DNA from: Bacteroidota bacterium
GTDB lineage: Bacteria; Bacteroidota; Bacteroidia; UBA7662; CANHCV01
Length of the DNA stretch: 64,000 bases
Direction of reading: 5' to 3'
Assembly: GCA_947501265.1 (NCBI GenBank)
Contig: CANMVY010000009.1
Coordinates: 1 to 64,000, forward strand
The notes under the pieces were generated by a model that did no database searches, was not told the DNA's origin, and saw only the letters and a list, made by a program, of their open reading frames with translations. Both the position numbers and the translations under genes were made by a program. Below are positions 1-64,000 of this stretch, one piece after another (the stretch's first letter is position 1; the number at the start of each line of letters is the position of its first letter).

Positions 1-2097
1 GTGTTGAGCTCTTTATTGGCTACAGCCCAACCCAAAACGACTCCCAAAGCGCCCCAAAAACCAACCGCTGTAAAGGTTGCCGACATTGATCGCTCCAAGG
101 CCCCGGTTGCGGGACCAGCGCCTAAAATTCAAGTTGGACAATACCAATCGTTCGATTTGCCCAATGGCATGAAAGTTTTTGTGGTTGAAAACCATAAGAT
201 TCCAACGGTTTCTGCTTTGCTTTCCATTGTTTCAAATCCTTATCACGAAGGCGACAAAGCTGGTATGGTGGATTTAACCGGGCAAATGTTAACCCGAGGA
301 ACGGCTACGAAATCCAAAGATCAAATTGATGCTCAAGTTGATTTTATCGGTGCATCACTATCCTCTTCGGGAGGATCGGTATCTGCCGATTTTTTAAGCA
401 AGTACACCGATCAAATGATGGAATTATTTGCCGAGGTTGTTCAAAATCCGTCGTTCAACGATGAAGAGTTTCAAAAGTTGAAGCGTCAAACCATCAGCAG
501 TTTGAAGTCGAACAAATCGGATGCCAATGCCATTGCCCGTAACGTGGCTCGGGTGTTGCGCAACGGAAAGCAGCATCCTTACGGAAACATTTCGACGGAG
601 GAGTCGGTAGCTCGCATCGAGTTGAATGATCTTCGGAATTATTACAAGCAATTCTTTGTTCCCAACAACGCCTACATGGTTTTGGTAGGAGATATCGACG
701 TTAATCGTGCACGAATGATTGCAGAGAAGGCGTTCAATGCTTGGCAACCGGCGAATTCTCAAATGGAAATGGTTGCTAACCCTCAGCCGCCCAAGCAAAC
801 CCAGGTGGTTTTGGTGAACAAGCCAGGGGCGGTTCAATCGGTCATTCAAATTACTTATCCCATTCAATTCAACCAAAAGAGCAAAGATTTCTTCGCTGCC
901 ATGGTGATGAACGAAATGTTGGGCGGTGGTATTTTCGGCAGTCGTTTGAATCAAAACTTGCGCGAAGGAAAAGCTTATACGTATGGAGCGGGTTCTCGTT
1001 TGAGCACCGATCCGTTTGTTAGCGGATTTACTGCTTCTGCCAGCGTTCGTACCGAGGTGACAGATAGTGCGGTGGATCAGTTTATTTTGGAGTTGGAGCG
1101 CATGCGCAACGAGTTGGCTCCCGATACTTTGGTAAGAAAGATTAAGTCGTACATGACCGGTTCATTTGCACGTTCGTTGGAAAGTCCATCTACCGTAGCA
1201 AGTTTTGCTTACAATACGGCACGTTTGGGACTGGATCCGAATTTCTACCAAGATTATTTGAAATCGATCAGTGCGGTTACCGCGGAAGATATTCGCGCTG
1301 CAGCTCAAAAGTATTTACAACCCGGCGCTTGTTACGTTTTGGTGGTAGGAAATGCAGCGGCTGTTGGTAAGAAATTGGAGCGTTTTTCGGCCAATGGAAA
1401 AATTGTTCAACTCGACATTTATGGAGATCCTGCCAAAACGGGAGGAGCTGTTCCAGCCGGTTTAACGGTGAAGAAAGTGGTTGATAACTACATCGCAGCT
1501 ACCGGCGGCGTAGAAGCGTACAAAAAATTGAAGAATTATAAAACCTCTTATGACGGTGAAATCCAAGGCAGAACCTTAACCGTTGTAACCTCTCGCATGG
1601 TTCCAAACTTCATGATGAATACCCAAAAAATGGGTAGCATGACTTTAGGATCGATGAAGTACAATGGAAAAGCAGCTGTTCAAAGCGGCATGGGCGGAAC
1701 CCAGAAAATCGAAGGGAAAGAGTTGGAAGCGGTATCGCTGCAAGCTAACTTCGACTTCGATTGGAATTTTGAAGCGTACGGGGTGAAAGCCGAATTGAAA
1801 GGAACACAAGAAGTGAATTCCATGAATTGCATCGTGATGGAACTTTCCAAAGGCGATTACAAAGAAACCCGTTACTTCGATTTGAAATCTGGTTTGTTGA
1901 TTCGTTCGGAAGAAATGGTGACTCCCCCTCAGGGAGAAGCATCGGTAAAAACGACGGATTATGCCGATTATAAAGCCATTTCGGGAAGTATTTTGGTTCC
2001 TGGAAAAATCACCCAAAACTTTGGTCCCATGGTCATCGAATTGAAGTTGATGAATTCATCGGCCAACGAAAAGATGAAGGCCTCAGATTTTGAATAA
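1..2097 (+). CDS. Inactive M16 (insulinase/pitrilysin) peptidase homologue with C-terminal LolA-like domain, 5' truncated
   Basis: The frame is open from base 1. The first residues (SSLLATAQ) look like the end of a signal peptide, so the true start probably lies upstream of the window. Residues about 50-465 are a two-lobed M16 peptidase fold, with the usual GGGIFGSRLNQNLRE segment in the second half. Where catalytic M16 proteins have the zinc motif HxxEH, this one has D91-L-T-G-Q95, so both His and the Glu are lost. It is therefore probably the non-catalytic partner of an M16 pair; in Bacteroidota the active subunit is commonly the gene just upstream, which cannot be seen here. Residues about 490-698 resemble a LolA/DUF4292-like lipid-carrier fold (seen as beta-rich and containing a LKSGLLIRSE-type strand), an inference from pattern only. 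A terminator follows at 2121. Confidence 0.85.
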   Translation: MLSSLLATAQPKTTPKAPQKPTAVKVADIDRSKAPVAGPAPKIQVGQYQSFDLPNGMKVFVVENHKIPTVSALLSIVSNPYHEGDKAGMVDLTGQMLTRGTATKSKDQIDAQVDFIGASLSSSGGSVSADFLSKYTDQMMELFAEVVQNPSFNDEEFQKLKRQTISSLKSNKSDANAIARNVARVLRNGKQHPYGNISTEESVARIELNDLRNYYKQFFVPNNAYMVLVGDIDVNRARMIAEKAFNAWQPANSQMEMVANPQPPKQTQVVLVNKPGAVQSVIQITYPIQFNQKSKDFFAAMVMNEMLGGGIFGSRLNQNLREGKAYTYGAGSRLSTDPFVSGFTASASVRTEVTDSAVDQFILELERMRNELAPDTLVRKIKSYMTGSFARSLESPSTVASFAYNTARLGLDPNFYQDYLKSISAVTAEDIRAAAQKYLQPGACYVLVVGNAAAVGKKLERFSANGKIVQLDIYGDPAKTGGAVPAGLTVKKVVDNYIAATGGVEAYKKLKNYKTSYDGEIQGRTLTVVTSRMVPNFMMNTQKMGSMTLGSMKYNGKAAVQSGMGGTQKIEGKELEAVSLQANFDFDWNFEAYGVKAELKGTQEVNSMNCIVMELSKGDYKETRYFDLKSGLLIRSEEMVTPPQGEASVKTTDYADYKAISGSILVPGKITQNFGPMVIELKLMNSSANEKMKASDFE

Positions 2098-2120
2098 ATC
2101 GAATCTGGTTTACTATTTTA

Positions 2121-2148
2121 AAAGCCGCGGAAACGCGGCTTTTTTTTT
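2121..2148 (+). terminator. Rho-independent terminator after the M16 gene
   Basis: A 9-bp stem AAAGCCGCG / CGCGGCTTT closes a GAAA tetraloop and runs into eight further T residues. It lies 24 bases after the stop codon of the M16 gene and ends 12 bases before corA, so it separates the two transcripts. Confidence 0.9.
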
Positions 2149-2160
2149 GTACCTTCGGAT

Positions 2161-3138
2161 ATGAAGTTGGAGTATTTTCAATTCGATGAAAAGGAAACGA
2201 TTCATTACCCTTCGGTGAGCTGGGAGGAGTTGATGAATGCAAATGAAATGTCGGTAAAAAATCATTGGTTCAATGTAGAGGTTGATGCTCGGCATCATAT
2301 TTTGGATCAAATTTCGGCCACTTGGGAAATTCATCCGTTGTTGTTGGAAGATATTTTAACGAAAGATCAATTGCCGAAATACGAGGTAATCGATGGAATT
2401 CTATTTTTTAGCTTGAAAATGATTTGGATCAAGGACGGTAAATTGGCTTTGGAACATCTTTCCTTCCTTCTTAACAAGAATCAATTGCTCACCATTCAAG
2501 ATGGAATTCGAGGCGATGTATTTGAACAAGTACGAAACCGTTTGTTGCAACGCACTGGAAAAGTGCATCAAAAAGGGGCTGATTTTCTACTCCTTCGCTT
2601 GTTGAACGCGGTCATGGAAAGTTACCACGTGGTGTTGGATGATTTGACGGAAAGGATTCAACAATTGGAGTCGGATTTACTGCTTCAAAACAAGCAGGTC
2701 AACCTTTTTCATATTCTCGAGATGAAGCGTCAGTGGGCCGAAATTCGGAAGTGGATTGCGCCTTTGGCCTACGTTGTTCGTGATTTGAAAGCCGAGTCGC
2801 ACGACTATTTTGAGCCTTCGAATGTGGCTTACATCAACGAGTTGCAGGATCAAATTCACAATTTGATGACCGATTTGGAGTTGGCAAGGGAAGCGATGAA
2901 TAACTTGATTGATATCCATCGGGAAAACCAAGGCCGAACCACCAACGACATCATAAAAACGCTTACAGTTATTTCGGCCATCTTCATTCCTTTGACCTTT
3001 ATCGTAGGAATTTATGGGATGAATTTTGAAGTATTTCCAGAATTAAAATGGAAATACGGGTATCTTTTTATTTGGATCGTTATGTTGTTGGTTGCCGCTG
3101 GAATGCGGATGTATTTCGTTCGCCGGAAGTGGTGGTAA
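2161..3138 (+). CDS. corA: CorA family magnesium/cobalt transporter
   Basis: This 325-residue protein has the CorA layout: a large cytoplasmic N-terminal alpha/beta domain, a long helical stalk (about 150-255, Glu/Gln-rich), and two C-terminal membrane helices (about 262-284 and 300-318). The signature YGMN sits at 285-288 at the end of the first helix, followed by a short acidic loop that forms the pore entrance. CorA proteins work as homopentamers and bring Mg2+ into the cell. The start ATG lies only a few bases after a TACCTTCG motif (2150-2157, close to the Bacteroidota -7 consensus), so the mRNA may be leaderless or nearly so. The gene is convergent with the next one and abuts it with no gap. 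Confidence 0.95.
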   Translation: MKLEYFQFDEKETIHYPSVSWEELMNANEMSVKNHWFNVEVDARHHILDQISATWEIHPLLLEDILTKDQLPKYEVIDGILFFSLKMIWIKDGKLALEHLSFLLNKNQLLTIQDGIRGDVFEQVRNRLLQRTGKVHQKGADFLLLRLLNAVMESYHVVLDDLTERIQQLESDLLLQNKQVNLFHILEMKRQWAEIRKWIAPLAYVVRDLKAESHDYFEPSNVAYINELQDQIHNLMTDLELAREAMNNLIDIHRENQGRTTNDIIKTLTVISAIFIPLTFIVGIYGMNFEVFPELKWKYGYLFIWIVMLLVAAGMRMYFVRRKWW

Positions 3139-4344
3139 TTACTTCAGTTTTCGGGTGGTAAAATAAGAGAAGGTACTTCCCATTCCCAATCCCAGCAATA
3201 AAACAAAACCGATATCTCCAAGTTTCAGTGCAACGGGATAGGCCACTTGTTGGAATTCACTCAGAACCACCCAGCCGAATTGTTGCTGACCAAATACTAC
3301 GGCAATTCCGGTAACAATTCCGAGAAGGGTAGCGCATCCGCTTACCAAAATTCCAAAAACCACAAAGATGGATTGGATGGAGGAAGATGATGCTCCTAAG
3401 GCTGAAAAAATGCTGATGTCTTTTTGTTTTTCAACCACCAATAATCGAAGTGCGCCAATGAGTCCCATTCCAGCGATGAGGATGATAAAACTAAGGATAA
3501 CAAAACCCACCCATTTTTCGAGTCGGAAGATTTGAAACAAGGTTTCCTGCTGTTCAAATCGGTTTTTTAGGGAGAATTCAGCAGGAAGGATGCGGCGAAT
3601 TTCTTCCTGAATGGATGCGATGGATGCATCGGGTTGGGTGAAAATTTCGATGGAGGAAAGGGCCATGGAATCGTTCACCAAGCTGCGCAAATACGAAATC
3701 GGGACCATGGCCAGTTGCTGGTCGATTTCGGGCTCTACTTCGAATCGGCCGGTGGGCATGAACCGTTGTTGAAGGTAGGAAGAGGCGGGATCTGCAAAGT
3801 TGATGCCTCCTCTTCGGGGCAAAAACAGGGTAATGTTTTGGGTGTAATCGTTGGGGTTTACGCCAAGTCGTTGGTAAAGACCAGCGCCCAACCACATGTT
3901 TGGGGCATTGGGATCCCAGGGTGATCCTTCTTTCAAAAGGGTTGGTTTACCTGCAGTGGTTGAAGGAAGGAGTTGAAGAAAGGAGGACGTTATGCCCTTG
4001 ATTCTGGCCAAATCTTCGTATTTTCCGTAGCGAAGCAGGGCATTTTCTTCTAGGGTAAGTGCAACGCCTTTTACGCCAGGAATAGCGGATATTTTGGAAA
4101 GAAGGAGTGGTTTTTCTTGAAAGAATTTTCCTTCGTTCAAGGCTATTTTAAGGTCGGGATCAAGTCGAGAAAACAGTGATCCTACGTAGTTTTCGAGTCC
4201 GTTAAATACGGAAAGGATGATGATGAGCGCAGCGGTTCCTACCCAAACGCCGAGGAATGCAAAGAGACTGAGCCAATGCACGAATCCCCATTTTTGGAAG
4301 GAGAAGAAATACTTAGCTGCAACGGTTCGAACGAACGCGTTCAT
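3139..4344 (-). CDS. LolC/LolE-type ABC transporter permease (FtsX family)
   Basis: The 401-residue protein has one N-terminal membrane helix (about 24-46), a large periplasmic domain (about 50-270) and three C-terminal helices in an FtsX/MacB-type block containing GLIGALRLLVVEKQKDISIF, a typical coupling-helix region. This is the layout of LolC/LolE, the permease that extracts lipoproteins from the inner membrane for delivery to the outer membrane. A LolD-like ATPase is encoded elsewhere in the window (28842-29498), not next to this gene. Its start codon overlaps the rbfA stop as ATGA (4341-4344), so the two genes are probably cotranscribed and translationally coupled. Assignment to C or E is not possible from sequence alone, since many Bacteroidota carry a single fused type. 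Confidence 0.85.
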   Translation of the reverse strand: MNAFVRTVAAKYFFSFQKWGFVHWLSLFAFLGVWVGTAALIIILSVFNGLENYVGSLFSRLDPDLKIALNEGKFFQEKPLLLSKISAIPGVKGVALTLEENALLRYGKYEDLARIKGITSSFLQLLPSTTAGKPTLLKEGSPWDPNAPNMWLGAGLYQRLGVNPNDYTQNITLFLPRRGGINFADPASSYLQQRFMPTGRFEVEPEIDQQLAMVPISYLRSLVNDSMALSSIEIFTQPDASIASIQEEIRRILPAEFSLKNRFEQQETLFQIFRLEKWVGFVILSFIILIAGMGLIGALRLLVVEKQKDISIFSALGASSSSIQSIFVVFGILVSGCATLLGIVTGIAVVFGQQQFGWVVLSEFQQVAYPVALKLGDIGFVLLLGLGMGSTFSYFTTRKLK

Positions 4345-4682
4345 GCGTCTTTAAGCAACTGGTCGATGTGTTCGTAGTAATCCATGGAATCGTCGAGGAA
4401 GAACGACAATTCGGGAATTTTTCGCATGCTGCCTTTCACGAGTTTCCCAAGTTTGTATCGGATTTCTCCGGTGGCTTGTTGGATGTTTTTGAGTACGGCT
4501 TGGGGATCTTTTGCTGCGAAGATGGACAGGTAAATTCGGGCAACGCTGAGGTCGGCGGTAACGCGCACAACGGTTACGGTAACCATGCTTCCTTGTGCCA
4601 ACGTGGGCATTTCAAATTGCAACAACTGTGCGATTTCTTTTTGGAGCATGCGCCCTAACTTTAACTGCCTCGTACTTTCCAT
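4341..4682 (-). CDS. rbfA: Ribosome-binding factor A
   Basis: The 113-residue protein has the RbfA KH-like fold: an N-terminal helix with MLQKEIAQLLQ, strands containing VTVVRVTADLSVARIYLS, and a C-terminal half with PELSFFLDDSMDYYEHIDQLL, which is close to the family pattern PEl.F..D.s...g..i..ll. RbfA binds the 30S subunit late in assembly and helps mature the 16S rRNA 5' end. Length is normal. It is the first gene of a two-gene unit with the LolC/E-like permease (4-base overlap). A TAACTTTG element on the minus strand (4703-4696) lies 13 bases before the start codon and is a good -7 promoter candidate. Confidence 0.93.
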   Translation of the reverse strand: MESTRQLKLGRMLQKEIAQLLQFEMPTLAQGSMVTVTVVRVTADLSVARIYLSIFAAKDPQAVLKNIQQATGEIRYKLGKLVKGSMRKIPELSFFLDDSMDYYEHIDQLLKDA

Positions 4683-4695
4683 CGTTATTTTTTTT

Positions 4696-4716
4696 CAAAG
4701 TTACGAATTACATTTG
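4696..4716. promoter_or_regulatory. Back-to-back -7 elements for rbfA and the 4721 gene
   Basis: Two matches to the Bacteroidota -7 element TAnnTTTG point away from each other within 21 bases. TAACTTTG reads on the minus strand at 4703-4696 (towards rbfA), and TACATTTG reads on the plus strand at 4709-4716 (towards the small gene starting at 4721). Neither has a clear -33 TTG at the usual distance, so these are motif-based candidates only. Because they overlap so closely, the two polymerases would compete for the same DNA. Confidence 0.6.
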
Positions 4717-4720
4717 TGAG

Positions 4721-5134
4721 ATGAAGTACTTGGTTTTTCTCTTTTGGTTTTTCTTTTCTTTTCAAGATTTGAAATACACCAAGCAGAAAGAGTGGGTGGT
4801 TACTTCTTTTGATGATTTGAAGGATAAGAAGATTCTTCCCAATGGTTTTTTTGATGGGGTTCAGGAGTATCAGATTCGTCCCAATGATTTGTGGTTGTAT
4901 TTTCAGGATCAAAATACCATCAAAGTGAAATTGCCTACGGGCGTTTTTGAGTTGAAAACTCAAGGACTGATTCGGGCAAATAAGTTTTTATATTTTCAGT
5001 TTCAGGAATACAAGGGAGGGGTTGCCACCGGGAAAGAGGGGTTGTTGAAATTGTACAACAAAAAAGGAGCGGTAACGCGCATCCATTTGGAGTATCGGGG
5101 TGGCGGAGGATATCAGTTTTTTCTGGAGAAGTGA
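4721..5134 (+). CDS. Small secreted or membrane-anchored protein of unknown function
   Basis: The open frame runs further upstream, but the ATG at 4721 is preferred. It starts a hydrophobic segment (MKYLVFLFWFFFSFQ) that looks like a signal peptide or anchor, and it sits just after a TACATTTG promoter motif. Upstream codons would overlap rbfA on the other strand. The mature part, about 120 residues, is basic and rich in aromatic residues and short strands, and ends in a Gly-rich stretch (EYRGGGGYQFFLEK). I do not recognise the family. The ATG is only five bases from the -7 motif, so the transcript could be leaderless. Codon use resembles the neighbouring genes. Confidence 0.65.
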   Translation: MKYLVFLFWFFFSFQDLKYTKQKEWVVTSFDDLKDKKILPNGFFDGVQEYQIRPNDLWLYFQDQNTIKVKLPTGVFELKTQGLIRANKFLYFQFQEYKGGVATGKEGLLKLYNKKGAVTRIHLEYRGGGGYQFFLEK

Positions 5135-5304
5135 TTGTTTGCTATAATTTTTAGCTGGCAGACAAAAAATCGCCATTTCATCCTAGATGTGCCGATTTTC
5201 GGAAACAACTCGTTGATGTTTAAAAAATACTTTTTCAAACTAGGGATACCCAAGTAAACGGGGGGCATCCAAATTGGAAATTGAGTTTGTAGCAAATGGG
5301 GTTA

Positions 5305-5474
5305 CCCTTCGACTTCGCTCAGGGACCGCCGCCCCCTACCCAAGGGCAATTTAGGGTATTTTTCGGAGTTAGTCGTAAATGAAACGTTTATAAACGTTTC
5401 TATACGGCTCGTAAAAATTATTGCCTTAACTTTACTTCCGGGGAGGGGTTGACGTAGTCCCCGAGTTTGATCGA
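5305..5474. repeat. Composite palindromic element, copy A (REP-flanked inverted repeat)
   Basis: From left to right there is: a REP-like palindrome CCCTTCGACTTCGCTCAGGG (5305-5324); a C-rich box (GCCGCCCCCTACCC); a central perfect 20-bp palindrome GAAACGTTTATAAACGTTTC at 5381-5400 inside a longer imperfect inverted repeat (AGTCGTA...TACGGCT); a G-rich box (GGGGAGGGG, near 5440-5449); and a degenerate REP-like end (CCCCGAGTTTGATCGA, near 5459-5474). Copy B near 28492-28730 shares the same order of blocks and stretches such as TTAACTTTACTTC. No open frame lies inside. It resembles a non-autonomous mobile or structured repeat; mobility itself is not shown. Confidence 0.75.
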
Positions 5475-5737
5475 ATAATGTAAGTTTTTGTAAACTTTAA
5501 GTTTACCCTCTTTGGGCAGTAACTCTATTACTATTGATTGAGAATTTATCTTAGATTTTTCATCGATTCAAGCTCAAATAGTACTACTAATAAGGAATTC
5601 TAGTTTTTAAAAAATTAAGGAGGAAGGAATTAATGGAATCCGTTTTTTTTAGTTTTCAAGTTGGCATAATGATAAATTAAACAAATGTAAATTTGAAAGT
5701 ATTTGATAAATTAGCGTAGTTACCAGGACATTTTTTT

Positions 5738-5745
5738 TATATTTG
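5738..5745 (+). promoter_or_regulatory. -7 promoter element TATATTTG
   Basis: This exact match to TAnnTTTG lies 12 bases before the first ATG of the surface-protein gene. No TTG is found at the expected -33 distance, so it is a candidate only. Confidence 0.5.
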
Positions 5746-5757
5746 CTAAATTAATTG

Positions 5758-7716
5758 ATGTCAATGAAATATCTATTCCTCATTGTTTTGGTTTGCTGTT
5801 ATTGTTGTGGATTTTCGCAGGTTTTAACCCGTGAAGTGGTTAATTCGGCTGGTACTACCCAGTCCAAGGTCGGACTAACACTTATCAATAATATTGGAGA
5901 AACAGTGATTGGTACCAACTCTGCCCAAGGTTTTGGCCTTCGTCAGGGATTTTTGCAACCTAATGAAATTGATTCAATTGATATTTCAATTTTTCATCTT
6001 GGAAATTTGTCGATTTGTCAAGGTGATAGTGTGTTATTATTTACATCTTTTGATCCCAATTATACTTATCAATGGACTTTAAATGGTAATAATATCGGAG
6101 GTGCCTCTGATACCCTTTTCATCGCAAAAATTAGTGGATCTTATCGGGTTGTTGTAACTGATGGTTCCAGAACAACTATTTCTGCAGAAAAAAATGTAAA
6201 GGTTAATCAACTGCCTACAATTCAAATCCAAGCAAATAGAACAAAAGTTTGTTCGGGTGATTCCGTTCAAATTTCCGCAACTGGTGCAAATCAATATTTA
6301 TGGAGCACAGGTGTTTCCAATTCAAATATTTCAATTCGACTTTCAGGGACTTATTCGGTAATAGGAACAGATACCAATGGTTGTTCGTCTACGTCTACCC
6401 CGATTCAAATTGCGGTTTTGTCTCCAATTATTCCTACTGTTAATGCAATTGGGCCAACTTCGGTATGTAATTCTGTCGTAAATCTTCAATCTAGTGCTGC
6501 TAATTCATACAATTGGTCAACAGGATCTACGTCCAATTCAATTAGCGCCAATCGTACTGGGTTTTATTCGGTTTCAACCATCGATTCAAATGGTTGTCGG
6601 GCATCATCTTCCCCAATCAAGGTAAATGTGTTTACAACAGTTCCCGTTCGTCCTGCAGGTATTTTTGGTGATCTTAATCCTTGTGCTTACGTTGGAATTT
6701 CAACAACAGCTACCTATTCTGTGGTTCCAGATTCCAATGCACTCTCCTACATTTGGACAGTAAGTAGTGGAATGACCATAGTTGGGAATAATAATGGAAA
6801 TTCAATCACGGTTTCTTATGCATCTGGATTTACCAAAGGCCAAATTCGGGTAACTCCGTTAAATTCTTGTGGTAATGGACTTTCTTTTACCATTTTTCCA
6901 ACGATTGGACCCATTACAACAGCTCCAATTGTAACCCAATCCATGCCATTTGTTTGTTCAATAATTGGTACAAACACGTCTGCAACATATAGTATTCAAC
7001 CAATCCTTGGTTGTAGTTCTTATTCTTGGATTCTTCCCAAAGATGCAAAATTGGTTTCTGGTCAAGGGACTACTTCCATTCAGGTAATTTATAATTCGAC
7101 TTTTGCTTCAGGAAATATTTCGGTTTTAGGTTTGTCTTCATGTGGAAATTCGCCAACAACCAATATTGGTATTAATTTATTGCCTAAGCCCGTTTTAAAT
7201 GGGTCGAATGTTATTTGCCCCGGAAGTCAAAATATTTATTCAACACCCTTAGTTCAAGGTGCCCTACGTTATCGATTTAATCTGCCACTTGGATTGGCTT
7301 TTGTTAGTAAAAATGGCAATTCTGTTGTTGTAACAAATCTTGGTTCATTTGTATCCGGTACAATAAGTGTTCAAGTTCAAACGGCCCAGTGCGGATGGAC
7401 TCAACCTGGTACGCTTACATTGAGTACAACTCCATGTCGTTCAATGTCTTCTAACCCCAATTTCGCAATTTCAATTTATCCCAATCCAAGTATTGGAAAC
7501 TTTAAATTAGATTTTGGATCGGTCGGTACTCAAATTCAGTTTAGACTTTATTCTTCTGATGGGCGATTGGTGAAACAAAGATTTTTGGGTAGTGTTGAGT
7601 CAGAAACTTTAAATTTTGAGGATTTAGCTAGTGGACTTTATCATATTGAAATTACAGGATTAGATCCAGCCCGTCAAAATTTTCGCCATGTTGAGAAACT
7701 AATGATTGAACGATAA
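5758..7716 (+). CDS. Secreted Ig/PKD-repeat protein with T9SS type A sorting domain
   Basis: Two ATGs are possible (5758 and 5764); both lead into a signal peptide (KYLFLIVLVCCYCCGFSQ). The mature protein starts with a segment found in Bacteroidota adhesin-like proteins (LINNIGETVIGTNSAQGFGLRQGFLQP). It continues with Ig-like repeats containing CxGDSV...YLWSTG...YSV...TDxNGC, then PKD-like modules with conserved cysteines. The last ~80 residues (SIYPNPSIGNFKLDF ... GLYHIEITG ... KLMIER) form a T9SS type A C-terminal sorting domain, which directs export across the outer membrane and cell-surface attachment. The gene is markedly more AT-rich than the housekeeping genes around it. Its exact role is unknown; adhesion or matrix is the likely kind of job. 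Confidence 0.85.
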   Translation: MSMKYLFLIVLVCCYCCGFSQVLTREVVNSAGTTQSKVGLTLINNIGETVIGTNSAQGFGLRQGFLQPNEIDSIDISIFHLGNLSICQGDSVLLFTSFDPNYTYQWTLNGNNIGGASDTLFIAKISGSYRVVVTDGSRTTISAEKNVKVNQLPTIQIQANRTKVCSGDSVQISATGANQYLWSTGVSNSNISIRLSGTYSVIGTDTNGCSSTSTPIQIAVLSPIIPTVNAIGPTSVCNSVVNLQSSAANSYNWSTGSTSNSISANRTGFYSVSTIDSNGCRASSSPIKVNVFTTVPVRPAGIFGDLNPCAYVGISTTATYSVVPDSNALSYIWTVSSGMTIVGNNNGNSITVSYASGFTKGQIRVTPLNSCGNGLSFTIFPTIGPITTAPIVTQSMPFVCSIIGTNTSATYSIQPILGCSSYSWILPKDAKLVSGQGTTSIQVIYNSTFASGNISVLGLSSCGNSPTTNIGINLLPKPVLNGSNVICPGSQNIYSTPLVQGALRYRFNLPLGLAFVSKNGNSVVVTNLGSFVSGTISVQVQTAQCGWTQPGTLTLSTTPCRSMSSNPNFAISIYPNPSIGNFKLDFGSVGTQIQFRLYSSDGRLVKQRFLGSVESETLNFEDLASGLYHIEITGLDPARQNFRHVEKLMIER

Positions 7717-7790
7717 CGTATTGTATTTTTTTTATTGACAATAAATTTCGTAAAATATTGGTTGATTAGGGTTTTAAAAAATGCTTTGAA

Positions 7791-10556
7791 ATGAAAATTA
7801 TTTTTTCTTTTGTGTTAGTATTCTTGGTATTTGCATCAAGTGCTCAATCTAATTTAATTCCTTACCAGGCAATTGCTTTTGGTAATAATGGGAAATCTTT
7901 AAAAAATACTTCCATTGCTGTTCGCCTTACTATTCTCGACGGAAGTCCAACAGGTGCAAACGTGTACCAAGAAACCCATAGTATTGTTACAGATTTTTTT
8001 GGTCATTTTTCGATTAGCATTGGTTCGGGTAATGCCATTTCGGGTGTATACAATCAAATTGGTTGGAACTCAGGCCCCAAATTTATCAAAACAGAAATTG
8101 ATTCTGGGCAAATAGGGAGCTTTGTTCATATCGGAACGAATGAATTGAAGAGTGTTCCCTATTCCATTTACGCCCAATCAGCAAAATCTTCTGAAACAGC
8201 GCTTTATTCCGATTCATCCAACTTTACCGTGAGGGCGGCAAGCTCACTAATATCTACTTCATCACTCCGTTCCGACTCCTCCAATTTTGCCAGTACTGCA
8301 GGAGTTGCGCAAACATCTATAACTGCACGACGTTCGGATTCTTCCATTTTTGCAAATACAGCGGGAATTGCACAAATATCTACTTCATCACTCCGTTCCG
8401 ACTCCTCCACCTTTTCTACAATGTCCCAATCTTGGGTGCGCATGAGCACCACCCAACGCGATGCGCTGACTAACATTCCCGCCGGAACGGTCATTTTCAA
8501 CACCACCACCGGATGTCCGAACTACTACAATGGAAGCACTTGGTTCCAACAATGCGGTTCCTGTTCTCCCGAGCCTTCCCAAGCCAATGCCGGTCCCGAT
8601 GTTCTTAACGCTACCGCCACCTCCATCACCTTGCAAGCCAGTTCTCCAGCTGTGGGTTCTAGTATGTGGACCATTTTGTTCGGAAGTGGTGGAACCCTTA
8701 CCAATTCCAATACGCCTAACGCCACTTTTACTGGAGTTGCAGGAACCATCTACACTTTGCGCTTTACCGTTAGTAACGGTTGCGGAAGTACCTTTGACGA
8801 TATGAACGTGAGCTTTAGCTCGGGTGGCGGTAGCGGATGTTCGCCCCAACCTTCCCAAGCGAATGCCGGCCCAGATGCTTCCAACCTTTGTGGAGCCGCC
8901 ACCCTCAATGCCAACGTTCCAACGGTGGGCACCGGGCAGTGGAGCATCATTTCCGGAAGCGGAGGCAGTTTTGCCAACTCTAGCTCGGCCAGCACCACTT
9001 TTACAGGAACGGCCGGACAAACCTTTGTGCTGCGTTGGACGATTACCAACGCTTGCGGCAGCACCTCCGATGAATTGACGTTGGTGTTTGTTGGCGCTCC
9101 CACCACGGCAAATGCCGGTTTGGACCAAACCAACGTCACCACCCAATTCGCAACGTTGAATGGCAATGCACCCACGGTAGGCAGCGGCCAATGGAACATC
9201 GTTGCTGGAGTGGGAGGTAGCTTGAGTGGAGCTAGGAATCGGAACGCCACATTCACCGGATCACCCACCCAAACGTACACCTTGCGTTGGACGATTACGA
9301 ATGCCTGTGGTACAAGCACATTCGATGATGTTCAAATTCGATTTGGCACCACAGGAGGAACACCCTGTACGCCCCTGCCCACCACAGCGAATGCTGGTCC
9401 CGACAGCGCAGCTTTTTGTCAAGGAAGTTCATTGTATGCAAATGCAGTATCGCCCGGAAGCGGCCAATGGAGTGTAGTTTCAGGAACCAGTTTTTATTTT
9501 TCTGACATTAGCCAGCATAACTCAGCTTTTTACGGAAGTTCGGGCCAAACGTACACCTTACGTTGGACGATTTCCACGCCTTGCGGACAGAGTTCAGACG
9601 AAGTGGTGGTGACCGTGCCTGGAACGGTGAATACCGCAAATGCTGATCCAAACCAAAGTTTTACATATTTAGTGGATTCAGTTTACCCATTAAATGCCAA
9701 TGCTGCCAATGCAGGAAGCGTAGGAACATGGAGTGTGATTTCCGGTTTTGCCGGAACGTTTTCCAATCTCAATGACCCAAATGCAATTTATCGTGGTTCA
9801 AACAATTCTACCTCTACCTTGAAATGGACGATTTCCAATGCTTGTGGATCCCAAACTTTGGATACGGTTCAAATTACATTTCAAGTTTTTATTTTACCAC
9901 CGTCAACGGCATGCAGCGGACAAACCAATTTTAACGATCCCCGAGACGGGCAAGTGTACCCCTTGTTGGGCATTGGCACCCAGTGTTGGATGGCCAAGAA
10001 CATGAACGTAGGAACCATGATTCCTAGTGCGAACGGCGACCAAACCAACAACCAGGTGATAGAGAAATATTGTTACAATAATGATCCAAACATATGCACC
10101 ACCTACGGCGGTTTGTACCAATGGGCGGAAGCGGTGCAATACCAAAACGGCGGAACCAATGTTACGTCACCCAATCCGGCCTTTTCGGGCAACATTCGGG
10201 GGCTTTGTCCTGCGGGTTGGCACTTGCCTGGCGATGCCGAGTGGACGACCTTGGAAAATACTTTAGGGGGATCTAATACCGCGGGAATCGCTCTAAAATC
10301 GACTAATTTGTGGAATTTTTATACAATTCAAACCCAAGGAAACAATGCTAGCGGTTTTAATGCGCTGCCAAGCGGTGTTTTTGATCCCATTGGACCTTTT
10401 TTCTTTGGCCTTGGTAGAAATTCTTACTTCTGGACGTCTTCCGAGTTTTCCAACAACAGTGCAATCAGTCGCAATTTAGAATCTTTCTTTTCAAATATTG
10501 ACGGGAGAAGCATCACTAAGGGCAACGGTTTCTCGGTTCGCTGTTTAAAAGATTAG
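7791..10556 (+). CDS. Surface protein with five tandem Ig-like repeats and C-terminal FISUMP domain
   Basis: The 921-residue protein has a signal peptide (MKIIFSFVLVFLVFASSAQS). Its N-terminal domain (about 20-140) is the one seen before tail-fibre or collagen-like regions in Bacteroidota (YQAIAFGNNGKSL..., SVPYSIYAQSAKSS). Next comes a short low-complexity SDSSNF/STAG repeat zone (about 140-205), then five repeats of roughly 88 residues between about 255 and 705. Each repeat has the frame ANAGPD ... GSGQWS(I/V)xSG ... FTG ... YTLRWTI(S/T)NACG. The C-terminus (about 715-921) is a FISUMP-type domain (QCWMAKNMNVGT ... LCPAGWHLPGDAEWTTLE ... YFWTSSE ... VRCLKD). No T9SS sorting domain is evident. 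The function is unknown; it is probably an exported structural or binding protein. Base composition changes along the gene (AT-rich start, GC-richer middle). Confidence 0.85.
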   Translation: MKIIFSFVLVFLVFASSAQSNLIPYQAIAFGNNGKSLKNTSIAVRLTILDGSPTGANVYQETHSIVTDFFGHFSISIGSGNAISGVYNQIGWNSGPKFIKTEIDSGQIGSFVHIGTNELKSVPYSIYAQSAKSSETALYSDSSNFTVRAASSLISTSSLRSDSSNFASTAGVAQTSITARRSDSSIFANTAGIAQISTSSLRSDSSTFSTMSQSWVRMSTTQRDALTNIPAGTVIFNTTTGCPNYYNGSTWFQQCGSCSPEPSQANAGPDVLNATATSITLQASSPAVGSSMWTILFGSGGTLTNSNTPNATFTGVAGTIYTLRFTVSNGCGSTFDDMNVSFSSGGGSGCSPQPSQANAGPDASNLCGAATLNANVPTVGTGQWSIISGSGGSFANSSSASTTFTGTAGQTFVLRWTITNACGSTSDELTLVFVGAPTTANAGLDQTNVTTQFATLNGNAPTVGSGQWNIVAGVGGSLSGARNRNATFTGSPTQTYTLRWTITNACGTSTFDDVQIRFGTTGGTPCTPLPTTANAGPDSAAFCQGSSLYANAVSPGSGQWSVVSGTSFYFSDISQHNSAFYGSSGQTYTLRWTISTPCGQSSDEVVVTVPGTVNTANADPNQSFTYLVDSVYPLNANAANAGSVGTWSVISGFAGTFSNLNDPNAIYRGSNNSTSTLKWTISNACGSQTLDTVQITFQVFILPPSTACSGQTNFNDPRDGQVYPLLGIGTQCWMAKNMNVGTMIPSANGDQTNNQVIEKYCYNNDPNICTTYGGLYQWAEAVQYQNGGTNVTSPNPAFSGNIRGLCPAGWHLPGDAEWTTLENTLGGSNTAGIALKSTNLWNFYTIQTQGNNASGFNALPSGVFDPIGPFFFGLGRNSYFWTSSEFSNNSAISRNLESFFSNIDGRSITKGNGFSVRCLKD
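8249..8409 (+). repeat. In-frame 35-bp direct repeat pair within the surface-protein gene
   Basis: The same 35 bases, beginning AATATCTACTTCATCACTCC, occur at 8249-8283 and 8375-8409. The offset is 126 bases (42 codons), so both copies are in frame and encode the same ISTSSLRSDSS-type segment. A related, diverged unit lies between them. Recombination between the copies would remove 42 residues without a frameshift. Confidence 0.85.
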
Positions 10557-10754
10557 CCTTCGCATTTTTGCCTGTGTAACCCAATAACGAATGTTTGAAA
10601 AAAAGATCAACTTTTGCTTGGAAAAACCATAGAAATTGAAGGGCGCGAGGGTGGTACCTGAGCTGCTCCCTGAGGTTCTCGAAGGGAGAATGGCGGTGTC
10701 TTCGAGAGCCTCAGACACCGCATCCTCAGGCACCAGGCTTCGTTCTCGAAATCG
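10557..10754. repeat. REP-like palindromes in a convergent intergenic gap
   Basis: Between two convergent genes lie two adjacent palindromes. At 10666-10688 the arms CTCCCT / AGGGAG enclose GAGGTTCTCGA. At 10693-10721 the arms GCGGTGTC / GACACCGC enclose TTCGAGAGCCTCA. Both carry the half-sites CTGAG/CTCAG and TTCGA/TCGAA that also mark the composite elements at 5305 and 28492. The strong hairpins could also end transcription from both sides, although neither has a clear U-run. No open frame of note is present. Confidence 0.75.
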
Positions 10755-13550
10755 TCACAAATACTGTCCCGTGTAACTCTCGGCGCAGCTTTTAATTCCA
10801 GCAGGAACCCCTTGGTAAACCAAATTTCCGCCGGTATCGCCTCCCTCAGCCCCTAAATCAATCAGCCAATCCGCGCAGCGGATCACGTCAACGTTGTGTT
10901 CAATGATGATCACCGTATTGCCCAAGTCGATCAACGCTTGGATGGATTTCATCAGTTTTTGAATGTCGTGAAAATGCAAGCCCGTGGTCGGTTCGTCGAA
11001 AATAAACAACATGTTTTCGGCCCCGTTGCCTTTGATCAGGTAGTAGGCGAGCTTGATGCGCTGGGCTTCTCCTCCCGAAAGCGTGCTGCTCGATTGTCCC
11101 AATTGAACGTACCCCAAGCCTACATCTTGCAAGGGTTTTAAACGGGTCATGAGCGATTTTTCTTCAGCGAAAAATTCAACGGCTTCATCAATGGTCATTT
11201 CCAACACGTCGGAAATGGATTTTCCCCGATGTTGAATGTCTAAAACTTCTTGCTTGAATCTTTTTCCGTGGCATTCATCGCACTCCACGGTGATGTCCGC
11301 CAAGAATTGCATTTCAATGGTTACTTTTCCATCTCCTTGGCAGGTTTCGCACCGGCCGCCCTCAACGTTGAAGCTGAAGTGCTTGGGTTTGTACCCCCGG
11401 GCTACCGCCAACGGCTCATCTGAAAACAAATTACGGATGGCGTCGTAAGCTTTGGTGTAGGTCACCGGATTGCTTCGGCTGCTTTTCCCAATGGGGTTTT
11501 GGTCGATCATCTCCACATCGGTAATGCGTTTGTAATCGCCCCCCAATTTGCGGAATTTTCCAGTCGCATCCGCTCCACCGCCCAGCATCTTTTTCAAGGC
11601 TGGATAAAGTATCTTTTTGATTAAGGTGGTTTTTCCCGATCCTGAGACTCCGGTAACCACCGTTAATGCGTGAAGTGGAAACTCCACATCAATGTTTTTT
11701 AGGTTGTGTTCGTTGGCACCTTCCAACAAAATGCTGCGGTTCCATTCCCGCGGTTTAACCGGGAAATCGATGGATCTTTCTCCACGAAGGTATTCTCCCG
11801 TTAAGGTTTTTGCTTTCTTTACCAAATCAGCATACGTGCCTTCAAACACCAATTGGCCACCCATGGTTCCCGCTTCGGGACCAATGTCCACAATTCGATC
11901 GGCCGCTTCCATCACCAATTGTTCGTGTTCCACCACCACAACCGTATTTCCTTTGTCGCGAAGATTTTTGAGGACCTGAATCAATCGATGGGTATCTCTG
12001 GGGTGAAGTCCAATGCTGGGTTCGTCCAAAATGTACAAGCTGCCCACCAGGTTAGAACCCAGGGACGTGGCCAAACGAATGCGTTGGCTTTCGCCTCCAG
12101 AAAGCGTGTTGGCCGCCCGATTCAACGTTAAATATCCCAGGCCTACATCGCTTAAAAAGTGCAATCGCTGCTGAATTTCTTGCAGCAATCGGTCGGCTAT
12201 GGCCTTGTCGCTTTCCCCAAAAACGATTTGTTGGAAGTAGGATTTCAACGAATCGATGGGCAATAACACCAAATCTTTGATGGACTTTCGGTCGCCCGTT
12301 TCGGCATCCCACAATTGAACGTAGTGCGCATCTCCTCGTAAACGGGTTCCATGGCATTCCGGACAAACTGTTCGACCGCGGTAGCGACTCAACATCACCC
12401 GGTATTGAATTTTGTAGGATGCTTCTTCCAAGAATTTGAAAAATCCGCGAATACCTGGGAAAAATCGGTTTCCTTCCCACAGCTCTTGCTTTTCAGAATC
12501 GGAAAGTTCGTTGTATGGACGATGAATTGGGAAAACCCAATGTTTGGTCGATTGGATGAATCGATCCAACCATTCTTTCATGACTTCGCCTTTCCATGGA
12601 GCGATCGCTCCTTCAAAGAGCGATTTATTAGGATCGGGGACGACCAAATTTTCGTCAATGCCAATGATGGATCCAAACCCTTCGCAGGATTTACAGGCTC
12701 CAAATGGATTTCCAAACGTAAATAAATTAACCGATGGTTCTTCGAATGCCATTCCGTCCCGCTCGAATCGGTGGTTGAAGGTGTAGTCCACACCGTCGAT
12801 TCGAAGCACCAAGTCGCCGTGTCCTTCCTCAAACCCCAACGAAATGGAATCCATGGCACGTCCGGAAAAATCATCTTCTTTCAGCTGATTGGTGAATCGA
12901 TCGACCAAAATGAAGATTCCTTCCAACGAATTTGGTAGGTTTCCGGAATCCAGTAACTCTTGGATATCAGCATTGCCTTCTTCCGTTTTTATTCTGCTGA
13001 AACCTTTTTGTTGAAGCATTTCGAACAAGAACCGAATTTCTTTTCCAGGAATTGGAACGAGGGGAGCCAAAACTTCTACTCGAGCACCGTTGGGTTGTGA
13101 TTCTAAAAACTGAAAAACCGAATCAACGGTATCTTTTTTGACCTCTTCACCAGTAATGGGCGAAAAAGTATGTCCGGCACGGGCAAAGAGCAATTTCAAA
13201 TAATCGTACACTTCGGTAACGGTTCCAACGGTTGAGCGTGGATGTCCGAAAGTAACTTTTTGTTCGATGGCCATGGCCGGGGCTAAACCTTTGATGGAAT
13301 CCACCTCGGGTTTTTTCATGCGCTCCAAAAACTGGCGGGCATAGGAAGATAGGGATTCTACGTATCTTCTTTGACCTTCGGCATACAAGGTATCGAACAC
13401 CAAGGAAGATTTTCCCGAGCCTGAAACTCCCGTTACAACGACCATTTCTCCGCGAGGAATGGCTAAATCGATGTTTTTTAAGTTATGAAGGCGTGCGCCT
13501 TTGATAAGGATGTAATCTTTGGGCGATAGCCCATCGATGGAATTCTGCAT
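10755..13550 (-). CDS. uvrA: Excinuclease ABC subunit A
   Basis: The 931-residue protein has both UvrA ATPase halves: Walker A motifs GVSGSGKSSL (N-terminal) and GVSGSGKTTL, and signature motifs LSGGESQRIRLA and LSGGEAQRIKLA. It has the zinc modules CKSCEGFG ... VCPECHGTRLR and CETCQGDG ... CDECHGKRF, and Walker B segments LYILDEPSIGLH and LFIFDEPTTGLH. UvrA recognises DNA damage with UvrB in nucleotide excision repair. The segment before NPRSTVGT differs from the best-known form: this protein reads KVTFGHPRSTVGTVTE. Length is normal. The gene follows a methyltransferase gene by 7 bases, so the two are probably cotranscribed from the response-regulator promoter near 14790. Confidence 0.97.
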   Translation of the reverse strand: MQNSIDGLSPKDYILIKGARLHNLKNIDLAIPRGEMVVVTGVSGSGKSSLVFDTLYAEGQRRYVESLSSYARQFLERMKKPEVDSIKGLAPAMAIEQKVTFGHPRSTVGTVTEVYDYLKLLFARAGHTFSPITGEEVKKDTVDSVFQFLESQPNGARVEVLAPLVPIPGKEIRFLFEMLQQKGFSRIKTEEGNADIQELLDSGNLPNSLEGIFILVDRFTNQLKEDDFSGRAMDSISLGFEEGHGDLVLRIDGVDYTFNHRFERDGMAFEEPSVNLFTFGNPFGACKSCEGFGSIIGIDENLVVPDPNKSLFEGAIAPWKGEVMKEWLDRFIQSTKHWVFPIHRPYNELSDSEKQELWEGNRFFPGIRGFFKFLEEASYKIQYRVMLSRYRGRTVCPECHGTRLRGDAHYVQLWDAETGDRKSIKDLVLLPIDSLKSYFQQIVFGESDKAIADRLLQEIQQRLHFLSDVGLGYLTLNRAANTLSGGESQRIRLATSLGSNLVGSLYILDEPSIGLHPRDTHRLIQVLKNLRDKGNTVVVVEHEQLVMEAADRIVDIGPEAGTMGGQLVFEGTYADLVKKAKTLTGEYLRGERSIDFPVKPREWNRSILLEGANEHNLKNIDVEFPLHALTVVTGVSGSGKTTLIKKILYPALKKMLGGGADATGKFRKLGGDYKRITDVEMIDQNPIGKSSRSNPVTYTKAYDAIRNLFSDEPLAVARGYKPKHFSFNVEGGRCETCQGDGKVTIEMQFLADITVECDECHGKRFKQEVLDIQHRGKSISDVLEMTIDEAVEFFAEEKSLMTRLKPLQDVGLGYVQLGQSSSTLSGGEAQRIKLAYYLIKGNGAENMLFIFDEPTTGLHFHDIQKLMKSIQALIDLGNTVIIIEHNVDVIRCADWLIDLGAEGGDTGGNLVYQGVPAGIKSCAESYTGQYL

Positions 13551-13557
13551 AGACCGT

Positions 13558-14319
13558 TTATTTGGTGCAGATGGCGAAATAATCGAGAGCTTGATCTTGA
13601 ATGGGCGCGATGAAATAATCGGTCCAAACGATGTCGTTCACCAATCCGGTTGACTGTTTGGATAACATTCGGCGATTCATTCGGTTTGCGATGTCGTAAG
13701 GAATTTGCAATAATCTACGAGGTAGGCGGTACTGCAAATTGAAAATATCGAATCGGGTAAATTTCTGAACTCCGGCTTTGTTTTTTTGGTAATAATCCAT
13801 CACTTTTTCATTTCCAAAAACGCCTTGAAGGTCGTAGGTTGAAAATGCTTTTTCGATGTGTTTCGCCATTTCAATCGGGGTGTATTCCCGCACGTGCCAC
13901 GGATTTCGAGAGAGCGACATCAAACGATTGGGTGTGGTGAAGATGAGGGTTCCTCCGGGTTTGAGCACGCGGAAAATTTCTTTCAAAAAGGTTACATCAT
14001 CTTCAATGTGTTCAATCACTTGGAAAGAAACGACGAAATCGAAGGAATTGTCGGTAAAATCGGGCAAAAACGGTACGCTCATTTGAATGAATTTCGCATT
14101 GCCCGGAAGGTTGCTCACTTCCGTTTGAAATTTGTCGATGGCCGTGTACGATTCGCAATTGGGTGCCAACATGGGAATGCCGTAGCCTTCCCCGCAACCA
14201 ATTTCTAATACGTTTCCAGAAATGCGTTTGGCCGCTTCGTGGTAAGCAATGAGATGGCGTTGGAAAATAGGGTTTTCAGAATGATCGGTTCGGGTAGTGC
14301 GCTCGGCCGTGTGAAACAT
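13558..14319 (-). CDS. Class I SAM-dependent methyltransferase
   Basis: The 253-residue protein carries the class I SAM-binding motif EIGCGEGYGI (about 41-50), an acidic residue after the second strand (YTAIDKF), and the later motifs FDFVVSFQVIEHIEDD and LKPGGTLIFTTPN, which are characteristic of the Methyltransf_11/UbiE-like group. The substrate cannot be predicted. Typical genes of this type act on small molecules, lipids, glycans or quinones. It lies between a response-regulator gene (6-base gap) and uvrA (7-base gap), so it is very likely part of the same transcript; the functional link to either is not obvious. Confidence 0.85.
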   Translation of the reverse strand: MFHTAERTTRTDHSENPIFQRHLIAYHEAAKRISGNVLEIGCGEGYGIPMLAPNCESYTAIDKFQTEVSNLPGNAKFIQMSVPFLPDFTDNSFDFVVSFQVIEHIEDDVTFLKEIFRVLKPGGTLIFTTPNRLMSLSRNPWHVREYTPIEMAKHIEKAFSTYDLQGVFGNEKVMDYYQKNKAGVQKFTRFDIFNLQYRLPRRLLQIPYDIANRMNRRMLSKQSTGLVNDIVWTDYFIAPIQDQALDYFAICTK

Positions 14320-14325
14320 GATGAA

Positions 14326-14757
14326 TTAGAGGGTTAGTCCGTCCAAGGTTTTGATGCTTAGAGGTTTGTTGACGTATTTATTAACGTATTTGTTCTTTTC
14401 AGCCCGGTCCATATCTTTTGGATTGATGGAAGATGAAACCATTACTACACGGGTTTTTTCTTTGATCACATCCGCATTGGGGCCGTTCAAATTTTCGAAT
14501 TCTTCTAAAAATTGAAAGCCATCCAAAATGGGCATATTGATGTCCAAAAAGATTAATTCAGGAATATTATCGGTAGAAATGCCGTTTAAACGAACCAAGT
14601 TTTTGAGAAAATCCAACGCGGAAACCGCACCGGAAAAAGTATAAATATGCTCAGCGAAGCTGGACGCTTCAATCATTTTTTGATTGATAAGGTTGTCGAT
14701 GGGACTGTCATCAACCAGCATCAGTGATTTGTAGCGGAACGATTTTGGTGTTGCCAT
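14326..14757 (-). CDS. Single-domain response regulator (CheY-like receiver)
   Basis: The 143-residue protein is a stand-alone receiver domain. The acidic pair D16-D17 (MLVDDSP), the phosphoacceptor D72 in LIFLDINMPILDG, the Ser/Thr region VVMVSSSINPKD and the conserved Lys in YVNKPLS are all present. There is no output domain. Such proteins act through protein contacts or as phosphorelay intermediates, often with hybrid kinases not encoded next to them. It is the first gene of a probable unit with the methyltransferase and uvrA. A promoter candidate with both -33 and -7 elements lies just upstream (14782-14812). Confidence 0.92.
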   Translation of the reverse strand: MATPKSFRYKSLMLVDDSPIDNLINQKMIEASSFAEHIYTFSGAVSALDFLKNLVRLNGISTDNIPELIFLDINMPILDGFQFLEEFENLNGPNADVIKEKTRVVMVSSSINPKDMDRAEKNKYVNKYVNKPLSIKTLDGLTL

Positions 14758-14781
14758 ATTTTTTTCAGGTTGGAGGGTTCA

Positions 14782-14812
14782 CAATGATAACAGTTTTTTT
14801 CGAAATTTTCAA
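14782..14812 (-). promoter_or_regulatory. Promoter candidate for the response-regulator/methyltransferase/uvrA unit
   Basis: On the minus strand a TTG (14812-14810) is followed after 20 bases by TATCATTG (14789-14782), one mismatch from the Bacteroidota -7 consensus TAnnTTTG. The spacing matches the usual -33/-7 arrangement. Confidence 0.55.
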
Positions 14813-16329
14813 CCCTGTTTTTCGGGCTTCATTTGGGGGAAAAACAAGACTTCTTGGATGGAAGCTTGGTTGGTGAGGAACATGCACAAACGATCCATTC
14901 CAATGCCCAAGCCCGATGTGGGAGGCATGCCGTATTCCAACGCCCGCAAGAAATCTTGGTCGATGAACATCGCTTCATCGTCTCCCCGCTCCTGCAACGT
15001 CAGTTGCTCCTCGAAACGTTCGCGCTGATCGATGGGGTCGTTCAACTCGGAATAGGCGTTGGCCACTTCTTTCCCGCAAATCATCAATTCGAAACGTTCG
15101 GTGTAAGCCGGATTTTCGCGGTGAACTTTGGTTAAGGGCGACATTTCTTTGGGATAGTCGATGATGAACGTGGGTTGGATGTAATTTCCTTCGCACTTGT
15201 CTCCAAAAATCGCATCGATCAATTTGCCTTTGCCCATGCTGTTGTCCACTTCAATGCCCATGCTTTTGCAAGCAGCACGCAATTCCTCTTCGGACTTTTC
15301 ATCGATATCGAAACCGGTGAAATCCAAGATCGATTGGCGCATGGTAATGCGCGGAAAAGGGGCTTGGAAATTGATTTGATGCGCACCAAACGTGGCTTCT
15401 GTTGTTCCATTTACGGCAAGTGCGCAATGCTCCAAACACTTTTCCGTAAACTCCATCATCCAGTTGTAATCTTTGTAGGCCACGTAAATTTCCATTCCCG
15501 TGAATTCTGGATTGTGGGTTCGGTCCATTCCTTCGTTTCTGAAGTTTTTGGAAAATTCGTACACCCCATCGAAACCGCCAACGATTAACCTTTTGAGGTA
15601 CAATTCATTGGCAATACGCAAATACAAAGGAATGTCCAAAGCGTTGTGGTGGGTCATGAACGGACGAGCCGTTGCTCCACCGGGGATGGATTGAAGCACC
15701 GGCGTTTCTACTTCCATGTAACCGAATTGGTTGAAGTATTCGCGCATGGCGTTGAACAGCTTGGTGCGTTTGATGAAAATGTCTTTCACTTGGGGATTCA
15801 CCACCAAATCCACGTACCGCTGACGGTAACGCAATTCGGGATCGGTGAACGCATCGAAAACGTTTCCTTGTTCGTCGGTTTTAGGAAAGGGGAGGGGTTT
15901 TAAGCTTTTAGAAAGGAAGAAGAATTCCCGTACGTGAACAGAAATTTCTCCAACTTGGGTGCGAAAAACGTAGCCTTTGATGCCAATGAAATCGCCCAAA
16001 TCGCACCATTTTTTGAATAGATCGTTGTAAATGGTTTTGTCTTCTCCCGGACAAATTTCTTCCCGGTTGATGTAGATTTGAATGCGGCCAGCGCTATCTT
16101 GAAGTTCGGCAAAGGCCGCTTTTCCCATGATTCTGCGCGACATCATTCGACCCGCGAGCGACACTTCTGCCCATTGGTCTTTGGCTTCATCAACAAAATT
16201 CGATTTGATATCAGTAGAGAAGTGGGTAACGTTGAAGGCGGCTGCGGGGTAGGGTTCGATTCCGTTTTCACGCAAGGTTTGCAGCGTTTGCCGGCGTACT
16301 AGTTCTTGTTCGCTTAAATGATGTTCCAT
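14809..16329 (-). CDS. lysS: Lysyl-tRNA synthetase, class II
   Basis: This is a 506-residue class II lysyl-tRNA synthetase: an N-terminal OB-fold anticodon-binding domain ([23 protein letters not shown]...), then the catalytic core with motif 2 ([23 protein letters not shown]) and motif 3 ([15 protein letters not shown]), ending in [10 protein letters not shown]. The open frame starts six codons earlier, but the ATG at 16329 gives the standard start [13 protein letters not shown] and avoids overlap with the upstream flavin-reductase gene, which ends 4 bases before it. The enzyme charges tRNA-Lys in the cytoplasm. Confidence 0.97.
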
Positions 16330-16333
16330 GGAC

Positions 16334-17194
16334 TTAGTGGTAAGCAAGTAGGAGCGCTGCGGCTTGAGCTACTTGATGGTTTTCGATCAGTTTTTTCGCT
16401 AATTGATGAACTTCCGAAATGCTGGTTTCGGGAGTGATTTTTTCTTTTTGAAGGTCGATTTCAGACGAATTCGGAGGAGTTTCTAAACTTCCTAATTTCC
16501 CTAAATCGTTTCCGGTAAGAACTTCACTGTGCAATACCGTTTGAGGAAAAAAATCTACGCCAATTCCAATGCTCGAAATTGGTTTAGGAAGTTCGAACAG
16601 CCCTTCCTTGGCTCGACCGTACCAATCTCCGCCGAGGCGAGAAACGGGATCGAGTTTGAAAGGATCGATCAATCCTTTTTCATTGAGCAATTCTTCCTTG
16701 ATGTGGGTTTTGAGGACTTCGCACAAAACGAGGTTTCCGGCTCCACCGTTAGGCCCCGTTTCAATCACCTGCAAAACTTTGCATTCCATTTGAACGGGGG
16801 CTTCAGCCACGCGAAAGGGAGCTACCAGGTCGGAGGGAAGCATGGTAAATCCGGCTTTGGTGAATTCATTCACTCCTTTCGGGTAATCCGAACTGGAAAG
16901 TGAGGTTTGTTCTACCATGGCATAATTCACCATGTTAATCACCACTTCGGCCACTTCTTTCACGTTCTCGTAGGTGTGCTTAACCGTATTATCGCGCCCT
17001 CTTCTTGCTGGGGAAAAAATCAACAAAGGCGGATTCGCTCCAAAAATATTGAAGAAGCTGAATGGACTAAGATTTGGATTTCCATCGGCATCAATGGTGG
17101 AAGCAAAACAAATGGGTCGCGGTACAACGGCACTCATCAACAATTGATGCAGTTTTGGGGTAGGAAGATCCTGACTTAAAACGGAATGATACAT
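16334..17194 (-). CDS. Flavin reductase family protein (FMN-binding split barrel)
   Basis: The start at 17194 is preferred over the longer frame. It gives [33 protein letters not shown], the typical opening of the flavin-reductase/FMN-binding split-barrel family, and it follows a perfect TACCTTTG -7 motif. The core contains [22 protein letters not shown] and [12 protein letters not shown], which contact FMN and the phosphate in known members, then [11 protein letters not shown] and a LGGDWYGR segment. The C-terminal ~70 residues (PPNSSEIDL...) form a helical tail. The substrate is unknown; family members reduce flavins or act as FMN-dependent oxidoreductases. The gene sits 4 bases before lysS and is likely cotranscribed with it. 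Confidence 0.88.
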
Positions 17195-17201
17195 GTTCCT
17201 G

Positions 17202-17209
17202 CAAAGGTA
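17202..17209 (-). promoter_or_regulatory. -7 promoter element TACCTTTG for the flavin reductase-lysS pair
   Basis: A perfect TAnnTTTG match on the minus strand ends 7 bases before the ATG at 17194. No strong TTG is visible at -33. Confidence 0.6.
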
Positions 17210-17343
17210 CGAAATAGGATTGGGAGTTGAAGGTGAGATTCCGATGGATTTGACGCGATAAATCAAGAAATTTTGCTTCAAAACAAATGGAGATGCAACA
17301 TTTTCAGAAAAATTAGCTCTATATTCACAACGCCAAAAAAATC

Positions 17344-20292
17344 ATGATGAAACGCAGTTTATTAATCCTTTTGGGATTCAGCAGTATGGTCGCTTTTGCT
17401 CAAGAGAAAAAAGTGAAAAATGCCGATGAAATGGTACTAGAACAAACCAATCAGGAGGCGCTAAACAAGTTGCAAAGAGACTTTCACTCGCAATGGGAAA
17501 AAGATCAGAGCGCAGTTCAAAAATTCGCCAAAAAACACAGCATTCCCGTAGTTCAAGAATTGCCTAACGGCGGTGTTCTTCTATTACGTCGCATTGATGC
17601 AAACGGTCATCCGGTTTATGTTCAAACGGACAATGCTACGGCTGCGCGGACCATCAGTACCAATAAAGTGATTCCAACCGGCATTTCGGGATTGGATTTG
17701 GATGGATCTGGGGTTCGAATGGGCGAATGGGACGGGGGCGGAGTTCGCTCTACTCACCGTGAATTCGCACCTGCATCAGGTACCGGTTCTAGAACAACCC
17801 AAATCGATAACGTAACTACAACCAATCAACATGCTACCCACGTTGCAGGAACCATTCTCGCAAAAGGGGTTGACGTATCAGCCAAGGGAATGGCCATTAA
17901 TGGACGTCTTCGTTGCTTTGATTTCAATAATGATAACTCCGAAATGACTTCCGAAGCAAGTCAGGGCATGTTGCTCTCCAATCACAGTTACGGAATTCCC
18001 GGTGGTTGGTCCTTCAACGGATCTTGGTTTTGGTACGGTAATCCAACCATTTCTGCCGTTGAAGACTACAGTTTTGGTTTGTACGATGCCGAAGCACGCG
18101 ATTGGGACAATATTGCATTCAATGCTCCTTATTATTTGATGGTAAAATCGGCCGGTAACAACCGAAATGAATCTTGGAATGGAACCCACCAAGTTCAGGT
18201 TAATGGAAACTGGACTACTTCTACTGCTCGTAGAAATAGCGACGGAACGTACGATAACATGACCGGATCTGCGAATTCGAAAAATATTTTGGTGGTTGGT
18301 TCGGTTCAAGATTTAACCAATGGTTGGACAGCACCTTCCTTGGTTCGAATTAGCACCTTTAGCTCTACGGGCCCAACCGACGATGGTCGCATCAAGCCAG
18401 ATATTACGGCCAATGGAGATGACCTTCGTTCATGCAATAACACTTCAGATCAAGCTTATACCGTCATGGGAGGAACGTCCATGTCGGCCCCCAACGCAAC
18501 GGGATCAATAGCTTTGCTTCAACAACTTAGCCGTCGTAAATACGGACGTTGGATGCGAAGTGCTACAGCAAAAGCGGTGATCATCCATTCGGCCGACGAG
18601 GCTGGAACTTCCGATGGTCCTGATTATACCTTCGGTTGGGGATTGATGAATACTTACGAAGCCGCGAGAATCCTTGCCGATTCTTCCAATCGTAATCCCA
18701 TTTTAGAAAAAGCATTGATCAATAAAGATACCTTTAGCATTCGCGTGTATTCCAACGGGACTGAATCGTTGGAAGCTACCTTGGCTTGGACCGATGTTGC
18801 GGGAACCGCTTCCCCAGCAGCTCTCAATGCAAGGACCATCAAATTGGTGAATGACCTTGATCTTCGCATCATTGACTCTCTTGGAAATGCTACTTTACCT
18901 TATGTGTTGGATGTGAATAACCGAACTGCAGCTGCCACCCGAGGCGATAATATTCGCGATAACGTTGAAAAGGTTATTTTGAATACGCCCAATGCCGGAT
19001 GGTACACCATTCGAGTAACGCACAAGGGGAACTTGGCTCAAAATTTCCAACGTTTCTCGTTGGTGATGACCGGTGCAGCAAATCCTCCCGTTGCACGTGT
19101 TTCCGTTTCTAATAAAACCGTTTGTGTTGGAACCGTTGTTCGCTTTAACGATCTTTCCACCACTACCGCTCACAGTGTTTCATGGTCTTTCCCAGGTGGA
19201 ACACCGTCTACTTCAACCTTGGTAAACCCAACGGTGATCTATACCACTCCTGGTGTTTATCGGGTTTCTATGACCATTTCAGATTCATTGAATACCTACA
19301 CTTTTGTGGATTCGAATTTTATTACGGTGGTTAACTCTCCTCGCATTGATACCTTGCTAAAAACTCCAAATAATTGCAACGGAAACGGTTCAATTTTGGC
19401 ACAAGTTTCCGGTGGATATACGCCTTATCGTTACACTTGGGGACCTGGAATCTTTTCCGATTCCACGGCCATCATTGGATTGCGTGCCGGTTTGTACACG
19501 CTTTTGGTAACCGATTCTAACGGATGTTCAACAACCGCTAATGCGACTCTTGCAGATAATGGACCTATTGCGGTTGCATCAGCTACAACTTCCATCAATT
19601 GCTACGGTGGAAACAATGGTGTTGCCACGGCTACTGTAACTGGCGGAACGGCTCCGTTCGGTTATTCTTGGCAAACCAACCCGCCACAGTCTGGAGCTGT
19701 GCTTCCAAATCTGGCTGCAGGAACGTACCGAGTTCGAGTAACCGATGCTCAAGGTTGTACTTCCGATACCAGCATTACCCTTACTCAACCCGATTCTTTC
19801 ACGGTTATTCAATTCTCGAATCCCAATACCGGTGGTGGAAATGGTTCGGCTGGAGTATCTGTTTTTGGTGCTACTCCTCCCTACACGTACTTGTGGAATA
19901 CCACGCCTCCTCAAACGTCCAACGCTGCCTTCAATTTATTCGGTGGTCCGGTTCAAGTTACCGTAACCGATGCAAAGGGCTGTGTTAGAAACGTAAGCAT
20001 TCAGGTTTCTGGTGCTGGACTTGGAGCAGTAGATTACGCTCTCCCCGTTTTCCAAATGTTCCCATCTCCTTCCGAAGGATTGGTGATGATGTATTTCGAA
20101 AATCAATCCAACGAAAATGCGCAATTGAACATCACTTCCATCGATGGTAAAAAAGTTGCTGGATTTGATTTCGGAAATCAAAGCATTTTGTCAAGAGAAT
20201 TGAATCTTTCTCATTTGGCCAATGGGGTATATTTTGCAACATTGAGCACGAAAAAAGCAGAAAAGAAAGTTCGTTTCGTGATTCAACATTAA
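17344..20292 (+). CDS. Secreted subtilisin-like (S8) serine protease with PKD and SprB-type repeats and T9SS sorting domain
   Basis: The 982-residue protein has a signal peptide (KRSLLILLGFSSMVAFAQ) and a short pro-region, then an S8 catalytic domain with the full triad: D130 in GEWDGG, H163 in HATHVAG, and S379 in GGTSMSAP, plus N272 as the oxyanion residue (SAGNN). A beta-sandwich follows, then a PKD domain (about 580-665, VSWSFPGGTPSTS...YRVSMTISD). Next come three SprB-type repeats (GGYTPYRYTWGPG...GLYTLLVTDSNGC; GGTAPFGYSWQTNPPQS; FGATPPYTYLWNTTPPQTS). The end (MFPSPSEGLVMMYFENQ...ANGVYFATLSTKKAEKKVRFVI) is a T9SS type A sorting domain. It is predicted to be exported and bound to or released from the cell surface. 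A hairpin terminator lies 20 bases after the stop codon. Confidence 0.93.
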   Translation: MMKRSLLILLGFSSMVAFAQEKKVKNADEMVLEQTNQEALNKLQRDFHSQWEKDQSAVQKFAKKHSIPVVQELPNGGVLLLRRIDANGHPVYVQTDNATAARTISTNKVIPTGISGLDLDGSGVRMGEWDGGGVRSTHREFAPASGTGSRTTQIDNVTTTNQHATHVAGTILAKGVDVSAKGMAINGRLRCFDFNNDNSEMTSEASQGMLLSNHSYGIPGGWSFNGSWFWYGNPTISAVEDYSFGLYDAEARDWDNIAFNAPYYLMVKSAGNNRNESWNGTHQVQVNGNWTTSTARRNSDGTYDNMTGSANSKNILVVGSVQDLTNGWTAPSLVRISTFSSTGPTDDGRIKPDITANGDDLRSCNNTSDQAYTVMGGTSMSAPNATGSIALLQQLSRRKYGRWMRSATAKAVIIHSADEAGTSDGPDYTFGWGLMNTYEAARILADSSNRNPILEKALINKDTFSIRVYSNGTESLEATLAWTDVAGTASPAALNARTIKLVNDLDLRIIDSLGNATLPYVLDVNNRTAAATRGDNIRDNVEKVILNTPNAGWYTIRVTHKGNLAQNFQRFSLVMTGAANPPVARVSVSNKTVCVGTVVRFNDLSTTTAHSVSWSFPGGTPSTSTLVNPTVIYTTPGVYRVSMTISDSLNTYTFVDSNFITVVNSPRIDTLLKTPNNCNGNGSILAQVSGGYTPYRYTWGPGIFSDSTAIIGLRAGLYTLLVTDSNGCSTTANATLADNGPIAVASATTSINCYGGNNGVATATVTGGTAPFGYSWQTNPPQSGAVLPNLAAGTYRVRVTDAQGCTSDTSITLTQPDSFTVIQFSNPNTGGGNGSAGVSVFGATPPYTYLWNTTPPQTSNAAFNLFGGPVQVTVTDAKGCVRNVSIQVSGAGLGAVDYALPVFQMFPSPSEGLVMMYFENQSNENAQLNITSIDGKKVAGFDFGNQSILSRELNLSHLANGVYFATLSTKKAEKKVRFVIQH

Positions 20293-20304
20293 TTGAACTT
20301 CCCC

Positions 20305-21087
20305 ATGTTTCACATCCCGATTTTTCCCGTCATTGGAATCATCGGGATGTTTTTTTTGATGGGATGCCAATCAACATATCCAACCCTAACTTTTGCAGCT
20401 CACCTTTACGATGAAACCGATTCCATCAATGGTCCTGTCCCCCATTTTTTGCAAGCCGTAGAATACCAACAAGCTGATATTCTGCTTTGGGGTGGCGATG
20501 TGTCCGATTTTGGGGCACTAGCCCCTTCGGCCTGGGTTAGTTTAGAAAAAAAATGGACCGGAAAATCGTTCATCGCTTACGGGAATCACGATTTAGCAAC
20601 GCCAGAGGAATACAACCAAAAACGGATTGATTCGCTTCCTCCGTTTCAGTTTTATGAATTGTCTGACTCGGTGAAGTTGGTCGTTTTTCAAACGGTCGGA
20701 AAATCAAACTTCACCATCGATTCGGCTGTTTTTAATGCAGAAATGTCGGCCTTTCCCGTCCAAATTCTCATCATGCATCACCCATTGTTTTGGGATGGAC
20801 GAGATTCCTTTTGGAAACCTAATGCAGAAGCGGGTGAAGAAATGTATCAAATGAATCCAAATCAGAATTTCCGCTCAACTTGGCTCCCTTTGCTTCAACA
20901 AGAGGCCAAAAGCGGAAAGCAAATTTGGTGTTTGGCCGGCGATTTTGGGAAATTTCAAACCCAGCAACACCAAATTCAAAATGGAATACATTTTTTAGGA
21001 GTTGGCGGAAACGGTGAAAAAGTGGATTTTTTACTCCTGAAGCCAATGAAAAACAGGTATTCATATCAGATTATTTCTCACCCATGA
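20305..21087 (+). CDS. Metallophosphoesterase-like lipoprotein
   Basis: The ATG at 20305 gives a lipoprotein signal (IPIFPVIGIIGMFFLMGC with Cys at residue 21). The next ATG at 20347 would leave too short a signal. The mature part matches the calcineurin-like phosphoesterase motifs in order: an altered first motif (FAAHLYDE, where D-x-H would be expected), GGDVSD, GNHD, and later MHHP. A final GxH-type motif is weaker (AGDFGKFQ). It could be a phosphodiesterase or phosphatase anchored in the outer or inner membrane; the altered first motif leaves activity uncertain. Its stop overlaps the next start (ATGA, 21084-21087), which couples it to the CotH-like gene. Confidence 0.72.
   Translation: MFHIPIFPVIGIIGMFFLMGCQSTYPTLTFAAHLYDETDSINGPVPHFLQAVEYQQADILLWGGDVSDFGALAPSAWVSLEKKWTGKSFIAYGNHDLATPEEYNQKRIDSLPPFQFYELSDSVKLVVFQTVGKSNFTIDSAVFNAEMSAFPVQILIMHHPLFWDGRDSFWKPNAEAGEEMYQMNPNQNFRSTWLPLLQQEAKSGKQIWCLAGDFGKFQTQQHQIQNGIHFLGVGGNGEKVDFLLLKPMKNRYSYQIISHP
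20313..20357 (+). terminator. Terminator-like hairpin inside the start region of the phosphoesterase gene
   Basis: CATCCCGAT (20313-20321) pairs with ATCGGGATG (20341-20349) around a 19-base loop, followed directly by eight T residues. It is placed where a terminator for the upstream protease gene would be, yet it lies within the first 18 codons of the lipoprotein gene. Confidence 0.75.
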
Positions 21088-23822
21088 AACACCTTAAGCG
21101 ACTCGTTTTTGTAATCTTTCTTCTCGCAGGATTGGCTTTCTTGCTCACCATGGGCGATCGTTCCTCTCCAGAAGATGCGAGGTGGTACTGCGATGCAGAA
21201 TCTACCAGCATTCGGGAAGGAAGAACCTATTGGATAAGCGATGGCGATTTGTTTTCCAATGCCAAAACCCAATCGGATGACATCGCTTTCTCGGGAAAAT
21301 ATTCTTCTAAATGTCAACCCCTTCAGCCGTACGGAATGGCGTTTCATATTTCAGGAGTTTCACCCCAATCAACGTTTTATGTAGGCATTAGAAGATACGG
21401 AAACGATGAAAATGCATGTTTGCTTATTACCGGGAATCGTGGGTTTTACCAAGAAGTTTCGCTGGCCTCCTCCTCGCAGCGCGGATGGGATCTCTTGGAA
21501 GAATACTTCACCTTGCCGGAAGGAGCCGAGGACGATTCCCTCGTATTTTCAGCCTATTACAAAGGCAAATCGGGAGTCGCCTATTTCGATGATCTAACCG
21601 TTGAAAAAGAGTTCGATCAAACGCCTACATCGATCCCCAACGATTTTCCCCTCCTCAAAATTGATGTGGCTTCAGCCTCGTGGAATCAAATCCTTCAGCA
21701 ACGAAGCAAAGCCCTTCAAAAAGGAATTTTGTTGGAAGAAAATGAAAAACCGGTGGAAATGGAATTGTCGTTCAATCAACGAACCATCCCGGGAGAAATT
21801 CGATTGAAAGGCGATTGGATTGATCATCTTTCCGGAGAAAAATGGAGCTTTCGGGTGAAATGCAACGACTCGGTTGGCGTTCAAGGGCAAACCGAATTTT
21901 CTTTGATGCGTCCGCAAGCCCGAGATTTTTTAAGGGAATGGATGTTCAAAAAAGCACTTCAACAAGAAGGAATTTTAACGCCAACGTATCAGTTTGTTCA
22001 TCTTGTTCTCAAAGGCAAAGATTTGGGTTTGTACGTTTTGGAAGGATTGCCCAATTCTTACCTATTGGAGCATCAGGAACGAAGAGATGGGCCTGTTTTG
22101 AAATGGGATGAATCCGGATTCTGGGAGGCCCAAACTCGATCGTACGCCTCTTCTGGAGCGCCTCCTTTCAAAGGAAGATGGAATGTTCCTAAGTTGGTGG
22201 ATCGGAAAAAATGGATGGAAAATTCCGAGGGTGGAGTGGCGGTAAAAGCGCTCTTGGACTGGGAACAATTTGCCGAGGTTCGTCAAGTAGAGATCTGGGC
22301 CAAGTACTACGCTTTGGTGGAACTGTTTCAGGCGTACCACGGAATCATTTGGCACAACCAGCGTTTTTATTTGAATCCCGTTACTCACAATTTAGAGCCC
22401 ATCGCGATCGATGGATTTACCAATGAGGGCATCTATAAAATCGACGAGCGCCCCTTGATGGCTTGGGGACTTCAACCGAACTCGAATTGGGGGAAAGATG
22501 GCCTTCAGCCCTTTGGATTATTCCGAAACAAAGCGTTCGTAAAATCGTATTTCTTCTACTTGGGGAAATTCGCCCAATCGGATTACTTGAAAAGGCTGTG
22601 GTCGAAGCATGGGGCTGAAATGCAGCGAATCACCAGTGCCCTTCAAGGAATTCGAAATCACTACCACTATCCGATGGCGGCCAACATTCGTCGGGCGAAC
22701 GAAATTCAAAATTACCTAAAACCGTTGCCCGCCCAAGTGTGGTCGTACCGTGAAAATGGCAAGGTAGTGGTAGAAAATCGCTGGGGGTTGCCCTTGGAAA
22801 TTTTCGACGAGAAGAATCCCCAGCGCTTCACCTTTCTTCCTGCCTTTGATTCCTCCCGAGTCCCACCTCGCATCGTCCTTCCGTTGAATTCAAAGAATTT
22901 GCGTTATCGATCCATTGGCGGAACATCGTTTGAAAAAGTGGGGAAACCGCTCCCTGCTCCACAAATATCTACCGTAAAAAAAGTGTCGCTTTGCATTCCA
23001 AAGGGATTTAAAATGAAGGGAAATCGCATCACTGCCGTGTCCGGAAATTGGAGCAGCAACTGCATCATTCCTTCGGGTTATGTGTTGGAAATTCCCCGTG
23101 GCGTTCATCTTTCCATGCGTCCCGAACAGGTGTTTTGGTTGGAGGGACAACTGGAAGAAACCGGAAATGGCTCGGAGGAAATTCTAGTTTCAGGCGGAGC
23201 TGTTTATTTTCATCTGCAGAATAAAAAACTGAATTTCCATCATTGGCGATTTCGGGGTCAGAAGCAGTTTTCATGGGGGAATTTGCACGAAATGGGCGGG
23301 GTGAATGTGGTTGGAGCGGAGTTGAATTGGAGCGAAGTTATTTTTGAAGATATTCATGCGGAAGATGCCTTGAATTTGGTTCATTGCTCGGGGCAATTGG
23401 AGAAGGTCGTGGTGCAAAATGTTTCCGGCGACGGAATCGATTTCGATTTCTGCCAAATTTCGGTTTCTCGCTCGCAATTCATCAATACCGGTAACGATGG
23501 AATCGATTTTTCTGGCGGAAACGCCACCGTTTCCCATTGTTCGTTTTCCCAAAACGGCGATAAATCCATTTCCTGTGGGGAAGGAAATCGGTTTTTGGGA
23601 AAGAATCTTCAGATGAAAAATCAACGATTGGGAATCGGGGTGAAGGATCTGTCGGTGGCCAAGGTGGAAAACATGCAATGCGAAAAAGTGCAGTTGGCCG
23701 CCAAAGTTTTTCGGAAGAAATCGGATTGGGGAGGCGGGCAATTGGTGTTGAAAAATATTCACGGAACGTTCTCAAAACTTTACGAAAAAGACCAATTTAG
23801 TGCCGTTTCTTTGTTTCCATGA
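21084..23822 (+). CDS. CotH kinase-like protein with C-terminal parallel beta-helix
   Basis: The 912-residue protein has an N-terminal membrane anchor or signal (KRLVFVIFLLAGLAFLLTMG). A beta-sandwich region follows (about 30-175). The middle (about 190-470) resembles the CotH spore-coat kinase family: IRLKGDWIDHLSGEKWSFRVKC, a LREWMFKKALQQEGI helix, FVHLVLKGKDLGLYVLEGLP and a later LEPIAIDGF segment. After a linker, about 690-890 is a right-handed beta-helix with repeated GDGIDF and NDGIDFSGG turns. CotH members studied elsewhere are atypical protein kinases; kinase activity here is an inference. The gene overlaps its neighbours by 4 bases on each side (phosphoesterase and PorP/SprF). Confidence 0.75.
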   Translation: MKHLKRLVFVIFLLAGLAFLLTMGDRSSPEDARWYCDAESTSIREGRTYWISDGDLFSNAKTQSDDIAFSGKYSSKCQPLQPYGMAFHISGVSPQSTFYVGIRRYGNDENACLLITGNRGFYQEVSLASSSQRGWDLLEEYFTLPEGAEDDSLVFSAYYKGKSGVAYFDDLTVEKEFDQTPTSIPNDFPLLKIDVASASWNQILQQRSKALQKGILLEENEKPVEMELSFNQRTIPGEIRLKGDWIDHLSGEKWSFRVKCNDSVGVQGQTEFSLMRPQARDFLREWMFKKALQQEGILTPTYQFVHLVLKGKDLGLYVLEGLPNSYLLEHQERRDGPVLKWDESGFWEAQTRSYASSGAPPFKGRWNVPKLVDRKKWMENSEGGVAVKALLDWEQFAEVRQVEIWAKYYALVELFQAYHGIIWHNQRFYLNPVTHNLEPIAIDGFTNEGIYKIDERPLMAWGLQPNSNWGKDGLQPFGLFRNKAFVKSYFFYLGKFAQSDYLKRLWSKHGAEMQRITSALQGIRNHYHYPMAANIRRANEIQNYLKPLPAQVWSYRENGKVVVENRWGLPLEIFDEKNPQRFTFLPAFDSSRVPPRIVLPLNSKNLRYRSIGGTSFEKVGKPLPAPQISTVKKVSLCIPKGFKMKGNRITAVSGNWSSNCIIPSGYVLEIPRGVHLSMRPEQVFWLEGQLEETGNGSEEILVSGGAVYFHLQNKKLNFHHWRFRGQKQFSWGNLHEMGGVNVVGAELNWSEVIFEDIHAEDALNLVHCSGQLEKVVVQNVSGDGIDFDFCQISVSRSQFINTGNDGIDFSGGNATVSHCSFSQNGDKSISCGEGNRFLGKNLQMKNQRLGIGVKDLSVAKVENMQCEKVQLAAKVFRKKSDWGGGQLVLKNIHGTFSKLYEKDQFSAVSLFP

Positions 23823-24715
23823 AACGGATATTTTTGTTTTCCATTCTTCTCTTTTTAGGCGTAAAGAAAACCTTCGCTCAACTTCCAACCCAAGAAATTT
23901 ACTGGAATTCCCGCATGCCGTGGTTCACCATGATTCATTTTAATCCGGCGTATTCGGGCGTAAATCACGATAATCTTTTATTGGGTTACCGCAAGCAATT
24001 CGTCAATACACCCGGAATGCTTTCCTGGAGTCTGCAGGGCGCGTATGATGTGACCAAAAACAAGAGCAACGATGTTGGTGGAACCATTAAAATCAATCAG
24101 GAAGGGAATAATACCCAAGTTTTGTTGAGGGGAGTTTATGGGTATCGTTTGGATGCTTCCGATTTTTCGTTAGGGTTGGGCGTGGCTCCATCGGTTCAAC
24201 TTTTGAGCCTTTCGGCAGGAATCAATTCCGAAACCCGAAGCAGTTCCGATCTCGATGCCGGACTTTGGTTCCGAACCAAAAATGTTCATGTCGGCGCAGC
24301 CGTTCAAAACCTTTTTCAGCCCATCATCGCTTTTAAACGATTGGGCAATTATGCTACGGCACGTTCCATCAATGCCAATGTGGGTTGGACTTCCAGCATG
24401 TCGGGCGGTTGGAAAAATAAATCTGAGGTGTTTTACCGCATCTGCAATCGAAGTTATGGCATTCAATTCGCCACTCGATTTGAATACTTGGATAAATTTC
24501 AATTCGGATTGGCGTACCGCATGTTTCAATACAAGGGCATGTTAACCGTTATTCCCTACGGATTAAATCCGATTTCCATCATGACCGGTTTCGATCTTGG
24601 AAATCAAATCCAGTTGCGTGCTTCCTACGATTTCCCGGTGAGAACGGGAACGATGGGTGGAAATTTGGAGTTCGGATTGAATATCAAATTGAAGGATTAC
24701 AAGGATGGCTATTGA
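23819..24715 (+). CDS. PorP/SprF-family type IX secretion outer-membrane protein
   Basis: The 298-residue protein has a signal peptide (KRIFLFSILLFLGVKKTFAQ) and the family opening TMIHFNPAYSGVNHDNLLLGYRKQFVNTPG, followed by alternating hydrophobic strands that predict a beta-barrel (FSLGLGVAPSVQLL, FQFGLAYRMFQ, IQLRASYDFPV), ending in LEFGLNIKLK. PorP/SprF proteins serve particular T9SS cargo proteins, often encoded nearby, and help attach them at the surface. Here the gene directly follows the CotH-like/beta-helix gene with an ATGA overlap, so that protein or the subtilase upstream may be the client. It overlaps the next gene by 11 bases. Confidence 0.9.
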   Translation: MKRIFLFSILLFLGVKKTFAQLPTQEIYWNSRMPWFTMIHFNPAYSGVNHDNLLLGYRKQFVNTPGMLSWSLQGAYDVTKNKSNDVGGTIKINQEGNNTQVLLRGVYGYRLDASDFSLGLGVAPSVQLLSLSAGINSETRSSSDLDAGLWFRTKNVHVGAAVQNLFQPIIAFKRLGNYATARSINANVGWTSSMSGGWKNKSEVFYRICNRSYGIQFATRFEYLDKFQFGLAYRMFQYKGMLTVIPYGLNPISIMTGFDLGNQIQLRASYDFPVRTGTMGGNLEFGLNIKLKDYKDGY

Positions 24716-25769
24716 GACCGATGTCCTTGTTGTAGGTCATGGATTGGCGGGAGCGCATGCGGCGTACCAATTGCAGCAGGCGGGCAAATCGGTGGTGGTG
24801 ATTTCGGATGAACAATTCAAAGCTTCTTCGGTTGCGGCCGGACTTTGGCACCCGTTGCGGATACGCAGTGTGGAATGGTCGTGGTTGGCCGAAGAGGTTT
24901 TTCCTTTTGCTCACCAAACGTATTCGGCCATGGAGAAGGTTTGGGGAGCCCACTTTTTCCATCCCAAAACCATGGTTCACGACATTCCCGATTTGAATTT
25001 TCAAGGGGTTTGGAAGCGGCAGATGGAAAAATTGGGATCGGGGTTGGGGTTTCGTGAAGAGAATCCTTACCGGCCTTCCGACACGGGAATGGGTGAAATT
25101 CAGGAGGCCGGTTGGCTCGATATTCCCACGTTTCTTCAATGCTCCAAAAAAGCACTGGGTGGAAATTTTATCGAAGCAACTTTTGATTATCATCAGCTCA
25201 TCTTGAAGGAAGATGGAGTGGAATACCCCGGAATAAAAGCTCAGATGGTTCTTTTCTGTGAAGGGAATCGGATAGCGCTCAATCCTTGGTTTTCGGTCCT
25301 GCCCATGAATCCCGCGAAGGGGGAAGTGATGAAAGTGAAAATTGAAGGGATTTCTGAAAAAGAGGTCTACCATGCCGGATTTTTCCTCATCCCGTTGGGC
25401 GATCAAACGTTTCGCTTTGGTTCTAATTTTCGGTGGGATCGCCTTGATTGGAATCCTTCGGAAGAAGACGCCTCTATGTTGATCTTGAAGTTGGAGAAAA
25501 CCATCGGCAGAAAAGTGGAAGTGCTGGAACATCTTTCCGGCGTTCGACCTGCGAATCATTCCCGCCGACCGTTTGCCGGATTTCATCCTGAATACAACCA
25601 ATTGGCCATCTTAAATGCGTTTGGAAGCAAAGGAGTCATCCTTGCTCCATTTTTCGCGCATCAGTGGGTGCAACATTGGAAAAACGGAAAAGAAATGAAC
25701 GAGGAAGTGAATCCAAAAACCTGTAAAATACCGAAAATTAAAGAAAATAAAACGACCTTTGTGCCATGA
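24705..25769 (+). CDS. FAD-dependent oxidoreductase (DAO/glycine oxidase-like)
   Basis: The 354-residue protein begins with a Rossmann dinucleotide-binding motif VLVVGHGLAGAHAAYQL (GxGxxG with the second position altered to H), followed by the acidic end of the second strand (VVVISDE). The body and C-terminal GxRP segment (LSGVRPANHSRRPFAG...LNAFGSKGVILAPFFA) match the DAO family, which oxidises amino acids or amines with flavin. The substrate is unknown. The start codon lies inside the PorP/SprF gene (11-base overlap) and the stop overlaps surE (ATGA), so it is translationally coupled to both. Confidence 0.85.
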   Translation: MAIETDVLVVGHGLAGAHAAYQLQQAGKSVVVISDEQFKASSVAAGLWHPLRIRSVEWSWLAEEVFPFAHQTYSAMEKVWGAHFFHPKTMVHDIPDLNFQGVWKRQMEKLGSGLGFREENPYRPSDTGMGEIQEAGWLDIPTFLQCSKKALGGNFIEATFDYHQLILKEDGVEYPGIKAQMVLFCEGNRIALNPWFSVLPMNPAKGEVMKVKIEGISEKEVYHAGFFLIPLGDQTFRFGSNFRWDRLDWNPSEEDASMLILKLEKTIGRKVEVLEHLSGVRPANHSRRPFAGFHPEYNQLAILNAFGSKGVILAPFFAHQWVQHWKNGKEMNEEVNPKTCKIPKIKENKTTFVP

Positions 25770-26536
25770 ATACTCCCTTGATTTTAGTGACCAACGACGA
25801 TGGAATTACCGCTCCGGGCATCAAAGCCTTGATTGAAGCCGCTCAGTATTTTGGTGAAGTGGTGGTAGTAGCTCCCGATTCCGCTCAGTCGGGCATGGGG
25901 CATGCGATTACCATTTCCAAGCCCTTGAGGATGTTGGAAGTAAAAGGCTTGTTTCCAGGAGTGAAGGCGGCCTATCACACCACGGGTACCCCGGTTGATT
26001 GCGTGAAATTGGCCGTGGATCAGGTGATGCACCGAAAACCCGATTTGTTGATTTCTGGAATTAACCACGGAAGCAACAGCTCGGTGAATATTTTGTACAG
26101 CGGAACCATGTCGGCAGCGGTGGAAGGTGGATTGGAAGGAATTCCGTCCATTGGTTTTTCGTTGACCAACTTTTCATGGGAAGCCGATTTTTCGTTGGCC
26201 GTTGAGGTGGCGAAAAAAATGATTGAAAGCGTTTTGCTCCACCGTCCGCAACCTCCATTTGTGCTGAATGTCAATATTCCCCATTGCGCCAAATCGGAAT
26301 TTCAAGGAATAAAAATTTGTCGGCAGGCGCAAGCAAAATGGGTAGAAAAGTTCGATAAACGAGTGGATCCTCACGGAAAAACGTACTATTGGTTGACTGG
26401 TGAGTTTGTTAATAAGGATGATGGAGACGATACCGATGAGTGGGCATTGAAGCATAATTTTGCTTCGGTGGTTCCGGTTAATTTTGACCTAACCCACTAC
26501 GGATGGAAAGAGGCCATCAAAAATTGGAATTTATGA
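25766..26536 (+). CDS. surE: 5'-nucleotidase SurE
   Basis: The 256-residue protein has the SurE fold with the metal-binding start LVTNDDGITAPGIKAL, the loop APDSAQSGMGHAIT, and SGINHGSNSSVNILYSGTMSAAVEGG. These are the family's catalytic and metal-binding segments. SurE removes phosphate from nucleoside monophosphates and short polyphosphates and is a survival-related cytoplasmic enzyme. Length is normal. The gene overlaps both neighbours by 4 bases. Confidence 0.97.
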   Translation: MNTPLILVTNDDGITAPGIKALIEAAQYFGEVVVVAPDSAQSGMGHAITISKPLRMLEVKGLFPGVKAAYHTTGTPVDCVKLAVDQVMHRKPDLLISGINHGSNSSVNILYSGTMSAAVEGGLEGIPSIGFSLTNFSWEADFSLAVEVAKKMIESVLLHRPQPPFVLNVNIPHCAKSEFQGIKICRQAQAKWVEKFDKRVDPHGKTYYWLTGEFVNKDDGDDTDEWALKHNFASVVPVNFDLTHYGWKEAIKNWNL

Positions 26537-26823
26537 ATCGCGATCAATTGAAATTTGGAGTAGCCTTGGGCATTTTATTTCCCTCCATCTTATTTGTCCT
26601 AATTTTCTTAGCGATGAGCGGTGGATCTCAACTTCCCGACGCTTGGAATGCGATGGTGAATGAGAAGATTTTAATGAAGGTTATTGCCCTCTGTTGCGTC
26701 ATTAACTTGGTGTTATTTTACTACTTCTTGAATCGAAGTTTTTATGAAAGTACGAGAGGCGTAATTGTTGGAACCTTGGTTTATGGAATCATTGGAGCGA
26801 TTTTGATCTTTTCTGCGGGATGA
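26533..26823 (+). CDS. Small membrane protein, unknown function
   Basis: This 96-residue protein starts at the ATG that overlaps the surE stop (ATGA). It has three predicted membrane helices (about 9-27, 47-63 and 75-95) separated by short polar loops. I do not recognise the family. It lies between surE and lpxB with ATGA overlaps on both sides, so it is probably expressed with them; a link to envelope lipid metabolism is only suggested by position. Confidence 0.75.
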   Translation: MNRDQLKFGVALGILFPSILFVLIFLAMSGGSQLPDAWNAMVNEKILMKVIALCCVINLVLFYYFLNRSFYESTRGVIVGTLVYGIIGAILIFSAG

Positions 26824-27890
26824 AGTTTTTCGTGATGGCGGGGGAGGTGAGTGGCGATCAACACGCTGCTTCCTTGGTTCGCGCCATTCAAAAGCAAGCG
26901 CCCAGTTCGCAATTCGATTTTTGTGGTGGAGTGGCGCTTGAACGCGAAATACAAAAGCTTTCGCTGATTCCATTGGACCGATTGTCCATCATGGGAATTT
27001 TCAAAGTGATCCAACATTGGAAAACCGTTCGTAATAACTTTCGTGAAGTAAAACAGCACCTGCAATCGAACGCTTTCGATGCGCTAATCCTGGTTGATTA
27101 TCCGGGATTTAATCTGCGCATCGCGCAATGGGCGAAAAAACGAGGGATGAAGGTATTCTTTTACATTTCCCCCACCGTTTGGGCTTGGAAAGAAAGTCGA
27201 ATCAAGATCATTCAGTCTTCGGTGGATCAATTGTATTGCATTCTTCCGTTTGAGCAATCTTTTTACCGTGAAAGGGGAGTGGAGGTGAGCTATTTTGGAA
27301 ATCCAACCGCATCGGAATGGAGAACTGCGGAAATTTCGGAGCGGTTGAATCAAATTGCTTTGTTTCCTGGTAGCAGGAAGCAGGAAATTCAATCGTTAGC
27401 TCCTGCTTATCGGATGTTGATGGACCGATTCCCTTCCGAGAAATTCATCTTATCCTGCGCTCCAGGAATTGAAGAGAAATGGTTGTTGGAGCAATTTAAT
27501 CATACGGAATGTTCCATTTCTCATCATTCAAAAAGTTTATTGAAGGAAAGTAAGGCTGCTGTTTTGTGCAGTGGTACCGTTTCTTTAGAAGCCGGATTGG
27601 CCAACTGTCCGCAAGTTTTGGTGTACCGATTGGATCGTTTAAGTTGGTTTCTTGCTAAGTTATTGGTGAAATTAAAATACATCAGTTTGGTGAATTTGGT
27701 TCTCGGAAAAATGGAAGTGGAGGAGCTGGTTGGACCTTATTGGGGAGTGGATGAGTTATCGGAATCGTTGAATCGAACATTAGAAAAAAAATCGGGCATA
27801 GCAACCCGTGAAAAATTGTTAGCGGCCTTTGGAGATTTGGAACCTGAGCCGCAAATTGCAGCAGATATTTTGAAAAGAATAAACACATGA
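26820..27890 (+). CDS. lpxB: Lipid-A-disaccharide synthase
   Basis: The 356-residue protein has the LpxB signatures: GEVSGD near the N-terminus, FDFCGGVALE, LSIMGIFKVI, VDYPGFNLRIAQWAK, YISPTVWAWKESR and YFGNP, then a LFPGSRKQEI segment and a C-terminal CSGTVSLEAGLANCPQVLVYR nucleotide-sugar-binding region. It joins UDP-2,3-diacylglucosamine and lipid X to form the lipid A disaccharide, which implies a standard LPS outer membrane. The length is slightly below many proteobacterial homologues. The gene overlaps its neighbours by 4 bases. Confidence 0.95.
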   Translation: MKFFVMAGEVSGDQHAASLVRAIQKQAPSSQFDFCGGVALEREIQKLSLIPLDRLSIMGIFKVIQHWKTVRNNFREVKQHLQSNAFDALILVDYPGFNLRIAQWAKKRGMKVFFYISPTVWAWKESRIKIIQSSVDQLYCILPFEQSFYRERGVEVSYFGNPTASEWRTAEISERLNQIALFPGSRKQEIQSLAPAYRMLMDRFPSEKFILSCAPGIEEKWLLEQFNHTECSISHHSKSLLKESKAAVLCSGTVSLEAGLANCPQVLVYRLDRLSWFLAKLLVKLKYISLVNLVLGKMEVEELVGPYWGVDELSESLNRTLEKKSGIATREKLLAAFGDLEPEPQIAADILKRINT

Positions 27891-28330
27891 TGGCACCCAT
27901 TGAAAATTTTAGGTTGATGTTGATTTTCCGCATCTCCTTGTTTTTTGTCGCATTTTTAGGATTTTGTCCAAGTTTGTTTCACTTGTGGGACTCCGATGCA
28001 CAGATGTATTCGGCCATTGCCGGATTTGTGGTGGTTATTGTGATGTACTTGACTTTACGTCCGGCTTATTACTGTTTTGAAATCAACCGTGGCCATTTGT
28101 GGGTGGCGACCGATCGCGAAGCCGCCAACGAGGTTCATTTGAGCATTCCGCTCCATGAGATCATCGATTACAAATGGCAGGGGCGTAAAGTAGTTTTTTA
28201 TCGGATGTTGGAAAACGGCGCGGTGGCCATCAGTAAACCCACGGATGTGGGGTTGTCGTCACCGAGTCAGAAACGGGCCCTTCGTTCCCTTTTCGAATCG
28301 TTGAAGAAAGATCATCCGTATGTGATTTGA
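27887..28330 (+). CDS. Small membrane protein with two N-terminal helices, unknown function
   Basis: The 147-residue protein has two hydrophobic helices (about 10-30 and 43-60) followed by a soluble C-terminal half with alternating strands (LWVATDREAANEVHLSIPLHEI, WQGRKVVFYRM), reminiscent of a PH-like domain. The family is not recognised. It overlaps the lpxB stop by 4 bases and is the last gene of the eight-gene overlapping run that begins with the phosphoesterase at 20305. Confidence 0.7.
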   Translation: MMAPIENFRLMLIFRISLFFVAFLGFCPSLFHLWDSDAQMYSAIAGFVVVIVMYLTLRPAYYCFEINRGHLWVATDREAANEVHLSIPLHEIIDYKWQGRKVVFYRMLENGAVAISKPTDVGLSSPSQKRALRSLFESLKKDHPYVI

Positions 28331-28491
28331 TGGGGTGATTTTCCACCCATTCCCAAGTCGTTAATGGGCCCTTGAAAGTGTTTCTATATTGGGTTCAACC
28401 AAGGTGTCGGACCTAATTATAGAAAGCGGGGTCTCGATACGTTTCTTTCAGAAAAACTCGACCACCGCGTTGTTGTGATCGACCACCACTT

Positions 28492-28730
28492 GGTTCTCGA
28501 GCATTTCGGTGAACTCAGGGAGTACCAATAAGAAAATTGAACCTCAAGCAAACGGGGGCGACCGCCCCCTACCCAAAGGCAATTTACGGATTTTTTGGGG
28601 AACTAGTCGTATTGAAACGTTTATAAACGTAAGTAAACGATTATAAACGTTTCAATACGACTACCAAAAATCTACATCTTAACTTTACTTCTGGGGAGGG
28701 GTGGGTGTTCCCTGAGTCCAATCGAAGGGA
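28492..28730. repeat. Composite palindromic element, copy B
   Basis: The block order is the same as in copy A at 5305. A left REP-like palindrome spans 28492-28526 (GGTTCTC ... GAGTACC). Next is a GC hairpin GGGGGCGACCGCCCCC, then a perfect 22-bp inverted repeat whose arms run 28605-28626 and 28641-28662 (outer ends AGTCGTATTG and CAATACGACT) around a 14-base loop. Then come the shared stretch TTAACTTTACTTC, the box GGGGAGGGG, and a right REP-like end (TCCCTGAG ... CGAAGGGA, 28709-28730). In copy A the central repeat is a shorter version of the same palindrome. No open frame is evident inside. Confidence 0.8.
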
Positions 28731-28758
28731 ATTTCCGGTGTCTAAAGCTCTCGTTTCT

Positions 28759-28783
28759 GGTGTCTGAGGGCCTCGAAGACACC
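28759..28783. repeat. REP-like palindrome
   Basis: The arms GGTGTCT / AGACACC enclose GAGGGCCTCGA. The sequence resembles, in the opposite orientation, the palindrome at 10693-10721 (GTCTTCGAG...CTCAGAC). Confidence 0.75.
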
Positions 28784-28841
28784 ATTTCCTCCATTCGCTC
28801 TTCAAGTATAAACGCATGCGTTGATACTGTTTCTAAAAACA

Positions 28842-29498
28842 TCACTCTCCAAAAACCCGCCCATCACGCAACTCAATGTTTCGGTGGCTACGCTTGGCCA
28901 ATTCCTCGTTGTGCGTAACAATTAAAAAGCCCTGCTGCTCGTATTCGGCTAAATCGAAAAACAACTGATGTAGAGACTCCGCATTTCGGGTGTCTAAATT
29001 ACCTGAAGGCTCGTCGGCTAAAATCATTTTTGGGCGGTTGATCAAGGCGCGGGCAACGGCAACACGCTGTTGTTCTCCACCCGATAATTGCCCGGGTAAA
29101 TGCGAAACTCGATTCGATAATCCCACTTTTTCCAATAACTCCAATCCGCGCTTTTTCAGCTCTTCTGTTGGTCGATTCCCAATCAAACCGGGCAAAATCA
29201 CGTTTTCTAAAGCAGTAAGTTCTCCCAACAAATGGTGAAATTGAAAAACAAAGCCAATGGATTCATTCCTCCATTTCGCCAATTCCTTTTCTTTCATTCC
29301 TTCCACCGGCACGCCATCCCAAATAACTTTTCCGCTTTGAGGAATCAACAACGTTCCAGCAATGTGCAATAAAGTCGATTTTCCGGCTCCAGAAGGGCCA
29401 ACCAACGTAGTTACTTGTTGAGAAGGAATGTTCAAAGAAACATTTTCCAACACCTTCAACGAACCAAATGAATGAGAAATTTCTTGAAGCTGCAACAT
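28842..29498 (-). CDS. lolD: LolD-like ABC transporter ATP-binding protein
   Basis: The 218-residue ATPase has Walker A ([10 protein letters not shown], 33-42), the signature [15 protein letters not shown], Walker [13 protein letters not shown] and the switch His in VTHNEELA. Short single-domain length, [25 protein letters not shown] and the DEPSGNLD motif place it in the LolD/MacB/FtsE group, most like LolD, which powers lipoprotein release to the periplasmic carrier LolA. The matching permease is probably the one at 3139-4344. It is the last gene of a long minus-strand run and follows the HU-CCDC81/SPOR gene by one base. Confidence 0.88.
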
Positions 29499-29499
29499 A

Positions 29500-30441
29500 T
29501 CAGTGCTTCAATATCCAAGCCTCGGAATCTACGTCCAACCGCACTTTTTCCAACGCCTCTAAAGCTTCGTTGCGGGTATCAAAATGCTCTGTGGCTAAAC
29601 GAAAACGACCTATTTCTGGGAAGTTCAAGGCCATCCAATGCAGAGACTTCGCTTTTTCTATTGCTTCGCTTTCCGAAGTGGTAGAGCCAACAATAATGTA
29701 AAAACCAGCTTTTGGGTCTTCAATCTTCACATCTTCTTTCGCTTCAACGTTGGGTAGGGAAGAGGGTTCCGCGGATTTCTGTTGTGGTTCTTCTTTCAAA
29801 GAATCGAAACTGCTAGAAGGTTGGGTTTGAACCAACTGAGCCGTATGATGTGCATCCTTTGACCCATCCGAAAACGGATTCATCCAAAACAAGGTGCCGG
29901 TAAAAATGACCAAAACGATGGAAGCCGCAATCGCCCTCAATGGAAATTTTTTTGGCGAGATCTCCACTCCAGTGGCCTCTTCAAAAACCGATTCAAATTG
30001 TGGGGTAGGAGAGGCGTTGCGCAAAACCGGACGCACTTGTACCGGTGCAAGACCAAAAGATTCGGGTAAAATATGATTCTCTTCAAAGGGAATAAAACGC
30101 CAACTTTCGTCGGGGCGAACCACAAGTTCTCCAACTCCTTCGAAAACCAACCGTTTTTGTTGTTCCAATTCTTCCAATAAAAATTGAACCATTCCCTGAA
30201 CCAATTCGTGCGATTCTTCCGTGGTTAAGTCGAAAGTGCCTTTGAATTCATTTTCCAATACCCCATCGGTCTGAGCAATGGATCGATTGAAAGAAATTTC
30301 TTTTTGAGGAGGAATGATTCGATGCGTTACCGGATGCCATTGTGCCGTTTGATAACGGGCATAAAAAGCCCCAAAACCATGCAAAATTAATGCATCATAC
30401 TTCTCCAAGAGAAATTGTAAACGTTGGGTAAAGGGCATCAT
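29500..30441 (-). CDS. HU-CCDC81-like and SPOR-domain membrane protein
   Basis: The 313-residue protein starts with two HU-CCDC81-type domains of Bacteroidota (about 1-60, FLLEKYDALILHGFGAFYARY; about 60-130, LVQGMVQFLLEELEQQKRLVFEGVGELV). A membrane helix follows (about 171-188, AIAASIVLVIFTGTLFWM), then a Ser/Glu-rich linker, and a C-terminal SPOR domain (about 245-313, AGFYIIVGSTTSESEAIEKA...). SPOR domains bind denuded septal peptidoglycan, so it probably sits at the division site with the N-terminal domains in the cytoplasm. The N-terminal fold is related to HU proteins in shape; DNA binding is not shown. It directly precedes lolD. Confidence 0.88.
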   Translation of the reverse strand: MMPFTQRLQFLLEKYDALILHGFGAFYARYQTAQWHPVTHRIIPPQKEISFNRSIAQTDGVLENEFKGTFDLTTEESHELVQGMVQFLLEELEQQKRLVFEGVGELVVRPDESWRFIPFEENHILPESFGLAPVQVRPVLRNASPTPQFESVFEEATGVEISPKKFPLRAIAASIVLVIFTGTLFWMNPFSDGSKDAHHTAQLVQTQPSSSFDSLKEEPQQKSAEPSSLPNVEAKEDVKIEDPKAGFYIIVGSTTSESEAIEKAKSLHWMALNFPEIGRFRLATEHFDTRNEALEALEKVRLDVDSEAWILKH

Positions 30442-30465
30442 GGCTTCAAAGATAGAAAAAAGTGA

Positions 30466-32109
30466 TCAATGGTTCCAGCGAATCCCCATCAAAACATTGG
30501 GACCATAGGCGGGAACTCCAAAATAAAGCGCATAATTGGTGAATGCCATGTTTTGCAAGCGACCAAAAAAGCTCAATCCTTTTTTCCATTCGTGGTCCAT
30601 GGTGAGCGTCAAATCTGGAACCCATGGAAGGGTAGAAACAGTTTTTTGTCCACCAGCAAAGGTGCGAATTCCCCAAATATGGGCTTCTAATCCCACTTTT
30701 GTTTTGGGCTGAAGCGCATATTTCACGTTTAAATCCAACTTAACTCTTGGGGTGTAATACGCAGCATCCAAGGATGTAGTTTTGAGATTTTGAAGAAGGC
30801 ATCCCATCGACATTTCCCATTGGCCATCAAATTTTTTCTGCAGTGTTCCTTCCAATTTTTGAACCTTGGTTAAAGAATCAAAAGCAACTTGGAAGGTCGA
30901 TTCCATTTGCTGGGGATAGGAAACGTAGAAAGGCATGTTTTGATAGGTCCCAGCACTTGCTTTTGCGGAAATCATCCAGCCCGATTCCAAGGTGTGGTTG
31001 CCAGAAATACCTAGGTTCCAACGTTCCGTGGTGTTCAGCAATAGAGATGGTGTGGACATGAACGGGTTAATTTTGCTCATTTGAGCGTAGGTATTCCATT
31101 GCAAACCGCTGTTGAAAATCACCTTAGCTTGGGTGTTTTCATCCAATTGGTAACCAATAGAAAAGCGGGGGAACAAATGCAATTTGGTTGAATCGGTTAA
31201 ACCCGAGTAACGTTCAGTAACAATTCCCAAGGCAGCCTCGAGTTGAGCTTGGTCTGTTTTTTTCTGGATGGAAGGCGTAATTTCTACCACATTTCGATTG
31301 AATTGAGGAATCACCAATGAGTTCGGATTGAGACCTACCGTTTTAAAACTTACGTCAATCTTGGTCGAAAATGCCGATAATATCACGGGAGATGCCGAAG
31401 CGTAGAGTTGAAGCATTCCCTCCGAAGCTCCGATTTGGTCAACTAAATTTTGGTACCTCACTCCTGCTTTCCACGGAAGAAATTCCGATTTTCCGGCTAC
31501 CTCTCCATCGAAGCCGAATTGGCGGTAGGAATTGGATAGCGAATCGCGAACAAGGCTGTCGGTGGCCCAACCGTAGCGGCGGTTCCAACGATGGTCAAAA
31601 TCTACGCCCACCTTACCGCCGAATGCAGCAGATTGAAACTGGTCTTCCAAGCGAATGCGCGAGTCGGAATAGTGGGGATTTAACGTTGAATCTGCCAAAT
31701 TCAATTTGCCAAACGCACTTTGATGACCAACGTGAACCAGCAGCAAATTGCTTTTGGCTGAAAACCCGCCGTCGTATCCAAACACGGGATTGATGGTAGA
31801 TCCGAATCCGGCTAACAAGGTGTTTTTGGGAGTTTTTAAATCGGTCACACCGCGAAATGATGACGGTGCTTTAAATTCGGGTTTAAATTTTGGCGAAAGG
31901 TATCGTTCGATTCGGGTGTATTTGAACACCGGTTTTTCCTTTTCAATTTCAGGTAAACTGGGTTTGAAAATCATTTTTGTGGGATCCAATAAATTCGGTT
32001 TATAGGTGTTAACCACCATCACAGAATCTACTTTTAATCCGGTTCTGGGTTGAGCCCAAACCGCTAAAGTTCCCAAAATCGAGATGGAAAAGAGCAGTCT
32101 TTTTTTCAT
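30466..32109 (-). CDS. Outer-membrane beta-barrel protein
   Basis: The 547-residue protein has a signal peptide (KKRLLFSISILGTLAVWAQ), a short N-terminal proline- and lysine-rich region (about 20-95), and then a long series of alternating strands with aromatic ends, as expected for a TonB-receptor-size barrel without a visible plug domain. The C-terminus ends in GPNVLMGIRWNH, a barrel-like last strand. In Bacteroidota, proteins of this type often follow a large TPR protein gene, as here. The gene lies 2 bases downstream of the TPR gene. The specific substrate or partner is unknown. Confidence 0.75.
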   Translation of the reverse strand: MKKRLLFSISILGTLAVWAQPRTGLKVDSVMVVNTYKPNLLDPTKMIFKPSLPEIEKEKPVFKYTRIERYLSPKFKPEFKAPSSFRGVTDLKTPKNTLLAGFGSTINPVFGYDGGFSAKSNLLLVHVGHQSAFGKLNLADSTLNPHYSDSRIRLEDQFQSAAFGGKVGVDFDHRWNRRYGWATDSLVRDSLSNSYRQFGFDGEVAGKSEFLPWKAGVRYQNLVDQIGASEGMLQLYASASPVILSAFSTKIDVSFKTVGLNPNSLVIPQFNRNVVEITPSIQKKTDQAQLEAALGIVTERYSGLTDSTKLHLFPRFSIGYQLDENTQAKVIFNSGLQWNTYAQMSKINPFMSTPSLLLNTTERWNLGISGNHTLESGWMISAKASAGTYQNMPFYVSYPQQMESTFQVAFDSLTKVQKLEGTLQKKFDGQWEMSMGCLLQNLKTTSLDAAYYTPRVKLDLNVKYALQPKTKVGLEAHIWGIRTFAGGQKTVSTLPWVPDLTLTMDHEWKKGLSFFGRLQNMAFTNYALYFGVPAYGPNVLMGIRWNH

Positions 32110-32111
32110 GA

Positions 32112-35100
32112 TTATTGTCCTCCCTCCATTTTTTTATAATCTTCCAATTTCTTTTTCGCCTCTTCCAAAAGCTCGGGTTGATCTTCATTCTCGATCAATC
32201 CTTCCAAAGTAGCGATGGCTTGGAAGATGTTTTTCTGTGCCACGTAGCTATCGGCCAACAGCATGAATCCTTTCGAAATCCAGGTGCCGTAAAAAGGTAA
32301 TTTTTCGGTTAAGTCGAAAATTGCGTTTTGGCATTTGTCCTGTTTCCCTTGTTTGAAATAAATCATGGCTTGCAGGTATCGTGCTTCAGCTGCTTTTTCA
32401 TCTTTCACCTGGTTCAATACTTTCTCCAAAGCGGTGAAAGCTGCTCCCAAATTGTTGTTTTCAATTTCAGCTTTACCCAAATACAAATTTGCCAAAGCCT
32501 GCATTTCAGTTGGTACAGAACGGCTGTTCAACAATCGTTCTGCAGCTTTTTTACAATCTCCGTAATTTCCAAGGGCAAACAAACACTGGGTTTCGCCGGC
32601 CTTCGCATCCAACAAATTTCCTTCCGATAAAGCGAACTTTTGTAGCTCCTGGAAGAATTGAAGGGCTTTCGAGTAATTTTTCAATTGAAACGCCAACCGA
32701 GCCGCGTTGATGTAAGATGCTTCGGAATAAGAATTTCGTTTTTGGGCAATGATATACTCGTAATCTTCCAAGGCTTGGGTACGGAAATTCATGCGATTGT
32801 AACACTCTGCTCGCAAGAAATGCGCTTTGTCAACAAATAAACCTTGAGGGAATTTCTTGAGGTAATTGGAATAATCGTCAACGGCATCCTTGCAAATGTT
32901 TTTCTTTCTAAACTGATTCTCGGCGGCAAGGAAAGTCAACGAATCTTGCTTCGCTTCTGAAGGTTGGTTGTTGGAGTGAATGCTAGCGTATTTCAAATAA
33001 TCGTCTACCCGATTCAGCGTGCTGTAAATGTTTTCCAAGGTCTCCATCGCATCTTCAGATTCGTTGGTTCGTGGATAATTTTCAACTACTTGCTTTAAGG
33101 TTACAATGGCATCTTCGTATTTCTCCAAATTGTATTCAATCAATCCTTTGGTAAGGAAAGCCTTCTTCAAATAAGCACTTTCTTTTCGTTCAGAAATCAA
33201 CTGCTGAAGAACCACCAAAGCTTCATCAAACTTTACCTGGGTGAAGTACATGCTGGCAATTTCCAACAAAACTTGATCTTTGTAAGCGGAGTTGGGGTAT
33301 TTAAACAAAAGCGTTTTTAGCTGTTCTAATTTGTCGTTTGTTTTTCCTTCTAAACCGGTTAAAATAGCCATTTGCAACTCGGCGTACTCGGCCCCCGGCC
33401 ATTGGTTTTTGCTGATTTCACCATAGGCGTTTTTGGCACTAGCGTAATTGCCTGAAAGAAAATGAAGATCGCCCAAACGGCCATACAAATCGGCGGCAAA
33501 ACCTTGCCCTAAAACTTTCAAAGCCGCTATACGATTCAGCTCAAATTCGTTGGCAGCTTTCGAAAATTCGGCAGCCGCTTGTGCATTTTTTAATGTTTTG
33601 TAATAGCTGTAACCCAAGGTGTAACGAGCAACCATGGGCGATGATTCGATGGGTAATTTGAAAGTTTCCTCGTACTGATTCAAGAACTTTTGATGGGAGA
33701 AGTTGCATCCTGCATAATCTCCTTGTTTGAAGAGGGCTTCAGCACGCCAGAAATGGGATAAAATTTCAATTTTCTTATCCACCAAATGCTGTTGTGATTT
33801 GTAAAAACAATTAATGGCTTCTTTGTAGTCTCCGGCATTGTAAAGTTCTACACCGCGGTAATAGGAAGCACGTTGATAGGTTTTCTTCGTAACATAATCG
33901 AATTCAGGAATCTTCTCTAAAATTTCTAAGGCCGATTTAAAGTCGTTGGCTTCCAATAGCATGGTAGAAAGAAGTTCCCTCGCTTTGGTGTTGAATTTGC
34001 TTTTGGGGTAATCCTTGATAAAGTTTTGAAGAGCCGGAAGTGCTCCAACCAATTGACCTAATTCGTACGATAGCTGAGCATATTGGAAAGAACTTTCCTC
34101 TTTTAAAATGGGATCGAAATTCATTTTTGAAGCAGCCTGAAACGCCAATCGCGCCTGGTCTTTGTTCCCATTTTCCAAAAGCGAATGCGCGAGGTAATAG
34201 GTGGCATTCTGACCCATGGAGTCTTTCTGAACACCTACTTTTCCCAATGGATCCAATGCTTCCTTGTAATCTTTGATGAAGAAAGACGACAAACCAAGGT
34301 AGTAATTTTCTGTTGGGCTTAACTTCTCAGATTGACTGGTTTTCTTCAAAAAAGATTGGCATTTGAAATAGTCTTTGGTTTGGAAATAAGCTAAACCAAG
34401 CAAGCGGTAAAGAGCAATTTCTTCACTTCCTGAAATGTTTCCAACTTTATTTTGAGCGTAAGAAATAACCTCTGAATATTGTTTTAACTCGTACAACAAC
34501 TCCGCCACTTTTACGATGGCTTCTTTGGAGTAACTGGGGTCGGCATCAATTTTTTTGTATTGTTCGATGGCCTTTTGGTAATCCTTTTCTGAGATTAAAA
34601 TGTACGCTAACAGGTAATTTACCTGCCCTTTGTAGGGGGAGGGAAGTTCTTTGATGTCGTTCAGCAGGTTTTTTGCATTCTTGTAATTCCCCTTTTGAAA
34701 TTGACAAACGCCCGTCATGTAATTGATCTGAATCAGCTCATCGGCTTGAAATTGTTCTTTATTTTGAATCGATTGAAGTTGATTCAAGGCTTTGGGGTAG
34801 TCTTTTTTCTGAAAAGAGGAGGTTCCAACGATCCACCAACCTAAATCTTGGTAGGAACTGTTTCCCTCTTGAAGGAATTGCTCCAATTGATTGATTTTTT
34901 CAGGATGATTCTTTGCATCGCAAATCATTCGAAGGGTTTTCCAATCTCGTTGTTCAAAGAGTTGAGGAGAAATTTTCTCCAATTCATTGAGGGAGGAAAG
35001 ACAAGGCAACCAAGCTCGATGCTCTAATTGGAAATGAACATCCCGCTGAAGAACCCATTCGGGTTGCATTCCAAGATTCCTTTGGGCCAAAACAACCGAA

Positions 35101-35141
35101 GTTGAAAATCCAAAAAGAAAAAGAACCAAAAGTTTTTTCAT
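32112..35141 (-). CDS. Giant tetratricopeptide-repeat periplasmic protein
   Basis: The 1009-residue protein has a signal peptide (KKLLVLFLFGFSTSVVLAQ) and is almost entirely TPR-like helical hairpins. Recurrent motifs include KGNYKNAKNLL, EKDYQKAIEQYKKI, AGDYKEAINCFYKSQ, LEKYEDAIVTLKQVVENYPR and GKQDKCQNAIFDL. At least 20 units can be picked out by eye. Such proteins are docking platforms in the periplasm or at the outer membrane. It is flanked by a TonB-dependent receptor gene (1 base upstream) and the barrel gene (2 bases downstream), so the three likely act together at the outer membrane. Confidence 0.85.
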   Translation of the reverse strand: MKKLLVLFLFGFSTSVVLAQRNLGMQPEWVLQRDVHFQLEHRAWLPCLSSLNELEKISPQLFEQRDWKTLRMICDAKNHPEKINQLEQFLQEGNSSYQDLGWWIVGTSSFQKKDYPKALNQLQSIQNKEQFQADELIQINYMTGVCQFQKGNYKNAKNLLNDIKELPSPYKGQVNYLLAYILISEKDYQKAIEQYKKIDADPSYSKEAIVKVAELLYELKQYSEVISYAQNKVGNISGSEEIALYRLLGLAYFQTKDYFKCQSFLKKTSQSEKLSPTENYYLGLSSFFIKDYKEALDPLGKVGVQKDSMGQNATYYLAHSLLENGNKDQARLAFQAASKMNFDPILKEESSFQYAQLSYELGQLVGALPALQNFIKDYPKSKFNTKARELLSTMLLEANDFKSALEILEKIPEFDYVTKKTYQRASYYRGVELYNAGDYKEAINCFYKSQQHLVDKKIEILSHFWRAEALFKQGDYAGCNFSHQKFLNQYEETFKLPIESSPMVARYTLGYSYYKTLKNAQAAAEFSKAANEFELNRIAALKVLGQGFAADLYGRLGDLHFLSGNYASAKNAYGEISKNQWPGAEYAELQMAILTGLEGKTNDKLEQLKTLLFKYPNSAYKDQVLLEIASMYFTQVKFDEALVVLQQLISERKESAYLKKAFLTKGLIEYNLEKYEDAIVTLKQVVENYPRTNESEDAMETLENIYSTLNRVDDYLKYASIHSNNQPSEAKQDSLTFLAAENQFRKKNICKDAVDDYSNYLKKFPQGLFVDKAHFLRAECYNRMNFRTQALEDYEYIIAQKRNSYSEASYINAARLAFQLKNYSKALQFFQELQKFALSEGNLLDAKAGETQCLFALGNYGDCKKAAERLLNSRSVPTEMQALANLYLGKAEIENNNLGAAFTALEKVLNQVKDEKAAEARYLQAMIYFKQGKQDKCQNAIFDLTEKLPFYGTWISKGFMLLADSYVAQKNIFQAIATLEGLIENEDQPELLEEAKKKLEDYKKMEGGQ

Positions 35142-35142
35142 A

Positions 35143-37446
35143 TCAGAAAGTTAAGCTCATGGCCAAACTGGGCAGAACCGGCAACTGATTTACTCGACGG
35201 TAATTTACACGGTCGAAGTAAAAAATGTTGGCTCGGTTGTACGCGTTTGATACCGAGAAAGTAACGTCGAAATCAGCATCTTTGAAAACAGGCATAGATT
35301 TTTTAACAGATAAATCCATGCGGTGATAATCGGGAAGTCGGCCAGCATTAAAATCAGCGTAAATTATTCCTAAACTGCCATTTGATCCCAAAAAGTTGGT
35401 TCCAATTCCTTTGTCGTCCAAAGGAGTTTTTTCGTAAAAAGACTGGGTCTGGGTAAATGGAAAACCTGAACCGTAATTGAAACGGGCACTGGCCTCCCAC
35501 AACTTTCCTTTTCCAAACATGTACGTAGCAACCAAGTTGATGTTATGGCGTCGATCGAAAACCGGAGCGTATTTACGAATTCCATCGTAACGATTCACGT
35601 AGGTAAGGGAGTAAACGAACCATAAATAAAGTTGCTTTTTCTCATATTTGGCACGGAAATCCCATCCGTAGGCATCCCCATTTTCAACAATGAAATCTTT
35701 GGTAAGCAAATCTGGAGTATTGCCACCGCTTTCAAAAATTTTATTTCGGTTGATATTGATGATTTGGCCGAAACGCTTGATGAATGCCTCAGAATTAATT
35801 TCCAAATTTGGATGAGGATCCCATTCTATTCCAGCTACCAAGTGAGCAGCTTTTTGCAATTTAGAGGTTACTGGAGATCCGTTGAAATTCTTGGGAATAT
35901 CTTCGAAAGAAGGACTCGAAAGAAACCCATAGAATAAATTCACAACATCTTTGTCGCTGCTAGCAGAGAATAGATTTTGAGAATACAAACCGCTCGCAGC
36001 TTTGAAACGAACCTTTTTGGAAATATTCCATTTCATTCCGATGCGTGGTTCAACCGAAGTCTCACGAATGGAAGCGTAATACTGCAAACGCACACCTGGT
36101 TCAATCACCAATTTAGGCTTTACAATGCGGTATTTCGCAAATCCACTCAATTCAGTTGAATATTTGGTGTCGTAAATGGTGCGATTTGCTTGATTGGTAA
36201 ATCGGAAATCGGTTTGCATGTTAAGAATGTCGAAACCGTAGTTCAATTCATCTTTTCCCAAGAAATAGCTGAAATTTAATCCAGAATTGAAGGAGGAAAT
36301 TTTGGAACTTCTCGGCAATCCGTCTGCTTCGTTTTGGCTAATAAGGTAGTCGGAAAATGCAGCATTTCCACGGATGATGGTGGGAGATCCTTCAGGAACC
36401 AAAATGAAGTTTGCTCCGGCTCCTCTGTTTTTCCATCCGATGTTGGTTGCATTGGGGTATTGAACGCGATCATCGAAATTGAAACCAAACAAATTCAGCT
36501 TGGAACCACTTCTAGAATTGAAAGAAATTTTGCCGTAAATATCATTGAACGAAAAGGGAAGACCCTGTCCGTTGGTGTCAGCATACGAATACAAAATGGG
36601 CGATGTTTTGTCCAAATAAGAGGTTTTTCCGCTAACCAAATAGGTTGGTGCCAATTTGGAATCGGTAGACTTGCCTATTGGACCTTCCATGATTAGTTTG
36701 GAAGCAAATGGAGAAACTGAAATTTTTTGTTTGTGAAATTTCTGATTTCCATCGCGGGTATTTACGTCCATTACGGCAGAAACGCGGCCGCCGTATTGGG
36801 CATTGAAACCAGCAGAAAGGACATCGGCGGTTCGAATGATATCGGTTTCAAAAACAGAAAACAACCCAATGGAGTGAAATGGATTGTAAATCACCATTCC
36901 ATCCAACAGTACTTTGTTTTGAATGGGTGCTCCACCTCGAATATAAAGCTGTCCTCCTTGGTCGCCTGTGAATACGACCCCTGGAAGAATTTGCAAATAC
37001 TGAGCGATGTCGGGCTCACCACCCACGGAAGCAATTTTCGAAATTTGACGAGAGGTAATGGTTTCAACAGAAATATTGACACGTTCGGCTTTTTTTTCTG
37101 CATCGGCATTGATGGAAATGCCGCCCATTTCTACACCTTTGGGTGCAATCTCAAGTCGAAGTGTTTTAACATCACCAGCTTTTAAATTGATGGTTTGAGT
37201 CAAAGTGTCGAATCCAAGGTTGGACCCCACCAAGGTGTAAGTTCCGGGAGGGACTTTTGAAAGGACAAACAATCCGGTGGCATCTGAATTGGTGCCAAAT
37301 TTGGTTCCTTTGAGGGCCACCGTTCCGAATAAAATGGGTTCTCCCGTTTTTTTATCATACAAAAATCCGCGAATGGTCCCAGTAGTTTGGGCTATTATGG
37401 AAGTGGCAAAAAAGATTAGGGCAAAGGTTAAAATATTACGCTTCAT
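35143..37446 (-). CDS. TonB-dependent receptor with carboxypeptidase-regulatory-like domain
   Basis: The 767-residue protein has a signal peptide ([19 protein letters not shown]). Next is a carboxypeptidase-regulatory-like domain (about 22-105, [26 protein letters not shown]...), then a TonB plug (about 120-235, [34 protein letters not shown]) and a 22-strand-type barrel to the end. This is the SusC-like/TonB receptor architecture used to import large substrates across the outer membrane; no SusD-like lipoprotein is next to it. Its start overlaps the end of accA by 11 bases (37436-37446), which couples it to a fatty-acid synthesis gene. The substrate is unknown. Confidence 0.92.
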
Positions 37447-38389
37447 TGAATACCCCCATTTTTACGAATTTGGCCATACGTTCTTGAATTCTTTCTTCTG
37501 CATCCATGGGGATCAGTTCTTTGAGTGATTCAACAATTTTCTTTTGCAAGTTTTTGGCAGCTTCTTCCGGATTAACGTGAGCACCACCGAGTGGTTCCTT
37601 GATGATTCCATCGATCAAGCCGTTTCCGAGCATGTCTTTTGCCGTTAATTTGAGTGCTTCGGCAGCTCGTTCTTTGTGTTCCCAACTTCTCCATAAAATG
37701 GAAGAGCAAGATTCTGGTGAGATAACCGAATACCAGGTGTTTTCCATCATAAAAACGCGATCTCCAACTCCAATGCCAATCGCACCTCCCGATGCTCCTT
37801 CGCCAATGATCACGCAAACCACGGGAACGGTAAGAAGAAACATGTCTTGGATATTGCGTGCAATTGCTTCAGCTTGTCCGCGTTCTTCCCCTTCAATGCC
37901 AGGAAAAGCTCCCGGGGTGTCGATCAAACAAACGATGGGTTTGTTAAATTTTTCAGCCATTTTCATCAGTCGAAGTGCCTTTCGGTACCCTTCTGGGTTG
38001 GCCATGCCAAAGTTCCGGTATTGGCGTTGCTTGGTGGTATTTCCTTTTTGATGCCCAACGAACATCACGGTTTGCCCTTGGATTTGACCGAAACCGCCCA
38101 CCATGGCTTTGTCGTCTTTTACGTTTCGATCACCGAATAATTCAACGAAACCTTCGGAGATTCTTTCGATGTATTCCAATGTATAGGGTCGTTCAGGGTG
38201 GCGAGAAAGTTGGACTCTTTGCCATCCAGATAGGTTTTTGTACAAACTTTTTTTCGATTCTTCAATTTTCTTTTCAATATCAGAGATGGAAGCACTGAGA
38301 TCTACTTTGCTTTTTTTAGAAACTTCGCGGATGCGATCGAGTTCTTCGTAAAGGTCTTGAATGGGTTTTTCGAAGTCGAGAAACTGCAT
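37436..38389 (-). CDS. accA: Acetyl-CoA carboxylase carboxyltransferase, alpha subunit
   Basis: The 317-residue protein has the AccA hallmarks: an N-terminal coiled helical region, [93 protein letters not shown], and [18 protein letters not shown]. It forms the carboxyltransferase with AccD and makes malonyl-CoA for fatty-acid synthesis. Its last codons overlap the TonB receptor gene by 11 bases. The promoter candidate at 38411-38440 lies 22 bases before the start. Confidence 0.97.
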
Positions 38390-38410
38390 GGTTGGTTATT
38401 TTTGAACGGG

Positions 38411-38440
38411 TAAAGATACGAAGTCGCTTGGGTTGGGCAA
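38411..38440 (-). promoter_or_regulatory. -33/-7 promoter candidate for accA
   Basis: On the minus strand TTG (38440-38438) is followed after 19 bases by TATCTTTA (38418-38411), which differs from TAnnTTTG only at the last base. The spacing is standard for Bacteroidota housekeeping promoters. Confidence 0.65.
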
Positions 38441-38459
38441 GGTCAAAGAAATCCACAAT

Positions 38460-39083
38460 TTAGCCAAAGATGACGGAAATGAGGTGCTGATTGTACATTG
38501 AGGTGAAATGCCGGTAAGTCGGTAATTTACTTGAAATTCCTGTATCAAACCCATGCTCCTGCCACTCCACATCCCGCATCCCTAAAAATGTTTTCGTGAT
38601 GGGCCACTGAAACTTGTAAAAAGCTTCCTTTAAACTGAAAATTTCTGTTGCTTTTTCCGATTGAAATTCCAGTGGAAATTGAAGCAAATGCTCCTGTTCA
38701 AATTCGGTAAAAAGCCGATTCCAGATTTTTGGTTGAACCCTGTTCCTTAGCTCAATGTCTATCCCCAAACTTTGAAAATCTTTTTTCCAACCTACAATTG
38801 CACCTGCTAAACCTTTGGAATGGGAAATGGATCCTACAACACCTTCTGGCCAGGAAACCTGCCCGTCGGGTTCGCTCAGTAACTCCAACTGCGCTATCGG
38901 AAATCCCATTTTTTTCAACGCCATCTTGGCGCAGGTTCTTCCACGAATGAAATCCAATTGTTTGCTAAAATGCCGATTCGAAATGAGCTCCAGCTCTCTT
39001 GTAGTGAGGAATTCAGAACCAATTTCCTCCTCCACCGTAAAGTGTTGGAAAATGCCTAAATCGTTGAGCTCACCGAATTCCAT
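38460..39083 (-). CDS. 4'-Phosphopantetheinyl transferase (Sfp/EntD type)
   Basis: The 207-residue protein carries the three diagnostic motifs: GSISHS at 84-89, GIDIE at 107-111 and FSLKEAFYK at 149-157. The Asp and Glu residues of the latter two bind Mg2+ and the CoA pyrophosphate. Enzymes of this family activate acyl carrier proteins or NRPS/PKS carriers by adding a phosphopantetheine arm. No NRPS or PKS gene is seen in the window. The gene is followed by accA, with a separate promoter between them, so a role in activating the fatty-acid carrier is plausible but not shown. Confidence 0.9.
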   Translation of the reverse strand: MEFGELNDLGIFQHFTVEEEIGSEFLTTRELELISNRHFSKQLDFIRGRTCAKMALKKMGFPIAQLELLSEPDGQVSWPEGVVGSISHSKGLAGAIVGWKKDFQSLGIDIELRNRVQPKIWNRLFTEFEQEHLLQFPLEFQSEKATEIFSLKEAFYKFQWPITKTFLGMRDVEWQEHGFDTGISSKLPTYRHFTSMYNQHLISVIFG

Positions 39084-39087
39084 GGTG

Positions 39088-39095
39088 CGAAGTTA
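39088..39095 (-). promoter_or_regulatory. -7-like element TAACTTCG upstream of the PPTase gene
   Basis: TAACTTCG on the minus strand differs from TAnnTTTG at one base and ends 4 bases before the start codon. It is a weak candidate. Confidence 0.35.
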
Positions 39096-39285
39096 GGTTG
39101 TTTTTATTGATCTAAACTCCACCTAAACCAATTCACTTTTACCTGCTTTTTCGATGTAAAAACCATCAGAATTGCATTGTTATTGCGCTATTTGAGTTTT
39201 TTTTAACAGTTTGAAGTCGAATTGTGGCAAGAAGATTAACATTATTTTATCCGTTTCATATACGGATAATCGGATTTTCACCTTC

Positions 39286-39293
39286 TACATTTG
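39286..39293 (+). promoter_or_regulatory. -7 promoter element TACATTTG
   Basis: This exact TAnnTTTG match lies in the divergent gap (39084-39336), 43 bases before the start of the outer-membrane gene at 39337. It probably drives the three-gene run to 45361. No TTG is evident at -33. Confidence 0.55.
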
Positions 39294-39336
39294 CAGTCGT
39301 TTGGGAAACAACCACCCACGCCCTTATCTTAGAATC

Positions 39337-40113
39337 ATGAATCGCATTGTTTCACTTCTTTTCGTTTTGATAACCGCATTCTCCCTAAAAGCTCAGCAAT
39401 CCGTGCAATGGGGAATGGGAAATCAAAAGCAGTTTGGCTCGCTTTACTCCCGTTCATTTTCCAATGCTGCTTGCCGCGCCGATTCAGGAATTCAATACGG
39501 ATTTTCGTTCTTAAATAAATACGGAATTCAAGAGTTGAACGATTTCAATGCGGGTATTTTTATCCAAAAAGAGACTCAACAAGGCGGAATGTTCATGTGG
39601 AACTCAGGTGTTGCTAATTTTTCGCAACGTGGCATACATGCTGCATATTCTCGAAAGTTGGATGCAAATTTTTGGGCTGGTTTGGGCCTAACTACTTATC
39701 AAATTGTTATTCCGGGTTTTGTAAACGAAAATTATATTTCTGGAAGTTTGTATGCTTCGGGAAAAACAGGGAAAAATACAGATTGGGCTGCTTCTGTGCG
39801 TTCCTTGGAAGGTTGGGTTGATACCGCACAGCCCATTCAACCTTCCATTGATGCTGCCATTTCTCATTCATTTGGTCCTTTTTGCAAATCGGTTATTGAA
39901 GTTTCGTTAGACCCCATCTATTCCATTCAGGTGCGGTTGGGTTTGGCATATCAAGTTCAAAAGAAATGGTCGTTGCAACTTGGATTTCAAACGAAACCGC
40001 AGACCATTTCTTTGGGAATTGCTTATCAACCTGGGAAATTTAGAATCGGCTGGGGCGCAATGAATCAAAATCCGCTGGGAAGCCAGATGGGGTTAACCGT
40101 AGAAAAAAGATGA
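39337..40113 (+). CDS. Predicted outer-membrane or periplasmic beta-rich protein, unknown function
   Basis: The ATG at 39337 starts a signal peptide (MNRIVSLLFVLITAFSLKAQ) and is preferred over in-frame codons further upstream. The mature part (about 240 residues) is rich in alternating strands with Gly and aromatic residues (FNAGIFIQKETQQGGMFMW, LGLAYQVQKKWSLQLGFQ, ISLGIAYQPGKFRIGWGA), which suggests a small beta-barrel resembling the PorV/FadL-like porin folds. The stop overlaps the next start (ATGA, 40110-40113). The family was not recognised. Confidence 0.7.
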   Translation: MNRIVSLLFVLITAFSLKAQQSVQWGMGNQKQFGSLYSRSFSNAACRADSGIQYGFSFLNKYGIQELNDFNAGIFIQKETQQGGMFMWNSGVANFSQRGIHAAYSRKLDANFWAGLGLTTYQIVIPGFVNENYISGSLYASGKTGKNTDWAASVRSLEGWVDTAQPIQPSIDAAISHSFGPFCKSVIEVSLDPIYSIQVRLGLAYQVQKKWSLQLGFQTKPQTISLGIAYQPGKFRIGWGAMNQNPLGSQMGLTVEKR

Positions 40114-42143
40114 GGAAAGTAGTTTACTTGTTTCTTTTATTTCTGGTTGCTTCAGAGGTTCATTCGCAAACCAAAACTCAAAATGCAACCGAAGATTTGA
40201 TCCAAGCCATTATTGAAAATGCAGGCTCAGATTTCGACTTTACCGACTTGTTTTCTAAGTTGGATTATTGGCAAAGGCATCCGATGGATTTGCAATCGGT
40301 TGGTCGAGAAGAACTGAAGCAGATTCCATTGTTGTCTGAGATTCAAATTGAACAATTTATAGCCCATCGTACTCTTTATGGAGCATTTTTATCGGTGTAT
40401 GAATTGCAATCCATTGATGGTTGGGATTTAAAAACCGCACAATTATTAGCACCATTTTTAACAGTATTAGGTACGCCCATGGTCCAAAATTCCGATGATA
40501 AGCACGATTTAATGCTGCGATCTAGAGCGAATTTTCCTTTGGCATTCGGGTATTCAGACACCTCCTCGAAACGGTATCTGGGTGCACCAATTGGGAATTT
40601 TATTCGGTACAAATATGCTTACGGAAATCGATTAACCTTGGGTTTTGTAGCTGAGAACGATCCGGGCGAAGCCTATCGCTTCGATTCCGCCCAACTGGGT
40701 TTTGATTTTACCTCAGGACATGTTCAATGGATGGGCAAAAAGTGGGTAAAAAAGGTCATTATTGGCGACTATAACGTTCAGTTCGGACAGGGATTAACGG
40801 CTTGGTCGGGTTTGGCATTTGGTAAATCGCCATTTGTGTTGAATATTTTGCGGCAGGGTAGGGGAATCGTGCCCTATACCAGCGCCAACGAAGCCCAATA
40901 TTTTCGAGGCGGTGCGCTGGTTTTAGCACATCCGAGGACTCCCATAGAGTTGAGCTTGTTCACCTCTATTAAAAATTCCGATGCCAATTTAACGGCCAAT
41001 AACGATTCGGTGTTATTCGGTGAAGACGTCGTAGTAAGCGGTTTGAATTTGTCGGGCTACCACCGAACCCTTTCGGAACTTGCCGATCGGAAATCGGTAA
41101 GAACAACTCAATTGGGAGGGAACTTAAAATGGAAGTTTTCCTCAGGTTCTGTTGGTCTTACGGTATTACATAGTACATTTTCTCGTCCTTTTGTGAGAAA
41201 TTCAGCCTTATACGATCGGTATGATTTTCAGGGTAATCGGATATTAAATGTTGGGTTTGACCATCAGTTTTCTATCAAGAATTTATTGGTTTGGGGCGAA
41301 GTTTCCCACGGCGATTCTGGTTGGGCGGTTACGGAAGGAGTTTTAATTCCTTTGGATGCTCGATTTACGCTTGCTGCCATGTACCGTAACTTTTCACCTC
41401 AATTTCATACATTGTTCGGAAGTGCAATTGCAGAAAATACACTTGCGACCAATGAAGAAGGATTTTACTTCGGATTTCAAGCGATACCAAGGAAAAAATG
41501 GACCGTTTCTTCGTACATCGATCGATTTGTTTTTCCATGGTTGCGTTTTGGGGTAGATGCTCCAAGTTCCGGTTGGGAAAGTTTGGTAAACATTGATTAT
41601 ACACCCAACCGGAAATCAAGTTTTTATTTGCGCGGCAGGTACCGTATCAAACAAGAGAACAGTTCTTTGTCTGCTGCTCCAATTTCTCCATTGGTTGATT
41701 ATTCAAGGTTTGGACTTCGCGGAAATGCGAAGTTTTCAACCGGCGAAATGATTACCTGGCAAACCCGATTGGAATGGAGTGGTTTTCAGAAAGAAACAAC
41801 TTCTGAAAATGGATTCGCATTGTTTCAAGATTTTCAATACAAAAAGTTAAGTAGTCCTATTACCCTAAATCTGCGTTGGGCATGGTTTCAAACACCTTCG
41901 TTCAATACCGCCATTTATGCCTATGAAAGCGATTTACTCTATTATTTTTCAGTGCCTGCCTTGTACGGTAATGGAAGCAGAATGTATGCTTTGGTAAAAT
42001 GGGACTTGGCGAAAAACATGGAACTGTCGTCTAAATTCGGAGTTTTTCATTCAAAAGATCGAAACGAGTGGGGAAGTGGTGTGGATTTGGTGACGGGTTC
42101 TACGAAATACGATTGGAGAATTCAATGGAGGATGGTGTTTTAA
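40110..42143 (+). CDS. Helix-hairpin-helix protein with C-terminal outer-membrane barrel
   Basis: The 677-residue protein has a signal peptide (KVVYLFLLFLVASEVHSQ). Residues about 45-115 hold two helix-hairpin-helix-like units (LQSVGREELKQIPLLSEIQIEQFIAHRTLYGAFLSVYELQSIDGW), the type of fold found in ComEA. The rest (about 125-677) is a long run of alternating strands typical of an outer-membrane barrel (NRLTLGFVAENDPG, GDYNVQFGQGLTAWSG, YFRGGALVLAH, SFYLRGRYRIKQ). ComEA-type HHH units bind DNA; whether these do is untested. The gene overlaps its neighbours by 4 and 19 bases. Confidence 0.8.
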   Translation: MRKVVYLFLLFLVASEVHSQTKTQNATEDLIQAIIENAGSDFDFTDLFSKLDYWQRHPMDLQSVGREELKQIPLLSEIQIEQFIAHRTLYGAFLSVYELQSIDGWDLKTAQLLAPFLTVLGTPMVQNSDDKHDLMLRSRANFPLAFGYSDTSSKRYLGAPIGNFIRYKYAYGNRLTLGFVAENDPGEAYRFDSAQLGFDFTSGHVQWMGKKWVKKVIIGDYNVQFGQGLTAWSGLAFGKSPFVLNILRQGRGIVPYTSANEAQYFRGGALVLAHPRTPIELSLFTSIKNSDANLTANNDSVLFGEDVVVSGLNLSGYHRTLSELADRKSVRTTQLGGNLKWKFSSGSVGLTVLHSTFSRPFVRNSALYDRYDFQGNRILNVGFDHQFSIKNLLVWGEVSHGDSGWAVTEGVLIPLDARFTLAAMYRNFSPQFHTLFGSAIAENTLATNEEGFYFGFQAIPRKKWTVSSYIDRFVFPWLRFGVDAPSSGWESLVNIDYTPNRKSSFYLRGRYRIKQENSSLSAAPISPLVDYSRFGLRGNAKFSTGEMITWQTRLEWSGFQKETTSENGFALFQDFQYKKLSSPITLNLRWAWFQTPSFNTAIYAYESDLLYYFSVPALYGNGSRMYALVKWDLAKNMELSSKFGVFHSKDRNEWGSGVDLVTGSTKYDWRIQWRMVF

Positions 42144-45100
42144 ACAAGGCCAATCGGTCTTATCAAAGGCTTGTTCAATTCAAGCAATCGGGAGAACGAT
42201 CGTTTACCTGGAGAACAGAGTGGGAGTATTTCTTGGAAAGAATGACCCAGAATGATGCGCGTAATTATCGCAGTGGTTTAAGTCGTTGGTTGTTTTTGAT
42301 CAAAGAAAAAGAAGCAAATTCCAATTTAGAAGCAGATGCTATTGTTCTTTGGAAGGCGTTGTTTGAATTAGATTTTCTTTCATCAGGCATGGAAAACCAA
42401 ATTCTTGTATATGGGAATTGGTTTTTAAGCAACGGAACGAAACCATTGCCACTGGAAACGGCTGAAGTTGTTTTCCAGCAATCTGAAATTATTGAGTTAA
42501 CGCTGCTGCAAATTCAACCGGAAGTTGTTGGATTTTCATTTACGCATCAAAAAAATTGGATCATTGAGTTAGGAAGAAATTCTTTTTTTGATTTTTCGGA
42601 TTATTTCCCTTTGCTTGAAGTAGGGCAAAAAGTGAGTTTGTTTCATTTTTTACCAGAAGATAATCGTTTAAAAGTAACACCTGAAAGTAGGATGATTCTC
42701 GATCCCGATGCTTTGTTTTCGGTTTCAGATATTTCAGAAGTTTTTGGTCCAAATGGTCAACGCTGGAAATCGTTTTTTGGGAATAAGTTTAAATCAGAGG
42801 TTTTTTCGATTCATCTTTTGCTAGGAACACTTGCCAACGATTTATTGGACCAAATGGTGGTGGCGGGAAAATACGATTCGGATTGGATCCAGCAAACCAT
42901 TCGAAAATCGCTCCTAAAGAATAAGTTACAAGCATCAATTTTTGATCAGAATCAACTAAAAGAATTGGTTTTAAAGATTCAAAATGTTGTTGCTCCCAAC
43001 CTTATAACTTTTGTAAAGCAAATTCGAAAAGGGAGCAAGGGCATTCGAATAGAGCCAACCTTTGTTTCCATTGCCGACGGTTTCACCGGACGTTTGGATT
43101 TATTGCTTGAAAAGGAATCTGGTGCTATGGATATCATCGAGTTAAAGTCGGGAAAAGCGCCAGAAGCTTGGATAGATTTGAAATACGAGGTTCAAACCAT
43201 TTTGTATTATCGACTGATTCGGCAAACCTACGGGGAAAAGGCATCGGTTAGCGGCGCCATCCTCTATGCATCTTCTCCCGATCGATCGCTGCGCAACCTC
43301 AACGTTGATCAAATATATCCCTACCTCATTCAAGCTGATGAGGCCAGAAACTTTATTTTATCAACTTGCAAGCGATTGGCCTCCTTTCAATTGAGTGAGG
43401 TTCACGGCGCAATCAAAGCCCTTGAACCCGGTTTTGAATCAACTCAAAGTGCTTTTGGAATAAAAAAGGTGATTTCTTTTTTGGAAGGGTATCATTCGAT
43501 CACCGCATTTCCCGAAGCAAACTACTTGCGAGCTTATTTTTTAGGCATGTTAGGCGTTCAAATGCGTGAATGGCTTTCTTTAAAACTAGGCGATTACCAA
43601 AGTGGAATTCACCGAAAAAACAAAGGAGCAGCATCCATTTGGTCGGAATCCGTTGCAGAAAAATTGGATAAATTTTCCATCATTCAAGCCGCTACCTTGT
43701 TGGAGGTGGATGACCAGAAGATGGTGTTTCAGCACAGTGGATGGCCCCATCCATTTCGAATTGGAAGCTTGGTGCAAATCACAGTATGCGATGCCAATCA
43801 ACAACCGAAACCGCTAAATGAACAATGGTTCAGAGGTGTTGTACTTTCGCTTGAAGCGCAAAAAATTACCCTTCAATCCTTTGCCCCTCGTTATTCCAAT
43901 GAACACATTTCGGAAATTCCTTTCTTCAATTTGGAAGAAGTATTTTTAGATAGTACCATTTGGGCAACCATTAAATCGCTCTCTAACCTCTTTCCTAACC
44001 CAAATAACACCAAAACCATTGAAAAGATGCTTGGTTGCTCCGAACCAACCTTTTCACGAATCGATTTTTCAAAGGAGGATCGTACCGACTGTGCTGTTGA
44101 AATGGCTCGTTGTGCGAACGATTACCTGCTCATTCAAGGGCCTCCAGGAACTGGAAAAACCTCCAGGGTCCTTACCCAAATCGTTCGAAGTTTTCAAGAA
44201 AACGAAGAGAAAACTGTTGTTTTAGCCTTTACCAATCGAGCAGTGGAGGAAATTGCTCAAAAATTCAAGGCTCAAAACATTTCCTTTTTTTCGCTTCGAA
44301 CCGAAGAGTCAGATTCGTTCCAAACCATAAAAGAGTACTCGGATGCACTCAAAGAATCTTCCGTTTATTTGTCTACCATTGCTTCTTTTTCCGCTCGTTT
44401 TCCCGACTTTTTGTCCATTACAGGGCCAATCCCTAACTTAATTGTCGACGAAGCAAGCCAGGCAACCGAGAGTCAACTTTCGGGAATTATTCCTTTGTTT
44501 CAACGCTTCATTCTCATTGGGGATCACCAGCAATTGCCTCCGGTTCTTGCACAAGATTTTGAATTGAATGATCTTTCAAAGCTTAAATCAATTCAAAACA
44601 CAGCCATTAAAACCACCATGGAGCGAATGGAGGAAATTGGGTTGTTTAGTCGCTGGACCGATTCTCTTTTTGAGCGATTATGGTTTCTCAACGACCGAAA
44701 TGGATGGAAGGGGATGGTAACGTTGGATACCCATTTTCGGATGCATGAACATATTGCACAGGCTCTTTCATCCCATTATTTACCTACCGAGTTAAAAGTT
44801 GGAAATGATTTTCAACAAAGTGATTGGTTGATTCGAGACGGGTGGGGAGAGAAATCCCATCAGAGAAGATTGGTGTTTGTTGAAAATCGAATTCTTGATC
44901 GAGGAAAAGTAAATCGATCTGAAGCCGATGATTTGGCTAGAATTGTTCTTCAATTGATCTCAAGAAAAAGCCAAGAACAAGATTGGGGAGATTTTATCGG
45001 AATCATTACCCCTTGGAGAGCTCAAATTGAAGAAATAAAAGAAGCCATTCGAAGGCAACGGACGTTATCAGATTTGCAAGTCGAAATTGAAAAATTAATC

Positions 45101-45361
45101 CCTATTGATACGGTTGAGCGATTTCAGGGCAGTGAAGCCGATTATATTTTGTTTTCAACTTGTGTGAATGGGAGGAATTATTTAGAGGCGCTCACTTCAA
45201 CCGAGCAGAACGGGGTAGATCGAAAACTATTGGTTGCAGTTTCTCGGGCGAGAAAGCAATTCGTCTTATTGGGGAATCGGCAATTTTTAATTGATTCTTC
45301 TCCTTACGAGCAGTTGATCAATTGGATTGAAATAAACGGGAAAGTTTTATCTATGGATTAA
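42125..45361 (+). CDS. Dna2-like PD-(D/E)XK nuclease and superfamily 1 helicase
   Basis: The ATG at 42125 lies inside the preceding gene (19-base overlap) and is preferred over the longer frame. The 1078-residue protein has a Cas4/RecB-like nuclease core (GRLDLLLE near 322 and DIIELKSGKAPE near 337, the conserved Asp and ExK). A C-terminal SF1 helicase follows: GPPGTGKT (near 671), FTNRAVEEIA, VDEASQATE, GDHQQLPPV, HFRMHEHI, TVERFQGSEADYI and VAVSRARKQF. This is the layout of the Dna2/UvrD-like nuclease-helicases. Dna2 proteins process 5' flaps and resected DNA ends. No signal peptide is present, so it acts in the cytoplasm. It converges with the OmpA-family gene, with an 11-base overlap of ends. 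Confidence 0.88.
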   Translation: MEDGVLNKANRSYQRLVQFKQSGERSFTWRTEWEYFLERMTQNDARNYRSGLSRWLFLIKEKEANSNLEADAIVLWKALFELDFLSSGMENQILVYGNWFLSNGTKPLPLETAEVVFQQSEIIELTLLQIQPEVVGFSFTHQKNWIIELGRNSFFDFSDYFPLLEVGQKVSLFHFLPEDNRLKVTPESRMILDPDALFSVSDISEVFGPNGQRWKSFFGNKFKSEVFSIHLLLGTLANDLLDQMVVAGKYDSDWIQQTIRKSLLKNKLQASIFDQNQLKELVLKIQNVVAPNLITFVKQIRKGSKGIRIEPTFVSIADGFTGRLDLLLEKESGAMDIIELKSGKAPEAWIDLKYEVQTILYYRLIRQTYGEKASVSGAILYASSPDRSLRNLNVDQIYPYLIQADEARNFILSTCKRLASFQLSEVHGAIKALEPGFESTQSAFGIKKVISFLEGYHSITAFPEANYLRAYFLGMLGVQMREWLSLKLGDYQSGIHRKNKGAASIWSESVAEKLDKFSIIQAATLLEVDDQKMVFQHSGWPHPFRIGSLVQITVCDANQQPKPLNEQWFRGVVLSLEAQKITLQSFAPRYSNEHISEIPFFNLEEVFLDSTIWATIKSLSNLFPNPNNTKTIEKMLGCSEPTFSRIDFSKEDRTDCAVEMARCANDYLLIQGPPGTGKTSRVLTQIVRSFQENEEKTVVLAFTNRAVEEIAQKFKAQNISFFSLRTEESDSFQTIKEYSDALKESSVYLSTIASFSARFPDFLSITGPIPNLIVDEASQATESQLSGIIPLFQRFILIGDHQQLPPVLAQDFELNDLSKLKSIQNTAIKTTMERMEEIGLFSRWTDSLFERLWFLNDRNGWKGMVTLDTHFRMHEHIAQALSSHYLPTELKVGNDFQQSDWLIRDGWGEKSHQRRLVFVENRILDRGKVNRSEADDLARIVLQLISRKSQEQDWGDFIGIITPWRAQIEEIKEAIRRQRTLSDLQVEIEKLIPIDTVERFQGSEADYILFSTCVNGRNYLEALTSTEQNGVDRKLLVAVSRARKQFVLLGNRQFLIDSSPYEQLINWIEINGKVLSMD

Positions 45362-47225
45362 TGCGAACGATCTTAATGGCAATCCGTCTGTTCTTTGATC
45401 GCCCGGGTTCAGAACCATTATCGGCAATGGGTTGAGCATCTCCATAACCTTTGAATTCAATTTGGTTGAAGGGAACTTCTAACAGGCGAAGTTTTAAAAA
45501 CAATGCTTTTGCACGCTTTTCAGACAGTTTTTGATTGGCATCCTTTTTTCCTACTGCATCGGTATGTCCTTGAATTTCTACCCTTAATTGGGGATTCGAC
45601 TTAAGAAAACGTGCCAATACGACAATTTCAGAATCGGAAGCCGGTAGGATACTGTCGGAATTGCTTTCAAAAAAGATATTGGTTAATGAAACCATTTTTC
45701 CTACTTGAAGCGGTTCCATTGCAACGGTCATTTCCGATTGGGTGGGAGCAAATTGTCCTGAAAAAAACAAATATCCTGGAGCTTCAGCATGAATGCTGAA
45801 CGTTTTTTCGGAAGGAACGCAAATGATTTCAGCTCCACCATTGGGTTTCGTGAAATCGTTGAAATAATTGGTTCTACTTATGGGTTCATTGATGGTTAAA
45901 TGAACGGAGATAGGAGCATTGGTTTGTGCATCGATAAATTTAAAACGATTCCATTGGGTTGGCCAAGGTTGGAATGGTTCGGGAACATCAAATGAAAACA
46001 AATCAGTTTTGCCCAAATTGGGAGTTCCATCGGAAGTGAGAATTCCAGATTTGCCTTCGGTGCTGATCCATATTCCCGATTGATCCATGGCGTTGTTGAT
46101 GGGCGATCCAAGATTCTTGGGTTTATTCCAACCGGAATCTGTTAGGTGAGAAACAAAAAGGTCTTTGGCTCCGAAACCTGGATGACCGGCACTCGCGAAA
46201 TACAAGGTTCTGCCATCTGGATGAGCGAAAGGCGAAGCCTCATCGTAGCGGGTGTTAATGGTTGGGCCAAGGTTTTCTGGAATACTCCACCCGCTTGGCA
46301 GATGAACGCTTTTCCAGATGTCCCATCCGCCGTACCCGCCGGGACGATTGGATAGGAAATACATCGTTTTCCCATCGGAGCTGATGCTTGGCTGAGACTC
46401 CCACCAAGGGGAATTGATGATGGGATCTAAATTTTTGGGAGTGCCAAAACGGCCATTCGCCATTTTTTCACTGACGTAGATATCGCACGACCCACGCGAG
46501 TCGGCTCGGTCGCAAGCGGTGAAAAATAGGAGTTTCCCATTTCCTGAAACCGAACTTCCTCCTTCATTGGAAGCGGTGTTGATTTCCAAAGAGACCGGCT
46601 CTGAAAGGTCAAACGTACCATCCGATTTTTTATTGGAGACATAAATATCTTCGTCGTTGACTCCTCTTCGAGTGAAAAATAAATGTTGCCCTGTAGCATC
46701 TAACCATCCTCGATTTTCATAGAATGGGGTGTTGACATGGTCTCCCAAATTTTTCAAATCAACTCGATAAGGTGTTTTTAAAGCTTCCAAAGAAAAAGTG
46801 CAATCCGCCAAATACATTTTTCCATCTTGGTGAGCTTGATAAGATAAATTTTTGAAAGTCAATAATTTTTGAAAATCCAACTGTGCGCCTGAATAATCAG
46901 ATTTTCGCATTTTTAAAATCCCAGCATTCAGGTAAACTTTGTAATAAGTGGCGATCTGAAAAGCTTTGATTTTCTCGTAAGAAATAAGGGCCAAGGAATC
47001 ACTGCCCGTTTGGAAATAGAGATCTGCTAAAGAAAGGAGAGAATTAACGTGTTCGGGGTTGGAGGCATGAACTTGTTCAAGAAGTACAATGGCTTCGGGA
47101 TAACGATTGGCATTGATTTCTTTGATTGCTTTTTGATAAATTTTTTCAACCTTTTTCGGAAGGTTCGTTTGAGCCAATGAGGCCAAATGAAATACTGAAA
47201 ACAGAAGGAAAGCGATGCGTTTCAT
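45351..47225 (-). CDS. OmpA-family protein with TPR and PD40/WD40-like propeller repeats
   Basis: The 624-residue protein has a signal peptide (KRIAFLLFSVFHLASLAQ), N-terminal TPR-like helices (about 25-150), then propeller-like repeats (about 160-400, LFFTRRGVNDEDIYVSNKKSDGTF, GKTMYFLSNRPGGYGGWDIWKS, GRTLYFASAGHPGFGAKDLFVS). The C-terminal OmpA/peptidoglycan-binding domain is at about 510-624 (LRVEIQGHTDAVGKKDANQKLSEKRAKALFLKL). Such proteins link the outer membrane to peptidoglycan, and in Bacteroidota several are near T9SS or gliding genes (the SprE/PorE-like architecture). A -7-like TACCTTTA lies just upstream on the minus strand (47240-47233). Confidence 0.9.
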   Translation of the reverse strand: MKRIAFLLFSVFHLASLAQTNLPKKVEKIYQKAIKEINANRYPEAIVLLEQVHASNPEHVNSLLSLADLYFQTGSDSLALISYEKIKAFQIATYYKVYLNAGILKMRKSDYSGAQLDFQKLLTFKNLSYQAHQDGKMYLADCTFSLEALKTPYRVDLKNLGDHVNTPFYENRGWLDATGQHLFFTRRGVNDEDIYVSNKKSDGTFDLSEPVSLEINTASNEGGSSVSGNGKLLFFTACDRADSRGSCDIYVSEKMANGRFGTPKNLDPIINSPWWESQPSISSDGKTMYFLSNRPGGYGGWDIWKSVHLPSGWSIPENLGPTINTRYDEASPFAHPDGRTLYFASAGHPGFGAKDLFVSHLTDSGWNKPKNLGSPINNAMDQSGIWISTEGKSGILTSDGTPNLGKTDLFSFDVPEPFQPWPTQWNRFKFIDAQTNAPISVHLTINEPISRTNYFNDFTKPNGGAEIICVPSEKTFSIHAEAPGYLFFSGQFAPTQSEMTVAMEPLQVGKMVSLTNIFFESNSDSILPASDSEIVVLARFLKSNPQLRVEIQGHTDAVGKKDANQKLSEKRAKALFLKLRLLEVPFNQIEFKGYGDAQPIADNGSEPGRSKNRRIAIKIVRINP

Positions 47226-47314
47226 GGAAGTCTAAAGGTAAGAAAAATCCCTATTATCTTTTTTCAAGCGGTGGGAATGTGGAAATAAATAGATGGAATT
47301 CTTGCAAAATGGAC

Positions 47315-47340
47315 AAGAAAAAAGCCGCTTTCGCGGCTTT
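47315..47340 (-). terminator. Rho-independent terminator after the SPOR-like gene
   Basis: On the minus strand AAAGCCGC / GCGGCTTT closes a GAAA tetraloop and is followed by a T-rich run (TTTTTTCTTG). It lies just after the stop of the gene ending at 47346. The stem is nearly the same as the terminator at 2121. Confidence 0.9.
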
Positions 47341-47345
47341 AAAAC

Positions 47346-47936
47346 TTATTTTTTGAAGATGACTCCTTCGGCTTCAGCGGCTTCTTGAGTAATTCTTTTT
47401 CCGTCTTTGTAACAAACAATCCAAGCATCGGCTAAACCGAGCTTTTTGAGCTCATCTCGAAAGTCTTCTGCTTTGTTAATTTTCGTAAAATATCCCAAAA
47501 CATACTTGATTTGGTTTTCCACCATTTCGGTTTCAATTTCGGATTTTCCAAGTCCTTTTGCTCGGTATTGGTTATATGCTCCAAGTTGAACCTTGAAATA
47601 AAGTCCTGATTTTTCTTTCATTGGATTAGAATTTACTTCCTCCAATGCTTGTTTTTCTTGCTGTTCTTTTATTACTACAGAAACCTTTTTCAAGGAATCC
47701 ATCTCTGCTTTGTTGGCGTTCATTTCAGTGCTCATGTTATTGAGCAATAATTGCATTTCATCCTTTTCGGTAGAACATTTTTTCAAATCGGTAGATTTAC
47801 TTTCCAGGTTCTTAATTACAGCAGCAACCTCGTCAACCGACATTTTTTTAATCTTTTTGCGCTCCTCTTTGGTCATTTCTTGTCCGAAAGAAAAGATAGT
47901 TGCCAATGAAAAAATAGAAATGAATAAAGTTTTCAT
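47346..47936 (-). CDS. Exported coiled-coil/SPOR-like protein
   Basis: The ATG at 47936 starts a signal peptide (MKTLFISIFSLATIFSFGQ) and is preferred over an upstream in-frame ATG. Residues about 20-100 are highly charged and helical (KKIKKMSVDEVAAVIKNLESKS...), a probable coiled coil. The C-terminal part (about 110-196, GLYFKVQLGAYNQY...VLGYFTKINKAEDFRDELKKLGLADAWIVCYKDGKRI) resembles a SPOR domain, which would bind septal peptidoglycan, or a related Bacteroidota variant. TAGCTTTG, a perfect TAnnTTTG, lies upstream (47958-47951). Confidence 0.75.
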   Translation of the reverse strand: MKTLFISIFSLATIFSFGQEMTKEERKKIKKMSVDEVAAVIKNLESKSTDLKKCSTEKDEMQLLLNNMSTEMNANKAEMDSLKKVSVVIKEQQEKQALEEVNSNPMKEKSGLYFKVQLGAYNQYRAKGLGKSEIETEMVENQIKYVLGYFTKINKAEDFRDELKKLGLADAWIVCYKDGKRITQEAAEAEGVIFKK

Positions 47937-47950
47937 GATTAAAATTTTTC

Positions 47951-47958
47951 CAAAGCTA
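47951..47958 (-). promoter_or_regulatory. -7 promoter element TAGCTTTG
   Basis: A perfect TAnnTTTG match on the minus strand lies 14 bases before the start codon at 47936. The -33 site is not clear. Confidence 0.55.
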
Positions 47959-47974
47959 CAAAAAAAAAGCAAGA

Positions 47975-49276
47975 TTAGTTAATCTGGGGTAGTGTGATGG
48001 AGAATTCGGTGTAACTGCCAACTTCTGATTTTAAAGAAATTTGTCCCCCCAGTTTGGTTACAATTTCGTGAACCATGTACAAACCCAAACCCGTTCCGGG
48101 TTTTGCATCGGTTCCTCGAAAGAACATGTCAAAAACTTTCTTTTGATATTCCTCTGGTATTCCTAATCCATTATCCCAAACAATGATTTTCGCATTTTTG
48201 GGGGAAGTCTGGATGTCAATCTTGATTTGTGGGTTGTCTTTCGTCGTATTCGAGTAATGGATGGCATTAGAAAGAAGGTTATTCAGAACGATTTTTAACC
48301 GGGTAGGATCGGAGTGAAATGGAATTTCATCGTGGATTTGAATGATCTTCTCAATTTTTTGAGATTCTTCGTTGAATTCATGCTGAAGAAAAATATCGCC
48401 GATTAACTGCTGGAAATGAATGGGTTTAGATTCAATGTTCTGTCGAGCATTTTTAGCAATGTGGATGATGTCGAAAATGAAATCATTCATTTTGTGTATA
48501 GATGCCTCTTGTAAATTCAAATAGGTATTGATTTGTTTGGGATCATCTTCCATTTTCATCAATTCTATTAATCCCAAAACCGATGCAAGTGGAGATCTTA
48601 AGTCATGTGAAATCGCGTAAAAGAAATAATCCAATTCTTTGTTTGCCTTTGATAAAGCGATGTTTTGATTCTCTAATTTGGATTGATGTTGCATTAAATC
48701 CCTGCTTTTGGTTCGCACAACTTGCAATGAAAAATAGGAATAAATTAAAATAGCTACAAATCCTAAAATCCAGAAAAAGGCACTACAAGTTTGTTTTTGG
48801 TGATAATTTAAAGGTACTTCTGCCCCAAACATCTCGTAATTGTACCACGAAAGAAGATAAACCAAAAAGATGGAAATAATGATGGCAGCAACTTTCCAGC
48901 GATGAGAAAAGTGAAACGACATGAACGCATTCACGACATTCACAAAAAACAAAAACTGAATACCAGTATCAAATCCAAATAGCCATGTTCCCCACGAAAC
49001 GGCCAACAATCCGGTGTAAACCGAAAAAGTTCGTGCTAAGGTGTGAAGCTTAAAATGATTAAAAATTGGACTCAATCCATACAACGATGCCAGAAAAAAT
49101 AACTGAATCCAATAGGTTTTATCAGGAAATTGGACGTAGGAAAAAACAACCAATGGATAAACCAAAAGGGATAAATAAGTGGTCATCATGTTGGTTGCAC
49201 GAATTTCTAGTGCATCCTCTCGTTGAGTTTCAGGGGTAATTCCTGCCTCAGTTAGCGTACGAAGAAACATGATCAT
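47975..49276 (-). CDS. Membrane-bound sensor histidine kinase
   Basis: The 433-residue start at 49276 (ATGA overlap with the preceding gene) is preferred; another ATG lies at 49270. About six membrane helices fill the first 190 residues (LSLLVYPLVVFSYVQF..., FFWILGFVAILIYSYFSLQ). A coiled linker leads to the HisKA domain with the phosphoacceptor His in ISHDLRSPLASVLGLIELM. The ATPase domain has N box LNNLLSNAIHYS, G1 VWDNGLGIP and G2 GTGLGLYMV. The signal is unknown and no extracellular sensor domain is visible. No response regulator is adjacent, so its partner must be encoded elsewhere (the NtrC-like regulator at 53175 and the receiver at 14326 are candidates by presence only). Confidence 0.92.
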   Translation of the reverse strand: MIMFLRTLTEAGITPETQREDALEIRATNMMTTYLSLLVYPLVVFSYVQFPDKTYWIQLFFLASLYGLSPIFNHFKLHTLARTFSVYTGLLAVSWGTWLFGFDTGIQFLFFVNVVNAFMSFHFSHRWKVAAIIISIFLVYLLSWYNYEMFGAEVPLNYHQKQTCSAFFWILGFVAILIYSYFSLQVVRTKSRDLMQHQSKLENQNIALSKANKELDYFFYAISHDLRSPLASVLGLIELMKMEDDPKQINTYLNLQEASIHKMNDFIFDIIHIAKNARQNIESKPIHFQQLIGDIFLQHEFNEESQKIEKIIQIHDEIPFHSDPTRLKIVLNNLLSNAIHYSNTTKDNPQIKIDIQTSPKNAKIIVWDNGLGIPEEYQKKVFDMFFRGTDAKPGTGLGLYMVHEIVTKLGGQISLKSEVGSYTEFSITLPQIN

Positions 49277-49896
49277 AGCATCGTAACGGTTTGAAGGAAT
49301 GAAGTGGAAATAAAGATGCCTAAAAACAATCCAATGATTAGTTCTTCCAATTGATGCGCACCGGAAATCCACCGGACTCCTGTTACGATTCCACAAATGA
49401 ATATCGAGCAGATCAATAAAACCAGTCGTAATTCATGAGGTAAACTCTTGTTGAAGATAAAAATGGGAATCAACAAAGCCCAACCCGAAGCATGCGCGCT
49501 TATTTTGAATCCTTTGAAGTAGCAAAGCGATAAAATCAGTAGTAAAATTCCCCCGCTTCCGGTGGTGAACCAAATCAAATTTGCCATTTCCCCCAACTCA
49601 CTCCTAAGATTTACCGTGTAACCTAACCAAAAGATTCCTCCAATCAAAAAAGGCCAAACCCGACTTGTTGCGTTCTCCATCTCCCAATCTGTTTTTTGAC
49701 CAAGTCGGCTGGAGAAAGAGATTAAAATGGGAATCAAGGCCACAAAAAACAATTCATACCCCAGAAATAACCCAAACGTTGAACTGAAGAATCCGAATCT
49801 CGCAGTTAAAAATGTTCCGAACCACAAACACAAAATCCATGTTGGGATCCATAACGGGTGGAGCAACAGGGAACTCAAAAAATAAAAACGTTTCAT
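49273..49896 (-). CDS. PAP2-like multi-pass membrane protein
   Basis: The 207-residue protein has about six membrane helices. In its second half it shows the short patterns of the PAP2 phosphatase family: an SxH element (KISAHASGW) and an R-x5-H element (RWISGAHQLEELIIG). In the second element the usual final Asp is replaced by Glu (H-x3-E). The first family motif (KxxxxxxRP) is poorly matched (KTDWEMENATSRVWP). Activity as a phosphatase on lipid phosphates is therefore uncertain. It follows rpoN with a TAATG overlap and overlaps the kinase gene by ATGA, so it belongs to the same transcription unit. Confidence 0.7.
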   Translation of the reverse strand: MKRFYFLSSLLLHPLWIPTWILCLWFGTFLTARFGFFSSTFGLFLGYELFFVALIPILISFSSRLGQKTDWEMENATSRVWPFLIGGIFWLGYTVNLRSELGEMANLIWFTTGSGGILLLILSLCYFKGFKISAHASGWALLIPIFIFNKSLPHELRLVLLICSIFICGIVTGVRWISGAHQLEELIIGLFLGIFISTSFLQTVTML

Positions 49897-51329
49897 TAAA
49901 TTTCTTTTCGTAAACGAGCTACCGGAATTCCAAGTTGCTCCCGGTATTTAGCAACCGTTCTTCTTGCAATCGTATACCCTTTTTCCACCAAAATGTCGGT
50001 CAATTTATCATCGCTTACCGGCTTGCGCTTGTCTTCTTGCTCGATGCAATCTGACAAAATTTTCTTTACCTCTTTGCTCGATACTTCTTCGCCAGAATCG
50101 GTCATGATTCCTTCCGAAAAGAAATGTTTCAGGCTAAAGGTTCCATAAGGGGTATGAACAAATTTGGAATTCGCCACCCGAGAAATGGTAGAAATGTCCA
50201 TCCCAATCTCCTCTGCGATGTCCTTCAAAATCATGGGTTTTAATTTGGTTTCGTCTCCCGATAAAAAATACGCGTCTTGGTGACGAACAATAGCGTCCAT
50301 GGTGGTTAACAAAGTGGTTTGACGTTGTTTGATGGCATCCACAAACCATTTGGCTGAGTCCAATTTGCTTTTAATGAAAACCAAAGTCTCTTTCACCTTT
50401 TTATCGTTCTCGGCTTGTTTGGTGTAATCCTTCAGCATTTCTTGGTAATCCTTACTTAGTCTGAGTTCAGGAGCATTCTTGGCATTCAACTTTAAACTAA
50501 TTTCTCCCTGATCAACATGAATAATGAAATCGGGGATAATCGTACCCAACTGATCGTCATCCTCGGCTGTACCACCCGGTTTGGGATTGCACTTAATAAT
50601 TTCATGTTGGGCCTTTCTAAAGAGGTCTTCATCCAATTCCAGCACTTTCATAATTTTCTCAAAGTGCTTTTTGGAAAACAGATCAAAGTAGAGTTCCACC
50701 ATCTCAATGGCCACATTGATGGCCACATTCCGCTTTTTCTTTTTTAATTGAATCAGCAAACATTCTTGAAGATCGCGTGCACCAACTCCTGCCGGATCAA
50801 ATCCTTGTATTTTTAAGAGAAGATGCTCAAGATCTTCCTCCGAAACCATCAGATTTTGGGTGAAAGCCAAATCATCAGATAGGTTCATCAGAGGTCTTCG
50901 TAAATATCCATCCGAATCGATGGAGCCAATGATGTGAACAAGGATGGCCCGGTCGCGTTCCGATAAATCCAACTCCCCAGCCTGGGCCATCAACTTCTCG
51001 TGGAAGGAGTTTCGCTTCGCATAGGGAGATTCCTTATCATCGTCGTCATCATCGTAATTCAAATCCTTCGTTCGAAAATCCGCAATGCCGTCATCCTCCA
51101 AATATTCACTCAAATCGAAATCCAATTCATCTTCTTCCTTTTGATCCTCCTCCGTTTCAGACTCGTTTTCAAAGTCACTTGAATCCTCTTCCAAGGCCGG
51201 ATTTTCTTCCAATTCTTCTTTGATACGCTGTTCCAAGGAAGCCGTAGGCACCTGCAGTAATTGAATGAATTGAATTTGTTGCGGACTAAGGCGCTGAAGT
51301 TGTTTTAACTTTAGGGTTTGTTTAAGCAT
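49896..51329 (-). CDS. rpoN: RNA polymerase sigma-54 factor
   Basis: The 477-residue protein has the sigma-54 layout: an N-terminal Gln/Leu-rich region I (LKQTLKLKQLQRLSPQQIQFIQLLQV), an acidic region II (about 50-100), a core-binding region (VGARDLQECLLIQL, CNPKPGG), and a C-terminal DNA-binding part with an HTH (LKDIAEEIGMDISTISRVANSKFV) and the RpoN box ARRTVAKYRE. Sigma-54 needs AAA+ activators; one is encoded at 53175. A TAACTTCG -7-like element lies upstream (51377-51370). The gene starts a run with the PAP2-like and kinase genes. Confidence 0.97.
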   Translation of the reverse strand: MLKQTLKLKQLQRLSPQQIQFIQLLQVPTASLEQRIKEELEENPALEEDSSDFENESETEEDQKEEDELDFDLSEYLEDDGIADFRTKDLNYDDDDDDKESPYAKRNSFHEKLMAQAGELDLSERDRAILVHIIGSIDSDGYLRRPLMNLSDDLAFTQNLMVSEEDLEHLLLKIQGFDPAGVGARDLQECLLIQLKKKKRNVAINVAIEMVELYFDLFSKKHFEKIMKVLELDEDLFRKAQHEIIKCNPKPGGTAEDDDQLGTIIPDFIIHVDQGEISLKLNAKNAPELRLSKDYQEMLKDYTKQAENDKKVKETLVFIKSKLDSAKWFVDAIKQRQTTLLTTMDAIVRHQDAYFLSGDETKLKPMILKDIAEEIGMDISTISRVANSKFVHTPYGTFSLKHFFSEGIMTDSGEEVSSKEVKKILSDCIEQEDKRKPVSDDKLTDILVEKGYTIARRTVAKYREQLGIPVARLRKEI

Positions 51330-51423
51330 AGATTTCGTACTGCAAAGAAAATAAAGATTTTTCCGCTTTCGAAGTTAAACTATTTTTATTACCATGGTCT
51401 ATTCCAGAGAAAATTTTCTTTTT

Positions 51424-52704
51424 ATGAGATTGTTCCTTGTTGTTGTTTTCATTTTCAAATTATTACCGGTTTTTTCTCAAAATTTGTATTTCCCTCCAAC
51501 CACCGGAAATCAATGGGACACCCTTTCTCCCGCCAATTTAGGTTGGTGTGCGAATCGAATTGATTCCCTTACTGATTTTTTGCGTCGCAACAATACCAAA
51601 GGGTGCATCATTTTGAAAGATGGAAAAATTGCCTACGAAAAGTATTTTGGTTCGTTTCAGGTAGATTCTCCTTGGTATTGGGCAAGCGCTGGAAAAACCC
51701 TTACAGCAACGTTGGTGGGTATTGCCCAACAAGAAGGCCGGCTCTCTATCTACGATACCACCTCCAAATACCTCGGCGCCGGCTGGACCAGCCTTCCCCG
51801 AAACAAAGAGGATCTCATTAACATCCGACACCAGCTTAACATGACAACAGGTTTGGATGAGCGAGTTGCTGACTTGAATTGTAAACTTGACACGTGTTTG
51901 AAGTATCGCACAGACGCAGGAACTAGGTGGTATTATCATAATGCGCCTTACCTCCTGCTTCATGATGTTCTTGAACAGGCAACGGGGCAAACCATCAACA
52001 ATTACACCCTTCAAAAAATCATGGTTCCTACCGGACTTCGTGGACTCTGGGCCAGCGATGGAGTCTTTTATTCAACCACCCGCTCTTTTGCACGTTTCGG
52101 TTTGTTGATGCTGAACAAGGGAAAATGGAGCAACACGGTGGTGCTTTCCGATACCAATTATTTCCGAGAAATGACCACTCCAAGTCAAACGCTGAATAAA
52201 AGCTACGGTTATTTGTGGTGGCTCAACGGACAACCCAGTTATCAGCTTCCATTGGTTCCACTTGTCATTCAAGGGAACTTAATAGCTACTGCACCCAATG
52301 AGATTATTTGCGGCCTCGGAAAAAACGATCAAAAACTGTACATCTGGCCGCAACAAAATTTGGTGGTCGTTCGACTCGGGGAGTCTGCCGGTGGAGTCAA
52401 TCCCGCTCTTTCCAGTTTCGATAATCAATTCTGGATTCAAATCATGCAATTGCTCTGCAACGTGAACTCTACTTCTGCCATCCAAGAAACGCGGCTCTCC
52501 ATTTTTCCCAATCCCGCTTCCCAAACGATTCGGTTTTCATCCCCTGTTTCTCAGATTCAAATCCTCGATGTTCATGGGAAAACGATCCTTCAACAACAGC
52601 AGGAATCCTCCGAAATCAACATCGCTCATCTTCAACCTGGAATGTATTGGATCATGGGAAAATCACAGGGAGTGTGGGTGAAACAGAAATGGTTGAAGCA
52701 ATAG
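51424..52704 (+). CDS. Secreted beta-lactamase-family serine hydrolase with T9SS sorting domain
   Basis: The start at 51424 gives a clear signal peptide (MRLFLVVVFIFKLLPVFSQ); an in-frame ATG ten codons earlier is possible. The 426-residue protein has the class C beta-lactamase/penicillin-binding fold with S88-A-G-K91 (SxxK) and a Y-x-N-like element in WYYHNAPYLLLHDVLEQATG. The end (LSIFPNPASQTIRFSSPVSQIQILDVHGKTIL...GMYWIMGKS) is a T9SS type A sorting domain. The usual roles are esterase, peptidase or beta-lactam-resistance-like activity; the substrate is unknown. Confidence 0.92.
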   Translation: MRLFLVVVFIFKLLPVFSQNLYFPPTTGNQWDTLSPANLGWCANRIDSLTDFLRRNNTKGCIILKDGKIAYEKYFGSFQVDSPWYWASAGKTLTATLVGIAQQEGRLSIYDTTSKYLGAGWTSLPRNKEDLINIRHQLNMTTGLDERVADLNCKLDTCLKYRTDAGTRWYYHNAPYLLLHDVLEQATGQTINNYTLQKIMVPTGLRGLWASDGVFYSTTRSFARFGLLMLNKGKWSNTVVLSDTNYFREMTTPSQTLNKSYGYLWWLNGQPSYQLPLVPLVIQGNLIATAPNEIICGLGKNDQKLYIWPQQNLVVVRLGESAGGVNPALSSFDNQFWIQIMQLLCNVNSTSAIQETRLSIFPNPASQTIRFSSPVSQIQILDVHGKTILQQQQESSEINIAHLQPGMYWIMGKSQGVWVKQKWLKQ

Positions 52705-52760
52705 ATTTCCACAAGAAAATTTTACGTACTTTTTATTAGACAATTTCACGCTGAATTGAT

Positions 52761-52768
52761 TAGATTTG
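52761..52768 (+). promoter_or_regulatory. -7 promoter element TAGATTTG for rnpB
   Basis: A perfect TAnnTTTG match ends 3-4 bases before the likely 5' end of the RNase P RNA, in the expected place. No clear TTG sits at -33. Confidence 0.7.
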
Positions 52769-52771
52769 CGA

Positions 52772-53150
52772 AGTCGGTCGGTTCGGCTTGTCGCTTGTTT
52801 GAAAGAAAGCAAGAGGAAAGTCCGGACAACCAAGGGCAGCGTGCTTCCTAACGGGAAGGCACCGGAAACGGTGACAGAGAGTGTCGCAGAGAAAAACCGC
52901 CGATTGCGAAAGCAAGGCAAGGGTGAAAACGTGGGGTAAGAGCCTACGATGCTTCAAGGTGACTTGAAGGAGGGATAAACCTCACGCGTTGAAAGGCCAA
53001 ATAGGCAGTGAACAGAAGCGGCCCGTTTCGATTCCTTCGGGAATTTCACTGTGGGTAGGCCGATGGACCTTGTGGGCAACTGCAAGGCTAGATGAATGGC
53101 AAGCTCGGGGGAAACCCTCAGACAAAATCCGGCTTACAGGGCCGGCCGAC
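52772..53150 (+). ncRNA. rnpB: RNase P RNA, bacterial type A
   Basis: The sequence contains the conserved RNase P RNA segment GAGGAAAGTCCGGACA near the 5' end, then GGAAACGGTGACAGAGAG, GTGAAAACGTGGGGTAAGAG and GCCAAATAGGCAG. The 3' conserved segment is ACAAAATCCGGCTTACAG. The ends pair as helix P1 (GTCGGTCGG with GCCGGCCGAC). It cleaves the 5' leader of precursor tRNAs. The 3' end is estimated from P1; a T-run (TTTTTT) follows. The next gene starts 24 bases downstream. Confidence 0.97.
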
Positions 53151-53174
53151 ATTTTTTAAAAAAAGGAGTGAAGT

Positions 53175-54533
53175 ATGTCGAACATCCTCATTATTGACGA
53201 TGAGCGTTCCATTCGGGCCGCACTGAAAGATTTATTGGAATTTGAGGGTTTTCAAGTTACGGAAGCCGAGGATGGACATGCCGGATTGGACGCGGCCAGA
53301 AAAAATCATTTTGACTTGGTTTTGTGCGATATCAAAATGCCGGGAATGGATGGTTTGGAGTGTCTGGCTCAATTGCAATCCATGTATCCCGATCTTCCGG
53401 TCATCATGATCTCCGGACACGGAACCATGGAAACCGCCGTGGAAGCCACCCGATTGGGAGCATTCGACTTTCTCGTAAAACCGCCGGATCTGAATCGCTT
53501 GCTCATTACCGTTCGCAATGCCTTGGATCGCGGACATTTAGCGGCGCAAACCAAAGTCCTCAAACAAAAAATTTCCCGAACGCAAGAAATCATTGGGGAA
53601 TCGTCGGCCATCCAAAACATCAAATCCACCATCGATCGGGTGGCACCCACGGAAGCGAGGGTGCTCATCACCGGTGAAAATGGAACCGGAAAGGAATTGG
53701 TGGCCCGTTGGATTCACGACAAATCAAACCGAACCAAAGGTCCTTTGATTGAAGTGAATTGCGCAGCCATTCCATCGGAATTGATCGAGAGTGAACTCTT
53801 CGGACACGAAAAAGGAAGCTTCACTTCCGCCATCAAGCAACGTATTGGTTATTTCGAGCAAGCCAATGGCGGAACCTTGTTTCTGGACGAAATCGGCGAT
53901 ATGCCTTTGGCCGCTCAAGCCAAAGTTCTTCGTGCTCTCCAAGAAGGGAAAATCTCCCGAGTAGGCGGCGAAAAGGAAATTAAAGTCGACGTGCGCGTGA
54001 TCGCCGCTACCAACAAAGACCTCGTGCGGGAAATTGAGGAAAAAAACTTCCGAATCGATCTGTACCACAGGCTTTCCGTTATCATCGTTCACGTTCCGGC
54101 CTTGGCCGATCGGAAGAACGATATCCCTATTCTGGCAGATAAGTTCCTTAAGGAAACGTGCGAAGAATACCATATTCCTCAAAAGCGATTTACCGTAAAA
54201 GCCTTGGAAGCGTTGAAAACCTTTCCTTGGTCCGGAAATATTCGTGAATTGAAAAACGTAGTGGAACGATTGGTTATTCTTTGCGGCGACGTGATTTCCG
54301 ACGAAGAAGTCAATCAGTTTACTCGTCCACTCGAATTCGGCTCCATGAGCACCTTGGAAGCCATCATCAATAATTTTTCGGATCTACACGATTACAAAGA
54401 TTTCGTTGAAAAGGAATTCATCGAGCGGAAATTGAAATCCAACCTATGGAACATCACCAAAACTGCCGAAGAAATTGGCATTCAACGAAGCCATCTCTAC
54501 AATAAAATTGATAAATACGGATTTACCCGATGA
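53175..54533 (+). CDS. Sigma-54-dependent response regulator (NtrC family)
   Basis: The 452-residue protein has a receiver domain (1-120; D52 in LCDIKMPGMDG, K in VKPPDL), an AAA+ domain (about 140-370; Walker A GENGTGKE, Walker B GGTLFLDEIGDM) and a C-terminal Fis-type HTH (about 410-452, WNITKTAEEIGIQRSHLYNKI). The sigma-54 contact loop, normally GAFTGA, reads GSFTSA (about 214-219): the Thr is kept but two small residues are changed. rpoN is in the window (49896-51329). AGGAG just before the start is a clear Shine-Dalgarno site, uncommon in this phylum. It overlaps the next gene by 4 bases. Confidence 0.95.
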   Translation: MSNILIIDDERSIRAALKDLLEFEGFQVTEAEDGHAGLDAARKNHFDLVLCDIKMPGMDGLECLAQLQSMYPDLPVIMISGHGTMETAVEATRLGAFDFLVKPPDLNRLLITVRNALDRGHLAAQTKVLKQKISRTQEIIGESSAIQNIKSTIDRVAPTEARVLITGENGTGKELVARWIHDKSNRTKGPLIEVNCAAIPSELIESELFGHEKGSFTSAIKQRIGYFEQANGGTLFLDEIGDMPLAAQAKVLRALQEGKISRVGGEKEIKVDVRVIAATNKDLVREIEEKNFRIDLYHRLSVIIVHVPALADRKNDIPILADKFLKETCEEYHIPQKRFTVKALEALKTFPWSGNIRELKNVVERLVILCGDVISDEEVNQFTRPLEFGSMSTLEAIINNFSDLHDYKDFVEKEFIERKLKSNLWNITKTAEEIGIQRSHLYNKIDKYGFTR

Positions 54534-55459
54534 AAAGATATTGCATTTTTTTGGGGTTACTTTTTGTAACCCTTTTTTCATTTGCTCAGAACAGCCAAGA
54601 AGTGGAAGTGGTTGTTCAGGGAGATACCTTGAGAGGGGTTTTAGATTTACCTTCTGAAAAGGTCAAACAGGTCATTTTGTTGCTCCCCGGAAGCGGGCCA
54701 ACCGACCGCAATGGGAACAATCCGCAAATGAAATCCAATGCCTATTTGCAACTTAGCGAGGAATTGCAAAAGGGTGGGGTAGGAGTGCTTCGAATCGACA
54801 AAAGAGGCATTGGAAAATCGACCGTTAAAAATTTCAATGAACGTTCGTTGCGATTTGAAACTTTTGTTTTGGATGCAATTGAATGGGCAAAATGGTTGAG
54901 GTCATTGGGCTATGAAGTGGTCATTGCCGGCCATTCGGAAGGGAGCTCCATCGGTATTTTAGCCAGCCAAAAAGTGCCGGTGAAAGGACTCATTTCTTTA
55001 GCTGGACCAGGTCGCTCGGCTGGAGAAATTCTTCAGGAACAAATCGGTCAACAGCCGAAGGAAATCCAAGAAATGGCACTTCCCATTTTATCAACGTTGA
55101 GAAAAGGAACCCAGGTTTCCGATGTTCATCCGTTCATGATGGGCCTTTTCCGGCCTAGTGTTCAACCGTATTTGATTTCTTGGATGGCCGTAGATCCCGC
55201 CAAGGAAATTTCTACCCTACAAATTCCGGTTTTGGTGCTCCAAGGCGATCGCGATTTACAGGTAAGGGTACAAGATGCCAAAATACTCGCCAATCGCTCT
55301 AATAACTCGAAAATCGTGATTTTAAAAGGGGTGAATCATGTCTTGAAAAAGACCGGCAAAGACCGGGAATCCAATATGAAATCCTATGCCGATCCCAGCC
55401 ATCGCATTGATCCGAGCGTTGCTCGCGAAATTTTATCCTGGCTGGGCTCCATTCGTTAA
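54530..55459 (+). CDS. Exported alpha/beta hydrolase
   Basis: The 309-residue protein has a signal peptide (KRYCIFLGLLFVTLFSFAQ). The alpha/beta-hydrolase fold shows LLLPGSGPTDRNGN (oxyanion region), LRIDKRGIGKS, and the nucleophile elbow GHSEGSSIG. An acidic residue (GDRDLQVRVQDAKIL) and a His (LKGVNHVLKKTG) complete the likely triad. Substrate unknown; esterase, peptidase-like or lipase-like activity is possible. ATGA overlap with the upstream regulator gene suggests cotranscription. Confidence 0.9.
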   Translation: MKRYCIFLGLLFVTLFSFAQNSQEVEVVVQGDTLRGVLDLPSEKVKQVILLLPGSGPTDRNGNNPQMKSNAYLQLSEELQKGGVGVLRIDKRGIGKSTVKNFNERSLRFETFVLDAIEWAKWLRSLGYEVVIAGHSEGSSIGILASQKVPVKGLISLAGPGRSAGEILQEQIGQQPKEIQEMALPILSTLRKGTQVSDVHPFMMGLFRPSVQPYLISWMAVDPAKEISTLQIPVLVLQGDRDLQVRVQDAKILANRSNNSKIVILKGVNHVLKKTGKDRESNMKSYADPSHRIDPSVAREILSWLGSIR

Positions 55460-55517
55460 TTCTTTGTTTAAAGGCTTTCCCTTTTTTTGAAGTATTTTTG
55501 TTTCGGGAAATCCTGCT

Positions 55518-58172
55518 ATGAGCGAAGAACAACAATCCAACCAACCCGAGAAAATCCACGATATCCCCGCAGTTTCGGGGTTATACGAAAATTGGTTTCT
55601 CGATTATGCCTCTTACGTTATTCTGGAACGTGCCGTTCCGGCTATTGAAGACGGTTTGAAGCCGGTACAACGGCGCATTTTACACTCCATGAAAGAAATG
55701 GATGATGGTCGTTTCCATAAGGTGGCGAACATCATTGGGCAAACCATGCAATACCACCCTCACGGGGATGCGGCCATCGGCGATGCCTTGGTGAATTTGG
55801 GTCAAAAAGACCTTATGATCGATTGCCAAGGAAACTGGGGCGATGTTCGCACTGGGGATTCGGCTGCAGCGCCCCGTTATATCGAGGCTCGATTGTCTAA
55901 ATTCGCTTTGGAGGTCGGATTCAATGCGCAAACCACACGTTGGCAGTTGACTTACGATGGTCGAAAAAAAGAGCCCATTGCGCTGCCCATGAAATTCCCA
56001 CTTTTGCTCGCTCAAGGGGTGGAAGGGATTGCCGTTGGACTTTCTACCAAAATTCTTCCGCATAACTTTCAAGAGCTTTGCAAAGCATCCATCAAGGTGC
56101 TTAAAAAGCAATCCTTCGAGCTATTTCCCGATTTCCAAACGGGCGGTTATGTCGATGTTTCCAATTACAATCAGGGTGGACGAGGAGGTAAAGTTCGGGT
56201 TCGTGCTCGAATTGAAGAGTTGGATAAGAAAACGCTCATCATCAAGGATATACCTTACAGTACCACAACCGATTCTTTAATTGATTCCATCCTAAAAGCT
56301 TCCGAAAAGGGCAAGGTGAAAATCAAACAGGTAGTTGATAATACCGCCAAAGATGTGGAAGTGGTTGTTCATCTTCACCCTGGAGTTTCTACCGATCTCA
56401 CCATCGATGCGCTGTATGCCTTTACCGATTGCGAATTGAGTATTTCTCCGAATGCCTGCGTTATTGTTGATGAGAAGCCGCATTTCCTAACGGTGACCGA
56501 TATCCTCAAGTATTGCACACAACATTCCTTGGATTTGTTGAAATGGGAGTTGGAAATCAAGCTTTCCGAGCTGAAAGAAAAATTCCTTTTTTCATCCTTG
56601 GAGAAAATCTTCATTGAAAATCGCATTTACCGAGATATTGAAGAATGTACCACTTGGGAATCGGTGATTGAAACCATCGATCGAGGATTGGAGCCATTCA
56701 AAAAGCAGTTTTACCGAGAGATTACCGTCGAAGATATCGTTAAGTTGACTGAAATTAAGATCAAACGTATTTCCAAGTTTGATGCTTTCAAGGCCGATGA
56801 AATGATGCGCAATTTGGAGGAACAAATGGTAGAAACCGAGCATCATTTGGCGAATATCGTCGATTACACGATTGCTTGGTACGAAAAGCTGTTGGAGAGG
56901 TACGGTAAAGGAAAAGAAAGAAAAACCGAGATTCGGGAGTTTGATACCATCAACATTACCCAAGTTGCGGTGGCCAACCAAAAACTTTACGTTAACCGGG
57001 CCGACGGATTCGTGGGTTACGGAATTAAAAAGGATGAATTCGTTGGGGATTGTTCCGACATCGACGATATCATCGTTTTTCGAAAAGATGGAAAGCTCAT
57101 CGTTTCGCGGGTGGAAGAAAAGAAGTTTATTGGAAAAGACATTCTTCATGTGGCCGTTTGGCGGAAAAATGACGAACGTCGTGCCTATAACTTGATCTAC
57201 GTAGATGGCTCAACAGGAACGACTTACGCCAAGCGATTTAATGTTGTTGGGATTACCCGCGACAAAGAATACGATCTCACCAAAGGATCGAAAGGAAGCA
57301 AAATTCTTTATTTGACAGATAATGCTAATTCTGAATCGGAAATCGTTAATGTTCAGCTTTCCAACTTGGCAAAAGCCCGAAAAAAGGTATTCGATTTTGA
57401 CTTTGCAGAAATTGCCATCAAAGGCCGAGGCTCGCAAGGGAATATCCTCACCAAGCAGCCTCTTCGAAAGATCCAATTCAAAGAAAAAGGGCGCTCCTCC
57501 ATTGGTGGAGTTAAAGTTTGGTTTGAAGAGAATGTGGGTCGATTGAACAAAGACGGACGTGGTCGTTTTCTTGGTGCCTTCGATAGCGACGATCGAATTC
57601 TGGTGATTTTCAACGACGGAAGTTACGAGTTGACAAATTTCGAATTAACCAACCACTACGATTTTGCCAAGATTTACCGTTTGGAACGCTGGAACCCCAA
57701 ACGCCCATTGTCGGTGGTTCACTACGTTGGAGAAAGCGAAACATGGGCGTGCAAACGATTCCTGATTGAAACCAGCACCACCGATAAACGGTTTTCATTC
57801 ATCTCCGAAAGTGCTGGCTCTAAGTTCGTCTTTGCCACCACGGTCGATAATCCGCTCGTTGATTTGTGGGTAAAAAATGGTCGTTCCAAAGAACAAGGAA
57901 AGTCCTGGGATTTGTCGGAGTTCATCGATGTAAAAGGTTGGAAAGCAAATGGAAATAAAATTTCAGATAAACCGATTGTTGAAGTTGTTTTAACCAATCC
58001 CGACCCTGATCCCGATCCTTTGGCCGCCCTTCCGGTGGTCGATGAAAACAAGTCGTTCGACGAGGGCGGCGACGATGAGATGGGCGACGATGCTATCGAA
58101 ATCGGAACCACCATCGAATTTGATATTAAACCCATTAACCCCGACGATTTAACTCAAGGTAGCTTATTCTAA
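55518..58172 (+). CDS. parC: DNA topoisomerase IV subunit A
   Basis: The 884-residue protein is a type IIA topoisomerase A subunit. The opening YASYVILERAVPAIEDGLKPVQRRILHSM matches ParC rather than GyrA of this phylum. The catalytic Tyr is Y121 in SAAAPRYIEARL. A long C-terminal beta-pinwheel domain follows, and the tail is strongly acidic (PDPDPDPLAALP...DEGGDDEMGDD). Topoisomerase IV separates linked daughter chromosomes. A parE partner is not adjacent. The next gene, argS, starts one base after the stop. Confidence 0.93.
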   Translation: MSEEQQSNQPEKIHDIPAVSGLYENWFLDYASYVILERAVPAIEDGLKPVQRRILHSMKEMDDGRFHKVANIIGQTMQYHPHGDAAIGDALVNLGQKDLMIDCQGNWGDVRTGDSAAAPRYIEARLSKFALEVGFNAQTTRWQLTYDGRKKEPIALPMKFPLLLAQGVEGIAVGLSTKILPHNFQELCKASIKVLKKQSFELFPDFQTGGYVDVSNYNQGGRGGKVRVRARIEELDKKTLIIKDIPYSTTTDSLIDSILKASEKGKVKIKQVVDNTAKDVEVVVHLHPGVSTDLTIDALYAFTDCELSISPNACVIVDEKPHFLTVTDILKYCTQHSLDLLKWELEIKLSELKEKFLFSSLEKIFIENRIYRDIEECTTWESVIETIDRGLEPFKKQFYREITVEDIVKLTEIKIKRISKFDAFKADEMMRNLEEQMVETEHHLANIVDYTIAWYEKLLERYGKGKERKTEIREFDTINITQVAVANQKLYVNRADGFVGYGIKKDEFVGDCSDIDDIIVFRKDGKLIVSRVEEKKFIGKDILHVAVWRKNDERRAYNLIYVDGSTGTTYAKRFNVVGITRDKEYDLTKGSKGSKILYLTDNANSESEIVNVQLSNLAKARKKVFDFDFAEIAIKGRGSQGNILTKQPLRKIQFKEKGRSSIGGVKVWFEENVGRLNKDGRGRFLGAFDSDDRILVIFNDGSYELTNFELTNHYDFAKIYRLERWNPKRPLSVVHYVGESETWACKRFLIETSTTDKRFSFISESAGSKFVFATTVDNPLVDLWVKNGRSKEQGKSWDLSEFIDVKGWKANGNKISDKPIVEVVLTNPDPDPDPLAALPVVDENKSFDEGGDDEMGDDAIEIGTTIEFDIKPINPDDLTQGSLF

Positions 58173-58173
58173 C

Positions 58174-59943
58174 ATGGAACAATTAACGGCAATTTTAGCG
58201 GCCCATTTGCAATCGACTCACCACATCGAATCGGTTGAAAACCTCATTCAATGGCAAGAAACACGACCTGAGTTTGAAGGAGACCTCACTTTGGTGGTTT
58301 TCCCATTTCTCAAGGTCATCAAAAAATCACCCGAACAGCTCGGTCAGGAATTTGGTCAATTGTTTTTGGATCATGCTCCATCAGTTCTAGCTTTCAATGT
58401 GGTAAAAGGCTTTTTAAACCTCACCATCGCATCGGAAGAGTTTGTACATACGCTGCAACAGCTTTCGTTTTCCGATCTTCCAAAAACAGGCAAAAAGGTC
58501 GTGGTGGAGTATTGTTCGCCCAATACCAACAAACCGCTTCACTTGGGACACGTTCGAAATAATTTGCTCGGATTTTCAGTGGCCAACTTGCATCAATCCA
58601 TCGGGTGTGATGTTGTTAAAGTACAGGTAATCAACGATCGAGGCATTCACATCTGTAAGTCCATGTTAGCTTGGCAGAAGTTCGGAAATGGAGAAACACC
58701 GGAATCTTCCAGGATGAAAGGTGATCATTTAGTTGGGAAGTTCTATGTTGCTTATGATCAAGAGTTTAAGCGGCAAGTGAAAGAGTTGCTTGAAAAAGGT
58801 TTAACTCAAGAAGAAGCTGAAGCAAACGCCCCTATTTTATTGGAAGCCAGAGAAATGCTTCAGAAATGGGAGCAAGGAGATGTTGAGGTGATGGATCTTT
58901 GGAAAACCATGAACGAATGGGTGTTCAAAGGCTTCGAAGCCACCAACCAACGCATGGGTGTTTCCTTCGATAAAAACTATTACGAGAGCCAAACCTACCT
59001 CCTCGGAAAAAAATACGTGGAACTCGGTTTGGAAAAAGGGGTGTTCTACAGAAAAGATGACGGATCGGTTTGGATCGATTTAACGGCTGATGGCTTGGAT
59101 GAAAAGTTGGTTCTTCGCAAAGACGGCACCAGCGTGTACATCACCCAAGACATTGGAACTGCCTTGGAGCGCTTCGAGGATTTTCACATGGATTCCATGA
59201 TTTACACCGTGGGAAATGAGCAGGATTACCATTTCAAGGTGTTGTTCAAAATTCTCGAGAAACTGGGTTTTGAATGGGCAAAAAATTGCTTCCACCTGAG
59301 TTATGGAATGATCGAGTTGCCCACCGGAAAAATGAAAAGTAGGGAAGGAACCGTGGTCGACGCCGATGATTTGATGCAGGAGATGTTTGAAGTTGCGAAG
59401 GAACGTACCTCGGAACTTGGGAAAATTGACGGTCTTTCTGAAAAAGAAAGCCACGATTTGTTTGAAATGATCGGTTTAGGTGGATTGAAATATTTCCTTT
59501 TAAAGGTGGATCCCAAAAAGAAAATGGTTTTCAACCCCGAAGAATCCATCGATACCCAAGGGAACACGGCTACCTTCATTCAATACGTTCATGCGAGAAT
59601 CAAATCCATCCTGAGAAAAGCAAACCAAGAGGGTTTAACGACTCGTTATGCCGGGGAGAAACTTGATTTGGAGTCTTCAGAAAAAGAATTGGTGAAGAAA
59701 TTGAATCAATTCACATCGGTTCGAATGGAGGCTGCAACGCAAAATAATCCGGGCCATTTGTGCAATTACGTGTACGATTTAGCCAAGACCTACAACAAGT
59801 TCTATACCGAGTGTCCGATTTTTAAGCAACCCAGTCCGGATCCTCAAACCGTGGTTTTTCGGTTGTGGTTAAATCAGAAAACGGCGGATTGTTTGAAATA
59901 CGCTACTGGATTATTGGGAATTGGTGTTCCAGAAAAGATGTAA
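58174..59943 (+). CDS. argS: Arginyl-tRNA synthetase
   Basis: The 589-residue class I synthetase has the N-terminal Add-1 domain, the HIGH-like motif NKPLHLGHVRNNLLG, the second signature region GKMKSREG (KMSKS-like) and a C-terminal helical anticodon-binding domain (FTSVRMEAATQNNPGHLCNYVYDLAKTYNKFY). Length is normal for the family. The enzyme charges tRNA-Arg in the cytoplasm. It lies between parC (1-base gap) and the CCA-adding enzyme gene. Confidence 0.97.
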   Translation: MEQLTAILAAHLQSTHHIESVENLIQWQETRPEFEGDLTLVVFPFLKVIKKSPEQLGQEFGQLFLDHAPSVLAFNVVKGFLNLTIASEEFVHTLQQLSFSDLPKTGKKVVVEYCSPNTNKPLHLGHVRNNLLGFSVANLHQSIGCDVVKVQVINDRGIHICKSMLAWQKFGNGETPESSRMKGDHLVGKFYVAYDQEFKRQVKELLEKGLTQEEAEANAPILLEAREMLQKWEQGDVEVMDLWKTMNEWVFKGFEATNQRMGVSFDKNYYESQTYLLGKKYVELGLEKGVFYRKDDGSVWIDLTADGLDEKLVLRKDGTSVYITQDIGTALERFEDFHMDSMIYTVGNEQDYHFKVLFKILEKLGFEWAKNCFHLSYGMIELPTGKMKSREGTVVDADDLMQEMFEVAKERTSELGKIDGLSEKESHDLFEMIGLGGLKYFLLKVDPKKKMVFNPEESIDTQGNTATFIQYVHARIKSILRKANQEGLTTRYAGEKLDLESSEKELVKKLNQFTSVRMEAATQNNPGHLCNYVYDLAKTYNKFYTECPIFKQPSPDPQTVVFRLWLNQKTADCLKYATGLLGIGVPEKM

Positions 59944-59947
59944 TTCG

Positions 59948-61351
59948 GTGCTAAAACATCCTTTTTTTGAGAAAGTTAGGGAAGTGGCAGAATCCTCCCA
60001 AACCGAATGTTACGTCGTAGGCGGGTACGTTCGCGATTTGATTTTAAATCGAGAATCCAAAGACGTCGATTTTGTTGTCATTGGTGATGGGGTTTCCTTC
60101 GCTGAAAAAATGGTGAAAACCGTTCCTGGCTGTTCCCATTACGGGTATTATGCCAATTACGGAACAGCCGCATTTCGCTTCGAAGACGACCTGGAAGTAG
60201 AGTTTGTTGGCGCTCGCAAAGAATCGTACCAGTCCGATTCCCGAAATCCCGTCGTTGAATTCGGGACCTTTCAGGAAGACATGGAACGCCGTGATTTTAC
60301 CATCAATGCCTTATCCATTCAAATTTACCCACAATTCGGGTTGCTGAAAGATCCTTTCGGTGGTATTGCCGATTTGGAAGCCAAACGGATTGTTACGCCA
60401 ATGGATCCGCTAACAACGTTTTCCGACGATCCTTTGCGCATGCTTCGTGCTATTCGATTTGCTGCCCAGCTCCAATTTCACATTGATCCCGTTACGCTTC
60501 AGGCCATTTCCGATCAAGCTTCACGACTTTCTATTGTGAGCAAAGAGCGGATTGTGGAAGAATTAAACAAGATCATCTTATCTAAAAGACCGTCTATCGG
60601 CTTTAAGTTGCTTTTTGATACCAAGGTATTACACGAATTTTTCCCTGAAATGGTGGCTTTGCACGGGGTGAAAGAAGTGAATGGAATTCGACACAAGGAT
60701 AATTTTTACCACACCCTCCAAGTGTTGGATCAAATCGCCTTGCTAACCGATGATTTATGGACGCGTTGGTCGGCGATTTTACACGATATTGCCAAACCTC
60801 CAACCCAACGATTTGAACCTAAGGTTGGATGGACTTTTCACGGTCACGAAGACATGGGAGCTCGCATGGTTCCCGGAATTTTTAAACGCCTCCGTTTGCC
60901 GCTGAACGAAAAAATGAAATACGTTCAGAAATTGGTTCGTTTGCATTTGCGGCCCATGTCGTTGAACAAAGAAGATATTACCGACAGTGCCATTCGCCGT
61001 TTGGTGTTCGACGCGGGCGACGATTTGCGGGGGTTACTTACCCTTTGCAGGGCCGACATTACCTCTAAGAATGAAGCCAAAGTAAAGCGTATTCTTGAAA
61101 ATCTCAATTTACTGGAATCTAAAATTGCCGATTTGGAGGAAAGGGATCGAATTCGTACTTGGCAGCCACCCATTACCGGCGAAATCATCATGGAAACCTT
61201 TAAAATTCCAGCATCGAGAGCAGTTGGAGAGATAAAAACAGCGGTGCGTGAAGCCATCCTCGATGGAAAAATTGAAAGCGATTATCCATCGGCTTTTGAG
61301 TATATGCTCGAAATTGCCAAAAATTACGGATTGAAACCGCCTGTAAATTGA
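59948..61351 (+). CDS. tRNA nucleotidyltransferase (CCA-adding/PolyA-polymerase family) with HD domain
   Basis: The GTG at 59948, 4 bases after the argS stop, is preferred as start over a TTG inside argS; it gives a 467-residue protein starting VLKHPFFEKV. The nucleotidyltransferase core has CYVVGGYVRDLILNRESKDVDFVVIGDG (GG motif and DxD), the RRDFTINAL loop and an HD-type domain (ILHDIAKPPTQRF ... HGHEDMGARM). It adds or repairs the 3' CCA end of tRNAs. The last base pairs overlap the miaA start (TTGA). Confidence 0.92.
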   Translation: MLKHPFFEKVREVAESSQTECYVVGGYVRDLILNRESKDVDFVVIGDGVSFAEKMVKTVPGCSHYGYYANYGTAAFRFEDDLEVEFVGARKESYQSDSRNPVVEFGTFQEDMERRDFTINALSIQIYPQFGLLKDPFGGIADLEAKRIVTPMDPLTTFSDDPLRMLRAIRFAAQLQFHIDPVTLQAISDQASRLSIVSKERIVEELNKIILSKRPSIGFKLLFDTKVLHEFFPEMVALHGVKEVNGIRHKDNFYHTLQVLDQIALLTDDLWTRWSAILHDIAKPPTQRFEPKVGWTFHGHEDMGARMVPGIFKRLRLPLNEKMKYVQKLVRLHLRPMSLNKEDITDSAIRRLVFDAGDDLRGLLTLCRADITSKNEAKVKRILENLNLLESKIADLEERDRIRTWQPPITGEIIMETFKIPASRAVGEIKTAVREAILDGKIESDYPSAFEYMLEIAKNYGLKPPVN

Positions 61352-62187
61352 CGAATTCCAAACATATTATTGCCGTGGTTGGTCCAACCGCCGTTGGAAA
61401 AACGGCACGAGCAATTGAAATTGCCCAAAAGTTTCAAACAGAAATCCTTAGTGCAGATAGTCGGCAAGTTTACCAAGAAATGAACATTGGGGTAGCCCGT
61501 CCGAGTGTAGAAGAATTGAGCGCTGTTCCTCATCATTTTATAGCCTCGCATTCGATTCATCAGCCGTTAACGGCAGGACAATTTGAGCGCGAGGCTTTGG
61601 AAACGTTGTCGAACCTATTTCAAGTTCACGACACGGTTGTGGTTGTTGGTGGTTCGGGATTGTACATCAAAGCTTTGTTGGAGGGATTGGATAACTTACC
61701 GAAGGATGACCATGTTCGGGCAGCTTTGATGGAAGAGGGAGAATCGTTGGGTTGGGATCAATTGTCAAAAAAATTGGAAGAGTTGGATCCCGAATATGCG
61801 CGAACGGCCGACTTGAAAAATCCACGTCGCTTGGTTCGCGCCTTGGAGGTGATGGCCATTACCGGTAAAAAGTTTAGTGAACTTCGTTTAAAAGCAGCAT
61901 TGGAACGACCTTTCACAACGACTTACGAAAACATGGAAATGGATCGTTCGGACTTGTATGATCGCATTAACCGGCGGGTAGATGACATGATGGAGTTGGG
62001 ATTGTTGGAAGAAGTTCGTACCTTGATTTCGTTCCAGCGGTTGGAACCACTTCAAACGGTGGGTTACGCCGAATTTTTTCCCTACTTCGATGGAGAATAT
62101 TCGCTCGATTTTGCCGTTGATAAAGTGAAACAGCACAGCAGGAACTACGCCAAACGGCAACTGACGTGGTTTAAGCATCAAATCTAA
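61348..62187 (+). CDS. miaA: tRNA dimethylallyltransferase
   Basis: The 279-residue protein starts with a TTG that overlaps the preceding stop (TTGA, 61348-61351); no better ATG exists before the nucleotide-binding loop GPTAVGKT at about residues 11-18. Family segments follow: ILSADSRQVYQEMNIGVARPS, VVVGGSGLYIKALLEGL, PRRLVRALEVMAITG and QTVGYAEFF. It is shorter than many homologues (about 300 residues), mainly at the C-terminus. It adds dimethylallyl to A37 of tRNAs reading U-starting codons. It follows the CCA enzyme, giving a tRNA-processing pair. Confidence 0.93.
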   Translation: MTNSKHIIAVVGPTAVGKTARAIEIAQKFQTEILSADSRQVYQEMNIGVARPSVEELSAVPHHFIASHSIHQPLTAGQFEREALETLSNLFQVHDTVVVVGGSGLYIKALLEGLDNLPKDDHVRAALMEEGESLGWDQLSKKLEELDPEYARTADLKNPRRLVRALEVMAITGKKFSELRLKAALERPFTTTYENMEMDRSDLYDRINRRVDDMMELGLLEEVRTLISFQRLEPLQTVGYAEFFPYFDGEYSLDFAVDKVKQHSRNYAKRQLTWFKHQI

Positions 62188-62191
62188 TCCC

Positions 62192-63982
62192 ATGAAAAAA
62201 ATCTTCTCCTTGAAAGAGTTAATGACCCAAAGTCGAACCACTCTTTCCAGATTTCCCTTGACTTTTGTTTTCGCTTTGGTATCAGCGGTCTTGGCCATTG
62301 TTCTCATTGAAAATGATATCGAGGATATTTGGTGGGTTCATATCAACGTCATCTTATTGCTTGGTCTTCCTTTGTTCACGGCCTTGCACGTTTGGTTGGA
62401 GAATTTGAGCATTTCTACCCTTAAGAAACAATTGATTCTTTTGGGAGGAGTAGGGTTAATGGGATTGTTGATGTTCGAAATTCCGAACATCAAAATGTTA
62501 CCCCAAAGTTTCGCTTTGCACTTTTTCGGGTTTGCCATTTTGTTTCACTTGTTAGCCGCTTTTTTGCCTTTTTTTCGATCGAATTCCATTCAAGCCTTCT
62601 GGCAATTCAACAAAACGATGTTCCTCCGTTTTTTACTAGGCGCTTTGTATTCAGCAGTCTTGTACGGAGGATTATCGTTGGCTCTTCTCGCTCTTCAATT
62701 CTTATTCGAAATGGAGATTCACGAGAAAATTTGGATTGATCTTTTGTTGATCATTGGCCTACCTTTCAATACGATTTTCTTTTTGGGTGGTTTGCCGGTA
62801 GATGTTTTGTCTTTGGAGGAAGATCGTTCCTTTCCCAACGGCTTGAAGAAGTTTGTTCAATACGTTTTGATGCCGTTGGTGGTCATTTACCTTTCTATTT
62901 TATACGTGTATTCGGCGAAAATTTCGTTTCTCACGGAACTGCCTCAAGGTTGGGTAACCTATCTAATTTTGGCTTTTGCCACAGCGGGGATGCTGGCGCT
63001 CTTGTTGGTAAGTCCCCTTCAGCAAGATGAAAAAGCGCCCTGGGTGAAATGGTACACCAAAGGATATTATTGGGCGCTTTGGCCGCTCATCATTTTGTTG
63101 TTTGTGGCCATTTCAACGCGTTTTTTAGAATACGGATGGACCGAAAATCGGGTAATCATTTTCGGATTGGCCCTTTGGCTCGCAGGAATTACCGCCTACT
63201 TTACTTTTTTAAAACGCACCAACATCATCAGCATTCCTTTGTCTTTGTTTGTCTTGGTGGCTGTTTTACTTCTCGGTCCGTTGAGTGCCGAAAATGTTGC
63301 TAAGCGAAGTCAGCGAAATCGGTTGAATTCCATTCTCACCGAACAAAAATGGATGGATGAAAATGGAAAAATCTTGGAAGATAAAATCCGAACCTCGACC
63401 AATGATTCCATCAAATACGAGTTAAGTCAAACCATTGAGTTTTTAGCTGGACATTTTGGTAATAATGGTTTAGATGGATTTTTGCCATCCGATTCTACCT
63501 TAGCACCGTTGAATGAAGAAAATGAAGTTTACGCTTATATGAACCGATTGGAAGAGGACTGGAAACTACCAAATTCTAATCCCAGTAGGGCAGATAATCA
63601 GGATAAATTTCAATCTAAAGAAATTCACATCGACTATGATAGATACAATTGGAATGAAATTCCTTTGTTAGGAGCCAAAAAGGCATATAGAATGGATAAT
63701 TATTCAGGAAAGTATCGGATAGAGGATCAAACCCTGATTTGCGAGGAGAACGGTAAAAAGACCAAGGTTGAATTAAAATCATTCATTCAACGACTTCCAA
63801 AAAGGTTGAAAGGAGAAGAATTCCAAAATAATAACCTGAACGAAGATTTGTCTCAATTTTCCACAGAAATGAATGGAAGAAAAGTGGTTGTACTATTTTA
63901 TCGATCGAGCTTGAACGTTGAGCGTGAATCTGGTAAGGTTTTGCAATTTTACTGCAATGATGGATTTGTTTTAGAATATTGA
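62192..63982 (+). CDS. Multi-pass membrane protein, DUF4153-like
   Basis: The 596-residue protein has about eleven predicted membrane helices in its first 370 residues, with features of the DUF4153 family of Bacteroidota (LPVDVLSLEEDRSFPNGLKKFVQYVLMPLVVIYLSILYVYSAKI). The C-terminal ~220 residues are soluble, rich in charged and Tyr residues (IDYDRYNWNEIPLLGAKKAYRMDNYSG), and of unknown fold. Function unknown. It starts 5 bases after miaA ends and is probably cotranscribed. Confidence 0.75.
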   Translation: MKKIFSLKELMTQSRTTLSRFPLTFVFALVSAVLAIVLIENDIEDIWWVHINVILLLGLPLFTALHVWLENLSISTLKKQLILLGGVGLMGLLMFEIPNIKMLPQSFALHFFGFAILFHLLAAFLPFFRSNSIQAFWQFNKTMFLRFLLGALYSAVLYGGLSLALLALQFLFEMEIHEKIWIDLLLIIGLPFNTIFFLGGLPVDVLSLEEDRSFPNGLKKFVQYVLMPLVVIYLSILYVYSAKISFLTELPQGWVTYLILAFATAGMLALLLVSPLQQDEKAPWVKWYTKGYYWALWPLIILLFVAISTRFLEYGWTENRVIIFGLALWLAGITAYFTFLKRTNIISIPLSLFVLVAVLLLGPLSAENVAKRSQRNRLNSILTEQKWMDENGKILEDKIRTSTNDSIKYELSQTIEFLAGHFGNNGLDGFLPSDSTLAPLNEENEVYAYMNRLEEDWKLPNSNPSRADNQDKFQSKEIHIDYDRYNWNEIPLLGAKKAYRMDNYSGKYRIEDQTLICEENGKKTKVELKSFIQRLPKRLKGEEFQNNNLNEDLSQFSTEMNGRKVVVLFYRSSLNVERESGKVLQFYCNDGFVLEY

Positions 63983-63983
63983 T

Positions 63984-64000
63984 ATGAACATTTATCAAGA
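63984..64000 (+). CDS. Start of a further gene, cut by the window end
   Basis: An ATG immediately after the previous stop begins a frame reading MNIYQ to the window edge. The tight spacing suggests the operon continues, but identity cannot be told from five codons. Confidence 0.4.

Follow-up and report, generated by a model that had tools for sequence, protein, structure and literature searches.

What does the patchy codon composition of a predicted surface protein gene say about how the gene came to be? The question is raised by an ORF at positions 7791-10556 (+ strand) of the window, by which we mean the whole analysed stretch of 64,000 nucleotides from a Bacteroidota bacterium. The ORF is intact and encodes a fibre-like FISUMP protein of 921 aa. 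According to the original prediction, the gene is a mosaic with an AT-rich beginning, a GC-richer middle of five repeats and a 35-bp direct repeat at the junction, and it would have been assembled by repeat exchange or recombination. Sliding windows of 40 codons gave GC3 values of 0.17-0.38 for 7791-8390, of 0.40-0.70 for 8391-9290 (12 of the 14 windows at 0.5 or above), of 0.28-0.53 for 9411-9890 and of 0.57-0.70 for 9891-10250, with 0.30-0.50 at the 3' end of the ORF. A formal segmentation divided the ORF into three parts (7791-8390, GC3 0.27; 8391-9305, 0.56; 9306-10553, 0.42) at a modest gain in likelihood of 7.2 after penalty. A finer split into five segments (GC3 0.27, 0.56, 0.34, 0.59 and 0.38) separates adjacent segments with |z| values of 3.0 to 5.9 by amino-acid-stratified odds ratios; these values are optimistic because the split was picked by eye and its significance tested afterwards. 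When synonymous codons were permuted with the protein and the codon set held fixed, the gene came second in GC3 heterogeneity (z 7.9) in a set of 104 ORFs, running from ATG to stop and 300 aa or longer, from 264 kb of its own genome (G000). The mosaic therefore persists after control for amino acids, and the AT-rich first ~600 bases were recovered as a segment of their own. The GC-rich middle holds for PKD-like repeats 1-3 but not for repeats 4 and 5, which are part of an AT-richer region. The AT-rich stretch continues upstream of the ORF into the neighbouring gene at 5758-7716, whose GC3 of 0.21 is the lowest among the 27 window ORFs listed.

The layout of the protein is given in Table 1. Five PKD-like repeats, N-terminal to the FISUMP domain, are visible in the DNA. 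The FISUMP domain itself (residues 714-921) scores far above the curated cut-offs of both families that define these proteins (PF09603, 113.1 against 33.9 bits; TIGR02145, 136.8 against 41.65 bits). The N-terminal domain scores 29 bits with NF053851, below the curated cut-off of 60, and by this cut-off falls outside the mosaic adhesive trimer (MAT) family; all 14 family N-domains compared, taken from 41 found, match this profile at E <=0.01. No Por_Secre_tail was detected in the window protein at E values up to 1, so that it is not classed as T9SS cargo. In the structural models the N-domain is a beta-sandwich whose pLDDT stays mostly above 77 up to about model residue 100, the repeat stalk stays below 50 in the monomer model, and the FISUMP domain is modelled with confidence (mean pLDDT 89.2). 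The best structural neighbour of the FISUMP model is the Yersinia adhesin InvE (Z 8.3), the only one with a Z of at least 8. Further down come the C-terminal domain of Legionella Lcl (Z 7.5), the MAT tip Bd2740 of Bdellovibrio (Z 7.2) and, with Z values of 5.4-7.2, a large number of lectin-type chains. Judged by their titles, about 40 of the 50 listed neighbours are of this lectin type. These models make a C-type-lectin-like fold of the tip probable; we grade it no higher because a Foldseek search with the FISUMP model returned nothing at E <=0.001. When the N-part model was used for a fold search, no hit reached E <=0.001; no solved relatives were found by sequence for the FISUMP alignment (E 0.01) or the N-domain alignment (E 0.1), and the best match of a PHROGs search had an E value of 0.073.

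Table 1 Features of the FISUMP gene and its surroundings (positions in the window)
Feature	Position	Strand	Basis or remark
Variable island, different content in both sister species	5137..10757		homology borders
Adjacent gene for a secreted protein with three PKD-like stretches and T9SS sorting tail	5755..7716	+	Pfam PKD_6, Por_Secre_tail
Putative signal peptide, preceding 7845	7791..7844	+	hydrophobic start, by inspection
N-terminal domain, beta-sandwich similar to the MAT N-domain, low GC3	7845..8190	+	NF053851 E 7.9e-7, confident beta strands
Stalk, 21-residue repeats, four SDSS units	8208..8414	+	
35-bp exact repeat, copy 1	8249..8283	+	exact match search
35-bp exact repeat, copy 2	8375..8409	+	contains GC3 step 8390/8391
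Collar block, strongly conserved	8439..8528	+	97% aa, 93% nt vs closest homologue
PKD-like repeats 1-3, mostly GC3-rich	8583..9344	+	Pfam K319L-like_PKD, three stretches
Position equivalent to the recombination junction of two G002 paralog pairs	9221..9222		max chi-square
PKD-like repeats 4-5, GC3-poor	9387..9881	+	DNA repeats, GC3
FISUMP domain, conserved half, GC3-rich	9972..10160	+	
FISUMP domain, hypervariable half (tip)	10161..10520	+	
uvrA-type gene (by eye), borders the island on the right	10755..13550	-	97% aa in G002

GC3 patchiness is a trait of the whole family. Three genomes of one genus were compared, the own genome G000 and those of two sister species, G001 and G002, which hold 5, 10 and 26 FISUMP matches, respectively; of these 41 matches, 40 were used after G000:C6 was skipped, and 39 entered the alignment, from which G002:C71 was also omitted. 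Of 27 family ORFs, each 300 codons or longer, taken from stop to stop in the three genomes and in part cut by contig ends, 18 were GC3-mosaic at p<0.01 and nine were not, against 6 of 103 background ORFs (Mann-Whitney 7e-12). The background ORFs were all from G000, where two of three family ORFs passed the same threshold.

Sharp junctions are found between paralogs of G002. The maximum chi-square method places the break of two pairs, C41a/C41b and C30a/C41b, at the equivalent of 9221/9222, where nucleotide identity falls from 93% to 53-55%. In the pair C41a/C30a identity is 94% as far as 10161, drops to 59% and is back at 94% from 10523 onwards. Such falls from 93-94% to 53-59% at single points far exceed permutation. 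Segmentation placed GC3 steps in C30a (0.66 to 0.30) and C41a (0.67 to 0.30), which correspond to about 9228 and 9198 of the window as read from the alignment, and left C41b uniform at 0.60. Near 9221 composition step and identity cliff thus coincide in these sister-species paralogs. The cliff at 10161 is accompanied by no segmentation step, just by lower GC3 in 30-codon windows. Codon identity at positions with the same amino acid drops together with protein identity, from 343/407 to 64/156 in C41b/C30a and from 409/464 to 19/35 in C41a/C30a; a drop at p<0.05 was seen in four of seven FISUMP pairs, and none in C26/C32. Boundary and similarity drop in these sister genes suggest that a likely binding tip was swapped rather than slowly mutated.

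A similar picture emerges across species. Between species, G000 C5 and G001 C206 are the closest pair. Of their 13 windows preceding the tip, 12 show 81-95% nucleotide identity and one shows 55%; over the four windows of the tip the identity falls to 13-37% at the amino acid level, and the last 30 bp match again. GC3 in these four windows is 0.05-0.24 in G001 C206 and 0.08-0.60 in G000 C5. The DNA downstream of the two genes is unmatched and the G001 ORF ends at a contig end, so the pair is not established as orthologous or as lying at the same locus. In 40 FISUMP domains taken together, GC3 is 0.48 in the conserved half and 0.35 in the variable block (amino-acid-stratified odds ratio 2.0; z 12.8, a value that is inflated because the sequences are related), the first half being GC3-richer in 30 domains and not so in 10. 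In 33 of the 40 the two halves have different nearest neighbours, those of the variable block being weak on account of its strong divergence. The tip cliff is absent from six pairs of two other genera of the order, for which eight ORFs were extracted and L019 and L035 left out of the comparison; their tips are conserved and have no low-GC3 block, except that two of three g5 genes drop to GC3 0.21-0.37 over the last 14 to 42 codons. Two g6 control pairs diverge right at the beginning of the ORF. A non-fibre FISUMP pair of the genus has identities of 0.89/0.89/0.94 and no tip cliff either. Two further ORFs of about 1090 codons, L052 and L059 (G002:C37 and G001:C260), each carry three tandem FISUMP domains as single ORFs and thus occur in both sister species.

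With moderate confidence we read these data as the record of a modular, fibre-like adhesin that was assembled by recombination among family members and carries an exchangeable hypervariable tip. The protein would be secreted and would consist of a signal peptide, a beta-sandwich base, a stalk of 21-residue repeats, a collar, five PKD-like spacers and the FISUMP tip. The patchy codon composition would mark modules of differing histories, presumably joined by recombination between family members within the conserved blocks, that is the collar, the PKD-like repeats and the conserved FISUMP half. Exchange of the outer FISUMP half would then alter ligand specificity.

A possible but unlikely alternative does without any exchange: in one ancestral gene, the outer parts would have diverged fast under diversifying selection and drifted to AT-rich codons, the constrained parts keeping theirs. 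The window gene and its closest homologue, C41b, can indeed be aligned throughout except for the stalk, and synonymous identity is not lower in the tip, neither between these two (222/408 vs 35/63) nor between G000 C5 and G001 C206 (38/56 vs 24/37). In 11 copies with a GC-rich first half and a GC-poor tip, the nearest tip belongs to a GC-richer copy in eight cases and to a uniformly GC-poor one in a single case, so that the uniformly low-GC3 paralogs were rejected as tip donors. However, gradual divergence hardly accounts for cliffs between paralogs that are 93-94% identical elsewhere, at which synonymous identity drops too. In addition, GC3 climbs in the family from 0.36 to 0.58 as identity to the best paralog of the same genome increases (638 windows of the 27 family ORFs; within-gene Spearman 0.43, reached by none of 2000 circular shifts), whereas for ordinary genes, 21 of 25 of which had a covered orthologue and were used, the link between conservation and GC3 is weak (within-gene r 0.13), identity being measured there against the G002 orthologue. 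A general effect of conservation on GC3 was therefore rejected.

The same rise of GC3 with paralog identity fits the prediction of GC-biased gene conversion, for which gene GC content in relation to signs of recombination has been put forward as an argument in bacteria, according to the available text of PMC4450053. Blocks that pair with sister copies would have become GC-rich and partnerless tip cassettes would have stayed AT-rich. We consider this reading distinctly doubtful, because it is G002 that accounts for the trend (r 0.54), which is weak in G000 (0.23, p 0.055) and G001 (0.11, p 0.22). Furthermore, the GC3-rich body of the window gene has no other match in its own genome among the 40 of 83 candidates scored, and the conserved FISUMP half of one G000 copy reaches a GC3 of 0.72 although G000 has only five FISUMP matches. 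The same pattern would arise if the GC-rich bodies formed a lineage of foreign origin. If conversion were nevertheless at work, single genes of this family would be natural experiments on GC-biased gene conversion in bacteria.

Misjoining of contigs among near-identical paralogs is improbable as the source of the junctions. G002 is apparently a MAG and several of its copies lie at contig ends, but its ORFs remain open across the junctions, the identical break occurs on two contigs, and a similar cliff separates G000 and G001. Translational codon selection on conserved domains is very improbable. Conserved blocks do show higher GC3, but low GC3 appears to be the optimal direction for translation: 20 of 22 listed ORFs, which we take by eye to be the ribosomal-protein region and fusA, lie at or below 0.40 and the others at 0.47 and 0.55, with a mean of 0.43 over 104 ORFs, and selection for GC3-rich blocks was rejected on these grounds. 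Least probable of all is a diversity-generating retroelement (DGR) acting on the FISUMP tip: although Fib_succ_major is among the known DGR target domains and FISUMP is on record as such a target in some gut communities (available text of PMC4159848), the variable block is ~360 bp long with length changes, and the absence of an RVT_1 match, and thus of a detectable reverse transcriptase, from all three genus genomes (two of which are drafts, with 100 and 290 contigs; the search was positive in 3 of 14 control genomes) makes a DGR unlikely.

We return to recombination among family members and to the window gene itself, for which the case is weaker than for its relatives. Against C41b, maximum chi-square analysis found breaks at 8133 (51 to 71%) and at 10272 (73 to 61%), and these do not match the GC3 steps at 8390 and 9305. 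Replacement of modules is for this reason probable for the window gene, and the predicted assembly by recombination is well supported for the relatives, with their cliffs and the GC3 step near 9221. The gene joins a low-GC3 N-part and stalk to a body that is most like C41b. Codon identity at same amino acids is 23/28 in the collar and 199/380 in 8529-10160 (Fisher p 0.0026), and it is lower in the N-part than in the body (31/78 vs 222/408, p 0.019). No donor was found among the compared sequences: a tree of 41 rows has no strongly supported group that holds the window N-domain, which sits on a long branch with G002 N-domains as nearest relatives at 51-53%. The long branch and the missing donor leave room for fast divergence of the N-part.

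The 35-bp direct repeat is exact and lies at the composition junction, as had been claimed. Its two copies are the sole matches within the 64-kb window (none in 100 shuffles); they belong to a tandem array of 63-bp (21-codon) units at 8268-8409 and are separated by two units (126 bp). The repeat is a homogenised piece of the stalk repeat, and its supposed role as agent of exchange was not borne out. The predicted variation in length was seen among the three genes that carry the stalk repeat, with four SDSS units in the window gene, two in C41b and five in C30a; the spacing of the units is 21 in the window gene versus 27 and 30 in the paralogs.

The site in which the gene sits is occupied by other DNA in the sister species. 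In G002, the collinear homology breaks off at 5132 and restarts at 10757; these flanks fall on two separate G002 contigs, so that the island content of G002 is partly known. There, a further FISUMP gene of 554 aa lies next to the uvrA-type gene, and the contig end carries an IS110 transposase domain. In G001 homology ends at 5137 and is followed by an integrase-core ORF near the contig end; a right border was searched for in G001 and not found. G002 is collinear with the window across most of 14001-34000 and 40001-60000, two further stretches that were tested. The closest homologues of the window gene sit elsewhere in G002, near genes that read, by eye, like pgk and dnaA. Inside the island lies also the neighbouring low-GC3 gene (Table 1).

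Multi-copy, variable FISUMP complements have a precedent in 'Ca. Ornithobacterium hominis', with up to 17 genes, a quarter of them with Ig-like folds (PMC6421346). The window protein resembles these proteins in its C-terminal domain; the available text of that report holds no counterpart to the cassette-like hypervariable half with a low-GC3 signature, which we find here in one genus. A close functional parallel may be drawn to the MAT fibres of Bdellovibrio, which exchange their C-terminal tips, one of them with a C-type lectin fold (accessible part of PMC10769870). Related N-domain, fibre-like layout and tip exchange are alike in both, and the window protein differs in its sub-cut-off N-domain and in its repeats and PKD-like spacers; its surface display, trimer formation and ligand binding are inferred. 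DGR variable proteins with C-type-lectin-like domains vary the same domain class at the protein C-terminus, as far as PMC4159848 is accessible; variation in the present genus is block-wise. A literature search returned nothing that joins Bacteroidetes, intragenic recombination and lectins, or Flavobacteriales and domain shuffling. Our results point to an adhesin family whose exchangeable part may be readable from codon composition, apparently without a retroelement.

Some minor observations concern the remaining sequence. The most GC3-heterogeneous background ORF, L049:386-3631 (1081 aa), changes from 0.40 to 0.22 at codon 730 and is a second mosaic candidate; it presumably encodes a restriction-modification enzyme, judged by eye. 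Intergenic repeat modules at 5291-5480 and 10648-10720 flank the island on both sides and recur at 28562-28729; they are interspersed in many copies in all three genus genomes. These modules were present in 10 of 30 FISUMP loci and in 2 of 10 background stretches, an excess that is suggestive only because the stretches were not length-matched. The sole Rfam match in the window at gathering thresholds is a class A RNase P RNA at 52775-53152.

Follow-up and report, generated by a model that had tools for sequence, protein, structure and literature searches.

Whether three overlapping envelope genes of a Bacteroidota bacterium form a surface phosphorylation module attached to the T9SS, as the initial annotation proposed, or serve some other function is the question raised by this locus. 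The genes lie on the forward strand of the window, the whole stretch of 64,000 nucleotides that was analysed (contig CANMVY010000009.1, assembly GCA_947501265.1), which belongs to a 2.33-Mb genome. They encode a 260-residue lipoprotein of calcineurin-like phosphoesterase fold from a divergent subfamily (hereafter MPE; 20305..21087; Pfam, alignment, AlphaFold and Foldseek), a 912-residue CotH-like/beta-helix protein (21084..23822; ORF listing, Pfam and AlphaFold), and a 298-residue outer-membrane protein of the PorP/SprF family (23819..24715; Pfam and NCBIfam), with 4-base overlaps at both junctions. The coordinates and overlaps given in the initial annotation were borne out, as were its family assignments, all of which score above the Pfam cut-offs.

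Layout and maintenance of the locus

The MPE gene begins at an ATG at 20305, the ORF listing having a longer TTG start at 20293. An S8 subtilase gene (17344-20292), its product combining a PKD domain, SprB repeats and a T9SS tail, ends with a stop 12 bases upstream of this ATG. Downstream of the PorP gene the overlapping run extends into a DAO gene (11-base overlap) and then SurE (4-base overlap), the stretch 24705-27890 encoding a DAO-type oxidoreductase, SurE, a 106-aa membrane protein and an LpxB-like protein. The order S8-MPE-CotH-PorP-DAO is kept in both congeners, which are MAGs, one of them from a pond. Compared with these two congeners, dN/dS is 0.06-0.18 for the MPE, CotH-like and PorP genes, and 0.07-0.11 for the CotH domain; the three genes are therefore maintained under purifying selection. 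The dS of the S8 subtilase against one congener (G001) is 0.56, far higher than the 0.12-0.17 of the genes that follow, which suggests recombination between the subtilase and those genes. Promoter and terminator scans of the locus gave no more matches than shuffled sequences.

Architecture of the CotH-like/beta-helix protein

The 912-residue protein matches Pfam CotH (PF08757) over residues 239-350 with 29.1 bits (cut-off 23.8) and Pfam Beta_helix over residues 765-866 with 28.6 bits (cut-off 25.9). An AlphaFold model built from a 53-sequence alignment, with no ligand, has a mean pLDDT of 85.7 and a pTM of 0.66, and divides the chain into a predicted N-terminal membrane helix (residues 2-22; 21087..21149), a beta-sandwich resembling carbohydrate-binding modules (CBMs; residues 33-176; 21180..21611; Foldseek matches 8xmz, 1gui and 2zex), a kinase-fold domain (residues 185-545; 21636..22718), a linker, and a right-handed beta-helix (residues 641-912; 23004..23819) on which AlphaFold, Foldseek and the alignment agree. 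Searching the PDB with the single protein by phmmer returned nothing real. The top Foldseek matches are two Bacillus cereus CotH structures (5jd9, E=9.7e-10), and the family profile matches 5jd9 with E=1.6e-13 and 2.9e-6, so that the predicted model and the profile comparison confirm the CotH kinase fold for the region that the initial annotation called CotH-like. Lower in the Foldseek list are beta-helix polysaccharide-active enzymes (GH87, alginate lyase, RbmB) and CBMs; these are fold-level matches only, with E about 1e-4 to 1e-3, and some toxin binding-domain structures reach similar values. The beta-helix carries a ladder with exact 22-residue steps (D761, D783, D805 and N764, D786, D808), going on as pairs made up of Asp and Lys residues (D826/K827, K854/D855, K878/K879); each of these positions is kept by 91% or more of the family.

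The site of the kinase fold

In Bacillus subtilis CotH, the substitutions D228Q and D251A inactivate the kinase (PMC7821199). The mapping of these two residues takes its numbering from that study and relies on profile alignments and on the 23 residues that separate the aspartates, a spacing that matches the FDG and PWD motifs of the crystal-structure sequence. In comparisons of the family profile with canonical CotH and with 5jd9, D228 aligns, with a one-residue loop insertion, to His419 (22338..22340), which is His in 53/53 aligned family members where canonical CotH has Asp in 17/17. The alignments stand at 20-30% identity, with a risk to the register around the catalytic loop, and a third one places Gly420 opposite D228; with this one-residue shift the position is mostly Gly, Ser or Ala in the family. 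Since either His419 or Gly420 then occupies the position of D228, the catalytic Asp is absent in either register, and the window's loop, H-G-I-I-W-H-N, has no Asp.

Also replaced is the Lys that all 17 aligned canonical CotH sequences share: here it is Trp254 (21843..21845), and 51 of 53 family members have Trp at this position. A conserved Glu, kept in 50 of the 53, is Gly321 in this genus (22044..22046; profile comparison and alignment); the Lys, part of a KKS motif, and this Glu presumably form the nucleotide-site pair. The metal-site Asp, in contrast, is retained: Asp443 (22410..22412), the equivalent of D251 in both profile comparison and alignment, is kept in all 53 members, and Asn425, the catalytic-loop Asn, and R427 are likewise invariant in the aligned family. 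As judged from these alignments, the protein belongs to the CotH fold superfamily but lacks a defining feature of CotH kinases, and with His419 in place of the catalytic Asp and Trp254 in place of the canonical Lys it does not appear to be an ordinary Ser/Thr protein kinase. The same genome encodes, on contig C1, a canonical CotH that has the Asp and a T9SS tail.

The phosphoesterase-fold lipoprotein

The MPE carries a lipobox-like sequence, FLMGC, and matches Pfam Metallophos (PF00149) with 25.1 bits (cut-off 21.5), a match found in 18/18 members of its subfamily; two further weak matches (L101/L113) were left out, being ordinary phosphoesterases. Its AlphaFold model (mean pLDDT 73.6, pTM 0.75) is of lower confidence than that of the CotH-like protein, and its best Foldseek match is Rv0805 (E=1.4e-7). 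The signature common to the 18 relatives runs F-x-G/A-H-x-Y, GGD, GNHD, H, GD. Like calcineurin-like MPEs such as Rv0805, GpdQ and the 5'-nucleotidases, the subfamily thus has the fold together with motifs II (GD), III (GNHD/E) and IV (His), which are invariant in the alignment, the unchanging residues being H33, D65 (of GGD), N94, H95 and D96 (of GNHD) and H159. It differs from them in that the motif I Asp (of DxH) and the motif V GHxH His residues are absent from the alignment: motif I reads A-A-H in the window protein, which keeps D213, and GD stands where motif V has GH. The site is therefore likely to be altered or to hold one metal.

PorP/SprF and the T9SS

The third protein matches Pfam PorP_SprF (PF11751) with 73.2 bits (cut-off 22.3) and is an outer-membrane-type precursor as in the rest of that family, although it scores 77.8 against the NCBIfam model TIGR03519, below the cut-off of 90.55, diverges from the three other PorP/SprF copies among the genome's four, and has an unusual genomic partner. 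When profiles of the four copies were used to look for a PorP/SprF gene conserved beside the CotH-like gene, the adjacency was found in this genus only. The T9SS is present in the genome insofar as SprA was found, in an inventory that covered SprA and PorP/SprF. Pfam gave no match to a T9SS C-terminal sorting domain in the window's CotH-like protein, and a scan for such domains found the tail in 0/85 CotH-beta-helix proteins. T9SS-tail proteins are nonetheless mildly enriched near CotH-beta-helix genes (9.3% vs 4.0%, p=0.014).

Conservation of the neighbourhood across Bacteroidota

A scan of GTDB genomes with the CotH-like family yielded 438 confirmed relatives, the best of them mainly from Saprospiraceae, Flavobacteriales and other Bacteroidota. 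Carriers of a CotH-beta-helix gene include Aureispira and Lewinella cohaerens, the latter with the MPE as well. Neighbours were counted for the best 79 of the 438, 77 of which are loci outside the genus, using profiles built from seeds and mostly checked with Pfam. Among these best-scoring loci DUF4956 and the VTC polyphosphate polymerase turn up most often, lying within 5 kb in 47/77 and 32/77 loci outside the genus, respectively; the MPE subfamily is found within that distance in 15/77 and at least one of the three in 55/77. Some distant loci have, in this order, DUF4956, VTC, canonical CotH, a Wzy_C polymerase/ligase, CotH-beta-helix and MPE. The window genome departs from most relatives, where one or both of VTC and DUF4956 adjoin the CotH-like gene; its sole VTC-DUF4956 pair is on another contig (C19 = L166:2179-3535), with no CotH adjoining. 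A small lipoprotein gene precedes that pair, and a gene for an outer-membrane-like protein follows it.

Across 100 related genomes examined separately, the MPE subfamily occurs in 20, a CotH-beta-helix relative in 25 and both in 16 (Fisher p about 5e-9, or about 5e-8 when the two congeners are removed), a CotH relative being present in 16/16 of the strong MPE genomes. The nearest MPE-CotH pair lies within 5 kb in 12 genomes, nine of them outside the genus and in seven further families, and the genes flanking the pair differ among these nine. The CotH-MPE pairing thus extends across several Bacteroidota families.

Relation to known systems

Compared with the CotH spore-coat kinase (PF08757; PDB 5jd9/5jda), the protein shares the kinase fold, the metal-site Asp and the catalytic-loop Asn, and most family members share the Glu as well, but the catalytic Asp is replaced by His, the Lys by Trp and, in this genus, the Glu by Gly, and the protein has a membrane anchor and additional CBM-like and beta-helix domains in an organism that does not form spores. 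CotH, a polyphosphate polymerase and DUF4956 form an accessory set of Gram-positive Pel polysaccharide clusters (PMC7112168, PMC12345266), and the Bacteroidota loci resemble this set in bringing together a CotH-like protein, a VTC/polyphosphate polymerase and DUF4956, which in Pel clusters are linked to an exopolysaccharide. The Bacteroidota CotH, however, has an altered site and is fused to a beta-helix, an MPE is added, the window genome holds VTC and DUF4956 elsewhere, and an unsystematic look showed no Pel genes next to the Bacteroidota loci. No description of the Bacteroidota form of the CotH-like protein was found in the open-licence literature.

A favoured reading and its rivals

To the architecture, the residue replacements, the conserved neighbourhood and the purifying selection, which the computation established, a reading of function can be added to which we give about an even chance: that the CotH-like protein acts on an envelope polymer through a kinase fold that is either rebuilt or ligand-binding, and that the MPE is its partner. 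The protein would be membrane-anchored and face the periplasm or the surface, where it would bind, and probably modify, an envelope polysaccharide or phosphopolymer held by the N-terminal carbohydrate-binding-like domain and the groove of the C-terminal beta-helix. An envelope polymer is proposed as the target because of the likeness to the Pel accessory genes together with the CBM-like and beta-helix domains. The kinase-fold domain would either perform a different phosphate or nucleotide chemistry around His419 or be a ligand-binding pseudokinase; the phosphoesterase-fold lipoprotein may act as a partner on the same substrate, and the PorP/SprF barrel would have joined the run in this genus, perhaps as an outer-membrane anchor. 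Several observations weigh against this reading, namely the placement of the genome's VTC-DUF4956 pair, next to no CotH, the absence of polysaccharide genes adjoining the locus in the ORF listing of the stretch, the fold-level nature of the beta-helix and CBM matches, and the invariant active-site constellation, which could also mean an active, unusual kinase. A very improbable extension of it has polyphosphate from VTC, perhaps moved through the membrane by DUF4956, feeding an extracytoplasmic, His-centred kinase-fold enzyme that phosphorylates the held polysaccharide, with the altered phosphoesterase editing the product; if true, phosphotransfer of this kind would be new among kinase folds.

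The main rival, less probable but to be taken seriously, is that both proteins are pure pseudoenzymes, the CotH-like protein a scaffold or adhesin with a ligand-binding kinase fold and the degenerate MPE a structural lipoprotein anchor. Both lack several catalytic residues, the Glu being lost too in this genus, CBM-like and beta-helix domains fit a binding role, and GAP50, an 'anchor' by its PDB title, is among the Foldseek matches of the MPE fold. The invariance of H419, N425, R427 and D443, and of H33, D65, N94, H95, D96 and H159 in the MPE, nevertheless goes beyond the needs of a mere scaffold, and the low dN/dS of the CotH domain likewise speaks against it. The locus may also be a simple adhesin locus, which would leave the invariant site unexplained. 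That surface proteins handled by the T9SS through PorP/SprF are phosphorylated by a working CotH-type kinase and dephosphorylated by a phosphatase, the module of the initial annotation, is improbable, even though the genes are coupled, the CotH fold and its metal Asp are kept, the CotH-MPE pair is conserved, SprA is present and a protease with a T9SS tail is encoded just upstream. The phosphate-adding enzyme is not supported, given the His in all 53 aligned members and the Trp in place of the canonical Lys, so that the sequence, as far as it goes, does not show a kinase-like active site; the phosphate-removing one is supported in part, its fold and motifs II-IV being kept but the Asp of motif I and the GHxH of motif V lost. 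Attachment to the T9SS is not supported either, given a PorP/SprF adjacency confined to one genus and the missing tails, the slight enrichment of cargo genes notwithstanding, and the conserved neighbourhood holds for CotH and MPE but not for PorP/SprF beyond the genus. Quite unlikely, too, is that the three genes merely share a run with housekeeping genes and have no common function; the overlaps do run on into DAO and SurE, with LpxB following, and PorP is genus-specific, but the MPE and CotH-like genes adjoin in the nine further genomes between different flanks.

The analysis defines a large CotH-related family, with 438 confirmed relatives from one genome scan. All its aligned members have His for the catalytic Asp; polymer-binding-like domains are fused to this kinase fold, and gene order ties the family to the synthesis of polyphosphate and to an altered phosphoesterase. 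A pipeline that annotates by PF08757 score would label these proteins kinases. Activity of the His site would bear on what kinase folds do outside the cell and on the purpose of the widespread CotH-VTC-DUF4956 gene set.

Variant loci

Three operons (L040, L041 and L042) with DUF4956, VTC, Wzy_C and MPE genes each combine a canonical CotH with an altered-site, beta-helix-fused one; in these the equivalent of D443 is Glu, and the operon of L042 adds an MBOAT gene and a weak DltD-like match. Two genomes of one family (G050 and G090; L039 and other contigs) have 7-9 CotH-like matches each, many of them in reading frames not long enough to include a beta-helix. In four loci (L089:8412-9977, L106, L137 and L140) a gene of about 490 aa on the opposite strand lies between the MPE and CotH-like genes, and its product has a T9SS tail in L089.
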